Positions 1 through 64,000 of a DNA stretch of 64,000 nucleotides are shown here, in pieces. Below the pieces are notes generated by a model that was not told the origin of the DNA, searched no databases, and was given only the letters and a program-made list of their open reading frames with translations. Origin of the DNA: Rhodoferax sediminis (GTDB lineage: Bacteria > Pseudomonadota > Gammaproteobacteria > Burkholderiales > Burkholderiaceae_C); the NCBI RefSeq assembly GCF_006970865.1, contig NZ_CP035503.1:4105001-4169000 (forward strand). The letters are read 5' to 3'. The stretch's first letter is position 1, and each line of letters starts with the position of its first letter. Position numbers and translations under genes: made by a program.

Positions 1-678
1 GTTTCGTACAACGCGGGCTACACCAATGTGCACGAGCTGATTCCCTGGCGCACCTTGACCGGGCGCCAGCAGTTCTATCTCGACCACCCCTGGATGATTG
101 CGTTCGGCGAAGGCCTGGCGAGCTACCGCCCGCCGGTGGACTTGAAGACGACCGCTGGCATGCAGGGCATCAAGCCCAACGGCAATCCCGAGATTGCGCT
201 GAGCTTCATCACGCCGCACCAGAAGTGGGGGATTCACTCCACCTACACCGACAACCTGCTGATGCTCACGCTCAGCCGCGGCGGGCCCTGTGTGTGGATC
301 AGCGAAGACGACGCGAAACGCATCGGGATCGTGGACAACGACTGGATCGAACTGTTCAACGTCAATGGCGCGCTCACGGCCCGTGCCGTCGTGAGCCAGC
401 GGGTGCTGCCCGGCATGGTCATGATGTATCACGCCCAGGAGAAAATTATCAACACACCGGGCTCGGAGATCACCGGGGCGCGCGGCGGTATTCACAATTC
501 GGTGACACGGATCGTGCTCAAGCCGACGCACATGATCGGCGGCTACGCGCAGTTCAGCTACGGCTTCAACTACTACGGCACGATCGGCACCAATCGCGAC
601 GAATTCGTGCTGGTTCGCAAAATGGCCAAGGTCGACTGGCTGGATACACCCGCCCCTGCGACGCCCGCGACCGCCTGA
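1..678 (+). CDS. narG: Respiratory nitrate reductase alpha subunit, C-terminal part (partial)
   Basis: The reading frame is open from base 1, so this is the 3' end of a gene that starts outside the window. About 225 residues are visible. They match the C-terminal molybdopterin-dinucleotide-binding domain of NarG, the catalytic subunit that reduces nitrate to nitrite on the cytoplasmic face of the membrane. Recognisable stretches are HSTYTDN, the segment around PCVWISEDDA and the late GGYAQFSYGFNYYG block. narH, narJ and narI follow directly in the same direction, which confirms the call. The Mo- and FeS-binding N-terminal parts are not in view. Confidence 0.95.
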   Translation, partial: VSYNAGYTNVHELIPWRTLTGRQQFYLDHPWMIAFGEGLASYRPPVDLKTTAGMQGIKPNGNPEIALSFITPHQKWGIHSTYTDNLLMLTLSRGGPCVWISEDDAKRIGIVDNDWIELFNVNGALTARAVVSQRVLPGMVMMYHAQEKIINTPGSEITGARGGIHNSVTRIVLKPTHMIGGYAQFSYGFNYYGTIGTNRDEFVLVRKMAKVDWLDTPAPATPATA

Positions 679-698
679 CCCGCACAAGGAGAATCCGC

Positions 699-2214
699 AT
701 GAAAATACGCGCCCAAATCGGCATGGTACTCAATCTGGACAAGTGCATCGGCTGCCATACCTGCTCCGTCACCTGTAAAAACGTATGGACCAGCCGCCCC
801 GGCATGGAATACGCCTGGTTCAACAACGTCGAGACCAAGCCCGGCATTGGTTACCCCAAGGAATGGGAAAACCAGGACAAGTGGAACGGTGGCTGGATTC
901 GAAAGGCTAACGGCAAGATCGAGCCGCGCCAGGGGGTCAAGTGGAAATTGCTGATGCGCATCTTTGCCAACCCCAATCTGCCGGAAATAGACGACTACTA
1001 CGAACCCTTCACCTTCGATTACGCCCATCTGCAATCGGCACCGGAAATGACGGCGACGCCCACCGCGCGGCCCCGCAGTCTCATCACCGGTCAGCGCATG
1101 GAAAAAATTGAGTGGGGCCCGAACTGGGAAGAAATACTGGGCGGGGAATTCAGCAAGCGCTCAAAGGACAGGAATTTTGATGACATCCAGAAGGACATCT
1201 ACGGCCAGTTCGAAAACACCTTCATGATGTACCTGCCCCGGCTGTGCGAGCACTGCCTGAATCCGGCGTGTGTCGCCAGCTGCCCGTCGGGTTCGATCTA
1301 CAAGCGCGAGGAAGATGGCATTGTCCTGATCGACCAGGACAAGTGCCGCGGCTGGCGTATGTGCGTGAGTGGCTGCCCCTACAAGAAGATCTACTACAAC
1401 TGGAAATCCGGCAAGGCCGAGAAGTGCACTTTCTGCTACCCGCGTATCGAGGTGGGCCAGCCCACCGTGTGCAGCGAGACCTGCGTGGGGCGCATCCGGT
1501 ACCTGGGCGTGCTGCTGTATGACGCCGACCGCATCCAGGAAGCGGCCAGCGTGGAACACGACCGCGACCTCTACCAGGCGCAACTCGATATCTTCCTCGA
1601 CCCGTTCGACCCCAAGGTGATCGAGCAGGCGCGCGCTGACGGGATTCCCGACGCCTGGATGGATGCGGCGCGCAAGAGCCCCGTCTACAAAATGGCGGTG
1701 CAATGGAAAGTCGCACTGCCGCTGCACCCCGAATACCGCACGCTGCCCATGGTCTGGTACGTGCCGCCGCTGTCGCCTATCACGGCCGCAGCCAACGCGG
1801 GACAAGTGGGTATCAACGGCGAGATTCCCGACGTCAGCCAATTGCGAATTCCGGTCAAGTACCTGGCCAACTTGCTGACCGCCGGCGACACCATGCCTGT
1901 GGTACGTGCACTCGAGCGCATGCTGGCCATGCGGGCCTACCAGCGCGAAAAGCATGTGGACGGCCGCATCAACCTCGCGGCGCTGAACCAGGTCCAGATG
2001 AGCCAGGCCGTGGTGGAAGACATGTACCAGACCATGGCGATTGCCAACTACGAGGACCGCTTCGTCATCCCGACCTCGCACCGTGAATACGCGGAGAACA
2101 CGTTCGACATGCGGGGGGGCTTCGTTCGGCAACGGATGCTCGGACGGTGCCAGCGAAACGAGCCTGTTTGGCGGCATCAAGAAACGCACGATCCCGATCA
2201 AGGCGGAGGTTTGA
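699..2214 (+). CDS. narH: Respiratory nitrate reductase beta subunit (apparent frameshift near the 3' end)
   Basis: NarH carries electrons by iron-sulfur clusters from NarI to NarG. The ATG at 699 follows a GGAG-type ribosome site, and the protein opens with the expected cluster motif (Cys16, 19, 22, 26). Further Cys groups appear at LCEHCLNPAC, CRGWRMCVSGCP and KCTFCYP. The Trp in CRGW is the usual NarH substitution that gives a 3Fe-4S cluster. The original frame runs past the expected end. After the run of seven G at 2113-2119, the family C-terminus (SFGNGCSDGASETSLFGG, ending IKAEV) is found in another frame and stops at 2212-2214, three bases before narJ. Removing one G (or adding two) repairs the gene. 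This is either a sequencing indel or a true lesion affecting the last ~33 codons. Confidence 0.9.
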
Positions 2215-2217
2215 ATT

Positions 2218-2925
2218 ATGGCCATCCACAATACAAGTTTGACCCTGCGCGTCCTTGCCGGATTGTTGTCGTACCCGGGCGCGGAACTGCACGCACACCT
2301 GGCCGCCATGCGCGACGTGTTGCACAACGAGCGCGCCATCGGCGTCGACCGGCTTGTTGAACTCGACGCCCTGATCGACTCGCTGATTCAGGCAGACGCC
2401 ATGAACTCGGAAGCCGCCTATGTGGAATTGTTCGATCGCGGGCATTCCACCTCGCTGCATCTTTTCGAGCACGTTCACGGCGATTCACGAGACCGCGGTC
2501 CGGCCATGATCGATCTGGCGCAGACCTATGAAAAGGCCGGCCTGTACCTGGCGCCCGACGAACTGCCCGACTATCTGCCCGCGGTGCTGGAGTTTGTCTC
2601 GACCCAGCCACCGAAGGAAGCCCGGGCCTTTCTGGCCGAGATGGCGCACATTTTCAACACCTTGTTTGGCGCCCTTCAGCAACGCCAGAGCGCTTATGCC
2701 AGCGTCCTTGGCGCCTTGCTGGAGCTGGCGGGTGAAAAGGCCCAGCCGGTCAAGCAGGCGCCGGAGGAGTCACTGGATGCCAGTTGGGTCGAGCCCCTGG
2801 CGTTCGATGGCTGCTCGTCGCAGGGACAGGCCAAACCCGGCCAACCGCAACCCATTCACATTGTCAGAGCGGAGCCCGGCCGCTCCATGCCCAAGACCGC
2901 TTCCGGGCAAGGAGCCTCCGTATGA
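2218..2925 (+). CDS. narJ: Nitrate reductase molybdenum cofactor assembly chaperone
   Basis: NarJ is a cytoplasmic chaperone needed to load cofactors into NarGH before membrane attachment; it is not part of the final enzyme. The 235-residue length fits the family. The helical N-terminal half ([18 protein letters not shown]) and the segment [30 protein letters not shown] are characteristic of NarJ/TorD-type chaperones. It begins three bases after the repaired narH stop and overlaps narI by four bases (ATGA), so it is translated as part of the nar operon. Confidence 0.95.
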
Positions 2926-3656
2926 ACGCCCTCGACACCTTCCTGTTTGGCTACTACCCGTACATCTGCCTGACCGTCTTTCTGCTTGGCAGTCTGCTGC
3001 GTTTTGACCGTGACCAGTACACGTGGAAAAGCGACTCGTCGCAGCTCCTGCGCACCGGGCAACTGCGCTGGGGCAGCAACCTTTTCCACATCGGTGTGCT
3101 GTTCCTGTTCTTCGGCCACTTCTTTGGCATGCTGACCCCCCACGTCGTGTACGAGCACTTCATCGGCGCCGGCGCCAAGCAATTGACGGCCATGGTCAGC
3201 GGCGGCATCGCCGGAGTACTCGGCTTCATTGGCCTGACGATCCTGCTGCATCGCCGCCTGGCCGACCCGCGCATCCGGGCCACTTCGAAAACCAGCGACA
3301 TCACGATCGTCGTCTTGCTCTGGCTCCAGCTCGCGCTCGGATTGGCCACGATTCCACTCTCGGCCCAACACCTGGATGGCAGCATGATGCTGCTTCTGGC
3401 CGAGTGGGCGCAACGCATCGTGACCTTCCGCACCGGCGCCGTTGAACTTCTTGCCGGTGCGAGCTGGGTGTTCAAGGTCCACATGTTCCTGGGCATGACC
3501 ATTTTCCTGATCTTTCCGTTCACCCGACTGGTGCACGTGTGGAGCGGATTTGCATCGATCACTTATCTCGTCCGTCCATATCAGGTGGTGCGCAGCCGCA
3601 GGCTGAACGTCCCCAAGGACCAGAACCTGCCACGCCAGCCCGGCGCCGGCGTATAA
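2922..3656 (+). CDS. narI: Respiratory nitrate reductase gamma subunit (cytochrome b)
   Basis: NarI is the membrane di-heme b subunit that oxidises quinol and passes electrons to NarH. I chose ATG 2922, which overlaps the narJ stop by four bases; a longer open frame reaching back to 2784 has no support. The 244-residue protein starts [20 protein letters not shown] and has five hydrophobic segments. Histidines expected to bind heme are visible in [17 protein letters not shown] and in [26 protein letters not shown]. The length is typical of the family. Confidence 0.95.
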
Positions 3657-3668
3657 CCAGGAACCATC

Positions 3669-4466
3669 ATGCCGACCGACACACTGACATCTCACGCCTC
3701 CAACATTGCCGTGGCCTACGTCAATGGCGTGGCCCTGAACCGCCCCGACGAAATGGTCGCGCCCGACGAACTGCGCCAGCGCGGTTGTACTGAACTGTTG
3801 CGCCAGGCCGCACAAGCCGCCGGACTCCTCGCCGACGACGATGCACCATCCTTTGACGGCGTTATCAGCGAATTGGCGGCACAGGCCATTGACAGCCTGA
3901 TCGAGCAGCAACTGAAGGTGCCTGACCCGTCTGAGGAGGCCTGTCGGCGTCATCACGCTGCGAATCAGGGCACCTACCGCACGGGCGAAAAGGTGCGCGT
4001 GCGGCACATCCTGTTTGCGGTGACGCCGGGCGTTGATGTTGTGGCACTGCGCAAACGCGCGGAAGCCGCATTGCTCGACGTACGCTGCCACAACGGCGAT
4101 ATGGATCACTTTGCGGGCACAGCCCGCGAGTTGTCCAACTGCCCCAGTGGGGCCGAGGGTGGCGACCTGGGCTGGCTGAGTGCCAGCGACTGCGCCCCCG
4201 AATTCGCCCGTGAATTATTCGGCCACATCGAAGTGGGTGTGTTGCCACGTCTGGTGCACAGCCGCTTCGGACTGCACGTTGTGGAAGTGCTGGAACGCGA
4301 GTCCGGCACTGCGCAGCCGTTTGAGTCGGTACGCGGCGCGGTGACGATGTCGCTGCGACAACAGGCGTATGTCACCGCACTGCGTCAGTACCTGCGCCTG
4401 CTGGCCGGTGCGGCCCGTCTTGAAGGCATCGACCTCGACGCGGCCGACACGCCTCTGGTCCAGTAA
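3669..4466 (+). CDS. Parvulin-type peptidyl-prolyl cis-trans isomerase in the nar operon
   Basis: This 265-residue protein contains a PpiC/parvulin rotamase core at about residues 110-215: KVRVRHILFAVTPGVD, then GGDLGWLSASDCAPEFARELF, then RFGLHVVEVLERE. The N-terminal ~100 residues are helical, as in NifM- and SurA-like proteins. No signal peptide is obvious, so it probably acts in the cytoplasm. It starts 12 bases after narI in the same direction. In many betaproteobacteria a parvulin gene follows narI and is thought to help nitrate reductase folding; that role is inferred from position. Its end converges on the next minus-strand gene. Confidence 0.9.
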   Translation: MPTDTLTSHASNIAVAYVNGVALNRPDEMVAPDELRQRGCTELLRQAAQAAGLLADDDAPSFDGVISELAAQAIDSLIEQQLKVPDPSEEACRRHHAANQGTYRTGEKVRVRHILFAVTPGVDVVALRKRAEAALLDVRCHNGDMDHFAGTARELSNCPSGAEGGDLGWLSASDCAPEFARELFGHIEVGVLPRLVHSRFGLHVVEVLERESGTAQPFESVRGAVTMSLRQQAYVTALRQYLRLLAGAARLEGIDLDAADTPLVQ

Positions 4467-4509
4467 CCCCACCAAGTCGGGCTGGCGGACTTTGCGGCAG
4501 ATACCCGCG

Positions 4510-4914
4510 TCAGCTCAGTATCACAGGCTGTCCCTGGCGGTCGAACGGGATAAAGGATCCCAGCAAACCGGCCTTGATGGATTCCACCATGCGCTGCAAA
4601 GGCACCTCCGCATCCTCGCTGGTCGGTGCCAGTCCACCGCTTCCTGCCAACGCAGCGACAAACACAATGGCCCATTCATGTCCGAACTCGCGCGACTCCT
4701 CGACCAGTGCGGAAAACGTATCCAGTTCTTCCGGCATCTTGTCCACACACATGAGCGGCGTCAATGCGCCCCCCATTCCCGACTGAAAGCGGGAATGTTG
4801 TTCTGGTGTGGCGTCATCCGGCAGGTCAGCACCCGAGAATACAAACAGCAAGCGCTGCGGCTCGACCTGCTGTCGGGTCGCCAGCAACAAGTCGTCAAAG
4901 CTCGAAATCATCAT
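4510..4914 (-). CDS. Hypothetical protein
   Basis: I do not recognise the family. ATG at 4914 is preceded by GGAGAG at good spacing, giving 134 residues; the longer open frame upstream to 5145 reads through the 3' end of the neighbouring membrane gene's region and looks non-coding. The protein is soluble and acidic, starts MMISSFDDLLLATRQQVEPQ and contains LLFVFSGADLPDD and WAIVFVAALAGSGG. It lies downstream of the hemN and TauE-like genes on the same strand, so it may be cotranscribed and linked to anaerobic metabolism, but no function can be assigned. Confidence 0.65.
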   Translation of the reverse strand: MMISSFDDLLLATRQQVEPQRLLFVFSGADLPDDATPEQHSRFQSGMGGALTPLMCVDKMPEELDTFSALVEESREFGHEWAIVFVAALAGSGGLAPTSEDAEVPLQRMVESIKAGLLGSFIPFDRQGQPVILS

Positions 4915-5023
4915 CGGTTCTCTCCACTGAATTGAGGTTCGGCGAATGCCACAAAAATGTCTTTCCTGTTCTCTGGAGACGTCGGCCGCCCAAATGACCT
5001 GGTGCTCAAGCTGGGCGAGGCCC

Positions 5024-5701
5024 TCAGGAGGTGAGACACCATGGCGCCGTATTATGCGCAAAGCCCATCCACAATGCCCAGCCCGAGCTGGCCGCCAGCG
5101 CCATGCCCGCCACACGGACGCCCCAGCGGCCCGAGCCATCGCCACGCAGGTGCAGCAGCAGCCAGGGGCCGGTCATGAGTGAGACGCTGCTGCCGAGCGC
5201 AAAAAGCGCCATGACCGCTGCGCCTTCCAGCGGGCGGCTGGTCAATGCGGCCACCAGCAACGCCGAATAAAGCAGGCCGCACGGCAGGAACGTCCATAGC
5301 GCGCCGATCGCCAAGGGGCCGCCGTGCCCCCACGCTGCGTTGACTGCCCTGACCTTGCTCCAGACCTTGCGGGCAGGCGCCTCCAGCCAGACCGGCTGGC
5401 GGGCCCGCCACAGCAAGGCCAGTCCCATCACGACGGCCGCCACATGAAAGAGCGTCCAGGCCGGTCGCAGCGCTGCAGATTGGGTACTCAGCCAGCCAAC
5501 CCCCTGCAGCGAAGCGGCTGCAACCGCACCCAGTGCGGAGTAGCCCAACAGCCGCCCCAGCTGGAATGCTCCCATGGCGAGGGATGGGCGCGCACCGGCC
5601 GCCTGCCCAAGGCCCGCGCAGGCGGCACCGCACATGGCAAGGCAGTGCGGTCCGCCCACCAGGCCCATCAGCAATGCGGTCACGGCAAGCGAGGTTTGCA
5701 T
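5024..5701 (-). CDS. Sulfite exporter TauE/SafE-like (DsbD_2-type) membrane protein
   Basis: A 225-residue protein with about six membrane helices. It opens MQTSLAVTALLMGLVGGPHC followed by LAMCGAACAGLG. The GGPHCxxMCG signature is typical of the TauE/SafE-like/UreH-like membrane family often found beside cbb3 oxidase and hemN genes, where a role in metal or cytochrome assembly is suspected. The conserved Cys pair suits metal or thiol handling. It begins nine bases after hemN ends, so the two genes form one transcription unit. Substrate unknown. Confidence 0.85.
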   Translation of the reverse strand: MQTSLAVTALLMGLVGGPHCLAMCGAACAGLGQAAGARPSLAMGAFQLGRLLGYSALGAVAAASLQGVGWLSTQSAALRPAWTLFHVAAVVMGLALLWRARQPVWLEAPARKVWSKVRAVNAAWGHGGPLAIGALWTFLPCGLLYSALLVAALTSRPLEGAAVMALFALGSSVSLMTGPWLLLHLRGDGSGRWGVRVAGMALAASSGWALWMGFAHNTAPWCLTS

Positions 5702-5710
5702 GGACGCGCT

Positions 5711-7093
5711 TCAGATGATTCTGGAATACCGCGCGCGGTTGCGGTCCGCCTGCAAATAGCGGTCAAAGACCATGGCCACGGCCCGCACAAAAAACCAGCC
5801 ACGGGCAGTGACCTGGAGACCTGCGTCGCCGAACACCACCAAACCCTGCTCCTCCAGCGCCCGCAGGGCTTCGAGCTCGGCGGCAAAGTAGCGCCGGAAA
5901 TCCAGCAGGAACGCCAGCTCGATCGGCTCAAACTGAAGCTCCCCCTGGCACATCAGTGCCATGATGACCGCGCGGCGCACCAGATCGTCGCGGTTCAGCG
6001 CCAGGCCCCGTACGATAGGCAAACGCCCCTGATCCAGATGGTCGTAATACTCGTTCAGGGTCTTGGCGTTCTGGCTGTAGGTGGCCCCGATGCGGCCAAT
6101 CGCAGACACGCCCAGCGCAATAAGGTCGCAATCGGGCTGCGTGCTGTAGCCCTGGAAGTTGCGGTGCAGCCGCCCCTGGCGCTTGGCCACCGCCAGGGCG
6201 TCGTTCGGCAGCGCAAAATGATCCATGCCTACATAAACATAACCAGCATCCAAAAAGGCCGAAATTGAGCGAGACAGCATTTCGACCTTGGCGGCCCCCG
6301 CGGGCAAATCCGCCGTGACAATGCGACGCTGCGGCTTGAAGCGCTCCGGCAGGTGGGCATAGGCATACAGCGCGATGCGATCCGGCCGCAGCTCGACCAC
6401 CTGGGCCAGCGTGCGGTCGAACGACTCGGGCGTTTGTTGCGGCAAACCGTAGATCAGATCCACATTGACCGACTCAAATCCCTGCTGCCGGGCGGCCTCC
6501 ACCAGCGCAAACACCTGTTCGGCGGGCTGCACACGGTGCACGGCCTTCTGGACCGCCGGATCAAAGTCCTGAACCCCGAAGCTCAGGCGGTTGAAGCCGA
6601 GTTCCGCCAACGTCGCCAGACGCGAGGCATTCACCGTTCGCGGATCGATCTCGATGGAATACTCACCCCCCGGAGCGAGCGAGAAACTGCGCCGCAACAT
6701 GACCATCAACTCGCGCAGCTCGGCGTCATTGAGAAAGGTCGGGGTGCCACCACCCAGATGCAATTGGCTAACGACCTGGCCGCCGCCCAACTGCGCCGTA
6801 TGAAGATCGATTTCACGACTCAGGTAACGCAGATAGGGTGCTGATCGCTCGTGGTGTTTTGTAATAATCTTGTTGCAGGCACAGTAGTAACACAGTGACT
6901 CGCAAAACGGGATATGCACATAAATCGATAGCGGCAACGCCATCGCGGCGCCCCCGTTGCGGCGCTGCTTGAGTGCCAGCTCGTAGTCGTCTACGGTGAA
7001 CGCCTCGACAAAGCGATCTGCTGTCGGATATGAGGTGTAGCGCGGCCCCGGCACATCAAATTGGGCAAGCAGCTCGGGCGAAACAACATTCAT
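5711..7093 (-). CDS. hemN: Oxygen-independent coproporphyrinogen III oxidase
   Basis: HemN is the radical SAM enzyme that converts coproporphyrinogen III to protoporphyrinogen IX without oxygen in heme synthesis. The radical SAM motif CESLCYYC (Cys64, 68, 71) is intact, followed by the SAM-site segment QLHLGGGTPTFL. There are two candidate ATGs, 7102 and 7093. The AGAGG ribosome site sits directly against the first and nine bases before the second, so I prefer 7093 (460 residues; family about 455-460). A divergent Fnr-type box lies about 55 bases upstream, fitting anaerobic induction. Confidence 0.95.
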   Translation of the reverse strand: MNVVSPELLAQFDVPGPRYTSYPTADRFVEAFTVDDYELALKQRRNGGAAMALPLSIYVHIPFCESLCYYCACNKIITKHHERSAPYLRYLSREIDLHTAQLGGGQVVSQLHLGGGTPTFLNDAELRELMVMLRRSFSLAPGGEYSIEIDPRTVNASRLATLAELGFNRLSFGVQDFDPAVQKAVHRVQPAEQVFALVEAARQQGFESVNVDLIYGLPQQTPESFDRTLAQVVELRPDRIALYAYAHLPERFKPQRRIVTADLPAGAAKVEMLSRSISAFLDAGYVYVGMDHFALPNDALAVAKRQGRLHRNFQGYSTQPDCDLIALGVSAIGRIGATYSQNAKTLNEYYDHLDQGRLPIVRGLALNRDDLVRRAVIMALMCQGELQFEPIELAFLLDFRRYFAAELEALRALEEQGLVVFGDAGLQVTARGWFFVRAVAMVFDRYLQADRNRARYSRII

Positions 7094-7148
7094 CAACGAC
7101 ATCCTCTTCTTGCATGCCCAACTGTGCCGTCAATTGCCCGAAAGTTGA

Positions 7149-7162
7149 TTGACATAAGTCAA
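7149..7162. promoter_or_regulatory. Fnr/Anr-type binding site between hemN and fnr
   Basis: TTGACATAAGTCAA is a perfect dyad of two TTGAC half-sites with a 4-base spacer. It differs from the FNR consensus TTGAT-N4-ATCAA at one symmetric position. It lies between the divergent hemN and fnr starts and could activate hemN and autoregulate fnr. Confidence 0.8.
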
Positions 7163-7212
7163 CCTGAGGCGATACTTGCTCGTCAACAATTGAGCCACAT
7201 CAGGAGGGCAGC

Positions 7213-8004
7213 ATGTTTATTCCCATTGCCGAACCAACAAAGGAGCCCGTCGCAGTTTTCAAAGGTGGCGTCGTGCCGCTCAACATGAAGCCGCAAACCA
7301 TCAAGGTCGCCTGCTCCAACTGCAACCTGCGGGAGTTGTGCATGCCCCTGGACCTGAATGCCGAAGAATTGCGCCGTATCGACGAGCTGGTGACCACGAG
7401 GCGCAAGGTCAAGCGCGGGGCCACATTGTTCCACAATGGTGAGAAGTTCAACTCGCTCTATGCCATTCGCACCGGTTTCTTCAAAACCTGTGTGGCGGCC
7501 GAGGACGGGCGCGATCAGGTCACGGGCTTCCAGATGGCCGGAGAAGTCGTTGGGCTCGACGGCATCGTCAACGATCATCACACCTGCAATGCCATCGCAC
7601 TGGAGGATGCCGAAGTCTGCGTCATGCCATTCGAGCGGATCGAGGAGCTGTCGCGCGAAGTCAATGCCCTGCAGCGCCATGTCCACAAGATCATGAGCCG
7701 CGAGATCGTGCGCGAGCACGGGGTCATGCTGCTGCTGGGCAGCATGCGGGCCGAAGAGCGCCTGGCGGCATTTTTACTGAATCTGGCGCAGCGCCTGCAT
7801 GCACGCGGCTTCTCGCCATCCGAGCTGGTACTGCGCATGACGCGCGAAGAAATTGGCAGCTACCTCGGCCTCAAGCTCGAAACGGTCAGCCGCACATTCT
7901 CGAAATTTGCGGAAGACGGCATCGTCGAGGTCAGGCAGCGCCATATCCGCATACTCGATGCGCCCGCCTTGCAACACATGGCCCATCCCGTGGCCTGCCA
8001 CTAA
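7213..8004 (+). CDS. fnr: Fnr-type oxygen-sensing transcription regulator
   Basis: A 263-residue Crp/Fnr family activator. The N-terminal cysteines C34, C37 and C43 (CSNCNLRELC) and a fourth at C136 (EDAEVC) match the four ligands of the oxygen-labile 4Fe-4S cluster in FNR. A cyclic-nucleotide-fold domain spans about 60-160. The C-terminal winged helix contains MTREEIGSYLGLKLETVSRT, whose E-x-x-S-R recognition residues read TTGAT half-sites. A strong AGGAGGG ribosome site precedes the ATG. Fnr-type boxes in this window upstream of hemN/fnr, ccoN and ccoI mark likely targets. Orthologs are also called Btr or Anr. Confidence 0.94.
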   Translation: MFIPIAEPTKEPVAVFKGGVVPLNMKPQTIKVACSNCNLRELCMPLDLNAEELRRIDELVTTRRKVKRGATLFHNGEKFNSLYAIRTGFFKTCVAAEDGRDQVTGFQMAGEVVGLDGIVNDHHTCNAIALEDAEVCVMPFERIEELSREVNALQRHVHKIMSREIVREHGVMLLLGSMRAEERLAAFLLNLAQRLHARGFSPSELVLRMTREEIGSYLGLKLETVSRTFSKFAEDGIVEVRQRHIRILDAPALQHMAHPVACH

Positions 8005-8030
8005 ACCGGCGCGCCGACACCGGCCAGGGT

Positions 8031-8267
8031 TCAGTGATTGACCTCGGCCGCTGACATCGCCAGCAGCGCGGTCAGCGCGCTCGACACCATGGTAATGACC
8101 CAGAAGGCGAAGAACGCGAGGGTGTAAACCCCCAGACTGGACATTGCGACCGGCTGGCCAAACCAGCGCAGGTCTTGCGGATCCACCATAGCAAACACCA
8201 GCGTCTCCAGCGCGCCGGCCACCAGAAATGCCGGCCATACGATCCACATCAACCGTCGCGTCCACAT
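8031..8267 (-). CDS. Small membrane protein at the end of the cco operon
   Basis: A 78-residue protein with two or three hydrophobic segments, starting MWTRRLMWIVWPAFLVAGAL. ATG 8267 has a GGGAGA ribosome site at good spacing and is preferred over an upstream start at 8291. Family not recognised. It is 33 bases downstream of ccoH on the same strand and converges on the end of fnr, so it is probably the last gene of the ccoNOQPGH operon. A role in oxidase assembly is only suggested by position. Confidence 0.75.
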   Translation of the reverse strand: MWTRRLMWIVWPAFLVAGALETLVFAMVDPQDLRWFGQPVAMSSLGVYTLAFFAFWVITMVSSALTALLAMSAAEVNH

Positions 8268-8300
8268 GCTCTTCTCCCGTTGCTGGTGCACCGCCGCACC

Positions 8301-8525
8301 TCAGGGTTTGGCCGCCACGGGCGCCTTGGGCACAGCCCCGAGCGTAGCCCGGTCGCGGTGGGTTTCGACTCTTTGGTGGTAGTAACTGTCTTCCACCGGG
8401 TCGGGGAAGGCGACGGCAAGGTAGGCCAACGCGAAACTGACCATGACCATCAAGGCAGGGCCCGCAATCACCATCCAGAGAAGGCCAAATTTCCACCAGG
8501 GTCGCCGCGCGCAATCGTCTTTCAT
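8301..8525 (-). CDS. ccoH: FixH/CcoH-like cbb3 oxidase assembly protein
   Basis: A short 74-residue protein with one membrane segment (FGLLWMVIAGPALMVMVSFA) followed by DPVEDSYYHQRVETHRDR, the typical FixH pattern of a helix and then a D/E-x-Y-Y motif. CcoH helps assemble or stabilise cbb3 oxidase. It is shorter than many FixH proteins, which have a periplasmic domain of 100 or more residues; short versions are common in betaproteobacteria. It starts nine bases after ccoG ends. Confidence 0.85.
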   Translation of the reverse strand: MKDDCARRPWWKFGLLWMVIAGPALMVMVSFALAYLAVAFPDPVEDSYYHQRVETHRDRATLGAVPKAPVAAKP

Positions 8526-8534
8526 ATTGACTCC

Positions 8535-9989
8535 TTACCGGGGGACCAGAAACGCAGATTTTTCGACCAGCCGCCCCGGTGAATCCAGCGCCTCGATGGC
8601 CAACCGGATCGGGTGGGATCCCGCCGGGGCCGCATCCGGGGGAAGCTGCAGGCGCAGCGCCACCCAGCGCGACTGCGTTGCATCGACCATCACGGTGTCG
8701 TCGGTCACCACGCTCAATCCCGGCAAGCCGGTGGCCGTGATGCGGTAGCGCTGGGCCGACTCGGTGGCATTCATGATCTGGAGCTGGTACACATTTTCCA
8801 CCAGGCCGCCGTTCACGACGCGCGCCAGCGTGCCCCGATCCCGCACCACATCCACCCGGAACGGGGTGCGCATCGCCAGGTTGAACACCACGGCCAGGGA
8901 GATGGCGGCCAGGATGGCGCTGTACACCAGGACCCGTGGACGCAGTACCCGGCGCCATATCTGCGTGCGCGACCAATGCTGCTCGATGGCATTTTCGGTC
9001 GAGTATTTGATCAGCCCGCGCGCGTAGCCCATCTTGTCCATCACTGTGTCGCACACGTCGACGCAGGCTCCGCAACCGATGCATTCGTATTGAAGCCCTT
9101 TGCGGATGTCGATGCCGGTGGGACACACTTGCACACACAGCGTGCAGTCAATGCAGGCGCCCAGATCGAGCGTCGCCGGGTCGGCACTGCGTGCGCGCCG
9201 GCCCCGTGGCTCTCCGCGTGCGGTGTCATAGGTCACGATCAGTGTGTCCCGGTCGAACATCGCGCTCTGAAAGCGGGCGTAGGGACACATGTATTTGCAG
9301 ACCTGCTCGCGCATGAACCCGGCGGCGCCATAAGTTGCAAACCCATAAAAGAACGTCCAGAACACTTCCCAGGACGTCACCTGGGCATGCAGAAATTCAG
9401 TCCCAAGCGCCCTGATCGGCGAGAAGTAGCCGACGAAGGTGAAGCCCGTCCACAACGACAGGGCAATCCACACGAAATGCTTGCTGCCTTTGCGCAGCAG
9501 CTTGTTGGCCGACGGGGGCGCCGCATCCAGCCGCATGCGCGCCATGCGATCGCCTTCGAGCTTGTGCTCGATCCACAAAAATATTTCGGTGTAAACCGTT
9601 TGCGGGCAGGTGTAGCCGCACCATAACCGCCCGGCAACCGCTGTAAAGAGGAACAATGACAGCGCCGAGATCACGAGCAGGCCCGTCAGGTAGATAAAGT
9701 CCTGCGGATACAGCACCAGCCCGAAAATGTAAAACCGGCGTGTCCCCAGGTCGAACAAAACGGCCTGGCGCTGCCCCCAGTCCAGCCACGGCAGGCCGTA
9801 GTACACCAACTGGGTCAAAGCCACCATGACCCAGCGCCAGCGGGTGAACAAACCGACGACGCTGCGCGGGTAAATCTTCTTCTGGGCCTCGTACAACGAG
9901 TGCATGGCAGGGCCAGGTTCAGCGGGGCCGCCTTTTGGCGCGGACTGCACCGTGATCGGGATGATCTTTCTCGTGCTCGGGTCGGACAT
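8535..9989 (-). CDS. ccoG: cbb3 oxidase accessory iron-sulfur protein
   Basis: A polyferredoxin-like membrane protein of 484 residues from ATG 9989; the open frame extends upstream to 10082 but overlaps ccoP. CcoG (FixG/RdxA) is needed for cbb3 oxidase biogenesis, probably in copper reduction. It has several membrane helices, the NapH-like Cys-Pro element WCGYTCPQTVYTEIF, and two ferredoxin-type Cys clusters CIDCTLCVQVCP and CIGCGACVDVC, followed by a C-terminal Ig-like periplasmic domain. It sits between ccoP and ccoH. No strong ribosome site is visible for the chosen start. Confidence 0.93.
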   Translation of the reverse strand: MSDPSTRKIIPITVQSAPKGGPAEPGPAMHSLYEAQKKIYPRSVVGLFTRWRWVMVALTQLVYYGLPWLDWGQRQAVLFDLGTRRFYIFGLVLYPQDFIYLTGLLVISALSLFLFTAVAGRLWCGYTCPQTVYTEIFLWIEHKLEGDRMARMRLDAAPPSANKLLRKGSKHFVWIALSLWTGFTFVGYFSPIRALGTEFLHAQVTSWEVFWTFFYGFATYGAAGFMREQVCKYMCPYARFQSAMFDRDTLIVTYDTARGEPRGRRARSADPATLDLGACIDCTLCVQVCPTGIDIRKGLQYECIGCGACVDVCDTVMDKMGYARGLIKYSTENAIEQHWSRTQIWRRVLRPRVLVYSAILAAISLAVVFNLAMRTPFRVDVVRDRGTLARVVNGGLVENVYQLQIMNATESAQRYRITATGLPGLSVVTDDTVMVDATQSRWVALRLQLPPDAAPAGSHPIRLAIEALDSPGRLVEKSAFLVPR

Positions 9990-10023
9990 GGTCAAAAGGC
10001 GTGCCAGGCGATCACCAGACAGC

Positions 10024-10941
10024 CTACCGGGAGACAGGGGATGGCTTGTTGGACAACCCCCAGACATAAGACGCAAGCACATGAATTTGGGGCTCGGTCA
10101 GCCTGTTTTCCTGCGCCGGCATCTGGTTCGTCATGCCGTTGTTGATCATCGCCACGATCGCCTTTTCGCCATACCCGTGGAGCCAGATGTCATCAGTCAG
10201 GTTCGGCGCGCCGATGGCCTGATTGCCCTTGCCATCGGCGCCGTGACAGGCGGCGCAGACCGCAAATTTTGGCTTGCCAAGCGCGGCCCGAAGCGAGTCA
10301 TGGGGGCTCCCCGACAGGCTCAGGACATACTGGGCCACGTTCTTCACATCGTCCGCCGAGCCCACGGCGGCGGCCATGGGCGGCATGTTGCCGATCCGGC
10401 CATGAGTGATCGTTTCGATGATCTTGTCGGGCGTGCCGCCATACAGCCAGTCGCTGTCCGTCAAATTGGGGAAGCCATTGCCGCCGCGCGCATCCGATCC
10501 ATGACATTGGGCACAGTTGTTCATGAACAAGCGCTCGCCAATCGCCATGCCCTGCGCGTCAGCCGCAACATCTTCAGGCTTCATGCTGGAATACCTGGCA
10601 TACAAGGGCGCCACTTCTGCGTTGCCTTTGCTCACCTCGGTTTGATACTGGCCGCGCGAGGTCCAGCCCAGCAGGCCCGGATACGTTCCGAGTCCCGGGT
10701 ACAGGGCCAGATACACCAGCGCAAACACAACGGTGATGATGAACAACCCGACCCACCAGCGCGGCAAGGGGTTGTTCATTTCGCGCAGGTCGCCGTCCCA
10801 CACATGGCCCGTCGTGTTGTCACCGGCCGTGTTCGCCTTGGCCTTGCCGCTGAACCACAGCAGCAGCAAGCACGCCACGATCCCGATGAGGGTGATGGCC
10901 GCGACATAGACCGACCAGAAGTTGCTTGTGAAATCACTCAT
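10024..10941 (-). CDS. ccoP: cbb3 oxidase diheme cytochrome c subunit
   Basis: CcoP is the membrane-anchored diheme cytochrome c that delivers electrons to CcoO/CcoN. The 305-residue protein starts MSDFTSNFWSVYVAAITL, has two N-terminal membrane segments, and carries two heme c motifs, CAQCH and CAACH, in two class I cytochrome domains. It lies between ccoQ and ccoG with short gaps. Confidence 0.96.
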   Translation of the reverse strand: MSDFTSNFWSVYVAAITLIGIVACLLLLWFSGKAKANTAGDNTTGHVWDGDLREMNNPLPRWWVGLFIITVVFALVYLALYPGLGTYPGLLGWTSRGQYQTEVSKGNAEVAPLYARYSSMKPEDVAADAQGMAIGERLFMNNCAQCHGSDARGGNGFPNLTDSDWLYGGTPDKIIETITHGRIGNMPPMAAAVGSADDVKNVAQYVLSLSGSPHDSLRAALGKPKFAVCAACHGADGKGNQAIGAPNLTDDIWLHGYGEKAIVAMINNGMTNQMPAQENRLTEPQIHVLASYVWGLSNKPSPVSR

Positions 10942-10966
10942 TTGTTGATTGCCTTTTCGCGGTTAC

Positions 10967-11104
10967 TCAATCCTGCTCGAACGGCAAATTGGCTGCTTCC
11001 TCGAAAGCCTTCGCATTGCGCCCCAAACAGGCCCAGACCATGATGCCGATGAAGGTGGCAAAGCTGATGAGGTAGGCGATGGCGTGCACGGTGTTGGCAC
11101 TCAT
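10967..11104 (-). CDS. ccoQ: cbb3 oxidase small subunit CcoQ/FixQ
   Basis: A 45-residue single-helix membrane peptide starting MSANTVHAIAYLISFATFIG. CcoQ stabilises the cbb3 complex. The start at 11104 has a GGGAGATCACCTC-like ribosome site on the minus strand; the open frame extends farther upstream, but only this part matches the family. It lies between ccoO and ccoP, as usual. Confidence 0.9.
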   Translation of the reverse strand: MSANTVHAIAYLISFATFIGIMVWACLGRNAKAFEEAANLPFEQD

Positions 11105-11123
11105 GAGGTGATCTCCCTGATGG

Positions 11124-11750
11124 TTATTTGAGGGCAAGGCCCAAGCCTTGCAGATAGGCAATCAACGCTTCCATTTCGGTCTTGCCCCTGACCTCCTCCG
11201 CGGCGCTGGCAATCTGGGCATCGGTATAGGGCACGCCCACGCTGCGCAGCGCCTTCAGGTGCCCGGGCAGCGCATCGGCATCCACCTTGCTGGTGGCCAG
11301 CCAGGAATACGCCGGCATGTTGGACTCAGGCACCACATCGCGCGGATTGTTCAGATGGATGCGTTGCCACTCGTCGCTGTACTTGCCGCCGACACGAGCC
11401 AGGTCCGGTCCGGTGCGCTTGCTGCCCCATTGAAACGGGTGGTCATAGACCGATTCACCGGCCACCGAGTAGTGGCCATAGCGCAGGGTTTCAGAGCGGA
11501 ACGGACGGATCATTTGCGAGTGGCAGCCATAGCAGCCCTCGCGCAGATAGATGTCAAATCCCGCCTGCTGCAGCGGCGTGCGCGGATGCACCCCCTCGAT
11601 CGGCTCGGTGGTGGATCTCTGGAAAAACAAGGGGACGATCTCCACCAGCCCGCCAACGGCCAGGACCAGCAGGATCATCACGATCATCAGGAAGTTGCTG
11701 GTCTCGATCCTCTCATGGGAGAAACCGCCGGCATTGTTGTTGTTCGACAT
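11124..11750 (-). CDS. ccoO: cbb3 oxidase monoheme cytochrome c subunit
   Basis: CcoO is the membrane-bound monoheme c subunit of cbb3 oxidase. The 208-residue protein starts at ATG 11750 ([20 protein letters not shown]), has one N-terminal membrane helix and a heme motif in [15 protein letters not shown], plus the conserved [19 protein letters not shown] block. A longer open frame to 11996 overlaps ccoN and is spurious. ccoN ends 11 bases upstream. Confidence 0.96.
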
Positions 11751-11761
11751 GATGCGTTTCC

Positions 11762-13198
11762 TCAGGCGTGCGCCGCGGCGGCGGGAATGGTGACATTGAC
11801 CGAACGACCCGCGGCCACCGTCTTGAACGTATTCCAGAGCATGACCAGCATGCCGCTGAGGTACAGCAGGCCGCCCAGCATGCGCAACACGTAGAACGGA
11901 TACGTTGCCTTCACGCCTTCGACAAAGGTATAGGTCAGCGTGCCGTCGGGATTCACGGCGCGCCACATCAGGCCCTGCATCACGCCGGCAATCCACATGG
12001 CGGAGATGTAGGCCACGATGCCGACGGTCGCGATCCAGAAATGCAGCTCGATGGCCTTCACGCTGTACATCTGCCTGCGCCCGAACACGCGCGGAATCAG
12101 GTAATACATGCTGCCCATGGTGACCAGGCCGACCCAGCCCATGGCCCCCGAGTGCACGTGGCCAATGCCCCAGTCGGTGTAGTGCGACAGCGCATTGACG
12201 GTCTTGATCGACATCATCGGCCCCTCGAACGTGCTCATGCCGTAGAACGAGAGCGAGACGATCAGGAAGCGCAGGATCGGGTCGTCACGCAGCTTGTGCC
12301 AGGCGCCCGACAGCGTCATGATGCCGTTGATCATGCCGCCCCAGCTGGGCGCCAGCAGAATCAGCGAAAACACCATGCCCACCGATTGCGCCCAGTCCGG
12401 CAGCGCCGTGTAGTGAAGGTGGTGCGGGCCCGCCCACATGTAAGTGAAGATCAGTGCCCAGAAGTGCACGATGGACAGCCGGTACGAGTAAATCGGCCGC
12501 TCCGCCTGCTTCGGAATGAAGTAGTACATCATGCCCAGGAAACCCGCCGTGAGCAAAAATCCCACCGCGTTGTGGCCATACCACCACTGAACCATGGCGT
12601 CCTGGACGCCGGAATAGGCTGAGTAGGATTTCATGAACCCGGCCGGAATGGCCGCGCTGTTGACCACGTGCAAGAGCGCAATGGCGATGATGTAGGCGCC
12701 GAAAAACCAGTTGGCCACATAGATATGGCGGACCTTGCGGGTCCCGACCGTACCAAAGAACACAACGGCGTACGCCAGCCAGACCAGGGTAATCAGGATA
12801 TCAATGGGCCATTCCACCTCGGCATACTCCTTGCCTTGCGTATAGCCCAGAGGCAGCGAAATGGCCGCCGCCACGATGACGGCCTGCCAGCCCCAAAAAG
12901 TGAATGCCGCAAGCTTGTCGCCGAACAGCCGAACCTGGCTGGTGCGCTGCACCACGTAGTAGGAGGCGGCAAACAGGCCGGACCCCCCAAACGCAAAGAT
13001 CACCGCATTGGTGTGCAGCGGGCGCAGCCGGCCGTAGCTGAGCCAGGGAATGCCCATGTTGATATCAGGCCAGATCAGTTCGGACGCGATGAACACGCCA
13101 ACCAACATGCCGACGACACCCCAGATCACCGTCATGATGGCGAATTGCCGCACCACCGTATCGTTGTATTCAGTTGCCTGCCTGTTTGGCAAATTCAT
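11762..13198 (-). CDS. ccoN: cbb3 oxidase catalytic subunit
   Basis: CcoN is the heme-copper subunit that reduces oxygen at low concentration. The start is ATG 13198 with GAGGGG upstream; a TTG three bases earlier is less likely. The 478-residue protein has about 12 membrane helices and family motifs such as [34 protein letters not shown] and [16 protein letters not shown], which include the His ligands of the hemes and CuB. It heads the ccoNOQPGH group. A Fnr-type box lies about 60 bases upstream. Confidence 0.97.
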
Positions 13199-13258
13199 CA
13201 AATTCCCCTCGAATTAGTGGCTTCGTTTCGAGTTTCGGAGAACGATGTTGTTTTGAAT

Positions 13259-13272
13259 TTGAGGCATATCAA
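13259..13272. promoter_or_regulatory. Fnr-type binding site upstream of ccoN
   Basis: TTGAGGCATATCAA (minus strand TTGATATGCCTCAA) has one perfect TTGAT half-site and one with a single mismatch, with the correct 4-base spacing. It is about 60 bases before the ccoN start and just after the ccoS end, a good position to activate ccoNOQPGH under low oxygen. Confidence 0.75.
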
Positions 13273-13278
13273 GGGCAT

Positions 13279-13416
13279 TCAAGAATCGTGGAGAATTCGC
13301 TCGCCTTCCGCCTCGATGTCATCAAATTGCCCACGATGCACGGCCCACCAGAGCGCGCCCAGAATGACGAACACCAGGACGACAGACAACGGAATCAGCA
13401 AAAACAGGATGTCCAT
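13279..13416 (-). CDS. ccoS: cbb3 oxidase maturation protein CcoS
   Basis: A 45-residue membrane peptide, MDILFLLIPLSVVLVFVILG followed by ALWWAVHRGQFDDIEAEGER. The helix followed by the xGQFDDLExxxxRIL pattern is diagnostic of CcoS, needed to insert heme b and copper into cbb3 oxidase. Its ATG shares one base with the ccoI stop (TGATG), so it is translationally coupled to ccoI. Confidence 0.93.
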   Translation of the reverse strand: MDILFLLIPLSVVLVFVILGALWWAVHRGQFDDIEAEGERILHDS

Positions 13417-15716
13417 CAACTTGCCTTCAGCGGTTTGGGGTCGCTCGACAGGCGCAAAGCGTTGAGCACCACGATCAGGGAGCTCAGGGCCATACCGAGC
13501 CCGGCAAGCCAGGCCGGCAGCCAGCCCAGTACCGCCAGAGGGATGCAAACGGCGTTGTAGATCGCGGCCCACGCCAGGTTTTGACGCACGACGCGCATCG
13601 TGCGGCGCGCGAGCCGCAAGGTCTGCGCCACAGGCTCCAGCCGGTCGCCCATGACCACGAAGTCGGCCTGCGCCTGCGCCAGCGGAACCGCCTGGCCAAC
13701 CGCAAATGACGCATGTGCGCCTGCCAGCACGGGACCATCGTTGAGGCCATCACCCACCATGGCCACCTTGCGGCCGCGCTGTTGGGCTTCGCGCAAAAAT
13801 GCCAGCTTGTCCGAAGGAGAACAACCGCCCCTGGCCTGCTCAATGCCGACTCGCGCCGCAAGGCGCGCCACAGCCAGAGGCGTATCGCCCGACAGCAGAC
13901 AGACGTCGATCCCGTCGGCCCGCAGCGCCTGCAGCATCGCCTGGGCATCGGGACGCACCGCCTCGGTCAGCTCGAACGTGGCGAGCCAACCTAGCCCATC
14001 GCTCAGACAGGCGTGCAATGCCTGCACCGCGGGCACCTGCACGCCACAAAACGATGCCGAGCCCAGGCGCAGCCATGCCGCAGCAGCGCCAGCACCCCGG
14101 CGCACCGGTCCTGACAGCCCCCGCCCCGCGACTTCGTCGACCGAGTCGGCGACCCATTCGCCGATTTGCGCATGGGCCAGCCCGGCCGCTACCAGCGCGC
14201 GCGATACCGGGTGCAGCGAATGCTGCGCGAGCGCGCCCGCCATGCCGAGCGCCCACGCTTCACTGACGCCGTCACGGGTGCGGGTGGCGCACAGCACCAT
14301 GGCGTCGCTGGTGAGCGTGCCGGTCTTGTCGAATACGACGGTATCGATACCGGCGAGAGTCTCCAGCGCCTGCAGGCGGCGCACCAGAACGCCGCGGCGC
14401 GCCAACGCACCGGCCGCCGCCAGCATGGCGGCCGGCGTGGCCAGCGACAAGGCGCAGGGGCAGGTCACAATCAGCACCGCCACGGCCACCATCAGTGCAT
14501 GGCCCGGATCGCGCGGCCACCAGAATAGGCAGGCGCCCGCAGCCGCCAGCAGCACGGCGACCAGGAATGGCCTGGCAATGCGATCTGCCAGCCGCGCCAG
14601 CGCGGGCTTGTCGAGCGATGCACTCTGCATCAATGCCACGATCTGGGCGAAACGTGTGCCCTCGCCGGTATGCTCGACCCGCATCTGCACGGCCGCCGAC
14701 AGGTTGTGGCTGCCCGCCATCACCCGCTCGCCCGCGCAGCGGGGCACAGGCCGCGACTCGCCGGTCAGCAGGGCTTCATCGGCCAGGGTCTGGCCCTGCG
14801 TCAGAACGCCATCGGCAGGAAAGGACTCGCCGGGCAAGACACGCACGACATCGCCGGCGATCAGGCGGCGAACGGCGACACGTTCAAAGCGGCCATCCGG
14901 GCATCGGCGCTGCACGCTGTCGGGCAGGCGATTCATCAAGGCCTCCAGCGCGCCGGCGGTGCGATCGCGCAGGCGCAGTTCAAGCCAGCGCCCCGTCAGC
15001 AGGAAAAACACGAACATCGTGAGCGAGTCAAAGTAGACCTCGCGACCGAAAATGCCCGCGGCATCGAACGTGCCCATGCTGCTGACGGCAAACGTCACCG
15101 CGATGCCGAGCGCCACCGGCAAGTCCATGCTGATGCGGCGATGCAGCACGTCGCGCAGCGCACTGGCGAAAAACGGACCGCACGAAAACAGCATCACGGG
15201 CAGCGTCAGCACCCATGAAGCCCAGCGCAGCAGCCCGGCGGCGTCCGGCGTCATGTCTCCCGGGCGGGCCACGTACGCCGGCAGGGCGTACATCATGACT
15301 TGCATCATGCACAGACCCGCCACCAGCCAGCGCCACAGCGCCTGGCGACTCTCGCGCCGGCGCCGCTCGCTGGCAAACGCGTCATTCGCAGGCAGCGCCT
15401 GATAGCCGGCTTTTTTGATGGCCTGTATCCAGCCCGACGGCTGCACCCGCTCGGCGGACCAGATCACCCGGGCCCGGTGACTGGCCGCGCTGACCTGCGC
15501 GCTGGCGACACCCGGTACCGCCAGCAGCGCACGCTCCAGCGTCAGGGCACAGGCCGCGCAGTGCATCCCTTCGATGATGACGCTGGACTCCCAGGAAGCG
15601 GCGCCCGAGCCGGCCGGCCGGCTGAATGACGACCATTCCTGCGGGTCGTCGAGCAAGCGCAAAGACTCGCACGGAACCGCAGTCGCGCCCGGGATTGGAA
15701 GGCTGACAGACTGCAT
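13416..15716 (-). CDS. ccoI: Copper-exporting P-type ATPase for cbb3 oxidase assembly
   Basis: CcoI (CtpA/FixI) is a P1B copper ATPase that supplies copper to the cbb3 oxidase. From ATG 15716 it is 766 residues. An N-terminal metal-binding domain has MHCAAC (Cys53, Cys56). TGES is at 318-321, the membrane CPC motif at 419-421, the phosphorylated DKTGT at 463-467, and GDGLNDGPVL near the C-terminus. The open frame reaches 15737, but a start at 15716 matches the family better. It overlaps ccoS by one base. A Fnr-type box lies 36 bases upstream. Confidence 0.95.
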   Translation of the reverse strand: MQSVSLPIPGATAVPCESLRLLDDPQEWSSFSRPAGSGAASWESSVIIEGMHCAACALTLERALLAVPGVASAQVSAASHRARVIWSAERVQPSGWIQAIKKAGYQALPANDAFASERRRRESRQALWRWLVAGLCMMQVMMYALPAYVARPGDMTPDAAGLLRWASWVLTLPVMLFSCGPFFASALRDVLHRRISMDLPVALGIAVTFAVSSMGTFDAAGIFGREVYFDSLTMFVFFLLTGRWLELRLRDRTAGALEALMNRLPDSVQRRCPDGRFERVAVRRLIAGDVVRVLPGESFPADGVLTQGQTLADEALLTGESRPVPRCAGERVMAGSHNLSAAVQMRVEHTGEGTRFAQIVALMQSASLDKPALARLADRIARPFLVAVLLAAAGACLFWWPRDPGHALMVAVAVLIVTCPCALSLATPAAMLAAAGALARRGVLVRRLQALETLAGIDTVVFDKTGTLTSDAMVLCATRTRDGVSEAWALGMAGALAQHSLHPVSRALVAAGLAHAQIGEWVADSVDEVAGRGLSGPVRRGAGAAAAWLRLGSASFCGVQVPAVQALHACLSDGLGWLATFELTEAVRPDAQAMLQALRADGIDVCLLSGDTPLAVARLAARVGIEQARGGCSPSDKLAFLREAQQRGRKVAMVGDGLNDGPVLAGAHASFAVGQAVPLAQAQADFVVMGDRLEPVAQTLRLARRTMRVVRQNLAWAAIYNAVCIPLAVLGWLPAWLAGLGMALSSLIVVLNALRLSSDPKPLKAS

Positions 15717-15751
15717 GTTGGCAAGCCTACAAGGCATTGCACACGAGGGGC

Positions 15752-15765
15752 TTGACCTGAATCAA
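15752..15765. promoter_or_regulatory. Fnr-type binding site between ccoI and the uspA-family gene
   Basis: TTGACCTGAATCAA matches TTGAT-N4-ATCAA with one mismatch (C in the left half-site). It lies between the divergent ccoI and universal stress protein genes and could control both. Universal stress genes next to fnr/cco clusters are often anaerobically induced. Confidence 0.75.
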
Positions 15766-15822
15766 CACAAAAGCCAATGTCCGCGATACCCTTGAATCAT
15801 TTCCAACCCAAGAGCCCGCTCC

Positions 15823-16266
15823 ATGTACCAACGCATTCTTGTCGCCACCGATGGCTCGCCCTTGTCAAGCAAGGCCGTCTCCAGCGCCATCGAATTGGCC
15901 CTGTCGCTGGGTGCGGAGCTGGTGGCACTGAAAGTCGTGCCACGCTACCCGCAAAGCTACTTTGAAGGCTCGCTGGCGATCGGCCCAGAGGAATTGGCGC
16001 GGGTTGAAACGCAATGGGCCGAAGAAGGCCAGGCCGTCGTGGATGCGGTCAAAACTACAGCGCTGGCCAGCGGCGTGCGGGTCAAGGCGGTAACAGCCAG
16101 GTCCGATCTGGTGGCCGAGGCAGTGATTTCGGCCGCGAAGAAATACAAGTGCGACTTGATCGTGATGGCCTCGCATGGCCGGCGCGGCATCAAGCGCCTG
16201 CTGCTGGGCAGCGAGACGCAGCATGTGCTGACGCACTCGCATATTCCGGTGCTGGTTCTAAGGTAA
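15823..16266 (+). CDS. Universal stress protein, UspA family
   Basis: A single-domain 147-residue Usp protein. It starts MYQRILVATDGSPLSSKA and ends with DLIVMASHGRRGIKRLLLGS, then HSHIPVLVLR. The G-x2-G-x9-G-S/T nucleotide-binding loop (residues in GRRGIKRLLLGSE) is intact, so ATP binding is expected. It shares an intergenic region and a Fnr-type box with ccoI. It is the last core gene before the island. Confidence 0.93.
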   Translation: MYQRILVATDGSPLSSKAVSSAIELALSLGAELVALKVVPRYPQSYFEGSLAIGPEELARVETQWAEEGQAVVDAVKTTALASGVRVKAVTARSDLVAEAVISAAKKYKCDLIVMASHGRRGIKRLLLGSETQHVLTHSHIPVLVLR

Positions 16267-16431
16267 ATCGGTCGTAAGCCCATATTGCATCAGCGCATCA
16301 CGCTATGCTTAGCATAGCAAACCAATCCATCAAGCGAACCCGTGAATACGGAGCGCTGTCACTAGAACGCCATCTGCCAGTGCCATTGCGACCCTCTTTT
16401 TAACGGTATCTCTGTTTTCGGTACCCTGAGC

Positions 16432-16447
16432 GCTGGCGGGGATCGAA
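16432..16447. repeat. attL candidate: displaced 3' fragment of tRNA-Arg
   Basis: GCTGGCGGGGATCGAA is identical to 16 bases of the T-arm and acceptor stem of the tRNA-Arg gene at 46061-46136, in the same orientation. Outside the core the similarity continues weakly (GAGCG against GTGCGG). The position between uspA and the first island gene supports an integration boundary. Confidence 0.68.
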
Positions 16448-16501
16448 ACTTAGGCTACAGGCCGCATGAACACTAGGCTTTCTGTTTCACATTATTGGAA
16501 C

Positions 16502-16520
16502 TACCAACAAAAATACCAAC
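16502..16520. repeat. Two TACCAAC repeats near the left att site (possible integrase arm sites)
   Basis: TACCAAC occurs at 16502-16508 and 16514-16520. The same heptamer occurs three times in either orientation at 45898-45958 beside the integrase gene. Short repeats flanking a tyrosine recombinase core are usual arm-type binding sites; this role is inferred. Confidence 0.45.
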
Positions 16521-16661
16521 ATTTCTCGAAGTGTCCCCGGTTGTTGCAGGATTGGGACGCATAGTCGGGCCGCCAACGCATCCGCTTCAGATCACCCGCC
16601 GATGCGTCCAGCCTAGACCACAGTATGCGGGTGTAATCCTATGCCGCCGGTCGGCGCCTGA

Positions 16662-17547
16662 TCACACGAGATACCGCTGTCCAGTCCGCGTGACGCGATC
16701 AAAAGTGAAAACGTGGTCTTGCGGCGCCTCGCCACAGCACCCAAAAAGACGCCTGGAATTCACACCCACCCCATATCGCAGCTCGATCGTGCCGGCGCAG
16801 ACAGGGCAGATGCCGCCATAGCGCACCAGCCGGAGATACCGGTGCTTGTCATCTTTCGCCATGTCGAGCTGAGCAGGGTCTTCCTTGAGAGCGTACAGAA
16901 CGACCGCCGCCGGAACAATCCGGTCCTCCAGCAACCAGAGGCAAGGCCGAATGAGCAGCCTCCAGCATATCCAGCATGTGCAGATCAGCATCAAGGCAAG
17001 CATGAGATCGCTGGTGAGCAAAGGACGGTTGATCAGCCTCATGCTCCAGAGCAGATAAACGCAAAGCATCAAAAAGAGAACCGGCCCCAGCATCAAAATG
17101 CCCCACACCAGGCCCCGGGCGGACAGCGTCACAAACGCTCCCTGTCCCAGTAGAAGGCGCCCGACAAAGCTGAGCTTGATCTCGCCGGGTGGGGTGAACT
17201 CGTATGTCAGATCCGGTTCAACCGTACCGGAACCGGTTTCGGATGGGTTGGCCGCCGTCAACCCGCCAGGCTGAGCGTCGTCACCCACTGGATTGAGGGC
17301 TTGGATGCTCAGATACCAAGGCGCTCGATGGCGCCCTGTTGACTTCCTTTGTTCGATGGTCAACGCCTGATCGTGTCCCCGGGCTCTGAAATAGGCATCC
17401 AGGTCGGCCTGCCGAGCATCCAGATACTTTGGCACGGCGGCGCGATTGAACCAACGCTTGGCCGCCTCGTAGTCCCAATTACGTTCAGGTTGACAGGCCT
17501 CGGCCAGCTCCAGCACATCGAATTCACGCTGCGTCGGATCGGAGCTG
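16662..17547 (-). pseudogene. Membrane protein gene split by an IS21-family element (3' part)
   Basis: This is the larger part of a gene whose first 38 codons lie at 20063-20178, beyond the insertion sequence. Joining the parts across one copy of the 6-bp target duplication restores an uninterrupted 331-residue frame. The piece here encodes a soluble N-terminal region (LELAEACQPERNWDYEAAKR), two adjacent hydrophobic segments (around LVWGILMLGPVLFLMLCVYL and LMLALMLICTCWICW), and a C-terminal Cys-rich tail with CPVC and FGCCG that may bind zinc. I do not recognise the family. The open frame runs on into the IS end (to 17660), but those codons are IS sequence. Confidence 0.8.
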
Positions 17548-17622
17548 TGGTCGATGTCAACTATCTTGACCGCTCGGCGACAACTATTCTGGCCGGTGGA
17601 AGCGGGGAATGAATTTGATTGT

Positions 17623-18447
17623 TTATGTGGTTGAGTGAACCTTTCGCACAGGCGGGGCATGCCCCGCCTGTGCGGCGCGGCGACGGTAGCTCTGCACGTT
17701 CATCTCCAGAATGGTCGAGTGATGCACCAGCCGGTCGACGGCAGCCAGCGTCATGGCTGGCTCCACGAACACCTCGCCCCACTGCGAGAACGGGGTGTTG
17801 GCGGTGATGGCCAGACTCTTGCGTTCATAGCGTTCGGATATCAATTCAAACAGCACCGAAGTCTCGGCCTGGTCGCGCCGCACGTAGCTCAAATCGTCCA
17901 GAATCAGCAAGTCAAACCGGTCCAGCTTGGCCAGCTCCTGCGGTAGACGCAAATCACGCCGCGCCGCCTGCAAGCGTTGCACCAGGTCGGAGCAGCGTGT
18001 GAACAACACCCGTCGACCTGTATCAATCAAGGCATGCCCCAATGCACATACCAAATGGCTTTTGCCTACGCCGGGCGGCCCGAACAACAGAACGTTGGCG
18101 CCCCGGTCTATCCATTCGGTGCCCTCAGTCAACGCCATGACCTGTGCTTTGGACACACTGGGCACAGCGGTGAAGTCAAAGCTGGAGAGCCGTTTGTCCG
18201 GGCTCAGAGCGGACTCATTGCGGTGGCGGTCGATGCGCCGAGCCTCGCGCTCGTTGATTTCGTGTTCCAGTAAGGCCTCCAGCAACCGGTGTGCGGGCCA
18301 GCCCTCGGTGTCGCACTGTGCGCACAGGTCACCGGCCAACCGTTTGATGGTGGGCAGACGCAAATCCGTGAGCATCATGCCCAGACGGGGCGAAGTTGGA
18401 ATAACTGTAGTTGTCGTTGTTGACGCTGTAATTGACGCCGTGCTCAT
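17623..18447 (-). CDS. istB: IS21 family helper ATPase IstB
   Basis: A 274-residue AAA+ ATPase that assists the IstA transposase in target selection. Walker A is GPPGVGKS (LLFGPPGVGKSHLVCALG) and Walker B is LLILDDLSY. Its ATG overlaps the istA stop by four bases (ATGA). The C-terminus runs through a 30-bp perfect palindrome at 17645-17674 (arms CGCACAGGCGGGGCA and its complement), which is unusual inside a coding end and may also act as a transcription stop. Confidence 0.95.
   Translation of the reverse strand: MSTASITASTTTTTVIPTSPRLGMMLTDLRLPTIKRLAGDLCAQCDTEGWPAHRLLEALLEHEINEREARRIDRHRNESALSPDKRLSSFDFTAVPSVSKAQVMALTEGTEWIDRGANVLLFGPPGVGKSHLVCALGHALIDTGRRVLFTRCSDLVQRLQAARRDLRLPQELAKLDRFDLLILDDLSYVRRDQAETSVLFELISERYERKSLAITANTPFSQWGEVFVEPAMTLAAVDRLVHHSTILEMNVQSYRRRAAQAGHAPPVRKVHSTT
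17645..17674. repeat. 30-bp perfect palindrome in the 3' end of istB
   Basis: Arms CGCACAGGCGGGGCA and TGCCCCGCCTGTGCG meet with no spacer. It is within the last codons of istB and about 95 bp inside the IS end. It could form a strong hairpin that ends istAB transcription or insulates the IS from outside transcription. Confidence 0.6.
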
Positions 18448-19937
18448 AGGGCCACCTCAAACAGGTCGTCATAAACGGCCAGCGTTGGCAGTGTCACGAC
18501 CACCTGTGGGACATCTCCTTTGGGCGGTGCCAGCAACTGAGTCAAGGCGTTGAGGTCCGGCAATTGGTCCAGCTCAATTAACTGCTCCAGTTCCTGGGCC
18601 AATTGGGCTTCATGCCCGTCAGCGGCCAGGACCAGCAGGCCCACCATTGTTTTGCAAGCTTCGCGTTCAGGCCTTTGGGCGGCCAGTCGCTCCCATGTCT
18701 GGCGATACACCGCACGAGGGAAGGCGGCATCGCGCAGCACCCAGCGGGCAAATGCACCAGGCTTGCGTTTCAAAGCACCCACCAAATGCCGGTAGTCGAT
18801 TGCGCGCCCAACGCGCTGCCCCTGAGCAGGCCTTGCCCTTGGTAACTTGAGGACGCATTGGCCGCCCAGCCAGCACTCCACATGCTGGGCATACTGGCGC
18901 ACCATCAGCCGGTGACCAATGAGCTGGCTCGGCACGCTGTATAGAACCCCCTTGAGGGTGAAGACGGCGTATTTGCTGACCCTGGCAGGAATCTCTTCAA
19001 ACTCGGCGGTGCGGCGCACCGGCAAGGGTTTGAGCATGGCGCGCTCGGTGACCAGGAACTTGGCCGCACGCGCATTCATGCGTTGAACGATGGTATCGAC
19101 AAACGTTTCGTAATCACTGCGCGCATCAAAGCTGCGACTGCCACGCAGACGCAATGCCTGGTCCAGTGCCGTCTTCAGGGAGTTGTTGCGTGATTCAATG
19201 GAGCCGTTCTCGTTGGATTGGCCCGGGTTGCAGCGTGTGGCACGCAGCCCGTAGTGGCTGCACAGGTCGGCGTAGCGCTGGGTGAGCGCCTCTTGTTCGG
19301 CCAGATTGTTGAATGCTGCCGACAGGCTGTCGGTGCGGTGTTCTTCGGGAACGCCGCCCAAGGCCCACAGAGCTGCCTGCAGTCCGGTGGACAGTGCCAT
19401 GAAGCTCTCGCCGGAATCGATGACCGTGACGTGGCGCCAACCGGAATAGGCCAGTGCAAATTGATACAGGCGGTGGGCAAACACAGCGCCGTCAATCTCC
19501 ACATTCAGGTCGTCGGCTACGGTGAAGTCCGACAGGCCTTGGCGCCCCGGTGGATGTTCCTGGGCAAAGTAGACCTCGCGCTCGCAACCAAACTTGGAAC
19601 GCCATAGGCGTATGCGCCGCTGCAGGGTGCGCAGCACGCTGGTGTCCCAGCGGCCTGGATAGCGGCGCTGGAGTTCTTCAAGCAGGGTGACGGCATTGAG
19701 CCTGGCATCGGCTTGCAGCAGGGGCACGACCTCACTGTCCCAAACGGAACTCAGCGGGTCTTCCCGGGTACGCCAGTTTCGTGCGGGACGTTGCGAGGGC
19801 AGGCTTTGCGCGTCTTCGATGCGCCGGGCGCTTCTCTCACTGATGCCGGCTTTGGCGGCAGAAGCTGCCTGGCTGAGCTTGTTGCGGTGTTGCTTGTACT
19901 TGTGCACTTGGTGGTCCGTGATTCTCTTGCCGGGCAT
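18444..19937 (-). CDS. istA: IS21 family transposase IstA
   Basis: A 497-residue DDE transposase. An N-terminal helix-turn-helix (around KLSQAASAAKAGISERSARR) is followed by the integrase core, with catalytic acidic residues expected in VEIDGAVFAHRL, around VTVIDSGESF/HRTDSL and in SNENGSIESRNNSLK. The gene appears intact, so the element may be active. Confidence 0.95.
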   Translation of the reverse strand: MPGKRITDHQVHKYKQHRNKLSQAASAAKAGISERSARRIEDAQSLPSQRPARNWRTREDPLSSVWDSEVVPLLQADARLNAVTLLEELQRRYPGRWDTSVLRTLQRRIRLWRSKFGCEREVYFAQEHPPGRQGLSDFTVADDLNVEIDGAVFAHRLYQFALAYSGWRHVTVIDSGESFMALSTGLQAALWALGGVPEEHRTDSLSAAFNNLAEQEALTQRYADLCSHYGLRATRCNPGQSNENGSIESRNNSLKTALDQALRLRGSRSFDARSDYETFVDTIVQRMNARAAKFLVTERAMLKPLPVRRTAEFEEIPARVSKYAVFTLKGVLYSVPSQLIGHRLMVRQYAQHVECWLGGQCVLKLPRARPAQGQRVGRAIDYRHLVGALKRKPGAFARWVLRDAAFPRAVYRQTWERLAAQRPEREACKTMVGLLVLAADGHEAQLAQELEQLIELDQLPDLNALTQLLAPPKGDVPQVVVTLPTLAVYDDLFEVAL

Positions 19938-20062
19938 GCCGCCTACCTTCGATATCTGTTCGAAGGTCCAACGGTAGCCCCGCCTCCCGGACCCGCCCGG
20001 TGTCGGCCTCTACCCGGCCAACATAGTTGTCGTCAACCGGCCAGGGTAATTGTCGTCAACCA

Positions 20063-20178
20063 GAGCTGTCCGCCCGTTTGAGCGAATCGCGGGCCAAGGC
20101 ATCCACGATGCGCCAAGCGTGTATCTCGGAACGATTTTCATTCAGCCAGTCGATCAGGCATTGAATCAGCGCTTTCAT
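20063..20178 (-). pseudogene. 5' part of the IS21-split membrane protein gene
   Basis: ATG 20178 with an AAGGGGGG ribosome site opens MKALIQCLIDWLNENRSEIH and reads on to ALARDSLKRADS, where the IS21 element begins. The next codon is completed after the element at 17541. The combined length is 996 bases, an exact multiple of three, and no stop occurs across the join, which shows that the insertion broke a formerly intact gene. Confidence 0.8.
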
Positions 20179-20281
20179 AACCCCCCTTGAACCGGTATGC
20201 GGATGGTTGCGGGCTGGTTCCAGCCCCAGCAACCCGGAACACTGAGAACCACCCCATACCTAGTTTTACAAGGAGTGTTTC

Positions 20282-21184
20282 ATGTCTTCTCTTTTTGGTC
20301 TCAACGAGTTTAATCATCTTGTTCATGTCGGCGAGGTCGACCGCGGCCTGGCCTGTCAGTGCCGCTGCGTCGTGTGCGAAGAGCCGCTGGTCGCGCGCCA
20401 AGGTAACGTCCGGGGGCATCATTTCGCCCATGCCTCCAACCGGGAGCCGTGCGACTCCAGCCACGAGTCGCTGCTGCACCGGTATGCCAAACAGCTGATT
20501 GTTCAAGCGCGAGGCCTGGTCGCTCCGATGACGCCAGCGGTCGCCCATTTCCTGGGCATCAATGATCAACAGCCGGTGGAGTTACTGCAGTCGCTCTCGT
20601 CCGTCCAGGAGGAGGTGACGATCGGCACTATCAGACCGGACCTGCTCGTGGTGACCCCCGATGGGGTGGAAGTCGCCATCGAAATCGCGTATTCATCGTT
20701 TTGTGACTTGATCAAAGTCGCCGCATTTCAGAGCCTGAACCTGCCGGCACTGGAAATTGACCTGAGCCGCTTTACCCCAGACAACTTCGATCCGGTCGCG
20801 GTCAAGGAGGCTGTCATTCGGTCTGTGACAGAGAAAGCCTGGGTCTGGCCGACCGAGCCGCCACCCGTCACCGACACATCACCAACCCCCGATATGCCAC
20901 CTGTGCCCATCGTCAAGAAGCACCTGCCCGAGGAAATCATCAATTTCTCAGGGCGTTGGGTGTCCGTCAAGCAGTTCCCGAGCGGCGACATCGCCGTCCG
21001 GGTTGTTGCCTACGATCCCGACCTGGTATCACTGGTGCGAAGTGTGGCTAAAGCCCATGGCGGCCGATATAACCCCCAGTACAAGACATGGAATGTGCCT
21101 CGCTGGAGTGCGCGCATGGTTAGGCGGCACCTGAGTGACCATGCCCAGAGTTTGCAGATTTCCATGGGGAAAACATCCCCCTAA
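20282..21184 (+). CDS. CoiA-like nuclease/competence-type protein, possibly truncated at its C-terminus
   Basis: A 300-residue protein with a good ribosome site (AAGGAG). The N-terminus has a zinc-ribbon-like CRCVVC, then GHHFAH (45-50) and HESLLHRYAK, the arrangement of CoiA-family proteins. A PD-(D/E)xK nuclease-like core follows: IRPDLLVVTP and VAIEIAYSSFCDL. After a Pro-rich linker, the C-terminal part (AKAHGGRYNPQYKTWNVPRW) resembles the DNA-binding HARP module of annealing helicases. The stop codon TAA is built from the TA target of an IS630-family element plus its first base, so the natural C-terminus may be lost. It is divergent from the IS21-split gene. Role probably DNA processing or defence; inferred. 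Confidence 0.75.
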   Translation: MSSLFGLNEFNHLVHVGEVDRGLACQCRCVVCEEPLVARQGNVRGHHFAHASNREPCDSSHESLLHRYAKQLIVQARGLVAPMTPAVAHFLGINDQQPVELLQSLSSVQEEVTIGTIRPDLLVVTPDGVEVAIEIAYSSFCDLIKVAAFQSLNLPALEIDLSRFTPDNFDPVAVKEAVIRSVTEKAWVWPTEPPPVTDTSPTPDMPPVPIVKKHLPEEIINFSGRWVSVKQFPSGDIAVRVVAYDPDLVSLVRSVAKAHGGRYNPQYKTWNVPRWSARMVRRHLSDHAQSLQISMGKTSP

Positions 21185-21209
21185 TGCAGTGCGCCATACT
21201 GTTCTGTCC

Positions 21210-21584
21210 CTATCCAGCGGTGATGGCGAGGGTACCTTTTACCCGCGAGACCTTTGCCAGGATGTTCTTGGCGCTGGCGGTCCAGATAAACGGCTTCGGA
21301 TCGATGTTGGGATGGGCGACATACAGATCGGTGGCCAGTTCCAGTTCTGTAACGCTGGTGATACTGTCACGCTTAATGCGCTTGTCGGTGATGTCGCGAA
21401 AGAAGCGCTCGACCATGTTCAGCCACGATGCGCTGGTCGGGGTGAAGTGCATGACGAAGCGCGGGTGGTCGTGGCCCCCCAGGCCTAGGTGCTCGGACGG
21501 CGTGCGGGTGCTCCAGTGGGTGGCGTTGACCGGCTTGTCATGCAGCTTGGCATGCACGATCCGCGGCTCTACTTCGACCGTGAC
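21210..21584 (-). pseudogene. IS630-family transposase remnant, C-terminal piece
   Basis: It encodes THWSTRTPSEHLGL, then jumps straight to HPRFVMHFTPTSASWLNMVE and FIWTASAKNILAKV. Compared with the intact copy at 43486-44568, about 150 residues containing part of the DDE core are missing between EHLGL and HPRF. The shared parts are roughly three quarters identical by eye. The upstream piece lies at 23025-23284 beyond the IS256 element. Confidence 0.8.
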
Positions 21585-23016
21585 GAGCCTGTCCTGAATT
21601 TTGTGTTTGAGGCATAAATATGACCTACAGGACCATTTATGCCAAGCAAGACGAAATTGAAGAATGCGGCCATCGCGGCCAAGAGTGCGGCGCTGCCGAA
21701 GATCCCCAAGGAACTGATTGACCAGTTTGTCACTGGTCCGATGACCGGGGAGGCCGTGAATGCGGCCTCCATGGCCTTCAAGAAAGCCCTGATCGAGCGC
21801 GCCATGGGCGCCGAGCTGGGCCATCACCTGGGCTACGCTGCCGGCGCCGCCAGGCCCGATGCAGGGGCCAACCAGCGCAACGGGCGCAGCGCCAAGACCG
21901 TGCTCACCGGCGAAGGGCCGGTGCGCATCGAGGTGCCGCGCGACCGCGACGCCAGCTTCGAGCCGATCCTCATTCCCAAGCACGAGCGGCGCTTCACCGG
22001 ATTCGACGACCACATCATCGCCATGTACGCGCGCGGCATGACCATGCGCGAGATCCAGGGCTTCCTGCTGGAGTCCTACGGCACCGAGGTTTCCGCCGAA
22101 TTCATCAGCAGCGTGACCGAGGCTGTGATGCTTGAGGTCACGGCCTGGCAGGCCCGCCCGCTCGAGCCGCTGTACCCGGTGGTGTTCTTTGATGCCCTGC
22201 GCGTGAAGATCAAGGAGGATGCCGTGGTGCGCAACAAGGCCATCTACCTGGCCCTGGGCGTGTTGCCCGACGGCACGCGCGACATCCTGGGGTTGTGGAT
22301 CGAGGGCACCGAGGGCGCCAAGTTCTGGATGAAAGTGTTCAACGACCTCAAGACCCGGGGTGTCAATGACATACTGATCGCCGTCACTGATGGCCTCAAG
22401 GGCATGCCCGAGGCCCTGGCTGCCGTGTTCCCGGCCACCACACTGCAGACCTGCATCGTGCATCTGATCCGCAACAGCCTCGACTACGCGACCTGGAAGG
22501 ACAGAAAGGCGCTGGCCGCAGCGATCCGGCCGATCTACACCGCGCCCAGCGCCGAGGCGGCGCAGGCCGAGCTCGATGCTTTCGAGACGGGAGCGTGGGG
22601 CCGCAAATTCCCCACCGTGGTCGCCTCGTGGCGTCGAGCGTGGGCGCACGTCATTCCCTTCTTCGCCTTCCCGCCGGCGGTGCGCAGGGTGATCTACACC
22701 ACCAACGCGATCGAGAGCGTGAACGCGCGCCTGCGCAAGATCATCAAGACGCGCGGGCACTTCCCGAGCGACGACGCGGCCACGAAGCTGATCTGGCTGG
22801 CACTGCGCAACATCACCGTTGGTTGGGGCCACGCGGCTCGCGACTGGAAGGAGGCAATGAACCAATTTGCGATCCTCTATGAAGATCGCTTCACGAAGGT
22901 TGCCGCTTAAGATGTGGCACCGACTTGCCCACCGCGGCGTGCGTTCGTCGCAAGCGACGCTCGCCGCCGTGGACAAGTCTACCCAGCGCCTTGAACACAA
23001 AAATTCAGACAGCCCC
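21585..23016 (+). mobile_element. IS256-family insertion sequence
   Basis: A 1432-bp element with an intact transposase. Imperfect terminal inverted repeats are CCTGTCCTGAATTTTGTGTT at the left and CTGTCTGAATTTTTGTGTT at the right (reversed). It is flanked by an 8-bp target duplication, ACCGTGAC, at 21577-21584 and 23017-23024, the size expected for IS256. It sits inside the IS630-family transposase gene. Confidence 0.88.
21639..22910 (+). CDS. IS256-family (Mutator-type) transposase
   Basis: A 423-residue transposase with the family DDE pattern: YPVVFFDALRVKIKEDAVV, then LIAVTDGLKGMPEAL, then VIYTTNAIESVNARLRKIIK. The gene is complete and starts with the common MPSKTKLKNAA-type N-terminus. 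Confidence 0.95.
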   Translation: MPSKTKLKNAAIAAKSAALPKIPKELIDQFVTGPMTGEAVNAASMAFKKALIERAMGAELGHHLGYAAGAARPDAGANQRNGRSAKTVLTGEGPVRIEVPRDRDASFEPILIPKHERRFTGFDDHIIAMYARGMTMREIQGFLLESYGTEVSAEFISSVTEAVMLEVTAWQARPLEPLYPVVFFDALRVKIKEDAVVRNKAIYLALGVLPDGTRDILGLWIEGTEGAKFWMKVFNDLKTRGVNDILIAVTDGLKGMPEALAAVFPATTLQTCIVHLIRNSLDYATWKDRKALAAAIRPIYTAPSAEAAQAELDAFETGAWGRKFPTVVASWRRAWAHVIPFFAFPPAVRRVIYTTNAIESVNARLRKIIKTRGHFPSDDAATKLIWLALRNITVGWGHAARDWKEAMNQFAILYEDRFTKVAA

Positions 23017-23024
23017 ACCGTGAC

Positions 23025-23284
23025 CGTGGCAGGTCGACCCGTGCGCGCCCCGTCCTTGCGAAGCGCATCAATCCCCCGTCTAGGAAGCGCTGGCGCCCCA
23101 ATGCCACTTGGCGGCGATCCAGTTCCTCGTTGACCGCGATGTCCTTGTTGTGCCAGCCTTCGGCGGCTAGCAAAACCACGAGCGCCCTCTGTTGAGTCCG
23201 AGCCTCCACTCGCCGGCGCTATGCCAACACACGAATCTCCCACTCGGTGTGCTCATCCAGTTCAATTGTCTTGGCAACGCGCAT
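23025..23284 (-). pseudogene. IS630-family transposase remnant, N-terminal piece
   Basis: Starting at ATG 23284 it reads MRVAKTIELDEHTEWEIRVL, then hits an in-frame TAG. It resumes as VEARTQQRALVVLLAAEGWH and NKDIAVNEELDRRQVALGRQ, matching the intact copy. After a frame change it reads RRGIDALRKDGARTGRPATV, and it joins the C-terminal piece across the IS256 target duplication. It is clearly inactive. Confidence 0.75.
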
Positions 23285-23441
23285 CACTCCAGCCTCATGG
23301 GTGACTGGAATAGCCCAGCGCAAATAAGTTCTATAGCTCCACGCGCAGTGCACTCGTTTTGAACCCCCTCCCTAGCCTTCAAGGACTCGTTCAAGTAGGG
23401 CCTGTCCGGTCGTGCCCTGGTTCTGGGACCCGTTGGGGCGC

Positions 23442-24692
23442 TCAGGGCGAATGATCTGTTAAGGCCGGCCCCGCTTCACGATCCGACTGCCGCACCAGAA
23501 AGCAAGCGGCCACGACAGCAGCAGCGAAACCGGACGCCGCGCCAACGCCCAGCGCCCAGCGGGGGCCGAACGTGTTGGCCACCCAACCAACGATCGGCGC
23601 GCCGATCGGCGTGCCCCCGAGCGCGACCCCGACGCGCAGCGCCATCACCCTGCCGCGCATGGCGGGCTCGGTCGAGAGCTGCATGAGGCTATTCGTGGTG
23701 GTCATGAGGGTCAGAGCGGACACGCCAATGATGACGAGCGCGCCGGCGAAATACCAATAGCTGGGAGCAATGGCAGCCAACGTGCAGCCGACCCCGAAAC
23801 CCACGGCGCCGACCAGCAGCAGACCGAATCGCGGTCTGTCGCGGCCGGCACCCAATAGCGCGCCCGCCACCGTACCGATGGCCATGATCGACGACAGCAG
23901 GCCATATCCGCGGGCGTCGGCATGAAAAATCCCCACCGCCATGGTCGATATGAAGATCGGGAAGTTCAGGCCGAAGGTCCCGATCAGGAACAGCATGACC
24001 AGGATGGCCTTGAGGTCTGGGCGCCCCCGCACGTACCGGAACCCATCGGTGAAGCTACCCCGGATGCGCTGGGCCCTGGCATTCGGACGCAGCTCGGAGC
24101 GGTGAAGGCATGCCAGGGAGATCAACACGGCCACGAAGGAGACGCCATTGATCAGGAAGGCCCAGCCGGTGCCGATGGCGGCGATGATCATGCCCGAGAC
24201 GGCCGGACCGATCATCCGCGCGGCGTTGAACGAGGTCGAGTTGAGCGCCACCGCATTGTGCAGATCAGCGTCGCCGACCAGCTCCGCGACGAAGGTCTGA
24301 CGCACCGGTGCGTCGAAGGCCGCCGCGCTGCCGAACAGGAAGGCGAAGATGTAGACATGCCAGAGCTCGATGACGCCAGTGACGGTGAGTATCCCCAGGG
24401 CCAAGGAGAGGAAGCCCATCGTGGCTTGCGTCACCATCAGCAGCTTGCGCTGGTTGAAATGATCAGCGGCGAAGCCCGTCCAGGGCAGCAGCAGAAGCTG
24501 CGGCCCGAATTGCAGTGCCATCACCAGGCCGACGGCCGAAGCATCGTGATGCGTGAGCTGAGTGAACACCAGCCAGTCCTGGGCCGTTCTCTGCACCCAA
24601 GTGCCGATGTTTGAGATGAAGGCGCCGGCGACCCAGACTCGATAGTTGAAGCCGCGCAGGGACCGAAAGACGCCCGCAAAAGGAGCCCTCAT
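23442..24692 (-). CDS. MFS transporter (EntS/MFS_3-like exporter)
   Basis: A 416-residue major facilitator with 12 predicted helices. I start it at ATG 24692 (MRAPFAGVFRSLRGFNYRVW), which overlaps the stop of the upstream gene (ATGA). FISNIGTWVQRTAQDWLVF and AAAFDAPVRQTFVAELVG are typical of the MFS_3 exporter group. Substrate unknown. It is last in a three-gene operon behind a MarR-type regulator, which suggests efflux of a toxic aromatic or similar compound. Confidence 0.9.
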   Translation of the reverse strand: MRAPFAGVFRSLRGFNYRVWVAGAFISNIGTWVQRTAQDWLVFTQLTHHDASAVGLVMALQFGPQLLLLPWTGFAADHFNQRKLLMVTQATMGFLSLALGILTVTGVIELWHVYIFAFLFGSAAAFDAPVRQTFVAELVGDADLHNAVALNSTSFNAARMIGPAVSGMIIAAIGTGWAFLINGVSFVAVLISLACLHRSELRPNARAQRIRGSFTDGFRYVRGRPDLKAILVMLFLIGTFGLNFPIFISTMAVGIFHADARGYGLLSSIMAIGTVAGALLGAGRDRPRFGLLLVGAVGFGVGCTLAAIAPSYWYFAGALVIIGVSALTLMTTTNSLMQLSTEPAMRGRVMALRVGVALGGTPIGAPIVGWVANTFGPRWALGVGAASGFAAAVVAACFLVRQSDREAGPALTDHSP

Positions 24693-25018
24693 TGGCGCTC
24701 TGACATGTTGCCGCCGTGGAAGCGGCCAAAGTGCCGGGCGTGAAAGAGCGCGATCAGGAGCGCGCCAATGCCACAGGCAAGGACATCGCCTGTGTTCCTC
24801 CATCCAAAATCACCGACACGGCAGACGAGGACATAACCTACGACGATGTTGAAAAACCCCCAGAGCACGTTGACGGTCGACGAAGACAGCCCCTGCCCTG
24901 GCGGCTTGGCGAACGGGCTCTGAAACGGCCTGCCCATCATGCCGCTGACGATATGAGGGATCGCGTTCGCCAGGAATGCGCCGCCGAAGAAGTAGGACAG
25001 GAGATGAAGCCCCGGCAT
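24689..25018 (-). CDS. Small membrane protein in the MarR/MFS operon
   Basis: A 109-residue protein starting MPGLHLLSYFFGGAFLANAI with about three membrane segments (LWGFFNIVVGYVLVCR, VLACGIGALLIALFHARHFG). It starts one base after the isochorismatase-family gene ends and overlaps the MFS gene, so it is cotranscribed. It resembles small conserved membrane proteins found with such operons; no function can be assigned. Confidence 0.8.
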   Translation of the reverse strand: MPGLHLLSYFFGGAFLANAIPHIVSGMMGRPFQSPFAKPPGQGLSSSTVNVLWGFFNIVVGYVLVCRVGDFGWRNTGDVLACGIGALLIALFHARHFGRFHGGNMSERQ

Positions 25019-25019
25019 T

Positions 25020-25589
25020 TCAGGCGCTCCTGTTGCGCAGGAGTTCGATGATCTCTTGGGTCGTGCCCATCTCGCCGAGCCGCGGAAAGACATTCCTGAT
25101 GCTGTAGTCGTGCGCCTGCGAACGCGGGTCGGCCATGGCGTCGAGGGCGAGGGTGACATTGAAGCCCGCCTCATAGGCTTGGCGCGCCGTCGCTTCCACG
25201 CCGGTCCCGGTAGCCACGCCTGTCACCACCACTTGGGTGACGCCCAGCGCTTTCAATTGCGCTTCGAGATCGGTGCTGGCGAACACGCCCCACGTCCGCT
25301 TTGTCACGACGATGTCGCCAGGCTGTTGGTTCAGCTCCGGGATCAGGTCGGCCCAGCCTTGGGGCCGGGGGCCTGATTGGCGTGGCGGCTGTTCCGTGCG
25401 GCCTGGCGCCCCGCCGACGACGTTGACGAGCACCACCGGCAGGCCGCGCTCGCGGAAAGCGTCGGCCAGGGCGCGCGATCGCTTGATGACATCACCCATG
25501 GAGTGGGTGTCGGGTACGAGGCCGATGATGCCCTTTTGCAGGTCGACGATGATCAGGGCAGTGTTCGCGTCAAGCGTGGTCAGCGCCAT
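25020..25589 (-). CDS. Isochorismatase-family hydrolase
   Basis: A 189-residue cysteine hydrolase. Catalytic Asp is in TALIIVDLQKGI, Lys in VVTKRTWGVF, and the nonproline cis-peptide segment is VTGVATGTGVEATARQAYEA. At the usual nucleophile position (often VTGVATNICV with Cys) this protein has GTGVE, so the catalytic Cys is absent; some family members lack it and their activity is unclear. It is first in the operon with a membrane protein and an MFS exporter, under a MarR regulator 54 bases upstream. Confidence 0.87.
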   Translation of the reverse strand: MALTTLDANTALIIVDLQKGIIGLVPDTHSMGDVIKRSRALADAFRERGLPVVLVNVVGGAPGRTEQPPRQSGPRPQGWADLIPELNQQPGDIVVTKRTWGVFASTDLEAQLKALGVTQVVVTGVATGTGVEATARQAYEAGFNVTLALDAMADPRSQAHDYSIRNVFPRLGEMGTTQEIIELLRNRSA

Positions 25590-25642
25590 AGGGATTTCCT
25601 TTGAAAGGTTTAGCTACCCCGGTCGGACGATCCGCCAGAGCA

Positions 25643-26095
25643 TCAGTCATCGAGGAGCCGCTTGAGCAGTTCAATGGCCTTTGCGAGTTCGGTTTGTTCC
25701 TGCGGGGAAAGCCGGGACCGGATGGTGCGGGACAGCCAATCCTGCCGCGCGGCTCGCCCGTCCTGAACCCGTTTGCGACAGGCCGCCGTCAGCGAAAGAT
25801 GGGTTTGCCGGCCGTCACTGGGGTCGGGCGCCCCGCTGACCAATCCAGCACCTTCCAGCGCAGCGATGAGCGAGCCCATGGACTGCGGTCGCATGCCTTC
25901 CGCTCGCGCCAGGGCGGAAGCTGTCGCCGGGCCGTCCTTCTCAAGGCGCAATAGCACGGACACTTGGGACGGCGTCAGATCTTCTCCCTGCGCTTGCTCG
26001 CGCAGGCGGCGCTTGAGCTTGCCGAGCAAGGCGCGCAGGTCCTGCGCCAGGGCTGAGGCACGCATGATTTGCTGAGCGTTTGGCAAGGCATCCAT
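25643..26095 (-). CDS. MarR-family transcription regulator
   Basis: A 150-residue winged-helix regulator. The core LTPSQVSVLLRLEKDGPATA, SALARAEGMRPQSMGSLIAA and wing DPSDGRQTHLSLT follow the MarR pattern (the DxRxxxLxLT-type wing has DGRQTHLSLT). It lies upstream of and in the same direction as the isochorismatase/MFS operon and probably represses it and itself. A dyad-rich region sits immediately before its start. Confidence 0.92.
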   Translation of the reverse strand: MDALPNAQQIMRASALAQDLRALLGKLKRRLREQAQGEDLTPSQVSVLLRLEKDGPATASALARAEGMRPQSMGSLIAALEGAGLVSGAPDPSDGRQTHLSLTAACRKRVQDGRAARQDWLSRTIRSRLSPQEQTELAKAIELLKRLLDD

Positions 26096-26098
26096 GTC

Positions 26099-26144
26099 AG
26101 ACAGTTTAACATATAGACAGCCAAACTGTAAAGATTGTCTGTCT
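26099..26144. promoter_or_regulatory. Nested dyads upstream of marR, likely operator
   Basis: The stretch contains CAGTTT (26102-26107) facing AAACTG (26123-26128), and AGACAG (26099-26104) facing CTGTCT (26139-26144), within an AT-rich promoter-like region starting four bases before the marR ATG. Such nested inverted repeats fit MarR self-regulation. Confidence 0.55.
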
Positions 26145-26212
26145 AATTTACTTTACTATCCTGCGGTGGCGGTGGCATCGAGAGGAGTCAATTGTGGGCT
26201 GTGCGGTCACGG

Positions 26213-27157
26213 TCAGTCCCCCTCGCCCGGCGCGTACTCGCGCGCGGTGAAGGCGCTGGACGCGGCCAGTGCAGCGCGGCGCTCGGGATCCAGCGCCACC
26301 GGCGAGAACCCGTTGCCGTTGCCCTTGGCGATGGCGTGCAGCAAGGTGGCCAGCGGGTCGGTCTTTTGCTGGTTGTCCCGCTCGTACAGGCCCAGGTGCC
26401 GGGCCAGCTTCTCCAGCGCGTCCATCTTGGAGTGCATCAGCACCTCGATGCCGTACTTGCCCTGCCTGGCGCCGGCGTACAGCGCCAGCGCGCGCGCCGA
26501 CAGGGTGCGCGTATCGCCCAGCACGACACGGGCCTGCCCGTCACCGTGGCACTCGGGGCATCCGGTGTGCGGCGCCTTGATGGGGTTGTAGCCAATGCCG
26601 CCCTGCTCGTCCCAGTCCTCGATCGGCTTGCCGCTGTTCAAGTGCTTCTCGCGCTCGTTGTTGAACTCGGACAGGGTGCGCTGCAACTTGTGGCCTTCGC
26701 CCCAGCAGTAGCGGCAGCAGCCGACTTTCACCTGCACCAGGTCGCGGGCGTCGGCGATCATGATGTGCCAGGCCTCCAGCATCACGCGGTCGGCATCGAT
26801 CTGCGTGCGCTCCTGCTGCGCCTTGCGGGCGGCGGCGATGGCGCTCTGAATCTGAGGTTTTCTGAGGTACTCGTAAGCAAGTTCTGCCGCCGAGTTCGCC
26901 CGGTAGCCTGCCCGAATCGCCGCCTGCGTCCCGTTCAGGTCGATCATGTATTCGTCTACAAACTTCTGCTGCTTGGGCTTCAAGGTCAAGACATGCCTTG
27001 CGGGGTCGCCATCCTCATTGATGGCTGTACGCTTCATGGGTACCTTGGGACTGGACGTGGCAACGCCCGCAGCCTTGTGACGGGGTGCGAGCGCCGGTGC
27101 CTTCTGCGGGCGGGGTTTGGGGGGGATGGATTTTTTCCCCGTCGGTTTTGCTGCCAT
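26213..27157 (-). CDS. Phage terminase small subunit
   Basis: A 314-residue protein from ATG 27157. LKPKQQKFVDEYMIDLNGTQ followed by AAIRAGYRANSAAELAYEYL and RKPQIQSAIA is the classic TerS DNA-binding domain. The N-terminus is Lys/Pro-rich, and the middle has paired Cys motifs (CCRYCWGEGH, CPECHGDGQ). No large terminase, portal or capsid gene is present nearby. In phage satellites a lone TerS can redirect packaging; here it may instead be a prophage leftover. Confidence 0.85.
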   Translation of the reverse strand: MAAKPTGKKSIPPKPRPQKAPALAPRHKAAGVATSSPKVPMKRTAINEDGDPARHVLTLKPKQQKFVDEYMIDLNGTQAAIRAGYRANSAAELAYEYLRKPQIQSAIAAARKAQQERTQIDADRVMLEAWHIMIADARDLVQVKVGCCRYCWGEGHKLQRTLSEFNNEREKHLNSGKPIEDWDEQGGIGYNPIKAPHTGCPECHGDGQARVVLGDTRTLSARALALYAGARQGKYGIEVLMHSKMDALEKLARHLGLYERDNQQKTDPLATLLHAIAKGNGNGFSPVALDPERRAALAASSAFTAREYAPGEGD

Positions 27158-27215
27158 GCCCCGATGATTCCGGACCGTGGCCTGTGTGTCGAACCTTACA
27201 GGGGGTGCGGACGCA

Positions 27216-28787
27216 CTAACGATCCGGTACTTCACGCGCAAGCGCGGCAGCCAGTTCGACGCAAAGATGAAGCACTGCGTATGCTGCGCCAGCATCGATC
27301 GGCACCCCTTTCAGGTGTTGCCCGAAGTTACCAAAGGCATGCACCGCATTTATCAGGAAATAGGTTCCTCTCGTAACACGCTTGGCGCACGGAGCGCTAA
27401 TGCCTCCACCTGTCATGAGGTCGAGCAGGCGCAGTCGTTGGCCCCCGTCGGGGAACGTCGTCTCCCACTGGTTGACCCAGTCGCCCTCGTTACGCTTCCA
27501 GATTGCCATCCACTCGGAAGGTATCCGCTTGTCCGGAACCTCACCCTTCCAGATCAGCTCGAACGCCTGGTTCGCGATGCCACGGACGTTGCTGAGGAAC
27601 ACTTCCGGATGGTCGGGCAGGTCCTCGGTTCCACGTTCAAGGTAGCGTTTCAGCGCCGAGTCTATGCCGTTGAGCTGCCCGAGCCGGCGCTCCAGCACAC
27701 CCCTGAGATTCTTCTGGAAGGCATCGGCCGTGCCGAATAATCGCACAAGCGCACTGCCCTCGTTCGGCTGCTCCTCTAAGTACCTGCCAAGCAAGCGGCT
27801 CGGGCTTTGCAGCTTGTTTGCCGCTGCATGCACGAACCCGCGCTCGATCAGTGTCTCCGCGTCAGCGGCCGCGATACCGGTCCTTGCGACAGAGCCTTCG
27901 TCTAGAACTCGCCGAATGAGATCCTGGCAACAAGGGGGGCAGTCGATCCAGAGTGCATCCAGTTCGTCACGCACCGCCGGGAATGCACTGTCGCACGCGG
28001 CTTTCATGGCTTCGGGGCTCACGGCACCCGTTGTGCCCATCTCGCAAACGGCGTTGAGGACGCCGAGCATGAGTACCGGGAAGCCGTTGCTGGCATTCCA
28101 CAGCTCTGTTTGGGCGCCAGCCGCAAGCTGCTGTTCCGGCATCGTTGCCAGAACAGCCGTCAAGTCGTTCTCATCGAAGCAACCCACTCGCACTGGATTC
28201 GGTTCGAAGATGTTCCAAAAATCGCTGGTCTGAGCGTCTGGATGGCGGATCAAGTCGCGCAGCGTGCGACGACTGGCCGTCACCAGTCGCAGACTGGATT
28301 TGTGCGCCAGTTCTCGCAGCTGATCCCACAGGTTGCGCGTCAGCTGGCCGTTGGACAGCGGCTTGTCAAAGCCATCCATGATCGCCAGCACCTTGGCACT
28401 TTCGTCCTTCAGTGCGTTCAGTACCTCGGCAATGTCCTGGTAATGGTTGTCCTGAGTGTTCCTGAGATGATCAGCATAGTCGGGGTGGCTGGCCTTCAAT
28501 GCAGCGGAGAGCTCACGCGCCAGCCGTTGCATGAACAGCGCATCAGTTTCAGGTGTTTGATGGCCAAGATCCCACACGAGGACGGCCGAATAGGTTGAGC
28601 CCGCCTGCCGCAAGCGCGCAGCCAGTTCATGCAGGATCACTGTCTTGCCCGCAAACCTGGGTCCGACCACTTGCAGATGATCCGGAGTCGCCTTGGTCAA
28701 CGCGCCCGTCATCTTCTGCAGAATGGCTGCCCGCCCCAACATGGGGGGCACCGTCGTGCCCAGTATGGGAAATCGCCTCTCAGGCAT
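27216..28787 (-). CDS. Predicted AAA/STAND-type ATPase, last gene of the defence operon
   Basis: A 523-residue protein starting MPERRFPILGTTVPPMLGRA, a lead-in common to archaeal-type ORC/STAND ATPases. Walker A is GPRFAGKT (42-49), Walker B KVLAIMDGFDK (132-142), and a possible sensor is RLVTASRRTLRDLI. The C-terminal ~300 residues are helical with no recognised domain. Its ATG lies eight bases inside the end of the large fusion gene, so translation is coupled. It shares its general ATPase type with the C-terminal domain of that fusion, and the two may work as partners. Specific function unknown; a regulatory or effector ATPase in defence is inferred from context. Confidence 0.8.
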   Translation of the reverse strand: MPERRFPILGTTVPPMLGRAAILQKMTGALTKATPDHLQVVGPRFAGKTVILHELAARLRQAGSTYSAVLVWDLGHQTPETDALFMQRLARELSAALKASHPDYADHLRNTQDNHYQDIAEVLNALKDESAKVLAIMDGFDKPLSNGQLTRNLWDQLRELAHKSSLRLVTASRRTLRDLIRHPDAQTSDFWNIFEPNPVRVGCFDENDLTAVLATMPEQQLAAGAQTELWNASNGFPVLMLGVLNAVCEMGTTGAVSPEAMKAACDSAFPAVRDELDALWIDCPPCCQDLIRRVLDEGSVARTGIAAADAETLIERGFVHAAANKLQSPSRLLGRYLEEQPNEGSALVRLFGTADAFQKNLRGVLERRLGQLNGIDSALKRYLERGTEDLPDHPEVFLSNVRGIANQAFELIWKGEVPDKRIPSEWMAIWKRNEGDWVNQWETTFPDGGQRLRLLDLMTGGGISAPCAKRVTRGTYFLINAVHAFGNFGQHLKGVPIDAGAAYAVLHLCVELAAALAREVPDR

Positions 28788-31700
28788 TTTCTTCCTCCGC
28801 TTCCGTGCGGGCGCGGCTGGCCACCACGTCTGCATCCTGTTGTTGTTCGATCCAGTCCGCCATCAGCGGAATGGCCAAGCGATATTCACCATCGCCGATC
28901 TCCCCCGAGAATTCAATTAGCTCGAGCTCGCGCAGATAGCTCAGATCGGCATCCAAAGGTTCATCTTCGACATCCACGCCGACTTGAGCCAATTGCTCGT
29001 GCAGCGTGCCGAATCCGATGTGCGTTCCCTGCTTGAAGCTCCGCGCGCACAGCAACAAGATGAGCTGCCGGCGATGGCGGCCGGCCTCCGGGCCCAAGGC
29101 TGCGTAATCCCACAAGCTGGCGAAGTGCTCGTTGTCCCGCACCAGCCCATGGGCTGCGTCGTTAACCACACTCGCGGTGATCGACCTGCTCTTGGTCTGC
29201 ACCGCGTAGTCGAACACACGGTTGCACAGGCACTGCATCAGATAAGGGTGCCGTGCCGTGACCTCGATCACCCGCTCAATCGCTTCCTGAGAGAACGCCA
29301 GTTGATCACGCACGGGCTCGGTGACCACCTTGCGTGCGCTCTCCGTATCCAGTACTGTCACCGGGATGCTTGTTCCCAGACCATACAACGCAGACCAGTA
29401 TTCCTCGCGCAGTCGTTTCAGGCGGCGCGATCCTGTCAGGATCGCCGAGAACTTCGGGTAGGTCTGAATCAGGAAGCGGATGTTCTCCGGCACCTGGGGT
29501 GATGTCACTCCGTTGTCGATACCCTCCTGCAGCTTGTCAAACTCATCGAGCATCAGCACCAGGCCAATGCCCAAGGGCTCCAGAACGCTCAGCACCAGTT
29601 CCAGATACTCGCGGAAATCGGCAAATGGTGATTCGGCGCCGATGCCCTCACGGCAGGCCCGCGCTACACCCAACGGCGGCTTACCGGCGGCAAAGGTCTC
29701 GCCGTTGGGCAGCGGGACATCGATGCCCAGTTTGGTCAGCGCCGTGGCGATGCTGCGGGCGATCTCGCGAAACACCTCTGCCGTCGGCACACCTACGACT
29801 TTTGCAGCACCTTCGGCCCCTTGGAGGCTGGCATAGACAGCCAGCCAGCCCGGGATCGCGGAGCGCCCTTCCAAATGTTTGAGAATCGAAGTTTTGCCTG
29901 CCCGTCGATTGCCTTCGAGCAGTACAACGTTGCCGTGGGTCGCGATCTGCCGGCTGATCTTGCCAAGCAGTTCATCACGCCCATAAAAGACACTGTGGCC
30001 ATGCATCGGCTCCAGCGGGCTGCCGGTCACATAGGGGCTGCCACCCAGTTCAGCGGGCAACGAGTTGGCCGCTTTCTCGGGTTCGGCGACGCGGATCGCC
30101 AACTCGATTTCCCCCTCGACCATCGGCCCGGTCAGGACCCCTGCGCGCCAAAGCAGGCGCAATGACAGGTCGCCGCCTTGTTTGGATACGTCACCACGCA
30201 AATGGATGGGGAAAATGCCCCGCCCCCCGAGATAAGGAACCTCGACGATGCCCCAGTCTGGCTGCGTTTCCACACGCACATTGCGCAGTGGCAAAGGCCC
30301 TATGTTTTCCATCTCAACGGAGAACTCGGCGAAGCTACCCGCCTCCAGTGATCCCGGCGAGGTCCGCACCTGTAGCCCAACGGTATCGACCAGGTCCGCA
30401 ATGGCAGCGCGCAACCATTCCCGCAGACGCTCAGTAATGGCGCGTGCTTGCGATTCAGCGGGCCGGTGGCCCGTGGTCTGAATTAACACCGCCTGCACGG
30501 CTCGCTCGGCACTCTCCAGCACGTTGAGCAGCCCGGGGCTGGGCGGAATCTGGGCCACCCCTGCCATTGCCAGTAGAGTATGAGTGAGCGGCGTTAGCCA
30601 GCGGGCAGCCTGACTGCTCACCTGATCCTGATCCAGCCAACGCAACGAAGTGCTTGCCAGCGCAGCGACGGGTTCGAAGTGCGCCAGTGCTGGTGTGTCG
30701 TCCAGGCCGCCTATAAACTTGGGCACTTTGCCATCCAAATCGGCCAGCCAGTTGGCGAGGCGATCAGACTCGCTACTGTCCGTAGCCTGAGCCAGGAAAG
30801 TCAGTGCATCAGTGCCGAAATCGCGGAACTCGGCCGCAGCTCTGGCCTGTATCGGCAGGGCTGCCAACGGTATCGGAAGCTCATTCAGTACAGCCCGGTT
30901 GAGATGCTGAATCACGGCACCACGCGACTGCGCCGACAACCAGTTCTGACACGCCGGGCTAGCCAGATAGGCCAGCAAATATCCCGCATCGAGCCGATCT
31001 TGATCGGTACGCAGCACGTAGAGCCCATTCGCAGCGACGGCACCAACAGCGCCGTTGCGCACCAGCGCAGCCTTACCGATGGTGCCCGACTTGGATACCA
31101 GTACATCACCCGGCAGCAGTGCCCAGCGTTGTTCGAGGCTGGCTAGCTCCGGCCGTAACCAACTTGAGGTGCGTTCAACCTTGCCCTGGCTCAGGTCCCT
31201 AATGCGCACATAGCCCACGGCGCGCTCGAACGGTGGCTCGTCCAGTAAATCGGCCGACTTGATGGAGCGGCCCGCTGATACCTTGGCCACGGTCGACAGC
31301 GGCGCCACCAACCCGCTATCGCCCAACACGTCCTTGAGGCTGGCCAGCAGCTCGTCCAGTCCGCCTTTTTCACGGCGGCGCGGCGACAAGTCCCAGTCGG
31401 CCGCAGCCAACTGTTCCATACCCACGTCCCATACCGACCTCGCCAGCCCGCCTATGCCCGGCTCACCCTCCGGAGCGCCACCAGGTGGAAGTTCACGCGG
31501 CTTACGCAGTTCAGGGCGACGAACCTCGTCCGCCAATTGCGCCGCGATGGCGGCGTGGATCAGCGGCGCCTTGCGGCCTGAACGCTGCTCGAACAAAGGG
31601 GCAGCATCTACCATGCGAACCCGGCTCGTTCCGCCTTGCTTGCTCAACACCAGCAGGCTGCCCTTGACGCTGGTGTAGGGTGCAAAGGCGCCAGCGGGCA

Positions 31701-32769
31701 GCCCGATCACGGCTTCAACCTGCCCCTGTTCCAGCAGGGAGCGGCGCAACTCACGCTCTGCCCCACCACGAAACAGAAAACCCTCGGGCACGGCAATCAC
31801 CGCACGTCCGTGGGCCTTGAGCTGTGACAGCGCGTGCTGAATGAACAGACCCGTGCTGTCGTTGGTGGCAATGGCGAAGTGCTGGTAACGCCAAGGCTCG
31901 CGGCTGGTCTTGGCGCCGATGGGCGGGTTGGCCAGCACCACATCAAAGCCCTGGCGGCTGGGGCTGCTCAGCGACTCGCGCTCCAGGCTGTTGCCCAGCT
32001 CCAAGCGGGGCGCTTCGATACCCGCCAGCAGCATGCGCGTCAGACCGATCAGGAAAGCGCTGGCATTGATTTCGATACCCGCCACTTCCAGCAACGCACC
32101 CGGGCGACGCAGTTCGTTGCGGCTGCGCTCGGCCTGCTGCCAGGCCGCCACCAGAAAGTTGCCCGAGCCAAAGCACGGGTCGTACACGCGCTCGCCTGGC
32201 TGCGGGTTGGCTAATGCAGCGACGAGGCGGGCGATGTTGACCGGCGTAGCGTACTGGCCATCGTAGGGATCGCCGGTTTCAGCGATGGCCTGATCGAACA
32301 CATCCAGCAGCGCACGGCGCTCGCTCGGGGTTTCGAACGGCAGATCGGCCACCCACCGTACGAAGTCGTGTAGGTATACGAAATTCACTTTCAAAACGCG
32401 GCGCAGTGGCTCAGTTAGCGCGTGCAGATAGGCTGCCACAGGGTGCGCCGCATCGCCGCGCAGCCTTTCGACGTGCCGCGCCAGCTCCTGCAGCCGGTCG
32501 GCGATGGCTAGAGGGGATTCCAGACGCCCCCAGTGTCGCCACTGCAGCGGCCCAGGCAACAGCGGCTGGTAAGTTCGATCCTCAAAGACCGCCATCGCCT
32601 CCTGCTCCACATCCTGCAGGTCAGCCCAGCGCAGCAACAGAAAAGCGGCGAACACCTCGCGGATCAGCGACCTGGACTCGCTGGCGGGCATTTCGTTGCG
32701 CAGCACGTCCAAGGCGGCGACCCACTGGGAGGTGGCTTCGCGCAGGTGCTTGTCTTGCACGATGCTCAC
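28780..32769 (-). CDS. Fusion: type I methylase-like + specificity half-domain + ATPase (1329 residues)
   Basis: GTG start at 32769, overlapping the hsdS stop. Domains in order: HsdM N-terminal helical region (about 1-150); N6-adenine methylase fold (170-420) with motif I DPCFGSGNF (197-205) and motif IV NPPIG (281-285); one target-recognition half of an HsdS (488-650, VAPLSTVAKVSAGRSIKSAD, then LLPGDVLVSKSGTIGKAALV); a beta-sandwich region (800-895) like CARDB/Ig folds; an AAA/STAND ATPase (925-1200) with Walker A GNRRAGKT (953-960) and Walker B VLMLDEFD (1071-1078); and a C-terminal helical/winged region. The aromatic residue normal at the fourth place of NPP(Y/F/W) is Ile here, so methylation may be weak or lost. 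The neighbouring HsdM keeps NPPY. Possibly a DNA-sensing ATPase rather than a methylase. Confidence 0.88.
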   Translation of the reverse strand: MSIVQDKHLREATSQWVAALDVLRNEMPASESRSLIREVFAAFLLLRWADLQDVEQEAMAVFEDRTYQPLLPGPLQWRHWGRLESPLAIADRLQELARHVERLRGDAAHPVAAYLHALTEPLRRVLKVNFVYLHDFVRWVADLPFETPSERRALLDVFDQAIAETGDPYDGQYATPVNIARLVAALANPQPGERVYDPCFGSGNFLVAAWQQAERSRNELRRPGALLEVAGIEINASAFLIGLTRMLLAGIEAPRLELGNSLERESLSSPSRQGFDVVLANPPIGAKTSREPWRYQHFAIATNDSTGLFIQHALSQLKAHGRAVIAVPEGFLFRGGAERELRRSLLEQGQVEAVIGLPAGAFAPYTSVKGSLLVLSKQGGTSRVRMVDAAPLFEQRSGRKAPLIHAAIAAQLADEVRRPELRKPRELPPGGAPEGEPGIGGLARSVWDVGMEQLAAADWDLSPRRREKGGLDELLASLKDVLGDSGLVAPLSTVAKVSAGRSIKSADLLDEPPFERAVGYVRIRDLSQGKVERTSSWLRPELASLEQRWALLPGDVLVSKSGTIGKAALVRNGAVGAVAANGLYVLRTDQDRLDAGYLLAYLASPACQNWLSAQSRGAVIQHLNRAVLNELPIPLAALPIQARAAAEFRDFGTDALTFLAQATDSSESDRLANWLADLDGKVPKFIGGLDDTPALAHFEPVAALASTSLRWLDQDQVSSQAARWLTPLTHTLLAMAGVAQIPPSPGLLNVLESAERAVQAVLIQTTGHRPAESQARAITERLREWLRAAIADLVDTVGLQVRTSPGSLEAGSFAEFSVEMENIGPLPLRNVRVETQPDWGIVEVPYLGGRGIFPIHLRGDVSKQGGDLSLRLLWRAGVLTGPMVEGEIELAIRVAEPEKAANSLPAELGGSPYVTGSPLEPMHGHSVFYGRDELLGKISRQIATHGNVVLLEGNRRAGKTSILKHLEGRSAIPGWLAVYASLQGAEGAAKVVGVPTAEVFREIARSIATALTKLGIDVPLPNGETFAAGKPPLGVARACREGIGAESPFADFREYLELVLSVLEPLGIGLVLMLDEFDKLQEGIDNGVTSPQVPENIRFLIQTYPKFSAILTGSRRLKRLREEYWSALYGLGTSIPVTVLDTESARKVVTEPVRDQLAFSQEAIERVIEVTARHPYLMQCLCNRVFDYAVQTKSRSITASVVNDAAHGLVRDNEHFASLWDYAALGPEAGRHRRQLILLLCARSFKQGTHIGFGTLHEQLAQVGVDVEDEPLDADLSYLRELELIEFSGEIGDGEYRLAIPLMADWIEQQQDADVVASRARTEAEEENA

Positions 32770-33953
32770 AGCTCCCCGGCGAAGGCTTTGCGGAGGATGG
32801 CTTCGCGCATCCCTTGGCTTTCAGCCCTGGCAGCTTTCAATTCAGATACAAGCTGGTTCGCCTGCGCTTCGCGTTGTTCCATCTGGCCAAGCAACCGCTC
32901 TTGCACAGCAATGGTCGGCACCGAAAATGGAATCGAGCGCAAATTCTCAGAATTGATGTTGAACTGTCCAGCGGATGTGCGCCGACGGCTATCGATTTCT
33001 GATCGACCATTCGTGCTGTTCAAGAAATACGCGAGGTAACGCGGCAACACCTTTGTCTGATCAACACGAACACGGATCAGGTACGAGGCAAAGCCATAGG
33101 CCAGCTCTTGATTCCCTCCATCAAACACGGCGCAGCGTCCGACCAATTCACGGCTGCCGTTGGTTCGAACAAACAGCAGGTCGCCAGTCGAGAGACGAAC
33201 ACGTTCCGCATCGGCATCAATCAGATTGCAGTACTTCAGGTTGTCAAAATTCACCGCACCCCGAGCGACATTTGGGATACGCAAAATCGGCAAACCTTTC
33301 GGTTCGGAATGGCACTTCCGCGAGGTGCCGTACCTTGTTTCCATCGCAATTTCAGAGATGGTCATCAATGGGGCAATGCTCACTTGTGATGCGAAGACCT
33401 CGTTTAGCACGGAAGGCAGAACCGCGCTTGCTTCCTGAAACGTCTCCCGCCTAAGCCCGTTGATCTCCTCTACTCGCTCCATGCACTGCTTGATGCGGGC
33501 GACGATGCGGCGCTGTTCTGCGCGATCTGGATATGCGAAGTCGATTCCGCGAATCGACTTCGCAGACAGGTGCTTGACAGTCACGTAGGGGGTGGCGTCC
33601 TCGATCTGTTTGAGGTGGCTGTTGATGCCGAATCCAACAAATTCAGGATCGATATCTTCCGAAAAATCGATCAGCCGACAGACTCGTTGGTTCAGCAAAG
33701 CCTTATCGCCACGCCAAGTGTAGCAACGGAATTCACCGTCCATCCCAACTAGCAGATCGCCGCTGCGAACCACAAACCTTTGGTCATAGGTGCCGTTGTA
33801 TCGAACAACTGTTGCAGAGCCGTTCTTCAGGTCACGAATGCGGATTAAAGGTGCGCCCCCAGATTCCGAGAAGAGATCGGAGTCGAAGGCAAATCCGTTC
33901 TGTACATCAAGAAGCTCACCGAGCTTGCTCTTCTTCCAGCCGGCTGGTATCAC
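32766..33953 (-). CDS. hsdS: Type I restriction-modification specificity subunit
   Basis: A 395-residue HsdS with two target-recognition domains, each followed by a helical spacer: GWKKSKLGELLDVQNGFAFD to RRIVARIKQCMERVEEINGL, then ISEIAMETRYGTSRKCHSEP to LRSIPFSVPTIAVQERLLGQ. It defines the bipartite DNA target of the HsdRMS complex. The start is GTG at 33953, overlapping the hsdM stop (GTGA), and its own stop overlaps the next gene the same way. Confidence 0.94.
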   Translation of the reverse strand: MIPAGWKKSKLGELLDVQNGFAFDSDLFSESGGAPLIRIRDLKNGSATVVRYNGTYDQRFVVRSGDLLVGMDGEFRCYTWRGDKALLNQRVCRLIDFSEDIDPEFVGFGINSHLKQIEDATPYVTVKHLSAKSIRGIDFAYPDRAEQRRIVARIKQCMERVEEINGLRRETFQEASAVLPSVLNEVFASQVSIAPLMTISEIAMETRYGTSRKCHSEPKGLPILRIPNVARGAVNFDNLKYCNLIDADAERVRLSTGDLLFVRTNGSRELVGRCAVFDGGNQELAYGFASYLIRVRVDQTKVLPRYLAYFLNSTNGRSEIDSRRRTSAGQFNINSENLRSIPFSVPTIAVQERLLGQMEQREAQANQLVSELKAARAESQGMREAILRKAFAGEL

Positions 33954-35431
33954 AAGCCACTTTCCAGCAGCGTTTCGAGCTCGTCCAGCAACTCGGTGAT
34001 TCGAGCTTCCTTGGTCTTGATCGACTGCACCAGCTCCAGCGCCGGTCGATGCTCGTAATCATCGACCTTGTTCGGATTCTTGGCCGAGAGGTCATAGCCC
34101 TTGGCCACGATGTCGGCCAAGGGCACCGTCCAGGAGTTGTCGCCTTCCACACGGTCCTTCCACTTGGCTACGAAGTCGGGCAGCTGGTTGCCTGCAATCG
34201 GCTTGCGGGTCTGCTTGAGCTCAAAGCCGTCGTTGGCCAGGTCGTAATACCAGACAGACTCGGTGCCCGAGCCGTCTTGCGCGCGGTCGAAGAAGATCAC
34301 ATTGGTCTTGACGCCGGTGTAGGGCAGGAAGCAGCCTGCCGGCAGCGACAGGATGGTATGCACCTTGAACTGCTCCAGCAGCTCCTTGCGCACCTTCTGA
34401 TCCGGGCCGCCACGGAACAGCACACCCTCGGGGATGACCACTGCGGCGCGACCGTCTTTGGCCAGGTTGGCCATGATGTGCTGCAGGAACAGGCACTCGG
34501 TAGCGCTGGAGCGTACACGGAAGTTTGTTTGCAGCTCCTGCGCCATCTTGCCGCCATAGGGCGGGTTGGCAAGGATGACCCGGTACTTGTCCTTCTCGGC
34601 CACGTTCTGGCTGTGCACCTCTAACGTGTTGGTCAGCTCCAGATTGGCGCCCTCGATGCCGTGCAAGATCATGTTCATCGAGCCCAGCAGGTAGGTCAAT
34701 GGCTTGAGCTCCAGGCCAAAGAACGCCTTGTGCTGCAGGTCGTCGAGCTGCTTGCCGCTGAGGGTATTGTGATGGCGCAAGTAGTCGGCGGCTTCGCCCA
34801 GGAAACCCGCTGTACCAAAACAAGGGTCGTAAACATGCTCGCCGGGTTGCGGCTGCACTACCTGCACCATGGCGCGGATGATGTGGCGCTGAGTATAGAA
34901 CTCGCCGGCGTAGCCGGCTGAGTCGGCCGCCACGCGCTTGAGCAGGTCTTCGTAGATTTCCGACAACACGATGACATCGGTCTCGCTGGAGAAGTGGAGC
35001 TTGTCCACTTGCTGCACGACTTTGGCGAAGCTCACGCCCCGGCGGCTGTAGTTGCGCACGTTGTCGAAGATGCGGCGGAAGCGCTGCGCCAGCGCATCGT
35101 TGCCCAGGCCTTTGGCCGGGTCCGGGCTGGTGAGCTTGATCCACAGCTTGCCATCGACGAATTCGAGCATCTCGTCGGGGTGGTCGGTGTCTTTCGCCCA
35201 GTGGCTCCAGGCGTAGTCACCCGTCAGGCGGCGCTCATAGGGCGTGTCGTCGAAGGCGGCCTCTTGCTCCTTGCGCGTTTCGGTTTCGTCGAAGGCCTTG
35301 AGGAAAAACAGCCAGGCGAGTTGCTCGACATAGTTGCGGGCATCCACGCCCTCAGCGTTGAGCTGGTCGCAGGCGTTCTTGACGATCTGCTGCACTTCCT
35401 GGCGGCGGTGATCGGAGTTGTTTTCGGTCAT
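33950..35431 (-). CDS. hsdM: Type I restriction-modification DNA methylase subunit
   Basis: A 493-residue N6-adenine methyltransferase. HsdM_N helical domain (1-150, NYVEQLAWLFFLKAFDETET), then the methylase core with motif I DPCFGTAGF (202-210) and catalytic NPPYGG (289-294), both intact. With HsdS it modifies host DNA at the recognition site and is the methylase core of the restriction complex. It starts 33 bases after hsdR ends. Confidence 0.95.
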   Translation of the reverse strand: MTENNSDHRRQEVQQIVKNACDQLNAEGVDARNYVEQLAWLFFLKAFDETETRKEQEAAFDDTPYERRLTGDYAWSHWAKDTDHPDEMLEFVDGKLWIKLTSPDPAKGLGNDALAQRFRRIFDNVRNYSRRGVSFAKVVQQVDKLHFSSETDVIVLSEIYEDLLKRVAADSAGYAGEFYTQRHIIRAMVQVVQPQPGEHVYDPCFGTAGFLGEAADYLRHHNTLSGKQLDDLQHKAFFGLELKPLTYLLGSMNMILHGIEGANLELTNTLEVHSQNVAEKDKYRVILANPPYGGKMAQELQTNFRVRSSATECLFLQHIMANLAKDGRAAVVIPEGVLFRGGPDQKVRKELLEQFKVHTILSLPAGCFLPYTGVKTNVIFFDRAQDGSGTESVWYYDLANDGFELKQTRKPIAGNQLPDFVAKWKDRVEGDNSWTVPLADIVAKGYDLSAKNPNKVDDYEHRPALELVQSIKTKEARITELLDELETLLESGL

Positions 35432-35464
35432 GTCGGTTCCTGTTGTTCTTCTGGGCCGGCCGCA

Positions 35465-37756
35465 TCAGGCGGCCATAGCCACGTAAAGATGCTGCTTGAC
35501 CAGTTCGAGGTCGGTCTTGAGCAGCGCCGGCCCACCGTAGCGCTGAGTCAGCGTGGTGAAACTGCCGAACTGCTCGGCAAATTGCGGGGCGCCGTAGGTG
35601 CGTGCCTGTTCAAGGTCGTCGATGCCGAACAGGCGGTAGTGATCCAGCGCGGTTTGCCACACATGGGTTTTGAAGCGCTGGCTCTCAGGCTGCGCGGTTT
35701 CGCCCAGATGGTCCAGCAGCCAAATTTGATCTTGGTCCCACAGTCGATTGGCGCGGTCAGCGCGGTTCGGCACGCGAGGCAGCTGAAAGCCGATCTTGGC
35801 TAGGATGTCGACATCGTCGGCATCGGGCAGGTCGAGGTAATGCCGGAAGGCCGCTGGGTAGATGTCGCGGTCGCGCAAGGCCTCGCGCAGCTCCTGACGA
35901 CCGCCTTTGTCTATCCAGATGCGCAGCAGCTCATCCAAGCCCTTATGGCTAACGTCGAGGATGAACTCGCGCGATTGCTGCGTGTATTCCTCGAACGGCA
36001 CCTTGCGTCCGTCGGCCAGGCAGACGTAGCGGTTCTCGGCAGAGATGACCACCCGCACTCCTTGCGCCAGATATTTGGCGCTGGGCTCCGCTGCCTTTGA
36101 CGGTTTAGTCCGCTTCTGCTCGTAGCCTTTCTGGCGGTTTGCCGGGTGGCCATCGAACTCGGCATCCTCCAGTTGGCTAGCGCCGGAGTAGTCGAAGATG
36201 GTGAAATAGCGCTTGTCAATGTCCTCGCACAGCCGGGTGCCACGCCCCTTCATCTGCTTGTAGAGAATGGCGCTGCGCAGCGGGCGCACGAAGACGACGT
36301 TTTTCACGTCGGGCGCATCAAAGCCCGTGGTGAGCAGATCCACTGTCACGGCCACGCGCGGGTTGCTGGGTCCCACCACGGCGAAGTTGCGCTCGAGTTG
36401 GTGGCTGTTGCGTTCAGCCCGGGTAATGCGCGCGGCGTAGTCGGCGCTGCCCGAGAGACGGCGTAGCTCCTGCGCCATGAAGGCGGCGTGGGTGTCGTCC
36501 ACGCAGAAAATGATGGTTTTCTCGTCGCGCAACTCGTACTTGCCCAGCACCTCCCAGAGGTCCTCCGCAATGGCCTTGGTGCGATCCGGCATGCGGATAT
36601 CACGCTCGAAGTTGGCCGTGGTGTAGCGCTTGCCATCGGGGCCCGTGTAACCGTCCTCATCGACGTTGGTGATGCGCTCTTCCAACAGGTAGGGCACCAG
36701 GAAGCCGTCTTCGATGGCCTGCTTGAGGCTGTAGATGAAAACCGGGTCACCGAAGTAGTGCTGCGTGTCGCGGCGCTTTTCCTCTGCGGTCAGCGAGCGG
36801 TCGCCATCTTCGAGTTCGCGCGGGGTGGCCGTGAGGCCCAGCTGCAGCGCGCCGCCGAAATGTTTGAGAACGCCGAACCAGTCGCCAAAACCCGAGCGAT
36901 GACATTCGTCGATGACCACCAGATCGAAGAAGTCCGGGTCGTAGTGTTCATAGACCTTCTTGCCTTCCAGCTCCTCATCGAGGCTCTGGTAATTTGCAAA
37001 GAAGACCTTACCGACCAGATGCTGCCCTTGCGCAACGGTGTCCTTGTCAATCTGCACGCGCTCCGAGGCCGTGAAGGCCGAGAAGGCACGATAGGCCTGA
37101 TCCTTGAGACTATTGCGATCGGTCAGGAACAGCACGTGTTCACGCTTGAGCGCCTTGCCGTTGAGCAGCTTCCAAATGAGCTGAAAGATGGTGAAGGTCT
37201 TGCCGGTGCCGGTGGCCATCAGCAACAGCACACGGTCGTCACCTTGGGCGAACTGCCACAGCGCCTTATTGATAGCGATGTCTTGATACGGGCGCACGCC
37301 TCTGCGTGACACCTGGTCCATGTGATAGCCAGCGGCGAACGCGCCCTCCCAGCGGGACCAGTCAACCGACACGCCCATCCGGGCGACCAACTCGTCGGGC
37401 GACGGCGGTGCACTCAGTGACTCGAAAGCGCCGGTTTCGTTGTCCGTCAAGATCCAGTCATCGCCATTGGAGGCAATCGAGAACCGCAGCGAGAGTCGGC
37501 GTGCATAACGGGAGGCCTGCTGCATCCCATCGGCAGCGCTTTCGGACTCTGACTTGGCTTCCACGATGGCCAGCGGCACACCCCGGCAGCGCAGCAGGTA
37601 GTCGGCAATGATCGACTGGGTTTCGTCGTACATCGTGTCGCCGGTCAAGTTGACGCGCCCGGGCCCGATACGCAGCTGCTCCTGCCACGCCCAGCCGAGC
37701 GCCGCCAAGCGGGGCTCGATGAGTTCTTTGCAGGTCAGTCGTTCGTTGCGTGCCAT
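35465..37756 (-). CDS. hsdR: Type I restriction endonuclease, motor and nuclease subunit
   Basis: A 763-residue HsdR. N-terminal PD-(D/E)xK nuclease region (about 40-90: DYLLRCRGVPLAIVEAKSES). Superfamily 2 helicase with Walker A MATGTGKT, DEAH-type box VIDECHRSGFG, motif III LGLTATP, and motif VI region KQMKGRGTRL. C-terminal helical domain linking to HsdM. It is first in the five-gene operon. ATG 37756 is preceded by AAGG at eight bases and, about 70 bases upstream, by a sigma-54 promoter. Confidence 0.95.
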   Translation of the reverse strand: MARNERLTCKELIEPRLAALGWAWQEQLRIGPGRVNLTGDTMYDETQSIIADYLLRCRGVPLAIVEAKSESESAADGMQQASRYARRLSLRFSIASNGDDWILTDNETGAFESLSAPPSPDELVARMGVSVDWSRWEGAFAAGYHMDQVSRRGVRPYQDIAINKALWQFAQGDDRVLLLMATGTGKTFTIFQLIWKLLNGKALKREHVLFLTDRNSLKDQAYRAFSAFTASERVQIDKDTVAQGQHLVGKVFFANYQSLDEELEGKKVYEHYDPDFFDLVVIDECHRSGFGDWFGVLKHFGGALQLGLTATPRELEDGDRSLTAEEKRRDTQHYFGDPVFIYSLKQAIEDGFLVPYLLEERITNVDEDGYTGPDGKRYTTANFERDIRMPDRTKAIAEDLWEVLGKYELRDEKTIIFCVDDTHAAFMAQELRRLSGSADYAARITRAERNSHQLERNFAVVGPSNPRVAVTVDLLTTGFDAPDVKNVVFVRPLRSAILYKQMKGRGTRLCEDIDKRYFTIFDYSGASQLEDAEFDGHPANRQKGYEQKRTKPSKAAEPSAKYLAQGVRVVISAENRYVCLADGRKVPFEEYTQQSREFILDVSHKGLDELLRIWIDKGGRQELREALRDRDIYPAAFRHYLDLPDADDVDILAKIGFQLPRVPNRADRANRLWDQDQIWLLDHLGETAQPESQRFKTHVWQTALDHYRLFGIDDLEQARTYGAPQFAEQFGSFTTLTQRYGGPALLKTDLELVKQHLYVAMAA

Positions 37757-37826
37757 TGAAGTTGCCTTGTTATCCAGTTCCCGGTGTTAGCCGGAGCCAT
37801 AAAAAAAGTTGTGATCAAGTACCAAT

Positions 37827-37844
37827 AAGCAGGATGCGTGCCAA
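37827..37844 (-). promoter_or_regulatory. Sigma-54 (-24/-12) promoter of the hsdR operon
   Basis: On the minus strand TTGGCACGCATCCTGCTT matches the sigma-54 consensus YTGGCACG-N4-TTGC with one mismatch and the obligatory 10-base spacing between the GG and GC elements. Transcription would start near 37817, about 60 bases before the hsdR ATG. It lies immediately after the stop of the sigma-54 activator gene, which points to that protein as its activator. Confidence 0.82.
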
Positions 37845-39341
37845 TTATCCAACCCCGTACTTTCGCAGCCAGTAGCTCAGGGTCTGGTAGCTGCCAATTC
37901 CGAGCAGGCGCGCAGCTTCAGACTTGTTCCCATGCGTCTGAGCCATGGCTCGCTCAAGGTAGTGGCGCGCGACACTCCCAATGATGTCTGGGAGTTGAAT
38001 TGCCTGATCTAGAGGGCGACCGAGGATCGTTTCAGCCTTGGGGGCGACCGTCACTGCCAGGGACTCAGCCACGTCTTGACTAGTGATCCTGCCGCCAACG
38101 GCCCAGATGCTGGCACGCAGCAACGTGTTGTGAAGTTCCCGGACGTTGCCAGGCCAGGAGTGCTGGACAAGAAGGTTTCTTGCGGCAACATCCAATTTTT
38201 TATGTTTATAACCCGGCTGGGATGCGGCTTCGGCGTTTATTGACGCCAACAGCGAGTCAATCAGGATGTTGAGGTCACCTTCGCGTTGGCGCAGAGGAGG
38301 CAGGAGCAGCACACCCACCGCTAAGCGATGGAAGAGGTCTTCCCGGAATCGGCCACCCCTGATTTCATCGGGCAGGACTCGATTGGTGGCAGCGATAACC
38401 CGGATGTCGATGGGTTTGGCCCGGGTGGCGCCGACCCGGGTGACTTCGCGCTCTTGCAGGACTCGCAGCAGACGGACCTGGGAGGCCAAGGGCAGTTCGC
38501 CGATCTCATCGAGGAACAGGGTGCCGCCATCGGCGGATTCGAAATAGCCGGCGCGAGCGGACGTTGCCCCTGTGAAAGCGCCCTTTTCATGGCCAAACAG
38601 CTCCGCATCGACCAACTCTTGAGGAATCGCGCCGCAGTTGACGGCGACGAAAGGCATGCTGTTGCGCGCGCTGGCCTGATGGATCGCGCGCGCGAACAAT
38701 TCCTTACCGGTGCCGGATTCGCCCTGAATGAGCACGGGCACCTCGCGCACCGCGAGGCGATGCGCCATTGCGACGGTACGCTTCATCGCTGCGCAGCGAT
38801 GAACAATAGATGTGAAAGCCGGACTTTCGGGTGGCAAGCCCAGCATCAGACGAGCAAGTGAGTCGTCCGCCTGTTTGCTGACAACTGGTACAAACTCGGC
38901 CGATAACTCAAATGGAATGCTGACCTCTTTGACGCCTTGCTCGCGCGAAGACTCGATCAGTCTAGCCGGATACCTCGTCTTGGCAAGCAAGAGCCAGATA
39001 GCCGCCATGGCCGGCGTGCCTGGGCTTAGATGGAATGTGAGGGCGGCCGAGGGTGACGCTAGCTTGACCTTCTCGATTACGTCCGTGGCTGCACGAAAGA
39101 TTTCTTCGAAGCTGGTGGGGCTCGTGAGCTTGACTTGGTGTGGCACAACTGGTACCTCAACCTGCTCACCAAGCCACAACGCAAAAGCGTGGGTTTTCTG
39201 CACACTGTGATCTGACAATAAGTGCACCGAACCAAATCGAAACGCTTTCATCGCGCCCAAGATAGGGCCTTGTGAATCGACATCACCGCACTCTGATGCG
39301 CGCAAGTCTGTATTGCCCAGCCACGCCAGCAATATCGCCAT
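37845..39341 (-). CDS. CARF-domain sigma-54-dependent activator (RtcR-like)
   Basis: A 498-residue enhancer-binding protein. Residues 1-155 resemble the CARF sensor domain of RtcR: AILLAWLGNTDL at the start, LTFHLSPGTPAMAAIWLLLA (101-120) in place of the CARF ligand loop, then RYPARLIESS. The AAA+ domain has Walker A GESGTGKE (207-214), an intact sigma-54-contacting GAFTGA (254-259), Walker B LFLDEIGE (275-282) and WPGNVREL (396-403). A Fis-type helix-turn-helix ends the protein (GNKSEAARLLGIGSYQTLSY). It is transcribed in the same direction as hsdR and is followed directly by that operon's sigma-54 promoter. Known CARF domains bind nucleotide second messengers or RNA ends, so it may sense such a signal. 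RtcR itself controls RNA repair genes, but no rtcB/rtcA is here. Confidence 0.88.
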   Translation of the reverse strand: MAILLAWLGNTDLRASECGDVDSQGPILGAMKAFRFGSVHLLSDHSVQKTHAFALWLGEQVEVPVVPHQVKLTSPTSFEEIFRAATDVIEKVKLASPSAALTFHLSPGTPAMAAIWLLLAKTRYPARLIESSREQGVKEVSIPFELSAEFVPVVSKQADDSLARLMLGLPPESPAFTSIVHRCAAMKRTVAMAHRLAVREVPVLIQGESGTGKELFARAIHQASARNSMPFVAVNCGAIPQELVDAELFGHEKGAFTGATSARAGYFESADGGTLFLDEIGELPLASQVRLLRVLQEREVTRVGATRAKPIDIRVIAATNRVLPDEIRGGRFREDLFHRLAVGVLLLPPLRQREGDLNILIDSLLASINAEAASQPGYKHKKLDVAARNLLVQHSWPGNVRELHNTLLRASIWAVGGRITSQDVAESLAVTVAPKAETILGRPLDQAIQLPDIIGSVARHYLERAMAQTHGNKSEAARLLGIGSYQTLSYWLRKYGVG

Positions 39342-39404
39342 GGATCAGAAGTTCTTTGTCACATTCATAAAAAATATTGTACTTTGATAAGACTTGTTTG
39401 AACG

Positions 39405-39540
39405 GCAGCTTGGCTTCGTGACCGGCCGCATCAGCACAATGTTGCGCACTTTGCGTGCATCCACGCCGGTGTGGAGCCTCTGCGATGTGGCCAGAATGCT
39501 CGGTATGGCCTTGTCATTGTGCTGGAACTCGCGCAGGTGC
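39405..39540 (-). pseudogene. hsdR: Remnant of a second type I restriction HsdR gene
   Basis: The minus strand reads HLREFQHNDKAIPSILATSQ, then RLHTGVDARKVRNIVLMRPV. This is the helicase motif V/VI region of an HsdR-type protein (TSQxLxTGVDAxxxxNIVLxRPV), but it is only about 45 residues and lacks the rest of the enzyme. The adjacent sequence to 39692 has a short open frame (39514-39696) without recognisable similarity. It is not derived from the nearby hsdR, whose matching segment differs (VTVDLLTTGFDAPDVKNVVF). A sign that earlier defence cargo was lost or replaced. Confidence 0.6.
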
Positions 39541-39692
39541 TGCGCTCCCCTTGGCCCCAGTTTCGGTCTCGCCGTAAATGCCCTCGTGCGTCAGCCGGAT
39601 CGGCGCTTCCTTCTCGATTTTTTTCATGTTGTCACTCGCGTGAATCGATCGCAGCGTTGCGGTCGCTGCCATTTTGTTGCGGCTCATGGCGC

Positions 39693-41027
39693 TCATTCAA
39701 AGTCTCCCGAGTTCCTGCTTCCGCGTTTGGGAATCGGCCCCGCCCAGTCGCTGAACTGCTGCAGCTCACCGGCAAAGTGAAGAGGCACTAGCCCCTGCGG
39801 CCCGTTGCGGTGCGCGACGATTTCGAGCTCGGAGAAGCCCTTGAAGTCCGGGCCCTTCTTGCTCAGGGGATGGGCATGGTCGTTGAACAGCAGCGCGATC
39901 TGGTCGGCAGCGGCCTCAATGGCCCCAGAGTCGCGCAGATGAGTCATCGTGGGCCGGTGGTAGCTCTCGTCGGCCTTGCGACTCATCTGCGACATCACCA
40001 CCACCGCGATCTGCAGATCCATGGCCAGCGCCTTGATGCCGTTCACGATCACGTCCAGCTCGCGGTTCCGGTTTTCTTCCCCGGCGCCCTGCATGAGCTG
40101 CAGGAAGTCGACGAAGAGCACGTCCAGCCCATGCTGGCGCCTGACGCTCATCGCCTTGCGCCGGATGTCCAGCAGGTTCAAGGCGCATTGCTCGTCGTGG
40201 ACCAGCTTTAGCTTGCCGAGCCGGTGCGCCGCCTCCGTCACGCCCTGCCACATGGGCTGATCCGATGCGTCAGCACCGACGATGCGGCCCAGGTCGATGG
40301 AGCTCATCGCCGCGGTGTGCCGGTGCATGAGCTCCATCACCGACATTTCCTGGCTGAGGAACAGGACGGTGTACTGGCGCGCCATGTTGCGCGCCAGGGC
40401 CAGCGCCAGCGCCGTCTTGCCGTGCTTGGGGCGGGCGCCGATGACCATCATCCCGCCGCGACGCAGGCCGCCGTTCAGGATCCGGTCCAGTCCGGCGATG
40501 CCGGTGGGGATAGCCGGGTTCTTGCCTTCGCTCAGGTCCTGCAGCAACGTCAGGTAGTCCGCGAGCGACTGGTTGATGTGCTGGGGCTCGCGCTGTGCCT
40601 TCACGGTCGCGAGTTTGGCCAGCACCATCTGGGCGCGGTCGACCTGTTCGGCCGGCGTGCCCTTGCCCTGGGCAATTTCGGCGATCTCGTCCGAGGCGGC
40701 CAGCAGCTGACGCTTGCGGTGGTGGTCGGACACGATTTCGGCATAGCGCACCACGTTGCGCGCGCCGGTGACGTATTGCGCGATCTCGTTCAGCGCCATC
40801 AGGCTCTCGTCGTCGGCCTTTCCCGCCTCGGACAATGCGTTGTGCAGCGTGATGATGTCAAAGACCTTGCCGGCGGCCACCTGCTGCAGCATGGCCCGAT
40901 AGATGTCCTGGTGAAACTCGACGTAGAAGGCTGTAGGGTCCAGCCCTGAGATGCGCGTGGCGGCCGCGTTGTCGGCCAGCAGGCTGCCCAGCAGGCCCCA
41001 TTCCGATTCGATGCTGTGCGGGATCAT
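39693..41027 (-). CDS. DnaB-like replicative helicase (phage/island type)
   Basis: A 444-residue helicase from ATG 41027 (MIPHSIESEWGLLGSLLADN). N-terminal DnaB domain (SLMALNEIAQYVTGARNVVR), then the RecA-like core with Walker A GARPKHGKT, Walker B LDVLFVDFLQLMQG and VVVMSQMSRKAD. The replicated DNA is probably the island itself. It follows a helix-turn-helix replication gene, as in many prophages and satellites. Confidence 0.9.
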   Translation of the reverse strand: MIPHSIESEWGLLGSLLADNAAATRISGLDPTAFYVEFHQDIYRAMLQQVAAGKVFDIITLHNALSEAGKADDESLMALNEIAQYVTGARNVVRYAEIVSDHHRKRQLLAASDEIAEIAQGKGTPAEQVDRAQMVLAKLATVKAQREPQHINQSLADYLTLLQDLSEGKNPAIPTGIAGLDRILNGGLRRGGMMVIGARPKHGKTALALALARNMARQYTVLFLSQEMSVMELMHRHTAAMSSIDLGRIVGADASDQPMWQGVTEAAHRLGKLKLVHDEQCALNLLDIRRKAMSVRRQHGLDVLFVDFLQLMQGAGEENRNRELDVIVNGIKALAMDLQIAVVVMSQMSRKADESYHRPTMTHLRDSGAIEAAADQIALLFNDHAHPLSKKGPDFKGFSELEIVAHRNGPQGLVPLHFAGELQQFSDWAGPIPKRGSRNSGDFE

Positions 41028-41772
41028 GCGCCCCCCGGGTTTTCTCGATGACCTGTGAGCGGCCATTGCTGGAAAACAGGTACTTGATGTCAGCGCGCCA
41101 GTTCTCGTGCCCTGCGCTTCGGGCCACGCGGCCCATGACGAAGTCGTTGTCGCGGGCCCGGGTGAAGTAGCCGCGGAGCCAGGCCAACGCCTCGCCTGCC
41201 GTGGTTGCCCGTGGGGTGCCGTCCGACCTCGGTTCCGTGAGTACCCATTTCCAGAAGATGCCAAAGTACTTCTTGCGGTCGTCGCCCATCAGTTTGATCG
41301 TGGGCAACTCGGGCAGGACCTCGTGGTACAGGTCGCGAATGGCTTGGTGCGGGCAGGCAGGAAACTTGGTTTTCTGCGGACCTGACGGTTCTTGATGGTT
41401 CAATGATGGATTGGCTGCAATTTCTTGCAGGGGTTTCGCGCAATTTATTGCAGCCCCCACGGCAATCTTTTGCAGCCCTGCAATTTTTTGCACCCCTGCA
41501 GATTTTTGCAGCCCTTTGATGTCAATTTTGTAGAGGTTGCAGCCCTTGGGGCCTTGAGCGACATGCACACTCAACTCACCAGAGTCCTGAAGCTGACGCA
41601 AAAGATAATTTGCTGCTCGTGACTGGACGCGGCACTTCCTGGCCAGCGTGGCGACGGCTGGATAGGCCCGGCCGTCATCGTCAGCGAAATCCGCAATGGC
41701 CAACAGCATGAGTAACGGGCTGCCCCCGTGCTGCGAGCCGGCCCAGACCTGAGACATGACCTGGATGCTCAT
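40858..41772 (-). CDS. Helix-turn-helix phage-type replication protein (end probably frameshifted)
   Basis: The N-terminus (MSIQVMSQVWAGSQHGGSPL, then LLMLLAIADFADDDGRAYPA) is the helix-turn-helix common in phage replication initiators, which deliver a DnaB-like helicase. The middle has repeated LQKIA-type residues, then AIRDLYHEVLPELPTIKLMG. As read, the frame runs 170 bases into the helicase gene. In a run of six G on the minus strand (41036-41031), one extra G would place a TGA stop overlapping the helicase ATG (ATGA), like other junctions in this cluster. The true end is therefore probably near 41024. Confidence 0.75.
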   Translation of the reverse strand: MSIQVMSQVWAGSQHGGSPLLMLLAIADFADDDGRAYPAVATLARKCRVQSRAANYLLRQLQDSGELSVHVAQGPKGCNLYKIDIKGLQKSAGVQKIAGLQKIAVGAAINCAKPLQEIAANPSLNHQEPSGPQKTKFPACPHQAIRDLYHEVLPELPTIKLMGDDRKKYFGIFWKWVLTEPRSDGTPRATTAGEALAWLRGYFTRARDNDFVMGRVARSAGHENWRADIKYLFSSNGRSQVIEKTRGAHDPAQHRIGMGPAGQPAGRQRGRHAHLRAGPYSLLRRVSPGHLSGHAAAGGRRQGL

Positions 41773-41975
41773 TCTGTCAAGCCCATCACCCGATCAAGCC
41801 ACTGCTCCATAGCGTCCAGGCCGCGGAGCTCTCGGGTCAGTGCCCACCGGGTGGCGATGTACACCACGGGAGTGAGGTCCCCCTCGATGCGGTGCAGCGA
41901 AATGCCGGCCAGGGCCGCGCGCGCCTGCAGGGTCGCAAAGCGTTTTGAATCGGGAGATTCCGGTGGGCGCGTCAT
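41769..41975 (-). CDS. Small hypothetical protein of the replication module
   Basis: A 68-residue protein (MTRPPESPDSKRFATLQARA, then ALAGISLHRIEGDLTPVVYI and LDRVMGLTE). It overlaps both neighbours by four bases (ATGA), good evidence that it is a translated member of this cluster. It resembles short phage-related proteins of betaproteobacteria; no function recognised. Confidence 0.75.
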   Translation of the reverse strand: MTRPPESPDSKRFATLQARAALAGISLHRIEGDLTPVVYIATRWALTRELRGLDAMEQWLDRVMGLTE

Positions 41976-42298
41976 GCGGCACCCCCGATCTGGCCAAGGT
42001 ACACTTTTGCCGCGCGCAGGTTCGGCAGCGCGCGCGATATGCCCAAGCGAGGAGCGCTCACGAGCACCGACGCGCCGCTCAGCGGGTACAGGCGCAGTCC
42101 GATCCGCTCGAACTGGCGTGCCAGCCTTGCGAATGTGCTGAAGTCGTCGGCGATAGCTTGCAGGGCCCCGCGATTCTGCCTAGAATTCACGCACAGAGTT
42201 TTTTGATTCAAGGGGCCTGCAGCATGTGGTGTGCTGCGGGCCTCGTCATTTGCGGGCGCGCTGCGCCCCGCCGTGTAGGCGCTGGTGGGGTGTTCCAT
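41972..42298 (-). CDS. Hypothetical protein of the replication module
   Basis: A 108-residue protein starting MEHPTSAYTAGRSAPANDEA. The C-terminal half (FSTFARLARQFERIGLRLYP, LSGASVLVSAPRLGISRALP) looks folded. It overlaps the next gene by four bases and starts nine bases after the AlpA-like gene. No recognised domain. Confidence 0.7.
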   Translation of the reverse strand: MEHPTSAYTAGRSAPANDEARSTPHAAGPLNQKTLCVNSRQNRGALQAIADDFSTFARLARQFERIGLRLYPLSGASVLVSAPRLGISRALPNLRAAKVYLGQIGGAA

Positions 42299-42307
42299 GG
42301 TTGCACC

Positions 42308-42607
42308 TCACGCTGCGCTCTGAGCTTCGATCCAGGCCCGCACATCGCCCACTTTCCATGCCGTTACGCGCTCGGACAATTTCACGGGTTTTGGGAATGT
42401 GCCGGCTTTTGTCATGCGCCACAAGGTGGGCGCGCTGAATGGCAACGGCGCCGGCGTCTCGGGTCTTTTGGGACTTTGGACGAGCTGCGATTCCCGAATA
42501 AATGCGCTGTTTGGGAGCGCATCGAAAACCGAATGAAGGATGGGTGCCTTTTGCGCCGGGATGCTTGAGGCGATAGGCGTTTTAGGTGACGTGGGTTTGT
42601 GTGGCAT
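42308..42607 (-). CDS. AlpA-family phage/satellite regulator
   Basis: A 99-residue protein whose last 50 residues form a winged helix-turn-helix of the AlpA/excisionase type: LPFSAPTLWRMTKAGTFPKP, then VKLSERVTAWKVGDVRAWIE. In P4-like elements AlpA activates integrase/excision genes. The N-terminal 45 residues are Pro/Ser-rich and probably unstructured. It stands first in the minus-strand replication cluster. Confidence 0.85.
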   Translation of the reverse strand: MPHKPTSPKTPIASSIPAQKAPILHSVFDALPNSAFIRESQLVQSPKRPETPAPLPFSAPTLWRMTKAGTFPKPVKLSERVTAWKVGDVRAWIEAQSAA

Positions 42608-42702
42608 TGTGCGAGCCTTCCTGTGAATGAAGGCCCGACGATGCCGGGTTTGGGTGTCGCTGTGCCCGAATTCGGTTTGTCGTTCCCGAATTCGGTTTTC
42701 CG

Positions 42703-43377
42703 CTAGGGCTGGTGCGGCTTTGTAGGTAGCACAGTATCCGTCGCCTGCTTCAAATACTTGCGCACCGTGTCATCAGAAACGCCAATTCCAAGATCCGCTA
42801 GGTCGTCCGCGATCTCTTTTGGCGCACGGCTTTTTGCAGCTGCGGAATCGTAGTTGTAGCCCTTTACGGCCATACCAATTACCAGTTTTAGCAGGGTGTC
42901 GCGCTCTCGCGTCGATAACGATTTTTCGTCCAATTGTTTGGAGGTCATACCCTCCGTTCGCTCTGCTTCAAACCTCAAAATGCTGGGCAAGTCAAAAAGC
43001 AATTCACTCCAATATTTTTCCAGCGGAATCCCAAACTCAATAGATGCAATGTGCGGCGATGGCTCATCGTGTCTGCTGAAAGAAGGAAAATAACAACTGT
43101 CAATGCCGTCACGGATTGGATGTCTAAGAACCAAGTACCCCCGATTAACGAATGTTGGACCCAATACGTCATCGTCGTCAGCGGGGTTATGGTAGTGTTC
43201 ATCAGGTCCGAACGTAGGTCGATTCTCAAGATCGGTAAATTTCTCGGGGTCACTAACAAAAATGATTGGGCGTAGTTGACCTTCGATCACTTCATACTTC
43301 AAATCACGTTCGCTGCACTTCCATCGTTGCAAAAGCTCATCTGCCTGCAAAAACTGGCGCTTAAATACGATGCCCAT
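42703..43377 (-). CDS. Hypothetical protein with C-terminal DNA-binding-like region
   Basis: A 224-residue acidic protein. The C-terminus (STRERDTLLKLVIGMAVKGY, then RAPKEIADDLADLGIGVSDD and TVRKYLKQA) looks like a helix-turn-helix, as in small proteins common in integrase-borne islands. The N-terminus (MGIVFKRQFLQADELLQRWK) has no recognised domain. Possibly a regulator of the island. It is separated from alpA by 95 bases and has its own start with no clear ribosome site. Confidence 0.75.
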   Translation of the reverse strand: MGIVFKRQFLQADELLQRWKCSERDLKYEVIEGQLRPIIFVSDPEKFTDLENRPTFGPDEHYHNPADDDDVLGPTFVNRGYLVLRHPIRDGIDSCYFPSFSRHDEPSPHIASIEFGIPLEKYWSELLFDLPSILRFEAERTEGMTSKQLDEKSLSTRERDTLLKLVIGMAVKGYNYDSAAAKSRAPKEIADDLADLGIGVSDDTVRKYLKQATDTVLPTKPHQP

Positions 43378-43428
43378 GCCACCCCCTTAAATGGTGTCCG
43401 AGTACTAGCTAAAACAGTCGGGCCAGGG

Positions 43429-43451
43429 TCCCCGATTTTCACGATCGGGGA
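43429..43451. terminator. Hairpin upstream of the intact IS630-family element
   Basis: TCCCCGAT and ATCGGGGA form an 8-bp stem with a 7-base loop. No T run follows on either strand, so terminator function is uncertain; it may protect the downstream gene from IS-driven transcription. Confidence 0.4.
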
Positions 43452-43459
43452 TCAGCCTA

Positions 43460-44637
43460 GTGTAGTGCGCCACACTGTTCTGTACTTATCTCGTTGCCCC
43501 TGCCAACGCGGCTTTGGCCCGCGTGACCTTTGCCAGGATGTCCTTGGCGCTGGCGGTCCAGATGAAGGGCTTGGGGTGGGCGTTGTGATGCACGACGTAC
43601 AGGTCGATGGCCAACTCCAACTCCGCTACGCTGGTGAAGCTGTCGCGCCGGATGCGGTTCTCGGAGATGTCGCGAAAGAACCGCTCGACCATGTTCAGCC
43701 AGGATGCGCTGGTCGGCGTGAAGTGCATGACGAACCTTGGGTGCTTGGCCAGCCAGGCCTGAACGTCTGGGTGGGTGTGGGTGCCGTAGTTGTCCACGAT
43801 CAGATGCAACTGCAATTGCTTGGGCGTATTGCGCTGGATCAGGCGCAGGAACTTGAGCCACTCTTCGTGGCGGTGCTGCGGTTGGCACATCGAGATCACC
43901 GTGCCGTCCAGCGTGTTCAGCGCAGCGAACAGTGTCGTGGTGCCGTGGCGCTTGTAGTCGTGGGTAACGGTGCCGGCGCGCCCGGCCTTCATCGGCAAGC
44001 CTGGCTGCGTACGGTTCAACGCCTGGATCTGGCTCTTCTCGTCGCAGCTGAGCACGAGCGCGTGCTCGGGCGGGTTCAAGTACAGACCCACCACATCCAG
44101 CAGCTTGTCCTCGAAGCGCGGGTCGCGCGAGAGCTTGAAGCCTCGCTGCAGGTGCGGTTTAACGCCGTTGCGCTGCCACACGCGCCGGATGGTGGTGGCG
44201 CTCAAGCCCAGATGTTCGGCGAGCGTGCGCGTGCTCCAGTGCGTGCCCGCCACGGGCTTGGTGTGCAGCGTCACCTGAAGAATGCGCGAGTGCACTTCGG
44301 GGGTAAACGTGGGTGTGCGCCCCGAGCGCGGCGCGTCCTGGCGCAGCGCATCGATCCCGCCGCAGAGGAAACGCTGGCGCCACAGCGCGACTTGGCGGCG
44401 ATCCAGGTCAACCTGTGCCGCGATGTCCTTGTTCTGCCAGCCCTGGGCCGCCAGCAGGATCACGCGCGCGCGTTGTTGGAGTCTGGCTTCGATGCGCCGC
44501 CGCTTGGACAGCGCGCGCAACTCGCGCTCGGTCGTGACATCAAGCTCAATCGTTTCGGCAACTCGCATCGGTCCAGCCTCCTGGGCGGTTGGAGTATGCC
44601 GGAACGAATAAGTTCTATAACTTTTGGCGCACTGCAC
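43460..44637 (-). mobile_element. Intact IS630-family insertion sequence
   Basis: A 1178-bp element between TA dinucleotides at 43458-43459 and 44638-44639, the usual IS630 target duplication. Ends are inverted repeats: left GTGTAGTGCGCCACACTGTT, right (reversed) GTGCAGTGCGCCAAAAGTTA. It separates the small hypothetical gene at 42703 from the integrase. A related decayed copy is at 21184-23353 in the same orientation. Confidence 0.85.
43486..44568 (-). CDS. IS630-family transposase
   Basis: A 360-residue transposase from ATG 44568 (MRVAETIELDVTTERELRAL). N-terminal helix-turn-helix (GWQNKDIAAQVDLDRRQVAL), then the DDE core: ALVLSCDEKSQIQALNRTQP, LHLIVDNYGTHTHPDVQAWL and FTPTSASWLNMVERFFRDIS. 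All catalytic acidic residues (D, D, E) are present. Confidence 0.94.
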   Translation of the reverse strand: MRVAETIELDVTTERELRALSKRRRIEARLQQRARVILLAAQGWQNKDIAAQVDLDRRQVALWRQRFLCGGIDALRQDAPRSGRTPTFTPEVHSRILQVTLHTKPVAGTHWSTRTLAEHLGLSATTIRRVWQRNGVKPHLQRGFKLSRDPRFEDKLLDVVGLYLNPPEHALVLSCDEKSQIQALNRTQPGLPMKAGRAGTVTHDYKRHGTTTLFAALNTLDGTVISMCQPQHRHEEWLKFLRLIQRNTPKQLQLHLIVDNYGTHTHPDVQAWLAKHPRFVMHFTPTSASWLNMVERFFRDISENRIRRDSFTSVAELELAIDLYVVHHNAHPKPFIWTASAKDILAKVTRAKAALAGATR

Positions 44638-44659
44638 TAGGACTGGCAAAACTGTTTTA

Positions 44660-45883
44660 CTATGTCGCCGCGCGCAGCGGTATCACGTCCGCGCCGATGC
44701 GCAGTTTGTCCAAGTAGTCCGCCCACTTTTGCATCATCTTGCGCCGTGCCGGCAGGTGTGCCGTGCGGTTATAGGCACGTCCGTTCGGGTCTTTCACCGC
44801 ATGGGCCAATTGATGCTCGATCAGGTCCACGCGCTCGCCCAGCACTTCATCCATGATGGTGCGCGCCATCGCCCGGAACCCGTGCGCAGAGTGAACCTCT
44901 TTGCTGTAGCCCATGCCGCGCAAGGCTGCGTTGATGGTGTTTTCACTCATGGGGCGCTCGCCGGTGCGCAGGCTGGGGAATACATAGCGGCCATGCCCGG
45001 TCATGGGCTGCACGCTGCGCAGAATCTCGACGGCCTGCGTGGACAGCGGCACGATATGGTCGTTTTTCATTTTCATCTTGCGGCCGGGGATGCGCCATTC
45101 CGCCGCCTCAAGATCAAGCTCTGCCCATTCCGCCGTGCGCAGCTCGCCGGGGCGCACGAACACCAGCGGGGTCAGCTTCAGCGCCGCTACGGTACTCGGA
45201 TGACCGGTGTAATCAAATATTGAGCGCATCAACTCACCGGCCTGCTTGGGCTCGGTGATCGCCGCAAAGTGCGATTCAGGTATCGCCGCCAGCGCACCGC
45301 GCAGGTCAGTCGTCACATCGCGTTCGGCCAGACCAACCGCCACGGCATAGCGAAAAATCTGTCCGCATATTTGCTTGGCCCGGTGCGCCGTGTCTACAGA
45401 TCCCCGGGCTTCGATCTTGCGAACCGCTTTGTCCAGCACGTCACGCGCTTTGATGGTGGATATGGGCATCTTGCCGATGAAAGGAAAAACGTCCTTTTCC
45501 AGCAAAGTGGTGATTCTGGACTGAGTAACCTCTGCGCGCTTGGACACGGTCTTGGTCAGCCAGACACGGGCAACTGCCTCAAAAGTGTGAGCTGCGGCGT
45601 CCGCCTGGGCTTGCTTTTCTTCACGCTTGGCATTGGCCGGATCAATGCCATCCGCCAATTGCTCCCGTGCTTTGTCGCGGCGCTGTCGTGCTTTTGCCAG
45701 CGATACCGCCGGGTAAACACCCAGCGCCAGCGTCTTTTGCTTGCGCATGAACCGGTAGCTCATGCGCCAGTACTTGCCGGCAGGCTTGACGTGCAGATAC
45801 AGCCCTTGGCCGTCGGCATGCTTTTCGCCTGTCGCTAACCCGCCGGGCTTGATGTTCCTCACGAACGTGTCTGTCAGCGCCAT
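44660..45883 (-). CDS. P4-type tyrosine recombinase (island integrase)
   Basis: A 407-residue integrase from ATG 45883 with a GAGGAGAG ribosome site. The DUF4102-type N-terminal domain (MALTDTFVRNIKPGGLATGE, KTLALGVYPAVSLAKARQRR) is typical of P4-like integrases. Catalytic residues: Arg in VFVRPGELRTAEW, Lys in GRKMKMKNDH, HxxR in HGFRAMAR, His in EHQLAH and Tyr in GRAYNRTAHL. It lies about 180 bases from the tRNA-Arg 3' end and is expected to integrate and excise the island there. Confidence 0.95.
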   Translation of the reverse strand: MALTDTFVRNIKPGGLATGEKHADGQGLYLHVKPAGKYWRMSYRFMRKQKTLALGVYPAVSLAKARQRRDKAREQLADGIDPANAKREEKQAQADAAAHTFEAVARVWLTKTVSKRAEVTQSRITTLLEKDVFPFIGKMPISTIKARDVLDKAVRKIEARGSVDTAHRAKQICGQIFRYAVAVGLAERDVTTDLRGALAAIPESHFAAITEPKQAGELMRSIFDYTGHPSTVAALKLTPLVFVRPGELRTAEWAELDLEAAEWRIPGRKMKMKNDHIVPLSTQAVEILRSVQPMTGHGRYVFPSLRTGERPMSENTINAALRGMGYSKEVHSAHGFRAMARTIMDEVLGERVDLIEHQLAHAVKDPNGRAYNRTAHLPARRKMMQKWADYLDKLRIGADVIPLRAAT

Positions 45884-45897
45884 AGACTCTCCTCTTT

Positions 45898-45961
45898 GTT
45901 GGTACGTCTGGCGCTGGTATCTTCGGATGCCCGCAGAAATACCAACTTTTTGTTGGTATTT
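45898..45961. repeat. TACCAAC repeats and hairpin between int and tRNA-Arg
   Basis: GTTGGTA at 45898-45904, TACCAAC at 45940-45946 and GTTGGTA at 45952-45958. The last two form a 10-bp inverted repeat, AAATACCAAC/GTTGGTATTT, with a 5-base T spacer. The same heptamer is at 16502-16520 by the left att site. Likely integrase arm sites, or a hairpin limiting read-through into int. Confidence 0.5.
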
Positions 45962-46060
45962 CATGATAAGGGGTGAAACGTCGTGAGATGACAATAACCC
46001 GATAAATGCTAGGAAATATGCGGGTTTTGAGGCTTCTTGATGCTGTGTGAGGCAGCGAAG

Positions 46061-46136
46061 TGGTGCGGCTGGCGGGGATCGAACCCACGACCCTTGGCTT
46101 CGGAGGCCAATACTCTATCCACTGAGCTACAGCCGC
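46061..46136 (-). tRNA. tRNA-Arg (anticodon CCG)
   Basis: On the minus strand GCGGCTG opens the acceptor stem and pairs with CAGCCGC before an encoded ACCA (46064-46061). D-arm TAGCTCAGTGGATAGAG, anticodon stem TTGGC/GCCAA with CCG at 46103-46101, and T-arm with GTTCGATCC are all present. CCG reads the Arg codon CGG. It is the integration target of the island to its left, and the gene is intact. Confidence 0.96.
46068..46083. repeat. attR candidate inside tRNA-Arg
   Basis: GCTGGCGGGGATCGAA in the T-arm and acceptor part of the tRNA, identical to 16432-16447 in the same orientation. Integration into the tRNA 3' end keeps the gene intact on the integrase side, as seen here. Confidence 0.68.
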
Positions 46137-46205
46137 GTCCTGGGGGATTGTACCTGTGGGGTCCGGCGCGCTCTGGCGCGCGGGGCCGGTGCTCCGCGAA
46201 TGCGG

Positions 46206-47426
46206 TCAGCCGTTGTAGCGCTGGAAGACCAAAGTGGCGTTGGTTCCACCAAAACCGAAACTGTTCGACATGATCGTATTCAACGTGACGTTGTCCTGGC
46301 GTTCGCGCACGATGGGAATACCTTCGGCGCCCGGATCGAGTTGGGTGATGTTGGCCGACGCACTGAGAAAGTTTTCCTGCATCATCAACAAGGAATAAAT
46401 GGCCTCATGCACGCCGGCTGCACCCAGCGCGTGGCCCGTCAGCGATTTCGTGGAGCTGACCGCAGGCACCCCGTCCTTGCCGAACACGGCCCGCAGAGCT
46501 TCGAGTTCCCGGGTATCGCCGACCGGCGTACTGGTGCCGTGCGCATTGATGTAATCGATCTTGCCCGTAACCGTGGCCATGGCCTGCTGCATGCAGCGCA
46601 CGGCGCCCTCGCCCGAAGGTTGCACCATGTCATAGCCATCGGAGGTGGCGCCATAACCGGTCAGCTCCGCATAAATTTCGGCGCCGCGCGCCCTGGCGTG
46701 CTCCAGCTCTTCCATCACCAGCACACCGCCGCCGCCGGAGATGACAAACCCGTCCCGGGTTTCATCGTAGGGGCGTGACGCCGTGGCAGGCGAGTCGTTG
46801 TACTTGGACGACAGCGCGCCCATGGCGTCGAACAGCAGCGACATGGTCCAGTGCACTTCCTCGCCGCCCCCCGCGAACACCACATCCTGTTTGCCCATCT
46901 GGATCAATTCCATCGCATGGCCTATGCAGTGCGCGCTGGTGGCGCAGGCGGAGCTGATGGAGTAGTTCACGCCCTTGATTTTGTACGGCGTGGCCAGGCA
47001 GGCCGTGGTGGTACTGGACATGGTCCGTGGCACCATGTAAGGACCCACTTTGCGAATACCCTTGGCGCGCAGGATATCGGCCGCTTCGACCAAATTGGAG
47101 GTCGAAGGGCCGCCCGAGCCCATCACCAGGCCGGTGCGGAAATTCGATACCTCGGATTCACCCAGCCCGGAATCATCGATGGCCTGCTGCATGGCAATGT
47201 AGTTGAATGCCGCACCATCGCCCATGAAACGCTTGATTTTGCGGTCGATGAATTGATCGAGGTCGATATTGATCGGGCCATGGACATGGCTGCGAAAGCC
47301 CATGTCGCGGTACACCTCGGAAAATACAATGCCCGAGCGCCCCTGCCTCAAGGAATCGACAACGTCCTGGCGGTTATTCCCGATGCTGGAAACAATGCCC
47401 AGTCCGGTGACGACGACTCGTTTCAT
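46206..47426 (-). CDS. fabB: Beta-ketoacyl-ACP synthase I
   Basis: FabB elongates fatty acids, including the unsaturated branch. From ATG 47426 ([20 protein letters not shown]) it is 406 residues. The catalytic Cys is in [12 protein letters not shown], and the two active-site His are in [12 protein letters not shown] and [12 protein letters not shown]. It follows fabA by 11 bases, the classic fabA-fabB operon for unsaturated fatty acid synthesis. Confidence 0.97.
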
Positions 47427-47437
47427 CGTTGGTGTCC

Positions 47438-47953
47438 TCAAAAGCTTTCCGTGGAAGTGAACAAGCCAACGCGCAGATCAGCGGCCTCGTAAATAACCTT
47501 GCCGTCCACCTCCATGGTGGCGTCGGCGATGCCCAGCACCAGCTTGCGCATGACCACTCTTTTAATATTGATCCGGTAGATGACTTTTTTCGCGGTGGGC
47601 AGCACTTGCCCGGTGAATTTGACTTCCCCGACGCCCAGGGCGCGGCCTTTGCCCGGGCCGCCCATCCAGCACAAATAAAACCCCAGCAGTTGCCACATCG
47701 CATCCAGGCCCAGGCAGCCAGGCATGACGGGATCTCCCTGGAAATGACAGGCAAAAAACCACAAATCGGGGTGGATATCGAGTTCGGCAACGATTTCGCC
47801 TTTCCCATAAGCACCGCCCTGATCCGTAATCAGGGTGATGCGATCCATCATCAACATGTTGGGCAGCGGCAATTGCGCATTCTTCGGGCCATACAGCTCG
47901 CCCCGGCCGGACTTCAACAATTCTTCGCGCGTAAAACTGTGCTGCTTTTCCAT
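47438..47953 (-). CDS. fabA: 3-hydroxydecanoyl-ACP dehydratase/isomerase
   Basis: FabA dehydrates 3-hydroxydecanoyl-ACP and isomerises the double bond, starting unsaturated fatty acid synthesis. [20 protein letters not shown] is the family N-terminus. The active-site His is in [17 protein letters not shown], with the catalytic Asp in [10 protein letters not shown] chose ATG 47953 (171 residues); ATG 47974 would add seven residues and has no better ribosome site. Confidence 0.96.
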
Positions 47954-48133
47954 ATGGCCTGTCGCCTTGATCATTTAAAGTTTGCCGCTTCGCAAAATAC
48001 CCGGGAAAGTCAGCCCGCGTTTGCCAGGAAGTTGGGCTGGCACCCTCCTGCGGACTGCACCCGCGTGGTCTGCAGCAGGCTGGCGCCGATTATCCCTTAT
48101 TGATGGGGGGTCGATTGGGCCCCGGCGCTGCGC

Positions 48134-48772
48134 TCAACGCGCGCCGGCTGGGTGCGGCGACAGACCCAGGCCCGCCAGATAGGCGTCGAGTGCATGGCGG
48201 CCCGCTTTGGGCAGATCGAAAGCCGCCGGCTCGAGCAGCCAGTTGCCGATCAGTCCGTCGATCATGGCGTGCAGGCCGCGCGCCGCCGCCGCCGCGGGCA
48301 CGGGCAGGCGCTGGCCGCGTATTTTGGCCGCCTGGCGCAGACCGTGCGCAAGCTGGGCCACGCACTCATCGCGCACCGCGAGGTGCCGCAGCCGCACCGC
48401 GCGCATCTCGTTCACATACTCGACCTTGTGCGTGGCCACCTCGAACACCCTGCGCGTTTGTGCGTCGGTGGCTGTGCGGCGCAACGCGTCGAGCATGGCT
48501 CCGCGAATGTCGTGCAGCGGGTCCAGCTCCGTGCCCTGCCCCATGCGCTGGAACGATTCTTCCAGGGGCAGCGTGACGCGCTCGATCATGGCGTTGAACA
48601 GATCCGCCTTGTCCTTGAAATGCCAGTAAATGGCACCGCGCGTGGCACCCGCCTGCAGCGCGATGTCGTTCAGCGAGGTGCGCGACACCCCCTGGGCCTG
48701 AAACAGCAACTCCGCGGCGTCCAGTAGCCGATGGCGGGTGGCGAGCGCCTCTTCTTTGGTGCGGCGAGCCAA
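48134..48772 (-). CDS. TetR-family repressor of the RND efflux operon (AcrR-like)
   Basis: A 212-residue regulator read from TTG 48772 (ARRTKEEALATRHRLLDAAE), with GAGAGGG upstream. The TetR helix-turn-helix is TSLNDIALQAGATRGAIYWH, followed by the C-terminal AcrR-type ligand domain (HDIRGAMLDALRRTATDAQT). The open frame extends upstream to 49210, but that region holds the operator and promoter. It is divergent from the efflux operon, with an AcrR-type dyad in between. Confidence 0.9.
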   Translation of the reverse strand: MARRTKEEALATRHRLLDAAELLFQAQGVSRTSLNDIALQAGATRGAIYWHFKDKADLFNAMIERVTLPLEESFQRMGQGTELDPLHDIRGAMLDALRRTATDAQTRRVFEVATHKVEYVNEMRAVRLRHLAVRDECVAQLAHGLRQAAKIRGQRLPVPAAAAARGLHAMIDGLIGNWLLEPAAFDLPKAGRHALDAYLAGLGLSPHPAGAR

Positions 48773-48807
48773 AATGGAACCCTCTCGGTTAAACTCACGA
48801 CCCTCGA

Positions 48808-48829
48808 ACATACATTCACGGATGTATGT
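48808..48829. promoter_or_regulatory. AcrR-type operator
   Basis: Perfect 8-bp arms ACATACAT and ATGTATGT are separated by TCACGG. This closely matches the AcrR operator of enterobacterial acrAB. It lies between the TetR-family gene and the efflux operon and should control both. Confidence 0.85.
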
Positions 48830-48940
48830 AATCCTGGATTGTATCGATCGCCGCACCGGCTTGCCTGCTCTGTACCTGTGCTGCTGCCAAAATAACCCGG
48901 CTCCGGCCCCGATCGGGCCCCCTCTCACCAAAGGAATCGC

Positions 48941-50170
48941 ATGCCTGCCCTGCGCCTCGCCAAGCCTGATTCGTTGCTGACTCCCACGAGTCGTCTGTTG
49001 CTGTCGGGCAGCTTGCTGCTGGCCCTGCTGTTGACCGGTTGCGGCAAGAGCAGTACGTCGGCCAATGCAGCCCCCGGCGCACCGCCGCCGACCGAGGTGG
49101 GCGTGGTCACGGTCACCCCGGGCAATGTGGGGCTGGTCACCGAATTGCCGGGCCGGCTCGAAGCCTCGCGCGTCGCGCAGGTCCGGGCCCGGGCCGCGGG
49201 CATCCTGCAAAAGCGCGTGTTTGTCGAGGGCAGCGACGTGAAGGCGGGCCAGCTGTTGTTCCGCATCGATGCCGCACCCTACGCCGCGGCCTACCAGAGC
49301 GCGCAGGCATCACTGGGCAAGGCCCAGGCGAATCTGGCGCAAGCCGCGGCACTGGCCGAGCGCTACAAACCGCTGGTGGAAGCCAATGCGGTCAGCAAGC
49401 AGGATTACGCCAATGCCGTGGCGGGGCAAAAGCAGGCCGAGGCCGACGTCGCCGCCGGCAAGGCGGCCGTGCAGACCGCCAAAATCAACCTTGACTACGC
49501 CAGCGTGACCGCGCCCATCTCCGGGCGCATTGGCCGCGCACTGGTCACGGAGGGCGCGCTGGTCGGACAGGGCGAGGCCACGCAGCTGGCCGTGATCCAG
49601 CAAATCGACCCGGTGTATGTGAACTTCACCCAGTCTGCCGGCGAGGTCATGAAGTTGCGTAAGGCGCTGGACGATGGACGGCTCAAACGCGCCAGCGGCA
49701 GTGCGGCGGCCAGTGTGCGCGTGGTGCTGGAAGACGGCACCGAATACGCCCGGCCCGGCCGGCTGCTGTTCTCGGACCTGACGGTCGACCCCACGACGGG
49801 CCAGATCATGCTGCGCGCCGAAGTGCCCAATCCCGGCGGCGTGCTGCTGCCGGGACTCTATGTGCGGGTGCGGCTGGAGCAGGCCCAGGCCGGCGACGCG
49901 GTGCTGCTGCCGCAACAGGCGGTGACGCGATCGAACCAGGGTGACAGCGTGATGGTGGTCTCCAGCGACGGCAAGGTCAGCCCGCGCCCGGTCAAGATCG
50001 GCAATGCGCAGGGTGCGCAGTGGGTGGTGCTAAGCGGACTCAAGGCTGGCGAGCAGGTCATGGTGGACGGCTTCCAGAAGCTGAGCCCCAATGCAACCGT
50101 CAAGGCCGTCCCGTGGCAGGCCGCGGCCAAACCTGCCAGCGCGCCGGCGTCCGCCGCGTCCACCAAATAA
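48941..50170 (+). CDS. RND efflux periplasmic adaptor lipoprotein (AcrA/MexA-like)
   Basis: A 409-residue membrane fusion protein. The signal peptide ends in a lipobox, LLLTGCGKSS, so it is probably a lipoprotein. Family segments include VTELPGRLEASRVAQVRARA, the helical hairpin (KAQANLAQAAALAERYKPLV) and the lipoyl halves around INLDYASVTAPISGRIGRAL. AAAGGA precedes the ATG. It bridges the inner-membrane pump and the outer-membrane channel encoded downstream. Confidence 0.95.
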   Translation: MPALRLAKPDSLLTPTSRLLLSGSLLLALLLTGCGKSSTSANAAPGAPPPTEVGVVTVTPGNVGLVTELPGRLEASRVAQVRARAAGILQKRVFVEGSDVKAGQLLFRIDAAPYAAAYQSAQASLGKAQANLAQAAALAERYKPLVEANAVSKQDYANAVAGQKQAEADVAAGKAAVQTAKINLDYASVTAPISGRIGRALVTEGALVGQGEATQLAVIQQIDPVYVNFTQSAGEVMKLRKALDDGRLKRASGSAAASVRVVLEDGTEYARPGRLLFSDLTVDPTTGQIMLRAEVPNPGGVLLPGLYVRVRLEQAQAGDAVLLPQQAVTRSNQGDSVMVVSSDGKVSPRPVKIGNAQGAQWVVLSGLKAGEQVMVDGFQKLSPNATVKAVPWQAAAKPASAPASAASTK

Positions 50171-50182
50171 GGGGCGCCGCTC

Positions 50183-53100
50183 ATGCCCCAGTTTTTTATT
50201 GACCGGCCCATTTTTGCGTGGGTCATCGCGCTGTTCATCCTGGTGATCGGCGGCGTCGCGATCACACAGTTGCCGATCGCACAGTACCCGCCGGTGGCGC
50301 CGCCAACCATCGTGATCAGCACGGCCTACCCCGGTGCCTCGGCGCAGACGCTCGAAGACGCGGTCATCAGCGTGATCGAGCGCGAGATGAACGGCTCGCC
50401 CGGCCTGATCTACATGGAGTCGGTCAGCCAGGCCGACGGCACCGGCTCCATCACCCTGAGCTTCGAGGCCGGCACCAATCCCGACCTGGCGCAGGTGGAC
50501 GTGCAAAACCGCCTGAGCCGCGCCACGCCGCGCCTGCCGCTGGCGGTCACGCAGCAGGGCGTGCGGGTCGACAAGTCACGCTCGAACTTCCTGCTGTTCA
50601 CGATCCTCTCGAGCGACGACCCCCGCTTCGATCCCATCGCGCTGGGCGACTATGCCTCGCGCAACGTGCTGCCCGAGATCCAGCGCCTGCCCGGCGTCGG
50701 CCAGGCCCAGCTGTTCGGCACCGAGCGTGCCATGCGCATCTGGATCGATCCGGCCAAGCTGGTCGGCTTCAACCTCTCCACGACCAACGTGGCGCAGGCG
50801 ATCCAGGCGCAGAACGCGCAGGTGTCGTCGGGCACCATCGGCGACCTGCCCAACGTGCCGGGCCAGTCGATCTTTGCCACCGTGGTCGTCAAGGGCCAGC
50901 TCGAATCGGCCGCACAGTTCGGCAACATCGTGTTGCGCGCCAACGCCGACGGGTCGGCGGTACGCCTGAAGGACGTGGCCCGCATCGAACTCGGCGCCCA
51001 GACCTATGCGACCTCGGCACGCCTGAACGGCAAACCCTCCACCGGCATCGGCGTGCAGCTCTCGCCGACCGGCAACGCGCTGGCCACGGCCAAGGCCGTG
51101 CGCACGCGCATGGAACAGCTGTCGCGCTACTTTCCGCCGGGCGTGAAGTACTCGATTCCCTATGACAGCTCGCGCTTCGTAAAGATCTCGATCATTCAGG
51201 TCGCCACGACGCTGCTGGAGGCAGTGGTGCTGGTGTTCCTGGTGCTGTTCCTGTTCCTGCAGAACATCCGCTACACGATCATTCCGACCATCGTCGTGCC
51301 GGTGTCGCTGCTCGGCACCTTCGGCGCGCTGCTGGCCATGGGTTTTTCGATCAACGTGCTGACCATGTTCGGCATGGTGCTGGTGATCGGCATCGTGGTC
51401 GACGATGCGATTGTCGTGGTCGAGAACGTCGAGCGCATCATGAGCGAGGAAGGCCTGCCGCCGCGCGAGGCGACCAAAAAGGCCATGGGCCAGATCTACG
51501 GCGCCATCATCGGCGTCACCGTCGTGCTGATCTCGGTGTTCGTGCCGCTCGCCTTCTTTGGCGGCGCGGTGGGCAACATCTATCGGCAGTTCTCGGCCGT
51601 GATGGTGTCGGCGATCGCGCTGTCGGCCTTCATGGCCCTGTCGCTGACACCGGCACTGTGCGCCACCTTGCTCAAGCCGGTCGAGGCCGGGCATCACCTG
51701 GAAAAGGGCGGCTTTTTCGGCTGGTTCAACCGCGGCTTCAAGTCGACCGCCAAGGGCTACGAGGGTTGGGTCACGCGCATCCTGCGCCGCGCCGGCCGCT
51801 TCATGCTGGTGTACGTGGCGATCGCCGCCGTGGCCGGTCTGCTGTTCGCGCGTTTGCCGACCTCCTTTTTGCCGAATGAAGACCAAGGCTACATCATCGC
51901 CAACGTGCAGCTGCCGCCGGGCGCAACCCAGGGGCGCACGCTGCAGGCCATGAAGCAGGCCGAAGCCTTCTTCCTGCGTCAGCCCGAAGTCCAGAGCATG
52001 GTCAGCGTGCTCGGCTTCAGCTTCTCGGGCACCGGCCAGAATGCCGGCCTGGCCTTCGTCCCCCTGAAGGACTGGAGCGACCGCGATGGCCCGCAGCATT
52101 CCGCGCAGTCCCTTGCGGGGCGGGCCATGGGCGCACTGATGGGCGTGCGCGATGCCTTCATCTTCGTACTCAGTCCGCCGCCGATCTCCGAACTCGGCAA
52201 CGCCACCGGCTTCACCTTCCGCCTGCAGGACCGTGGCGGCAATGGCCACGCGGCGCTGGTTGCCGCGCGCAACCAGTTGCTGGGCATGGCGGCGCAGAGC
52301 AAGATCCTCGCGGGGGTGCGGCCCGACGGCCTGGAAGACGCGCCGCAGCTGCAACTCGATGTGGACCGCGACAAGGCCAGTGCGCTCGGCGTGGGCTTCG
52401 ATGCGGTGAATGCGGCACTCTCAACCGCGCTCGGCTCGGCCTATGTGAACGACTTCCCGAATGCCGGGCGGCTGCAGCGCGTGGTGGTGCAGGCCGATGC
52501 GCGCGAGCGCATGCAGCCCGACGATCTGCTGCGCATCAACGCGCTGAACAGTCAGGGCCAGGCGGTGCCGCTGTCGGCCTTTGCCACGACGCGCTGGATC
52601 ACCGGCCCGATGCAGACCATCCGCTACAACGGCTACCCGACGATGCGCATCTCGGGCGATGCCGCGCCCGGACACAGCACCGGCCAGGCCATGGACGAGA
52701 TGGAACAACTGGCCGCGAAACTGCCGCCCGGCTTCGCGTTCGAGTGGACCGGCCAGTCGCGCGAGGAGCGCCTCGCGGGCTCCAAGGCCTACCTGCTGTA
52801 CGGCTTCGCCATCCTCTCGGTGTTCCTGTGCCTGGCCGCCCTGTACGAAAGCTGGTCGATTCCGCTGTCGGTGATCCTGGTGGTGCCGCTGGGCGTGCTC
52901 GGGGTCGTGCTCGGCACCCTGCTGCGCGGCTATTCGAACGACGTGTACTTCCAGGTCGGCCTGATCACGATCATCGGGCTGTCGGCGAAAAACGCGATCC
53001 TGATCATCGAGTTCGCCAAAGACGCGCAGGCGCGCGGCAAGAGTGCCGTCGAGGCCGCGATTGAAGCGGCGCATCTGCGCTTTCGCCCGATCATCATGAC

Positions 53101-53359
53101 CTCGGTAGCCTTTATCCTGGGCACCCTGCCGCTGGCGATCGCGAGCGGCGCGGGTTCGGCCGGCCAGCGCGCCATCGGCACGGCGGTGATCGGCGGGATG
53201 ATCACCGCGGTGTCGCTCGCGGTGCTGTTCGTGCCGGTCTTTTTCGTCGCGGTCAGGGGCCTGTTCAAGGGCAGCGAGCGCCAACGCAAGATGTACGCCC
53301 ACGAACAGTTGGGCACCAGCACACCCGCCGCGCCTGTACAGGAAGGCTCGCAGCCATGA
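50183..53359 (+). CDS. RND multidrug efflux pump, inner membrane (AcrB/MexB, HAE1 family)
   Basis: A 1058-residue proton-driven transporter. It starts MPQFFIDRPIFAWVIALFIL. The helix 4 proton-relay region GIVVDDAIVVVENVERIMSE has the conserved Asp pair, and the second half has FAKDAQARGKSAVEAAIEAA and LSAKNAILIIEF with the conserved Lys. Full length compared with AcrB (~1049). It overlaps the next gene by four bases. Confidence 0.97.
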   Translation: MPQFFIDRPIFAWVIALFILVIGGVAITQLPIAQYPPVAPPTIVISTAYPGASAQTLEDAVISVIEREMNGSPGLIYMESVSQADGTGSITLSFEAGTNPDLAQVDVQNRLSRATPRLPLAVTQQGVRVDKSRSNFLLFTILSSDDPRFDPIALGDYASRNVLPEIQRLPGVGQAQLFGTERAMRIWIDPAKLVGFNLSTTNVAQAIQAQNAQVSSGTIGDLPNVPGQSIFATVVVKGQLESAAQFGNIVLRANADGSAVRLKDVARIELGAQTYATSARLNGKPSTGIGVQLSPTGNALATAKAVRTRMEQLSRYFPPGVKYSIPYDSSRFVKISIIQVATTLLEAVVLVFLVLFLFLQNIRYTIIPTIVVPVSLLGTFGALLAMGFSINVLTMFGMVLVIGIVVDDAIVVVENVERIMSEEGLPPREATKKAMGQIYGAIIGVTVVLISVFVPLAFFGGAVGNIYRQFSAVMVSAIALSAFMALSLTPALCATLLKPVEAGHHLEKGGFFGWFNRGFKSTAKGYEGWVTRILRRAGRFMLVYVAIAAVAGLLFARLPTSFLPNEDQGYIIANVQLPPGATQGRTLQAMKQAEAFFLRQPEVQSMVSVLGFSFSGTGQNAGLAFVPLKDWSDRDGPQHSAQSLAGRAMGALMGVRDAFIFVLSPPPISELGNATGFTFRLQDRGGNGHAALVAARNQLLGMAAQSKILAGVRPDGLEDAPQLQLDVDRDKASALGVGFDAVNAALSTALGSAYVNDFPNAGRLQRVVVQADARERMQPDDLLRINALNSQGQAVPLSAFATTRWITGPMQTIRYNGYPTMRISGDAAPGHSTGQAMDEMEQLAAKLPPGFAFEWTGQSREERLAGSKAYLLYGFAILSVFLCLAALYESWSIPLSVILVVPLGVLGVVLGTLLRGYSNDVYFQVGLITIIGLSAKNAILIIEFAKDAQARGKSAVEAAIEAAHLRFRPIIMTSVAFILGTLPLAIASGAGSAGQRAIGTAVIGGMITAVSLAVLFVPVFFVAVRGLFKGSERQRKMYAHEQLGTSTPAAPVQEGSQP

Positions 53360-54792
53360 AACACCCGATCCTGACCCCTCTGGCCCTGACATTGGCGGCC
53401 ACGCTGCTCGGCGGCTGCTCCATGATCCCGGCCTACCACCGGCCTGCCGCCCCGGTGGCGACCACCTGGCCGGCCGAGCCCGGCGAACCGGCCGCGGCCG
53501 TGGGCACAACGGCCGCGACCGACGTGCCATGGCAGACGTTTTTCGCCGACCCCAGGCTGCGCCAGCTGATCGGGCTGGCACTGGCCAACAACCGCGACCT
53601 GCGCGTGGCGGTGCTGAACATCGAGCAGGCCCGTGCACAGTTCCAGATCAAGCGTGCGGACCAGTTCCCGACCGTCGGCCTCGCCGCGGCGCGCACCCCC
53701 GCGGCAGTCGGGGACGGCACCATCAACGTCTACAGCGCCGGCTTGGGGATTTCGAACTGGGAGCTCGATTTCTTCGGCCGGCTCGGCAGCCTGAAAGAGG
53801 CGGCGCGCTCGCAGTACCTCGCGACCGAGGAGGGCCGCAAAGCCGCCCAGATCAGTTTGATTGCCTCGGTGGCCAACGGCTACCTGAACCTGCTGGCCGA
53901 CGAAGAGCTACTGAAACTGACGCGCCAGACCCTGGCCACGCGCGAGGAGTCGCTGAAGCTGATGCGGCTGCGCTTCGAGCATGGCGCCGCATCCGAGCTC
54001 GATTCGCGCCAGGCCGAATCGCTGTTCGAGGGCGCGCAGGTGGCGCTGGCGCAGCAGCAGAGGCAGCGCGCGCAGGACGAAAACGCCCTGGTGCTGTTGC
54101 TGGGCCAGCCGCTGCCCGAGGGCTTCTTCAACCCCGCGGCGCCGCCGCAGCTCGCCGACGCGGCCCAGCTGACGGATCTGCCGGCGGGCCTGCCCTCGAG
54201 CGTGCTCATCAACCGCCCCGACGTGCGCCAGGCCGAGCAGCAGCTGATCGCGGCGAATGCCAATATCGGCGCGGCGCGGGCGGCCTTCTTCCCGCAGATC
54301 ACGCTGACCGCACAGGCTGGCTCGGCCAGCACCCAGCTGTCGGGGCTGTTCCAGTCGGGCACGTACGGCTGGACCCTGGCGTCGCAGCTGCTGCTGCCGA
54401 TTTTCGATGCCGGGCGCCGGCAAGCCGGACTCGAGTCGGCCAACGCAGGCCGTGCAATTGCGCTCGCGCAGTACGAAAAGGCCATCCAGAGCGCCTTCCG
54501 CGAGGTGGCCGACGCGCTGGCGGGCCGCGCCACGCTCGGCGAGCAACTGCGCGCGCAGCAGGCCCAGGCCCAGGCGGAGTCGGTGCGCTACCAGCTGTCC
54601 GACCTGCGCTACCGCAACGGTGTGGCCAGCTACCTGGACAACCTGGACGCGCAGCGCTCGCTGTTTGCGGCGCAGCAGGCCGTGGTGCAGACGCGCCTGC
54701 TGCAACTGCAAAACCAGGTTCTGCTGTACAAGGCGCTGGGCGGCGGCTGGACCGAGGCGGCGGGCGCCGACACGCGCGCAGCCAGCCCATGA
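53356..54792 (+). CDS. RND efflux outer membrane factor (OprM/NodT family)
   Basis: A 478-residue outer-membrane channel lipoprotein. The signal peptide MKHPILTPLALTLAATLLGG ends in a lipobox Cys (GGCSM). Two OEP repeats contain LIGLALANNRDLRVAVLNIE and LINRPDVRQAEQQLIAANAN with IGAARAAFFPQITL. It completes the tripartite pump and overlaps the transporter gene (ATGA). Confidence 0.95.
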   Translation: MKHPILTPLALTLAATLLGGCSMIPAYHRPAAPVATTWPAEPGEPAAAVGTTAATDVPWQTFFADPRLRQLIGLALANNRDLRVAVLNIEQARAQFQIKRADQFPTVGLAAARTPAAVGDGTINVYSAGLGISNWELDFFGRLGSLKEAARSQYLATEEGRKAAQISLIASVANGYLNLLADEELLKLTRQTLATREESLKLMRLRFEHGAASELDSRQAESLFEGAQVALAQQQRQRAQDENALVLLLGQPLPEGFFNPAAPPQLADAAQLTDLPAGLPSSVLINRPDVRQAEQQLIAANANIGAARAAFFPQITLTAQAGSASTQLSGLFQSGTYGWTLASQLLLPIFDAGRRQAGLESANAGRAIALAQYEKAIQSAFREVADALAGRATLGEQLRAQQAQAQAESVRYQLSDLRYRNGVASYLDNLDAQRSLFAAQQAVVQTRLLQLQNQVLLYKALGGGWTEAAGADTRAASP

Positions 54793-54818
54793 AGCGGCTT
54801 TGCCCAAAGGGCGGTCGG

Positions 54819-54824
54819 TATAAT
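54819..54824 (+). promoter_or_regulatory. Candidate -10 element of the cytochrome c gene
   Basis: TATAAT occurs 41 bases before the cytochrome ATG in an otherwise GC-rich gap. No strong -35 is seen (GGCTTT at 17-base spacing is weak). Confidence 0.45.
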
Positions 54825-54864
54825 CAAACGCTGATTTCACAGCCCCTGATCTTTTGAGGACGCC

Positions 54865-55725
54865 ATGAGCGACAACAGTCACGCCGACGACACGGTCCAC
54901 ACCGGCCCGATCAAGAACCCCAAGCAGCTCCTGATCACGGTGTTTTTCGCCTTCGTGGTTCCGATCTTCACCATCATCGGCATTGTTTACTACGTGACGT
55001 CGGCCAACATGCTGGCCGCCGGCACCGTGAACGCCGAAAAATCGGCGAACGAGCGTATCCAGAAGGTCGGCACGGTCGAGGTCCGCGATGCCAACCGCGT
55101 GCTTAAAACCGGCGAAGAAGTGTTCAAGGCGCAGTGCACCACCTGCCACACGGCCGGCGTGGCCGGTGCCCCCAAGTTTGGTGACGCCACCGCGTGGGCG
55201 CCGCGCATTGCCAAGGGCTACGACGCGCTGCTGAACTCGGCGCTGCACGGCAAGGGCGCCATGAGCCCGCAGGGCGGCGGTGACTTCGAAGACCTGGAAA
55301 TCGGCCGCGCCGTGGTGTACATGACGAGCGCCGCGGGTGGCCACTTCCCGGAACCCCAGGCTGCCCCGGCGGCGACGGCCGAGGCCGCGCCAGCCCAGGC
55401 GGCACCGGCTGCTGCAGCGCCAGCAGCTGCCCCGACACCTGCCGCCCCGGTGGCAGTGGCCGCTGCAGCACCGGCCGCGGCGGCCGCCAATGTGGGCGAG
55501 ACACGCTACAAGGAAACCTGTTTCGCCTGCCACGCCACGGGCGTGGCCGGTGCGCCCAAGTTTGGCGACAAGGCCGCCTGGGCGCCGCGCATTGCGACCG
55601 GCATGGACACGCTGGTGGCCACGGCCATCGCGGGCAAGGGCGCCATGCCGCCCAGGGGGGGCTCCAACGCGAGCGACGCGGAAATCAAGGCCACCGTGGC
55701 CTACATGGTCAACGCCGCCAAGTAA
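54865..55725 (+). CDS. Membrane-anchored di-domain cytochrome c (cytochrome c5 type)
   Basis: A 286-residue protein: one N-terminal membrane anchor (LLITVFFAFVVPIFTIIGIV), a first heme domain with CTTCH, a ~50-residue Ala/Pro linker (around 170-215), and a second heme domain with CFACH. The two domains are near repeats (both contain GVAGAPKFGD and AWAPRIA), so one arose by duplication. It likely carries electrons in the periplasm between the bc1 complex and oxidases. A strong terminator follows. Confidence 0.92.
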   Translation: MSDNSHADDTVHTGPIKNPKQLLITVFFAFVVPIFTIIGIVYYVTSANMLAAGTVNAEKSANERIQKVGTVEVRDANRVLKTGEEVFKAQCTTCHTAGVAGAPKFGDATAWAPRIAKGYDALLNSALHGKGAMSPQGGGDFEDLEIGRAVVYMTSAAGGHFPEPQAAPAATAEAAPAQAAPAAAAPAAAPTPAAPVAVAAAAPAAAAANVGETRYKETCFACHATGVAGAPKFGDKAAWAPRIATGMDTLVATAIAGKGAMPPRGGSNASDAEIKATVAYMVNAAK

Positions 55726-55747
55726 GCCGCGCGCCGCACCGCCTGAC

Positions 55748-55774
55748 AAAGCCGGTCTTCGACCGGCTTTTCTT
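55748..55774 (+). terminator. Rho-independent terminator after the cytochrome c gene
   Basis: AAAGCCGGTC and GACCGGCTTT form a 10-bp stem with a TTC loop followed by TTCTT. It is 23 bases after the cytochrome stop. Confidence 0.85.
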
Positions 55775-55833
55775 ATGGTCAAATGGACCAGAAACCCATA
55801 TCCATCAATGACAGTTAGCTATTATTTTTATAG

Positions 55834-56376
55834 TTAACCGGATTTTTGGCGGGCCGCGGGGCTGCACACATAGCCAAAGCGCCCCGGCAGCTCGTGCGCT
55901 GCCATCTCCTGCGGCACCCACAAGCCCTGCTCCACCGCATCGGCCGCCAGCCCCATGTCGAGTGTATGCACCAGACCAAAGCCGAGGTCGGCTTCGAGGT
56001 ACAGGTGGCCCTGCTCGTCGAGCACGCAGCGCTGCATGCGGGCCGCACGGCCGGTGTGCGCGGCGATGGAGAAGTCGGCATTCACGCGCCAGATCAGCGG
56101 CGTCGCCTCCAGCTCCACGTACACGCGCTGCGGGCCATTCTGGAAGAACCACTGGCCGTGCGCATCGGCCTCGTAGTTGCGGTCGATGAATTCGAGCAGT
56201 TTTTCGTGCCGGAGCACGGAGCCTCTGGAGGCCGGCGTGCCGCCCGCAAACGGCCCGGCCGCCTGGACGCGATCGTCGCGCATGTACCACTGGCCGCGCG
56301 CGTCCAGCCCGAGCCAGCCATAGCAGCTGGGAACATTGGGCCACTTGGCCAGCGCTTGTTTGACGATGTCATCCAT
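55834..56376 (-). CDS. Conserved hypothetical protein (DUF2946/DUF2944-like)
   Basis: A 180-residue soluble protein starting MDDIVKQALAKWPNVPSCYG and containing WLGLDARGQWYMRDDRVQAA and YLEADLGFGLVHTLDMGLAA. The style matches a beta-proteobacterial family of similar length; the DUF name is from memory and should be checked. It lies 22 bases downstream of the YheT-like hydrolase gene and is probably cotranscribed. Function unknown. Confidence 0.8.
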   Translation of the reverse strand: MDDIVKQALAKWPNVPSCYGWLGLDARGQWYMRDDRVQAAGPFAGGTPASRGSVLRHEKLLEFIDRNYEADAHGQWFFQNGPQRVYVELEATPLIWRVNADFSIAAHTGRAARMQRCVLDEQGHLYLEADLGFGLVHTLDMGLAADAVEQGLWVPQEMAAHELPGRFGYVCSPAARQKSG

Positions 56377-56398
56377 GGTGCTTCACCAACTGACCATA

Positions 56399-57385
56399 TC
56401 ACTGGCCGAGCCGTGACGCCAGCCAGCCCCCGACGACTTGCGGGATGGTGTGCACATGGCCCGGCGGCAGGCGCCCCGCGGCAAAGCCCACATGGCCGCC
56501 CTGCGCGGGCTGCCACAGGGTGACGGGCTCAAAGACCTCCTGCGCGCGCGGCAGCGAGCCGATCGGCACAAACGGATCGTTGCGGGCGTTGACGATCAGC
56601 GCGGGAATGCGGATCTTGCGCAAATGCGGCTTGGCCGAGGCGCGGGCCCAGTAGTCGTCGGTATTGCGATAGCCGTGCAGCGGCGCCGTGAAGACATTGT
56701 CGAAGTCATACAGGTCGCGCGCCGCCAGCAGGTGCTCGCGGCTGAACAGGCCTGGATGCTGCGCCAGCTTCTTCAACGCCTTCGGCACCATGGTGCGTAA
56801 AAACATGCGCGTGTAGACCTGCCGGTTGAAGCCGCGTCCGATGGCGCGGCCGCTCGCCGCGAGATCCAGCGGCGCGCTGACTGCGGCCACCGCGGCGACC
56901 ACGCTGGCCGCCTGCGCGCCCATTTCCTCGGCCCAGCGCAGCAGCACATTGCCGCCGAGCGAGACCCCCGCCGCCATGATGGCGCCGCCGCCGGCCTGCT
57001 GGCACGCATGCAGGCGCCGCAGGATCCAGTCAATCTCCTCGAAGTCGCCCGAGTGGTAGGCGCGCGGCGCCAGGTTGATCTCGCCGCTGCAGCCGCGAAA
57101 ATGCGGCGCCGCAAAGGCAAACCCACTGCTGCGCGCAAAGTCGGCGAACGCTTCGGCGTAGTGGCTGCGCGACGAACCCTCCAAGCCATGGAACAGGACC
57201 AGCAGGGGCCGGCTGGCGGGGCCCGGCCACGCGCCAAAATCGATATCGATGAAGTCGCCGTCCGGCGTTGGCCAGCGCTCACGCCGATAAGGCACCCGCG
57301 CGCCCACCACCCGGCGCGCATACAGGGCCGGCCAGATGGTTTGCAGGTTGCCGCCGGGCAGCCACAGGGGCGCTACATAATTCAT
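56399..57385 (-). CDS. YheT-family alpha/beta hydrolase
   Basis: A 328-residue hydrolase. WLPGGNLQTIWPAL is the YheT signature, LVLFHGLEGSSRSHY the oxyanion-hole region and GVSLGGN the nucleophile elbow. The charge-relay Asp (RNDPFVP) and His (GGHVGF) are visible. Substrate unknown; probably an ester. Confidence 0.9.
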   Translation of the reverse strand: MNYVAPLWLPGGNLQTIWPALYARRVVGARVPYRRERWPTPDGDFIDIDFGAWPGPASRPLLVLFHGLEGSSRSHYAEAFADFARSSGFAFAAPHFRGCSGEINLAPRAYHSGDFEEIDWILRRLHACQQAGGGAIMAAGVSLGGNVLLRWAEEMGAQAASVVAAVAAVSAPLDLAASGRAIGRGFNRQVYTRMFLRTMVPKALKKLAQHPGLFSREHLLAARDLYDFDNVFTAPLHGYRNTDDYWARASAKPHLRKIRIPALIVNARNDPFVPIGSLPRAQEVFEPVTLWQPAQGGHVGFAAGRLPPGHVHTIPQVVGGWLASRLGQ

Positions 57386-57450
57386 AGCTAGACAAGTTTA
57401 TTCAACAAAGGCCACAAGCGTTATTTGTGACGAAAACGAGCGCAAAACAT

Positions 57451-57900
57451 TCAATGCAGGACCGGCGGCGTCGGGCTTTCTTCGAGCATCTCGTGCGGCG
57501 TGCCGGGGCTCGCATGGTGCGCCACCAGGCGCCAGCCCTGGGCGAAGCGCTGGTACACGTTGGTGGCGATGACGTGCGCCTCGCCCGGGCCTTCGGGCGT
57601 CATCACCTCGATGCGCTCGACCAGGCTGTGCACGGCGCTGGCGAGCGACTCGACGCGGCGCACCCGCTCGGGCCGGGCGCGAATGCTGCCGTTGGCAAAG
57701 ATGGCGTCGAAACTGGCGCGGATCGCGGCGCCGCCGATCAGGCGCGGGCCGCCCGGATGGACGCAGACAATCTCGTCCTCATCGGCCCAGCAGGCCATGA
57801 GCTTGTCGATGTCTGCGGTTTGCAGCGCCTCGTAGAACGCGGCCTCGATGTCGTCGGCCGAGCCGGCGATGGAGGCGGCCTGAAGTCTGGCTTTGGGCAT
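57451..57900 (-). CDS. NTF2-like (SnoaL/DUF4440-type) protein
   Basis: A 149-residue protein with the NTF2 cone fold pattern: FYEALQTADIDKLMACWADE, CVHPGGPRLIGGAAIRASFD and ATNVYQRFAQGWRLVAHHAS. Family members are enzymes or binding proteins of diverse roles. It is divergent from lemA. Confidence 0.87.
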   Translation of the reverse strand: MPKARLQAASIAGSADDIEAAFYEALQTADIDKLMACWADEDEIVCVHPGGPRLIGGAAIRASFDAIFANGSIRARPERVRRVESLASAVHSLVERIEVMTPEGPGEAHVIATNVYQRFAQGWRLVAHHASPGTPHEMLEESPTPPVLH

Positions 57901-58015
57901 GGTGGGGTTACCTGATCATGGCGGCGCCGGGTTTGCCGTTGAATACGGTGTGGGGCACCCCATCTATGCTAACGTCTTGTGCCTCCCGCAACCGCATAGC
58001 CAAAAAAAGGAACGT

Positions 58016-58612
58016 ATGAAACGCTGGCTTCTCATCCTCATGACCGCCCTGACGGTCAGCGGCCTCACCGGCTGCGGCTACAACGATTTTCAACGGCTCG
58101 ACGAACAATCCAAATCCGCCTGGAGCGAGGTGCTGAACCAGTACCAGCGGCGCGCCGATCTGGTGCCCAACATTGTGGCCACGGTCAAGGGCGAGACCCA
58201 GTTCGAGCAGGATACGCTGACCAAGGTGATCGAGGCGCGCGCCAAGGCGACCTCGATCCAGGTCACGCCCGAGACCCTGAACGACCCGGCCGCCTTCGCC
58301 AAGTTCCAGGCCGCGCAGGGCGAGCTGGGCAGCGCGCTGAGCCGGCTCATGGTGACGGTGGAGAAATACCCCGACCTGAAGGCCAACAAGGGCTTCTCGG
58401 ACCTGCGGGTGCAACTGGAGGGCACCGAGAACCGCATCACCGTGGCGCGCAACCGCTACATCCAGAGCGTGCAGGAGTACAACGTGCTGGTGCGCAGCTT
58501 TCCCACGAACCTGACGGCGATGGCCTTCCATTACCAGCCCAAACCCAACTTCACGGTGCAGAACGAAGCGCAGATCTCGACGCCGCCGGTTGTGGATTTT
58601 GGAAAAAAATAA
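58016..58612 (+). CDS. lemA: LemA-family lipoprotein
   Basis: A 198-residue protein from ATG 58016 with AAAGG upstream; the longer frame from 57893 is not supported. The signal peptide MKRWLLILMTALTVSGLTGC ends with a lipobox Cys. The helical body has ELNEQSK-like DEQSKSAWSEVLNQYQRRAD and the family segments LVPNIVATVKG and YNVLVRSFPTNL. Usually found with TPM-domain genes, as here; role unclear. Confidence 0.93.
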   Translation: MKRWLLILMTALTVSGLTGCGYNDFQRLDEQSKSAWSEVLNQYQRRADLVPNIVATVKGETQFEQDTLTKVIEARAKATSIQVTPETLNDPAAFAKFQAAQGELGSALSRLMVTVEKYPDLKANKGFSDLRVQLEGTENRITVARNRYIQSVQEYNVLVRSFPTNLTAMAFHYQPKPNFTVQNEAQISTPPVVDFGKK

Positions 58613-58621
58613 GAGCCAAAA

Positions 58622-59527
58622 GTGCCTTTAGCCCGCATCTGGTATTCACTTGTAGCTCTATTTTTCGTAGCGCTCGGGGTGTCGGGCGCGCCGCTGTATG
58701 CCCAGTCGCTGCAGGCCGTGCCGGCGCTCACGGCGCATGTGATCGACACCACCGGCACGCTGGACGCGGGGCAAAAGCAGGCCCTGGAGGCCAAGCTCGC
58801 CGCACTCGAGCAGACCAAAGGCTCGCAGGTCGTGGTGTTGATGGTGGGCACGACCCAGCCCGAAGACATCGCCAGCTACGCGAACCGCGTCGGCAACACC
58901 TGGAAGATCGGCCGCAAGGGCGTGGGTGACGGCCTGCTGCTGATCGTCGCCAAGGACGACCGGCGGGTGCGCATCGAAGTGGCCAAGACGCTGGAAGGCG
59001 CGATTCCCGACCTGGCCGCGAGCCAAATCATCGAGCAGGCCATCACGCCCGCGTTCCGCCAGGGCGACTACGCGGGCGGACTGAATGCGGGCACCGACCA
59101 GATCATCGCGCTCATCAACGGCGAGCCGCTGCCGGCGCCCGCGCCGCGCCGCGCGGCGGGCGCCGGCCCGGGCGGATTCCATTGGACAGACCTGGCCATC
59201 TTCCTGTTTTTTGCGGTGCCGATCGCCGGTTCGGTGGCGCGCAGCGTGTTCGGCCGCAAGCTCGGCGCGCTGCTCACCGGCGCCGGCGTGGGCGTGCTGG
59301 CGCTGCTCGCCACCTCCAGCCTGCTCATCGCGGGCATCGCCGCCTTCGTGGCGCTGCTGTTTGTGTTGGTGGCGGGCTTGGCGCCCGGCCTGACGGGTGG
59401 ACGGGGCGGCTTCGGGGGCTTTGGTGGCGGTGGATTCGGCGGCGGCGGGGGCGGGGGCGGGGGCGGCGGCTTTAGCTCGGGCGGCGGGGGCGACTTCGGC
59501 GGCGGCGGCGCCAGCGGCAGGTGGTAA
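58622..59527 (+). CDS. TPM-domain membrane protein with glycine-rich tail
   Basis: A 301-residue protein starting at GTG 58622. Signal peptide, then TPM domain (VIDTTGTLDAGQKQALEAKL to EGAIPDLAASQIIEQAITPA), two membrane helices, and a tail rich in Gly/Phe ending GGASGRW. TPM proteins work with LemA-type proteins and may help photosystem or membrane protein repair in other organisms; the bacterial role is uncertain. Confidence 0.9.
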   Translation: MPLARIWYSLVALFFVALGVSGAPLYAQSLQAVPALTAHVIDTTGTLDAGQKQALEAKLAALEQTKGSQVVVLMVGTTQPEDIASYANRVGNTWKIGRKGVGDGLLLIVAKDDRRVRIEVAKTLEGAIPDLAASQIIEQAITPAFRQGDYAGGLNAGTDQIIALINGEPLPAPAPRRAAGAGPGGFHWTDLAIFLFFAVPIAGSVARSVFGRKLGALLTGAGVGVLALLATSSLLIAGIAAFVALLFVLVAGLAPGLTGGRGGFGGFGGGGFGGGGGGGGGGGFSSGGGGDFGGGGASGRW

Positions 59528-59553
59528 CCACAGGAAAGCACAGGAAGAACGCG

Positions 59554-60078
59554 ATGCCGGGCAGGTTCCAAAGAATCCTCAAACACCTGTGGTTCGACGA
59601 GTCGCACGCGCGCCGCGCGATCCCGCCCGCCATGGCGCAGCGGCTGAGACAACGCGTGGCCGCCAGCGAGCAGCATCACAGCGGCCAGATCCGCATTTGC
59701 GTGGAGGCCAGCCTGCCGCTGCACGCGCTGTGGCGCGACAACACGTCAATATCCCATCTCACGCACGCACGCGCCGTTGCGCTGTTTGGCGAGCTGCGAG
59801 TGTGGGACACCGAGGCCAACAACGGCGTGCTGATCTATCTGCTGCTGGCCGAGCACGCGATTGAACTGGTGGCGGACCGCGGCCTGAATCGGCATGTGCC
59901 CGCCGCTGAATGGCAGGCCGTGACCCAGCGCATGGGCGGCGCCTTTCGCGAAGGCCGTTTTGAGGATGGCCTGACGCAGGCGCTGGAGGAAGTGTCGGCC
60001 CTGCTGGTGCAGTATTTTCCGCTGGCGCCGGGGCAGGCTCGCCACAACGAGTTGCCGGACGTGCCCATCGTGCGCTAG
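59554..60078 (+). CDS. TPM-domain protein (second, soluble)
   Basis: A 174-residue protein from ATG 59554 with CAGGAAG upstream; a GTG at 59521 overlapping the previous gene is less likely. HSGQIRICVEASLPLHALWR and NGVLIYLLLAEHAIELVADR, then FEDGLTQALEEVS, match the TPM_phosphatase core. No membrane segment. Third gene of the lemA-TPM operon. Confidence 0.87.
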   Translation: MPGRFQRILKHLWFDESHARRAIPPAMAQRLRQRVAASEQHHSGQIRICVEASLPLHALWRDNTSISHLTHARAVALFGELRVWDTEANNGVLIYLLLAEHAIELVADRGLNRHVPAAEWQAVTQRMGGAFREGRFEDGLTQALEEVSALLVQYFPLAPGQARHNELPDVPIVR

Positions 60079-60104
60079 CGTCGCGAAGACGGCGGGGCAA
60101 CGCC

Positions 60105-60683
60105 TCAGGCCTTGGGCGCCTCGCCTTCGAGCAGCCGCAGATTCACCGAATGGGTTGCGTCCAGTTCCTGCTGCAGCGCGCGACTCAGCTGGGCAAAGGT
60201 CCGCAGCTTGCGATTGGCCTGGCGCAGCCGGTCCGACAGGCGCTTGGAGATGGTCAGCAGCAGGCGCGCGGCCACGTCGGGACACTCCTCGATCAACTGC
60301 AGCAGGGCGTCGCGCGTGAGCACCGCGACGGCCAGGTCCGTCGCTGCCGTGCAGGTGGCCGAGCGCGGCGAGCCGTCGAGCAGCCCCATTTCACCAATCA
60401 GGCCACCGGGCCCCATGATGGACACCACCATGGTCTCGCGCGGGGAAGACACCTCGTACTCGACCGTGACCTCCCCTTCGAGGATCAGCATCATGTCGTC
60501 GACATCGGTCGCCTCGCCTTCCTGAATGAAGACCGTGCCCGCCTTGACGCGTTTCGGATGCATGAAGCCGACCACCTCGCGCGCGTCGGCCAGGCTCAAC
60601 TCCACCAGGCCGGTCGGCGTCACCAGAAGACTGGCAGCGTTCTCCCGCGCCTCACCGCCGCTCCCGGATTTGTCAAACTCCAT
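60105..60683 (-). CDS. Cyclic-nucleotide-binding-domain protein
   Basis: A 192-residue protein with one cNMP-binding domain (VKAGTVFIQEGEATDVDDMM, LIGEMGLLDGSPRSATCTA) and a C-terminal coiled region, but no helix-turn-helix. The phosphate-binding GE...RS pattern (GEMGLLDGSPRSA) is present. It may be a regulatory subunit rather than a transcription factor. Confidence 0.87.
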   Translation of the reverse strand: MEFDKSGSGGEARENAASLLVTPTGLVELSLADAREVVGFMHPKRVKAGTVFIQEGEATDVDDMMLILEGEVTVEYEVSSPRETMVVSIMGPGGLIGEMGLLDGSPRSATCTAATDLAVAVLTRDALLQLIEECPDVAARLLLTISKRLSDRLRQANRKLRTFAQLSRALQQELDATHSVNLRLLEGEAPKA

Positions 60684-60752
60684 GCGTTGAATTGTAGTGG
60701 TGGGCAGATGCGCGCCCGAGCCTGCGGGGAGCTTGCCGGCACCCCCATGACA

Positions 60753-60783
60753 AAGGCCCCGGTCGACGGGCGACCGGGGCCTT
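60753..60783. terminator. Hairpin terminator after atpC (bidirectional stem)
   Basis: AAGGCCCCGGTCG and CGACCGGGGCCTT form a perfect 13-bp stem with a 5-base loop. It lies 40 bases after the atpC stop on the minus strand and ends the atp operon. Confidence 0.85.
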
Positions 60784-60822
60784 GCTTCAAACGCGCGAGG
60801 ACAGTGGATGCCGCCCCGAACG

Positions 60823-61239
60823 CTATTTTTTCTGCCGGTATTTGCGCAGCGCCGCGATCTCGGCCGCGATGATGTACAGCTCGGACTGGGCCTTGGCGAT
60901 GTCGATGTCGTTCTTGGCGTTTTTCAGGGCTTCCTCGGCCGCCAGTCTGGCCTCGTTGGCCTTGTGATCGTCCAGATCCTTGCCCCGGATCGCGGTATCG
61001 GACAGTACCGTCACGCAGTCGGGCTGCACTTCCAGAATGCCGCCGGCGACGAAGACAAACTCTTCGCTGCCATCGGCCTTCTCGATGCGCACCGAGCCGG
61101 GCTTGATGCGCGTGATCAGCGGCGTGTGGCGCGGGTAGATGCCCAGCTCGCCCGCCTCGCCGGGCAGCGCCACGAACCGGGCCTCACCCGAGAAGATGGA
61201 CTCTTCGGCGCTGACAACGTCAACGTGGATGGTGCTCAT
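60823..61239 (-). CDS. atpC: ATP synthase epsilon subunit
   Basis: A 138-residue epsilon subunit of F1. ATG 61239 ([20 protein letters not shown]) has GAGGTG upstream. The N-terminal beta barrel ([20 protein letters not shown]) and C-terminal helical hairpin are both present. It couples rotation and inhibits reverse hydrolysis. Confidence 0.97.
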
Positions 61240-61251
61240 GTGGCTCACCTC

Positions 61252-63575
<2,324 letters not shown>

Positions 63576-63630
63576 ATATGCCCCTTTTGCCTATAAAACT
63601 CTGACGTGACGTTGCGGTCGGTAGAGTGGT

Positions 63631-64000
63631 TTAAGCAAACGACTTCTTGAACGCAGCCGTGGCCGCGGTCAGTTCAGCTTCAGCATCCTTGTCCATCGCC
63701 CTGGTGGTTTCCAGCTTGGACAGCAACGCGGCGTTCTTGTCCTTGAGGTAGGCATGCAAGCCCGACTCGAAGGCCAGCACCTTGTTCACGGCGATGTCGT
63801 CCATGAAGCCCTTGTTCACGGCGAACAGCGAGCAGCCCATCAGGCTGATCGGCAGCGGGCTGTACTGGGACTGCTTGAGCAGCTCCGTCACGCGCGCGCC
63901 ACGGTCGAGCTGCTTGCGCGTGGCCTCGTCCAGGTCCGAGGCGAACTGCGCAAACGCCGCCAGCTCACGGTACTGCGCCAGGTCGGTACGGATACCACCT
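63631..64000 (-). CDS. atpA: ATP synthase alpha subunit, C-terminal part (partial)
   Basis: The minus-strand frame is open to the window edge. The end reads [40 protein letters not shown] and further into the family C-terminus. The rest of the gene is outside the window. Confidence 0.96.

Follow-up and report, generated by a model that had tools for sequence, protein, structure and literature searches.

A type I restriction operon with a conserved sigma-54-like site and a paired ATPase module in Rhodoferax sediminis

Gene layout and the restriction enzyme

We analyzed a 64,000-nt window of the Rhodoferax sediminis contig NZ_CP035503.1, and all coordinates are positions within this window. Six reading frames, denoted ACT, hsdR, hsdM, hsdS, FUS and ATP, lie on the minus strand (Table 1), in the single-direction run that an initial annotation had described. 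That annotation also took the junctions to be overlapping, which is true of only three of the five, hsdM/hsdS (4 bases), hsdS/FUS (4 bases) and FUS/ATP (8 bases), because gaps of 33 and 88 bases separate hsdR from hsdM and ACT from hsdR, respectively. The 5' end of ATP was set to 28787 instead of 28835, since homologues start at an internal MPERRFPILG.

Table 1 Position and content of the operon features in the window.
Feature	Position	Strand	Description
ACT	37845..39341	-	498 aa; CARF - AAA+ sigma-54 activator - HTH (PADLOC, Pfam, structure model)
Sigma-54 (-24/-12) promoter-like site	37828..37843	-	TGGCAC-N5-CTGCT; between ACT and hsdR; kept behind ACT in 25/25 loci
hsdR	35465..37756	-	763 aa; motor and nuclease motifs intact
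hsdM	33950..35431	-	493 aa; catalytic NPPY intact
hsdS	32766..33953	-	395 aa; two target recognition domains (TRDs), variable between loci
FUS	28780..32769	-	1329 aa; degenerate HsdM-like methylase, one TRD, middle part, ATPase
FUS residues 164-409	31543..32280	-	N6_Mtase-like region; motif IV NPPI at residues 281-284
FUS residues 486-650	30820..31314	-	Single TRD, conserved across loci
FUS residues 910-1329	28783..30042	-	ATPase, AAA_16-like, Walker A/B conserved
ATP	27216..28787	-	523 aa; STAND/Orc-Cdc6-type ATPase (residues 1-344), helical C-terminal domain
ATP residues 345-523	27219..27755	-	Helical domain, invariant His491, possibly HEPN-like (weak profile similarity)

Enzymes of the HsdRMS kind cleave incoming DNA that lacks HsdRMS methylation, and restriction is commonly viewed as constitutive. 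The window encodes a complete type I restriction-modification enzyme in one operon: HsdR with motor and nuclease, HsdM with the NPPY motif and HsdS with two TRDs. The HsdR motor motifs (ATGTGKT, DECH and TATPR) and the nuclease motif (VEAK) are all intact, and the protein scored 527.9 bits against the NCBIfam EcoAI/FtnUII family NF046051 (curated cut-off 550). Between loci, HsdM motif IV was NPPY in 25 of 25 rows and HsdS was variable.

The activator and the sigma-54-like site

ACT matched the PADLOC model RtcR_PspF2--CARF_AAA_HTH over residues 2-497 with 656.7 bits, as well as the Pfam models RtcR (25.2 bits), Sigma54_activat and HTH_8. It has an AAA+ domain with a conserved GAFTGA loop and an HTH at its C-terminus. 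The CARF-like N-terminus proposed for it was borne out by the predicted structure, in which approximately residues 1-146 adopt a CARF fold. ACT is not RtcR proper, scoring 344.7 bits against an NCBIfam equivalog cut-off of 650. In the RtcR of the RNA repair operon, tRNA halves with a 2',3'-cyclic phosphate are described as binding the CARF domain, leading to oligomerisation (PMC7790460). However, the basic residue present in the pockets of other CARF domains is reported to be missing from most of the RtcR family (PMC4012209), and ACT may thus bind a different ligand. The genome carries one copy of rpoN.

Just past the ACT stop codon lies the sigma-54-like site TGGCACGCATCCTGCT (37843-37828, minus strand). 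Across the whole window, 39 such matches with at most two mismatches were found versus 48.5 expected, which is not above chance, and the weight of the site thus rests on its conservation. We surveyed the window and 24 other loci (L030 included). The site behind ACT scored at least 13/15 in all 25 and at least 14 in 24 of them, and in 19 of the 25 it begins 3-8 bases past the final ACT codon. The sigma-54 promoter noted ahead of the restriction genes in the initial annotation has a matching site that is kept behind ACT in every locus surveyed. A -24/-12 site at such a conserved position supports putative sigma-54 control of the operon, and it is plausible that the entire gene set is silent until a ligand binds the activator. 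With a type I enzyme behind a conserved sigma-54 site, which should require a ligand-gated activator, inducible restriction and its signal become open to direct test.

The FUS-ATP pair

In 44 of 45 loci, which by their labels span 11 phyla, ATP came immediately after FUS. The pair occurred together with HsdRMS, beside ACT alone, or with neither. This strict pairing, together with the identical place of the sigma-54-like site in 25/25 loci across phyla, makes it very improbable that the locus is an ordinary, constitutively expressed type I island that carries FUS-ATP as a passenger and whose gene order and promoter-like motif have no significance, even though motif matches of such quality are at chance level across the window and the reading frames otherwise form a normal hsdRMS set.

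The activator had been expected to recur beside these genes elsewhere, and the row ACT-hsdR-hsdM-hsdS-FUS-ATP is indeed present in 20 other loci, some with an additional intervening gene; in three of the 20 (L001, L032 and L045) ACT is broken or cut by the contig end. ACT is missing from 13 of the 38 loci having sufficient upstream contig, and thus FUS-ATP can dispense with the ACT switch. Four loci (L027, L029, L030 and L038) have no hsdR, hsdM or hsdS nearby. FUS and ATP form a strongly conserved unit of two genes that crosses phyla and does not depend on HsdRMS for its occurrence, a point absent from the initial annotation. One locus, L031, retains only the tail of ACT, although it was labelled as one of the ACT+FUS+ATP loci for the FUS tree. 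No relative of FUS was among 74 pattern matches in viral contigs, no phage record matched FUS residues 428-1329 and nothing close to the Citrobacter locus was found in E. coli genomes; among plasmids, three Acinetobacter ursingii records matched residues 428-1329. Both proteins gave partial or weak matches only in PADLOC and NCBIfam.

In Pfam, FUS matched N6_Mtase, one TRD and, weakly, AAA_16. The C-terminal matches to AAA_16 (25.9 bits, cut-off 32.6) and nSTAND1 (17.3 bits, cut-off 27.1) fall below threshold, and the Walker A/B motifs of the ATPase are kept. Motif IV of the methylase half was canonical in 15 of 40 rows, 12 of these being NPPW, compared with the uniform NPPY of HsdM (25/25). 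FUS may thus methylate in some lineages. In the other 25 rows it was non-canonical (NPPI, QPPV, VPPW, APPW, HPPW and TPVT). These include the window, whose NPPI fails the active N6-adenine methylase pattern [DNS]PP[YFW]. The SAM-site motif I is largely retained, yet varies (DPCFGSA and others), and the TRD, unlike HsdS, is constant between loci. Judged from these motifs, FUS has an eroding methylase half, which the initial annotation had not recognised and which likely serves recognition instead of methylation. An eroding enzyme core with a constant TRD suggests that parts of a restriction enzyme have been turned into a bacterial sensor.

The same domains bear on two other readings. FUS-ATP could be an independent BREX-like defence in which FUS marks self by methylating a constant site and phage DNA without the mark is stopped by the ATPases. 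The largely retained motif I, the permitted NPPW in 12 of 40 rows and the constant TRD would fit, but the loss of a canonical motif IV by differing routes in 25 of 40 rows, the window among them, and the variation of motif I render it quite unlikely. Alternatively, FUS could be an accessory type I subunit whose fixed TRD adds a constant second target, with the ATPases loading or remodelling the complex on DNA, a role also proposed for the ATPases that accompany methylases in BREX. FUS is encoded in the same operon as hsdRMS and looks like an HsdM with half an HsdS added, and HsdR and HsdM are strongly conserved (median 68-69%, 24 loci), as though bound to shared partners. Moreover, in two loci hsdR, FUS and ATP occur without hsdM or hsdS, a layout suggesting that FUS is able to replace both. 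In both of these loci, however, the HsdR motor motifs are lost, leaving nothing to be targeted, and the pair also stands without any nearby hsd gene in the four loci named above. We therefore regard an accessory role as possible but rather unlikely. The HsdR tree including the two eroded rows is saturated and compatible with one or two origins of erosion.

Structures were predicted for the whole ATP protein and for the CARF domain. Foldseek and VIA comparisons of the ATP model assigned residues 1-344 to a STAND-type NBD followed by helical and winged-helix domains, with the P-loop GPRFAGKT, and a BFVD search returned clamp-loader-like matches. HEPN searches of the C-terminus (Pfam, PDB profile and hhalign) gave weak profile matches, suggestive at best. 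His491 is found in 48 of 48 rows and the Arg of the R-x4-H motif in nine of 48; it is absent in the other 39, with Gly replacing it in the window. HEPN chains were absent from the VIA list, which scarcely covers residues past 344. From sequence, the helical C-terminal domain is possibly HEPN-like.

Proposed mechanism and comparison with known systems

We consider the operon likely to be an infection-inducible defence with the ATPase pair as its would-be sensor, and give a probability of about one half to the whole scheme of an inducible restriction operon with a paired ATPase sensor in which the methylase half of FUS likely recognises. On the model of RtcR, ACT is predicted to have its AAA+ domain restrained by the CARF domain until ligand binding permits oligomerisation. 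ACT would then open the promoter directly behind its own gene, at the conserved site, for expression of hsdRMS, FUS and ATP. HsdRMS would, as is known for its family, cut unmethylated incoming DNA, with specificity exchanged between loci. FUS probably does not act mainly as a methylase. With the degenerate fold of its methylase half and its constant TRD, it would mimic one HsdM-HsdS half and so bind either an invariant feature of DNA or a phage protein directed against restriction enzymes. The switch may be formed jointly by the ATPase half of FUS and the STAND-like ATP, with the ATP C-terminal domain conceivably giving the output; were that domain a HEPN RNase, its products could, speculatively, feed back on the CARF domain. 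We infer the ligand, trigger and effector of this scheme.

A more specific version, which we hold as tentative and rather doubtful, makes FUS-ATP the bacterial counterpart of those plant paired immune receptors that contain an integrated decoy: a dead methylase-TRD bait with an ATPase switch and an executor STAND ATPase, armed by CARF and sigma-54, the restriction enzyme itself being the decoy in the hsdR-FUS-ATP loci. By mimicking a restriction enzyme, the bait would target phage anti-restriction factors or phage DNA.

The system had been put forward as undescribed. This does not hold for the association of activator and restriction genes, with CARF-NtrC activators often associated with restriction-modification published in 2014 (PMC4012209) and superoperons of RtcR and type I RM also known (PMC11090510), whereas we found no description of the FUS-ATP pair in a literature search covering mainly openly accessible papers. 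Passages of PMC4012209 contained no FUS-ATP, promoter position or eroded methylase or HsdR. Passages of PMC12839542 (BREX, 2026) on CARF, HsdM, STAND and others held nothing resembling FUS-ATP, and the match in PMC7159879 was in a reference only.

The architecture of ACT is like that of the CARF-NtrC activators (PADLOC RtcR_PspF2), for which sigma-54 control of adjoining restriction genes has been predicted (PMC4012209). Like the operon in the window, CoCoNuT superoperons begin with an RtcR-like CARF gene, immediately followed by type I RM and then by other defence genes, with an RNA cyclic-phosphate signal proposed for them (PMC11090510), but in the window operon FUS-ATP stands in place of McrB/McrC, and membership in CoCoNuT/McrBC was rejected as no McrB GTPase or McrC Pfam match was found in the six proteins. 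ACT shares the CARF-AAA+-HTH order of the RtcR of the RNA repair operon (PMC7790460), but adjoins restriction genes rather than rtcBA. As in EcoAI/FtnUII-type type I RM, hsdR, hsdM and hsdS have intact motifs, but in the window the set lies behind a sigma-54 site and is followed by FUS-ATP. The methylation-associated defence system (MADS) likewise has methylase, specificity-like and ATPase genes, with weak matches to mad2, mad5 and mad8; membership was rejected because the best scores among the six proteins were 93.5 bits for MAD2 and 63.2 bits for MAD5 (NCBIfam cut-offs 720 and 400, respectively). BREX membership was rejected as no PglZ match was found in the six proteins; PglX models weakly matched HsdM and FUS. 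The comparison set for FUS-ATP consists of STAND/NLR proteins (Avs3, plant NLRs and CED-4), PARIS and PrrC-type anti-restriction sensors, against which the suspected FUS-ATP sensor is set apart as a methylase-TRD fused to an ATPase and accompanied by a second ATPase.

Recurrence of the operon and of its sigma-54 site

We scanned genome contigs with an alignment of FUS, the fusion of an HsdM-like methylase, one TRD and an ATPase, and obtained 48 loci (L001-L048), of which L046-L048 were set aside because they have little in common with the family beyond ATPase similarity. Pairing with the second ATPase, ATP, is strict: its gene lies immediately 3' of FUS in 44 of the 45 family loci (L001-L045), the exception being L017, whose contig stops within FUS. 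The 40 rows of the FUS tree carry 11 phylum labels, many of which come from metagenome bins and may be mislabelled. The label of L041, a Klebsiella pneumoniae MAG, looks doubtful, as its FUS groups with that of an environmental Pseudomonadota bin.

The gene for ACT, the CARF-AAA+ sigma-54 activator-HTH protein, or its end was found upstream in 25 of the 45 loci. It is complete in 21; in L001, L032 and L045 it is broken or cut by the contig end, and in L031 it is reduced to a 36-residue tail. Contigs end too early for judgement in seven loci (L016, L017, L024, L028, L035, L037 and L040), and 13 with enough upstream contig have no ACT (L004, L006, L009, L010, L011, L014, L018, L019, L025, L026, L036, L039 and L043). 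Gene set and order are conserved: the row ACT-hsdR-hsdM-hsdS-FUS-ATP, which the initial annotation had proposed to be one sigma-54/CARF-controlled operon, was found again in 20 of the 25 loci. Structure prediction likewise gave ACT the N-terminal CARF fold claimed for it. Four loci (L027, L029, L030 and L038) have the layout ACT-FUS-ATP without Hsd genes, to which L031 can be added with its ACT tail; the short HsdR-like and HsdS-like stretches upstream of FUS in L036 and L025 look like traces of lost hsd genes. In a third layout, hsdR-FUS-ATP, both hsdM and hsdS are missing; this arrangement occurs in L006, from Citrobacter, and on a plasmid of Acinetobacter ursingii. Two planctomycete loci, L013 and L023, carry an extra gene of ~620 residues between ACT and hsdR; that of L013 had no PADLOC family match. 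A survey of 299 genomes from the window's own family listed a full-length FUS match in the window's genome alone, the remaining listed matches covering mainly the methylase part; FUS thus has a sparse distribution and is probably mobile.

Sigma-54 sites were scored against TGGCACN5TTGCW, with GG and GC weighted double (maximum 15). Behind ACT, the window and all 24 surveyed loci (25/25) have a site scoring at least 13, and all score at least 14 except that of L003 (13); the sites of L030 and L038 are identical, and a further site, in L031, scores 14. The position is conserved: in 19 of the 25, the site starts 3-8 bases past the final codon of ACT; the other starts are at +42, +84, +113, +420 (L001, with its broken ACT frame) and, twice, -16. 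In 45 of the loci, the density of sites scoring at least 14 was 0.026 per kb and strand, true sites counted. Where the survey found no ACT, the site before the first gene scores 15 in L019 (from the same genome bin as L027) and 14 in L016, the best site is 13 in L009 and L011, and scores are only 10-12 in L004, L006, L010, L014, L018, L025, L026, L036, L039 and L043. The window's genome has one rpoN copy and one RtcR-domain match, which is ACT itself. By analogy with RtcR in the accessible portions of PMC7790460 and PMC9879122, the latter describing RtcR triggered by prophage, an RNA-end signal may induce the operon.

Lost catalytic motifs and a constant TRD

N6-adenine methylation is weakened or abolished once the aromatic residue of motif IV is lost. 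Among 40 FUS rows (the window and 39 loci), motif IV is canonical, [DNS]PP[YFW], in 15 (12 NPPW and one each of DPPF, NPPF and SPPW); other forms are NPPI, DPPI, NPPV, QPPV, APPW, VPPW, VSPW, HPPW, TPVT and ATPI. Of 119 close FUS homologues, seven are canonical and 104 have NPPI, as in the window. HsdM at these loci has NPPY in 25/25. The Walker A and B motifs of FUS are retained in the 40 rows with minor changes.

In both hsdR-FUS-ATP loci, HsdR motif II reads DDST or SDTS instead of the DECH of the 25 other rows, motif III is lost, as is the arginine of motif VI, and motif IV of FUS is TPVT and HPPV. Among 121 HsdR rows, 118 of them with DECH, the same losses recur in two proteins related to that of Citrobacter, one of which represents a cluster of 20 sequences. 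Since these motifs are degenerate and the Walker motifs retained, catalysis appears, from sequence, to be lost in the methylase and, at hsdR-FUS-ATP loci, in the restriction subunit, with the ATPases kept.

Median identities among five close loci (10 pairs) were 89% for HsdR, 88% for HsdM, 27% for HsdS, 73% for the FUS TRD and 75% for the FUS ATPase; across 24 rows (23 for HsdR) they were 68, 69, 26, 37 and 48%, respectively. The HsdS target is thus predicted to differ from locus to locus, but FUS, with its constant TRD, does not follow.

Over residues 1-344, the ATP model (mean pLDDT 88.2) matches Orc/Cdc6, archaeal SSO1545/PAB2304-type ATPases, CED-4, plant NLRs and Avs3; the remainder, 345-523, is helical. 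His491 is invariant in 48 rows, within a [GR][DN]xx[QE]H motif whose Arg is present in 9/48 and absent from the window's ATP. In 35 members, DUF4145 and HEPN_Swt1 gave one weak match each (E about 0.1). With hhalign the motif aligned to the GN..H motif of DUF4145 at a probability of 7.5%, compared with 0.1-1.9% in five other comparisons (HEPN_Swt1, 0.4%); a HEPN identity is a lead, not a result.

FUS may act in recognition, with ATP as the switch or the executor. If FUS-ATP served as a decoy or sensor, this would explain in one account why catalysis is lost, why the TRD stays constant and why there are pseudo-HsdR layouts. FUS could instead be an auxiliary subunit that works within the restriction complex, which would account for the operon order.

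Genomic and defence context

The window operon sits among phage-type genes (see table) and beside a tRNA-Arg; none of the flanking genes tested is a structural phage gene. The flanks are reminiscent of a phage satellite with defence cargo, and a direct repeat marks the putative boundaries of a candidate integrated element of ~29.6 kb containing the operon.

Coordinates of features at the window operon and at related loci
Feature	Locus	Position	Remarks
Terminase small subunit, DnaB, O-like replication, excisionase-type and integrase genes	window	26213-27295 and 39693-45994	flanking genes
16-base direct repeat	window	16432-16447 and 46068-46083	copies 3' part of tRNA-Arg(ccg); candidate element ends
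tRNA-Arg(ccg)	window	46061-46136	
Integrase gene	window	44660-45994	adjoins tRNA-Arg repeat copy
IS21-type istAB pair	window	17623-19937	within candidate element
DDE_3 transposase gene	window	43486-44649	within candidate element
Pseudo-HsdR	L006	7714-9921	motor motifs lost; very long branch; with FUS-ATP, without hsdM/hsdS
Pseudo-HsdR	L120	8439-10685	as for L006
Extra gene	L013	2862-4727	

In a non-random sample of 18 neighbouring proteins from 13 loci, PADLOC families were matched at seven: LeoA and ZorA (L014), pAgo (L013), HerA (L011), Avs1a (L006), subtilase (L043), PbeA (L009, weak) and WYL (L026). McrBC is also present at L009. Sampled neighbours of L010, L015, L019, L025, L029 and L039 had no PADLOC match.

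The activator family and known systems

The activator family is wider than the FUS-ATP system. A strong ACT match was present in 28 of 398 genomes of the phylum, and FUS-ATP in one of 19 ACT regions examined (L100-L118; L101, alike in layout, is probably the same record as L012). In 15/19, ACT has an HsdR behind it, mostly of another type with about 1130-1190 residues; that of L109 comes after a second ACT, at a distance of about 3 kb. Sites scoring at least 13 follow the scored ACT in 15/19 regions, and none does in L109-L112. Two plasmid relatives of ACT (L121 and L122), with a good site (14) behind one and a poor one (12) behind the other, lie ahead of VWA, phosphatase, kinase and AAA genes, so that several defence modules seem to be driven by this one family of switches.

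The accessible portions of PMC4012209, where such activators are often associated with restriction-modification systems, and of PMC11090510 agree with our survey; the pairing of switch and restriction is therefore not new as a prediction. A DUF2357 gene is found in CoCoNuTs and likewise follows one of the two plasmid ACT relatives.
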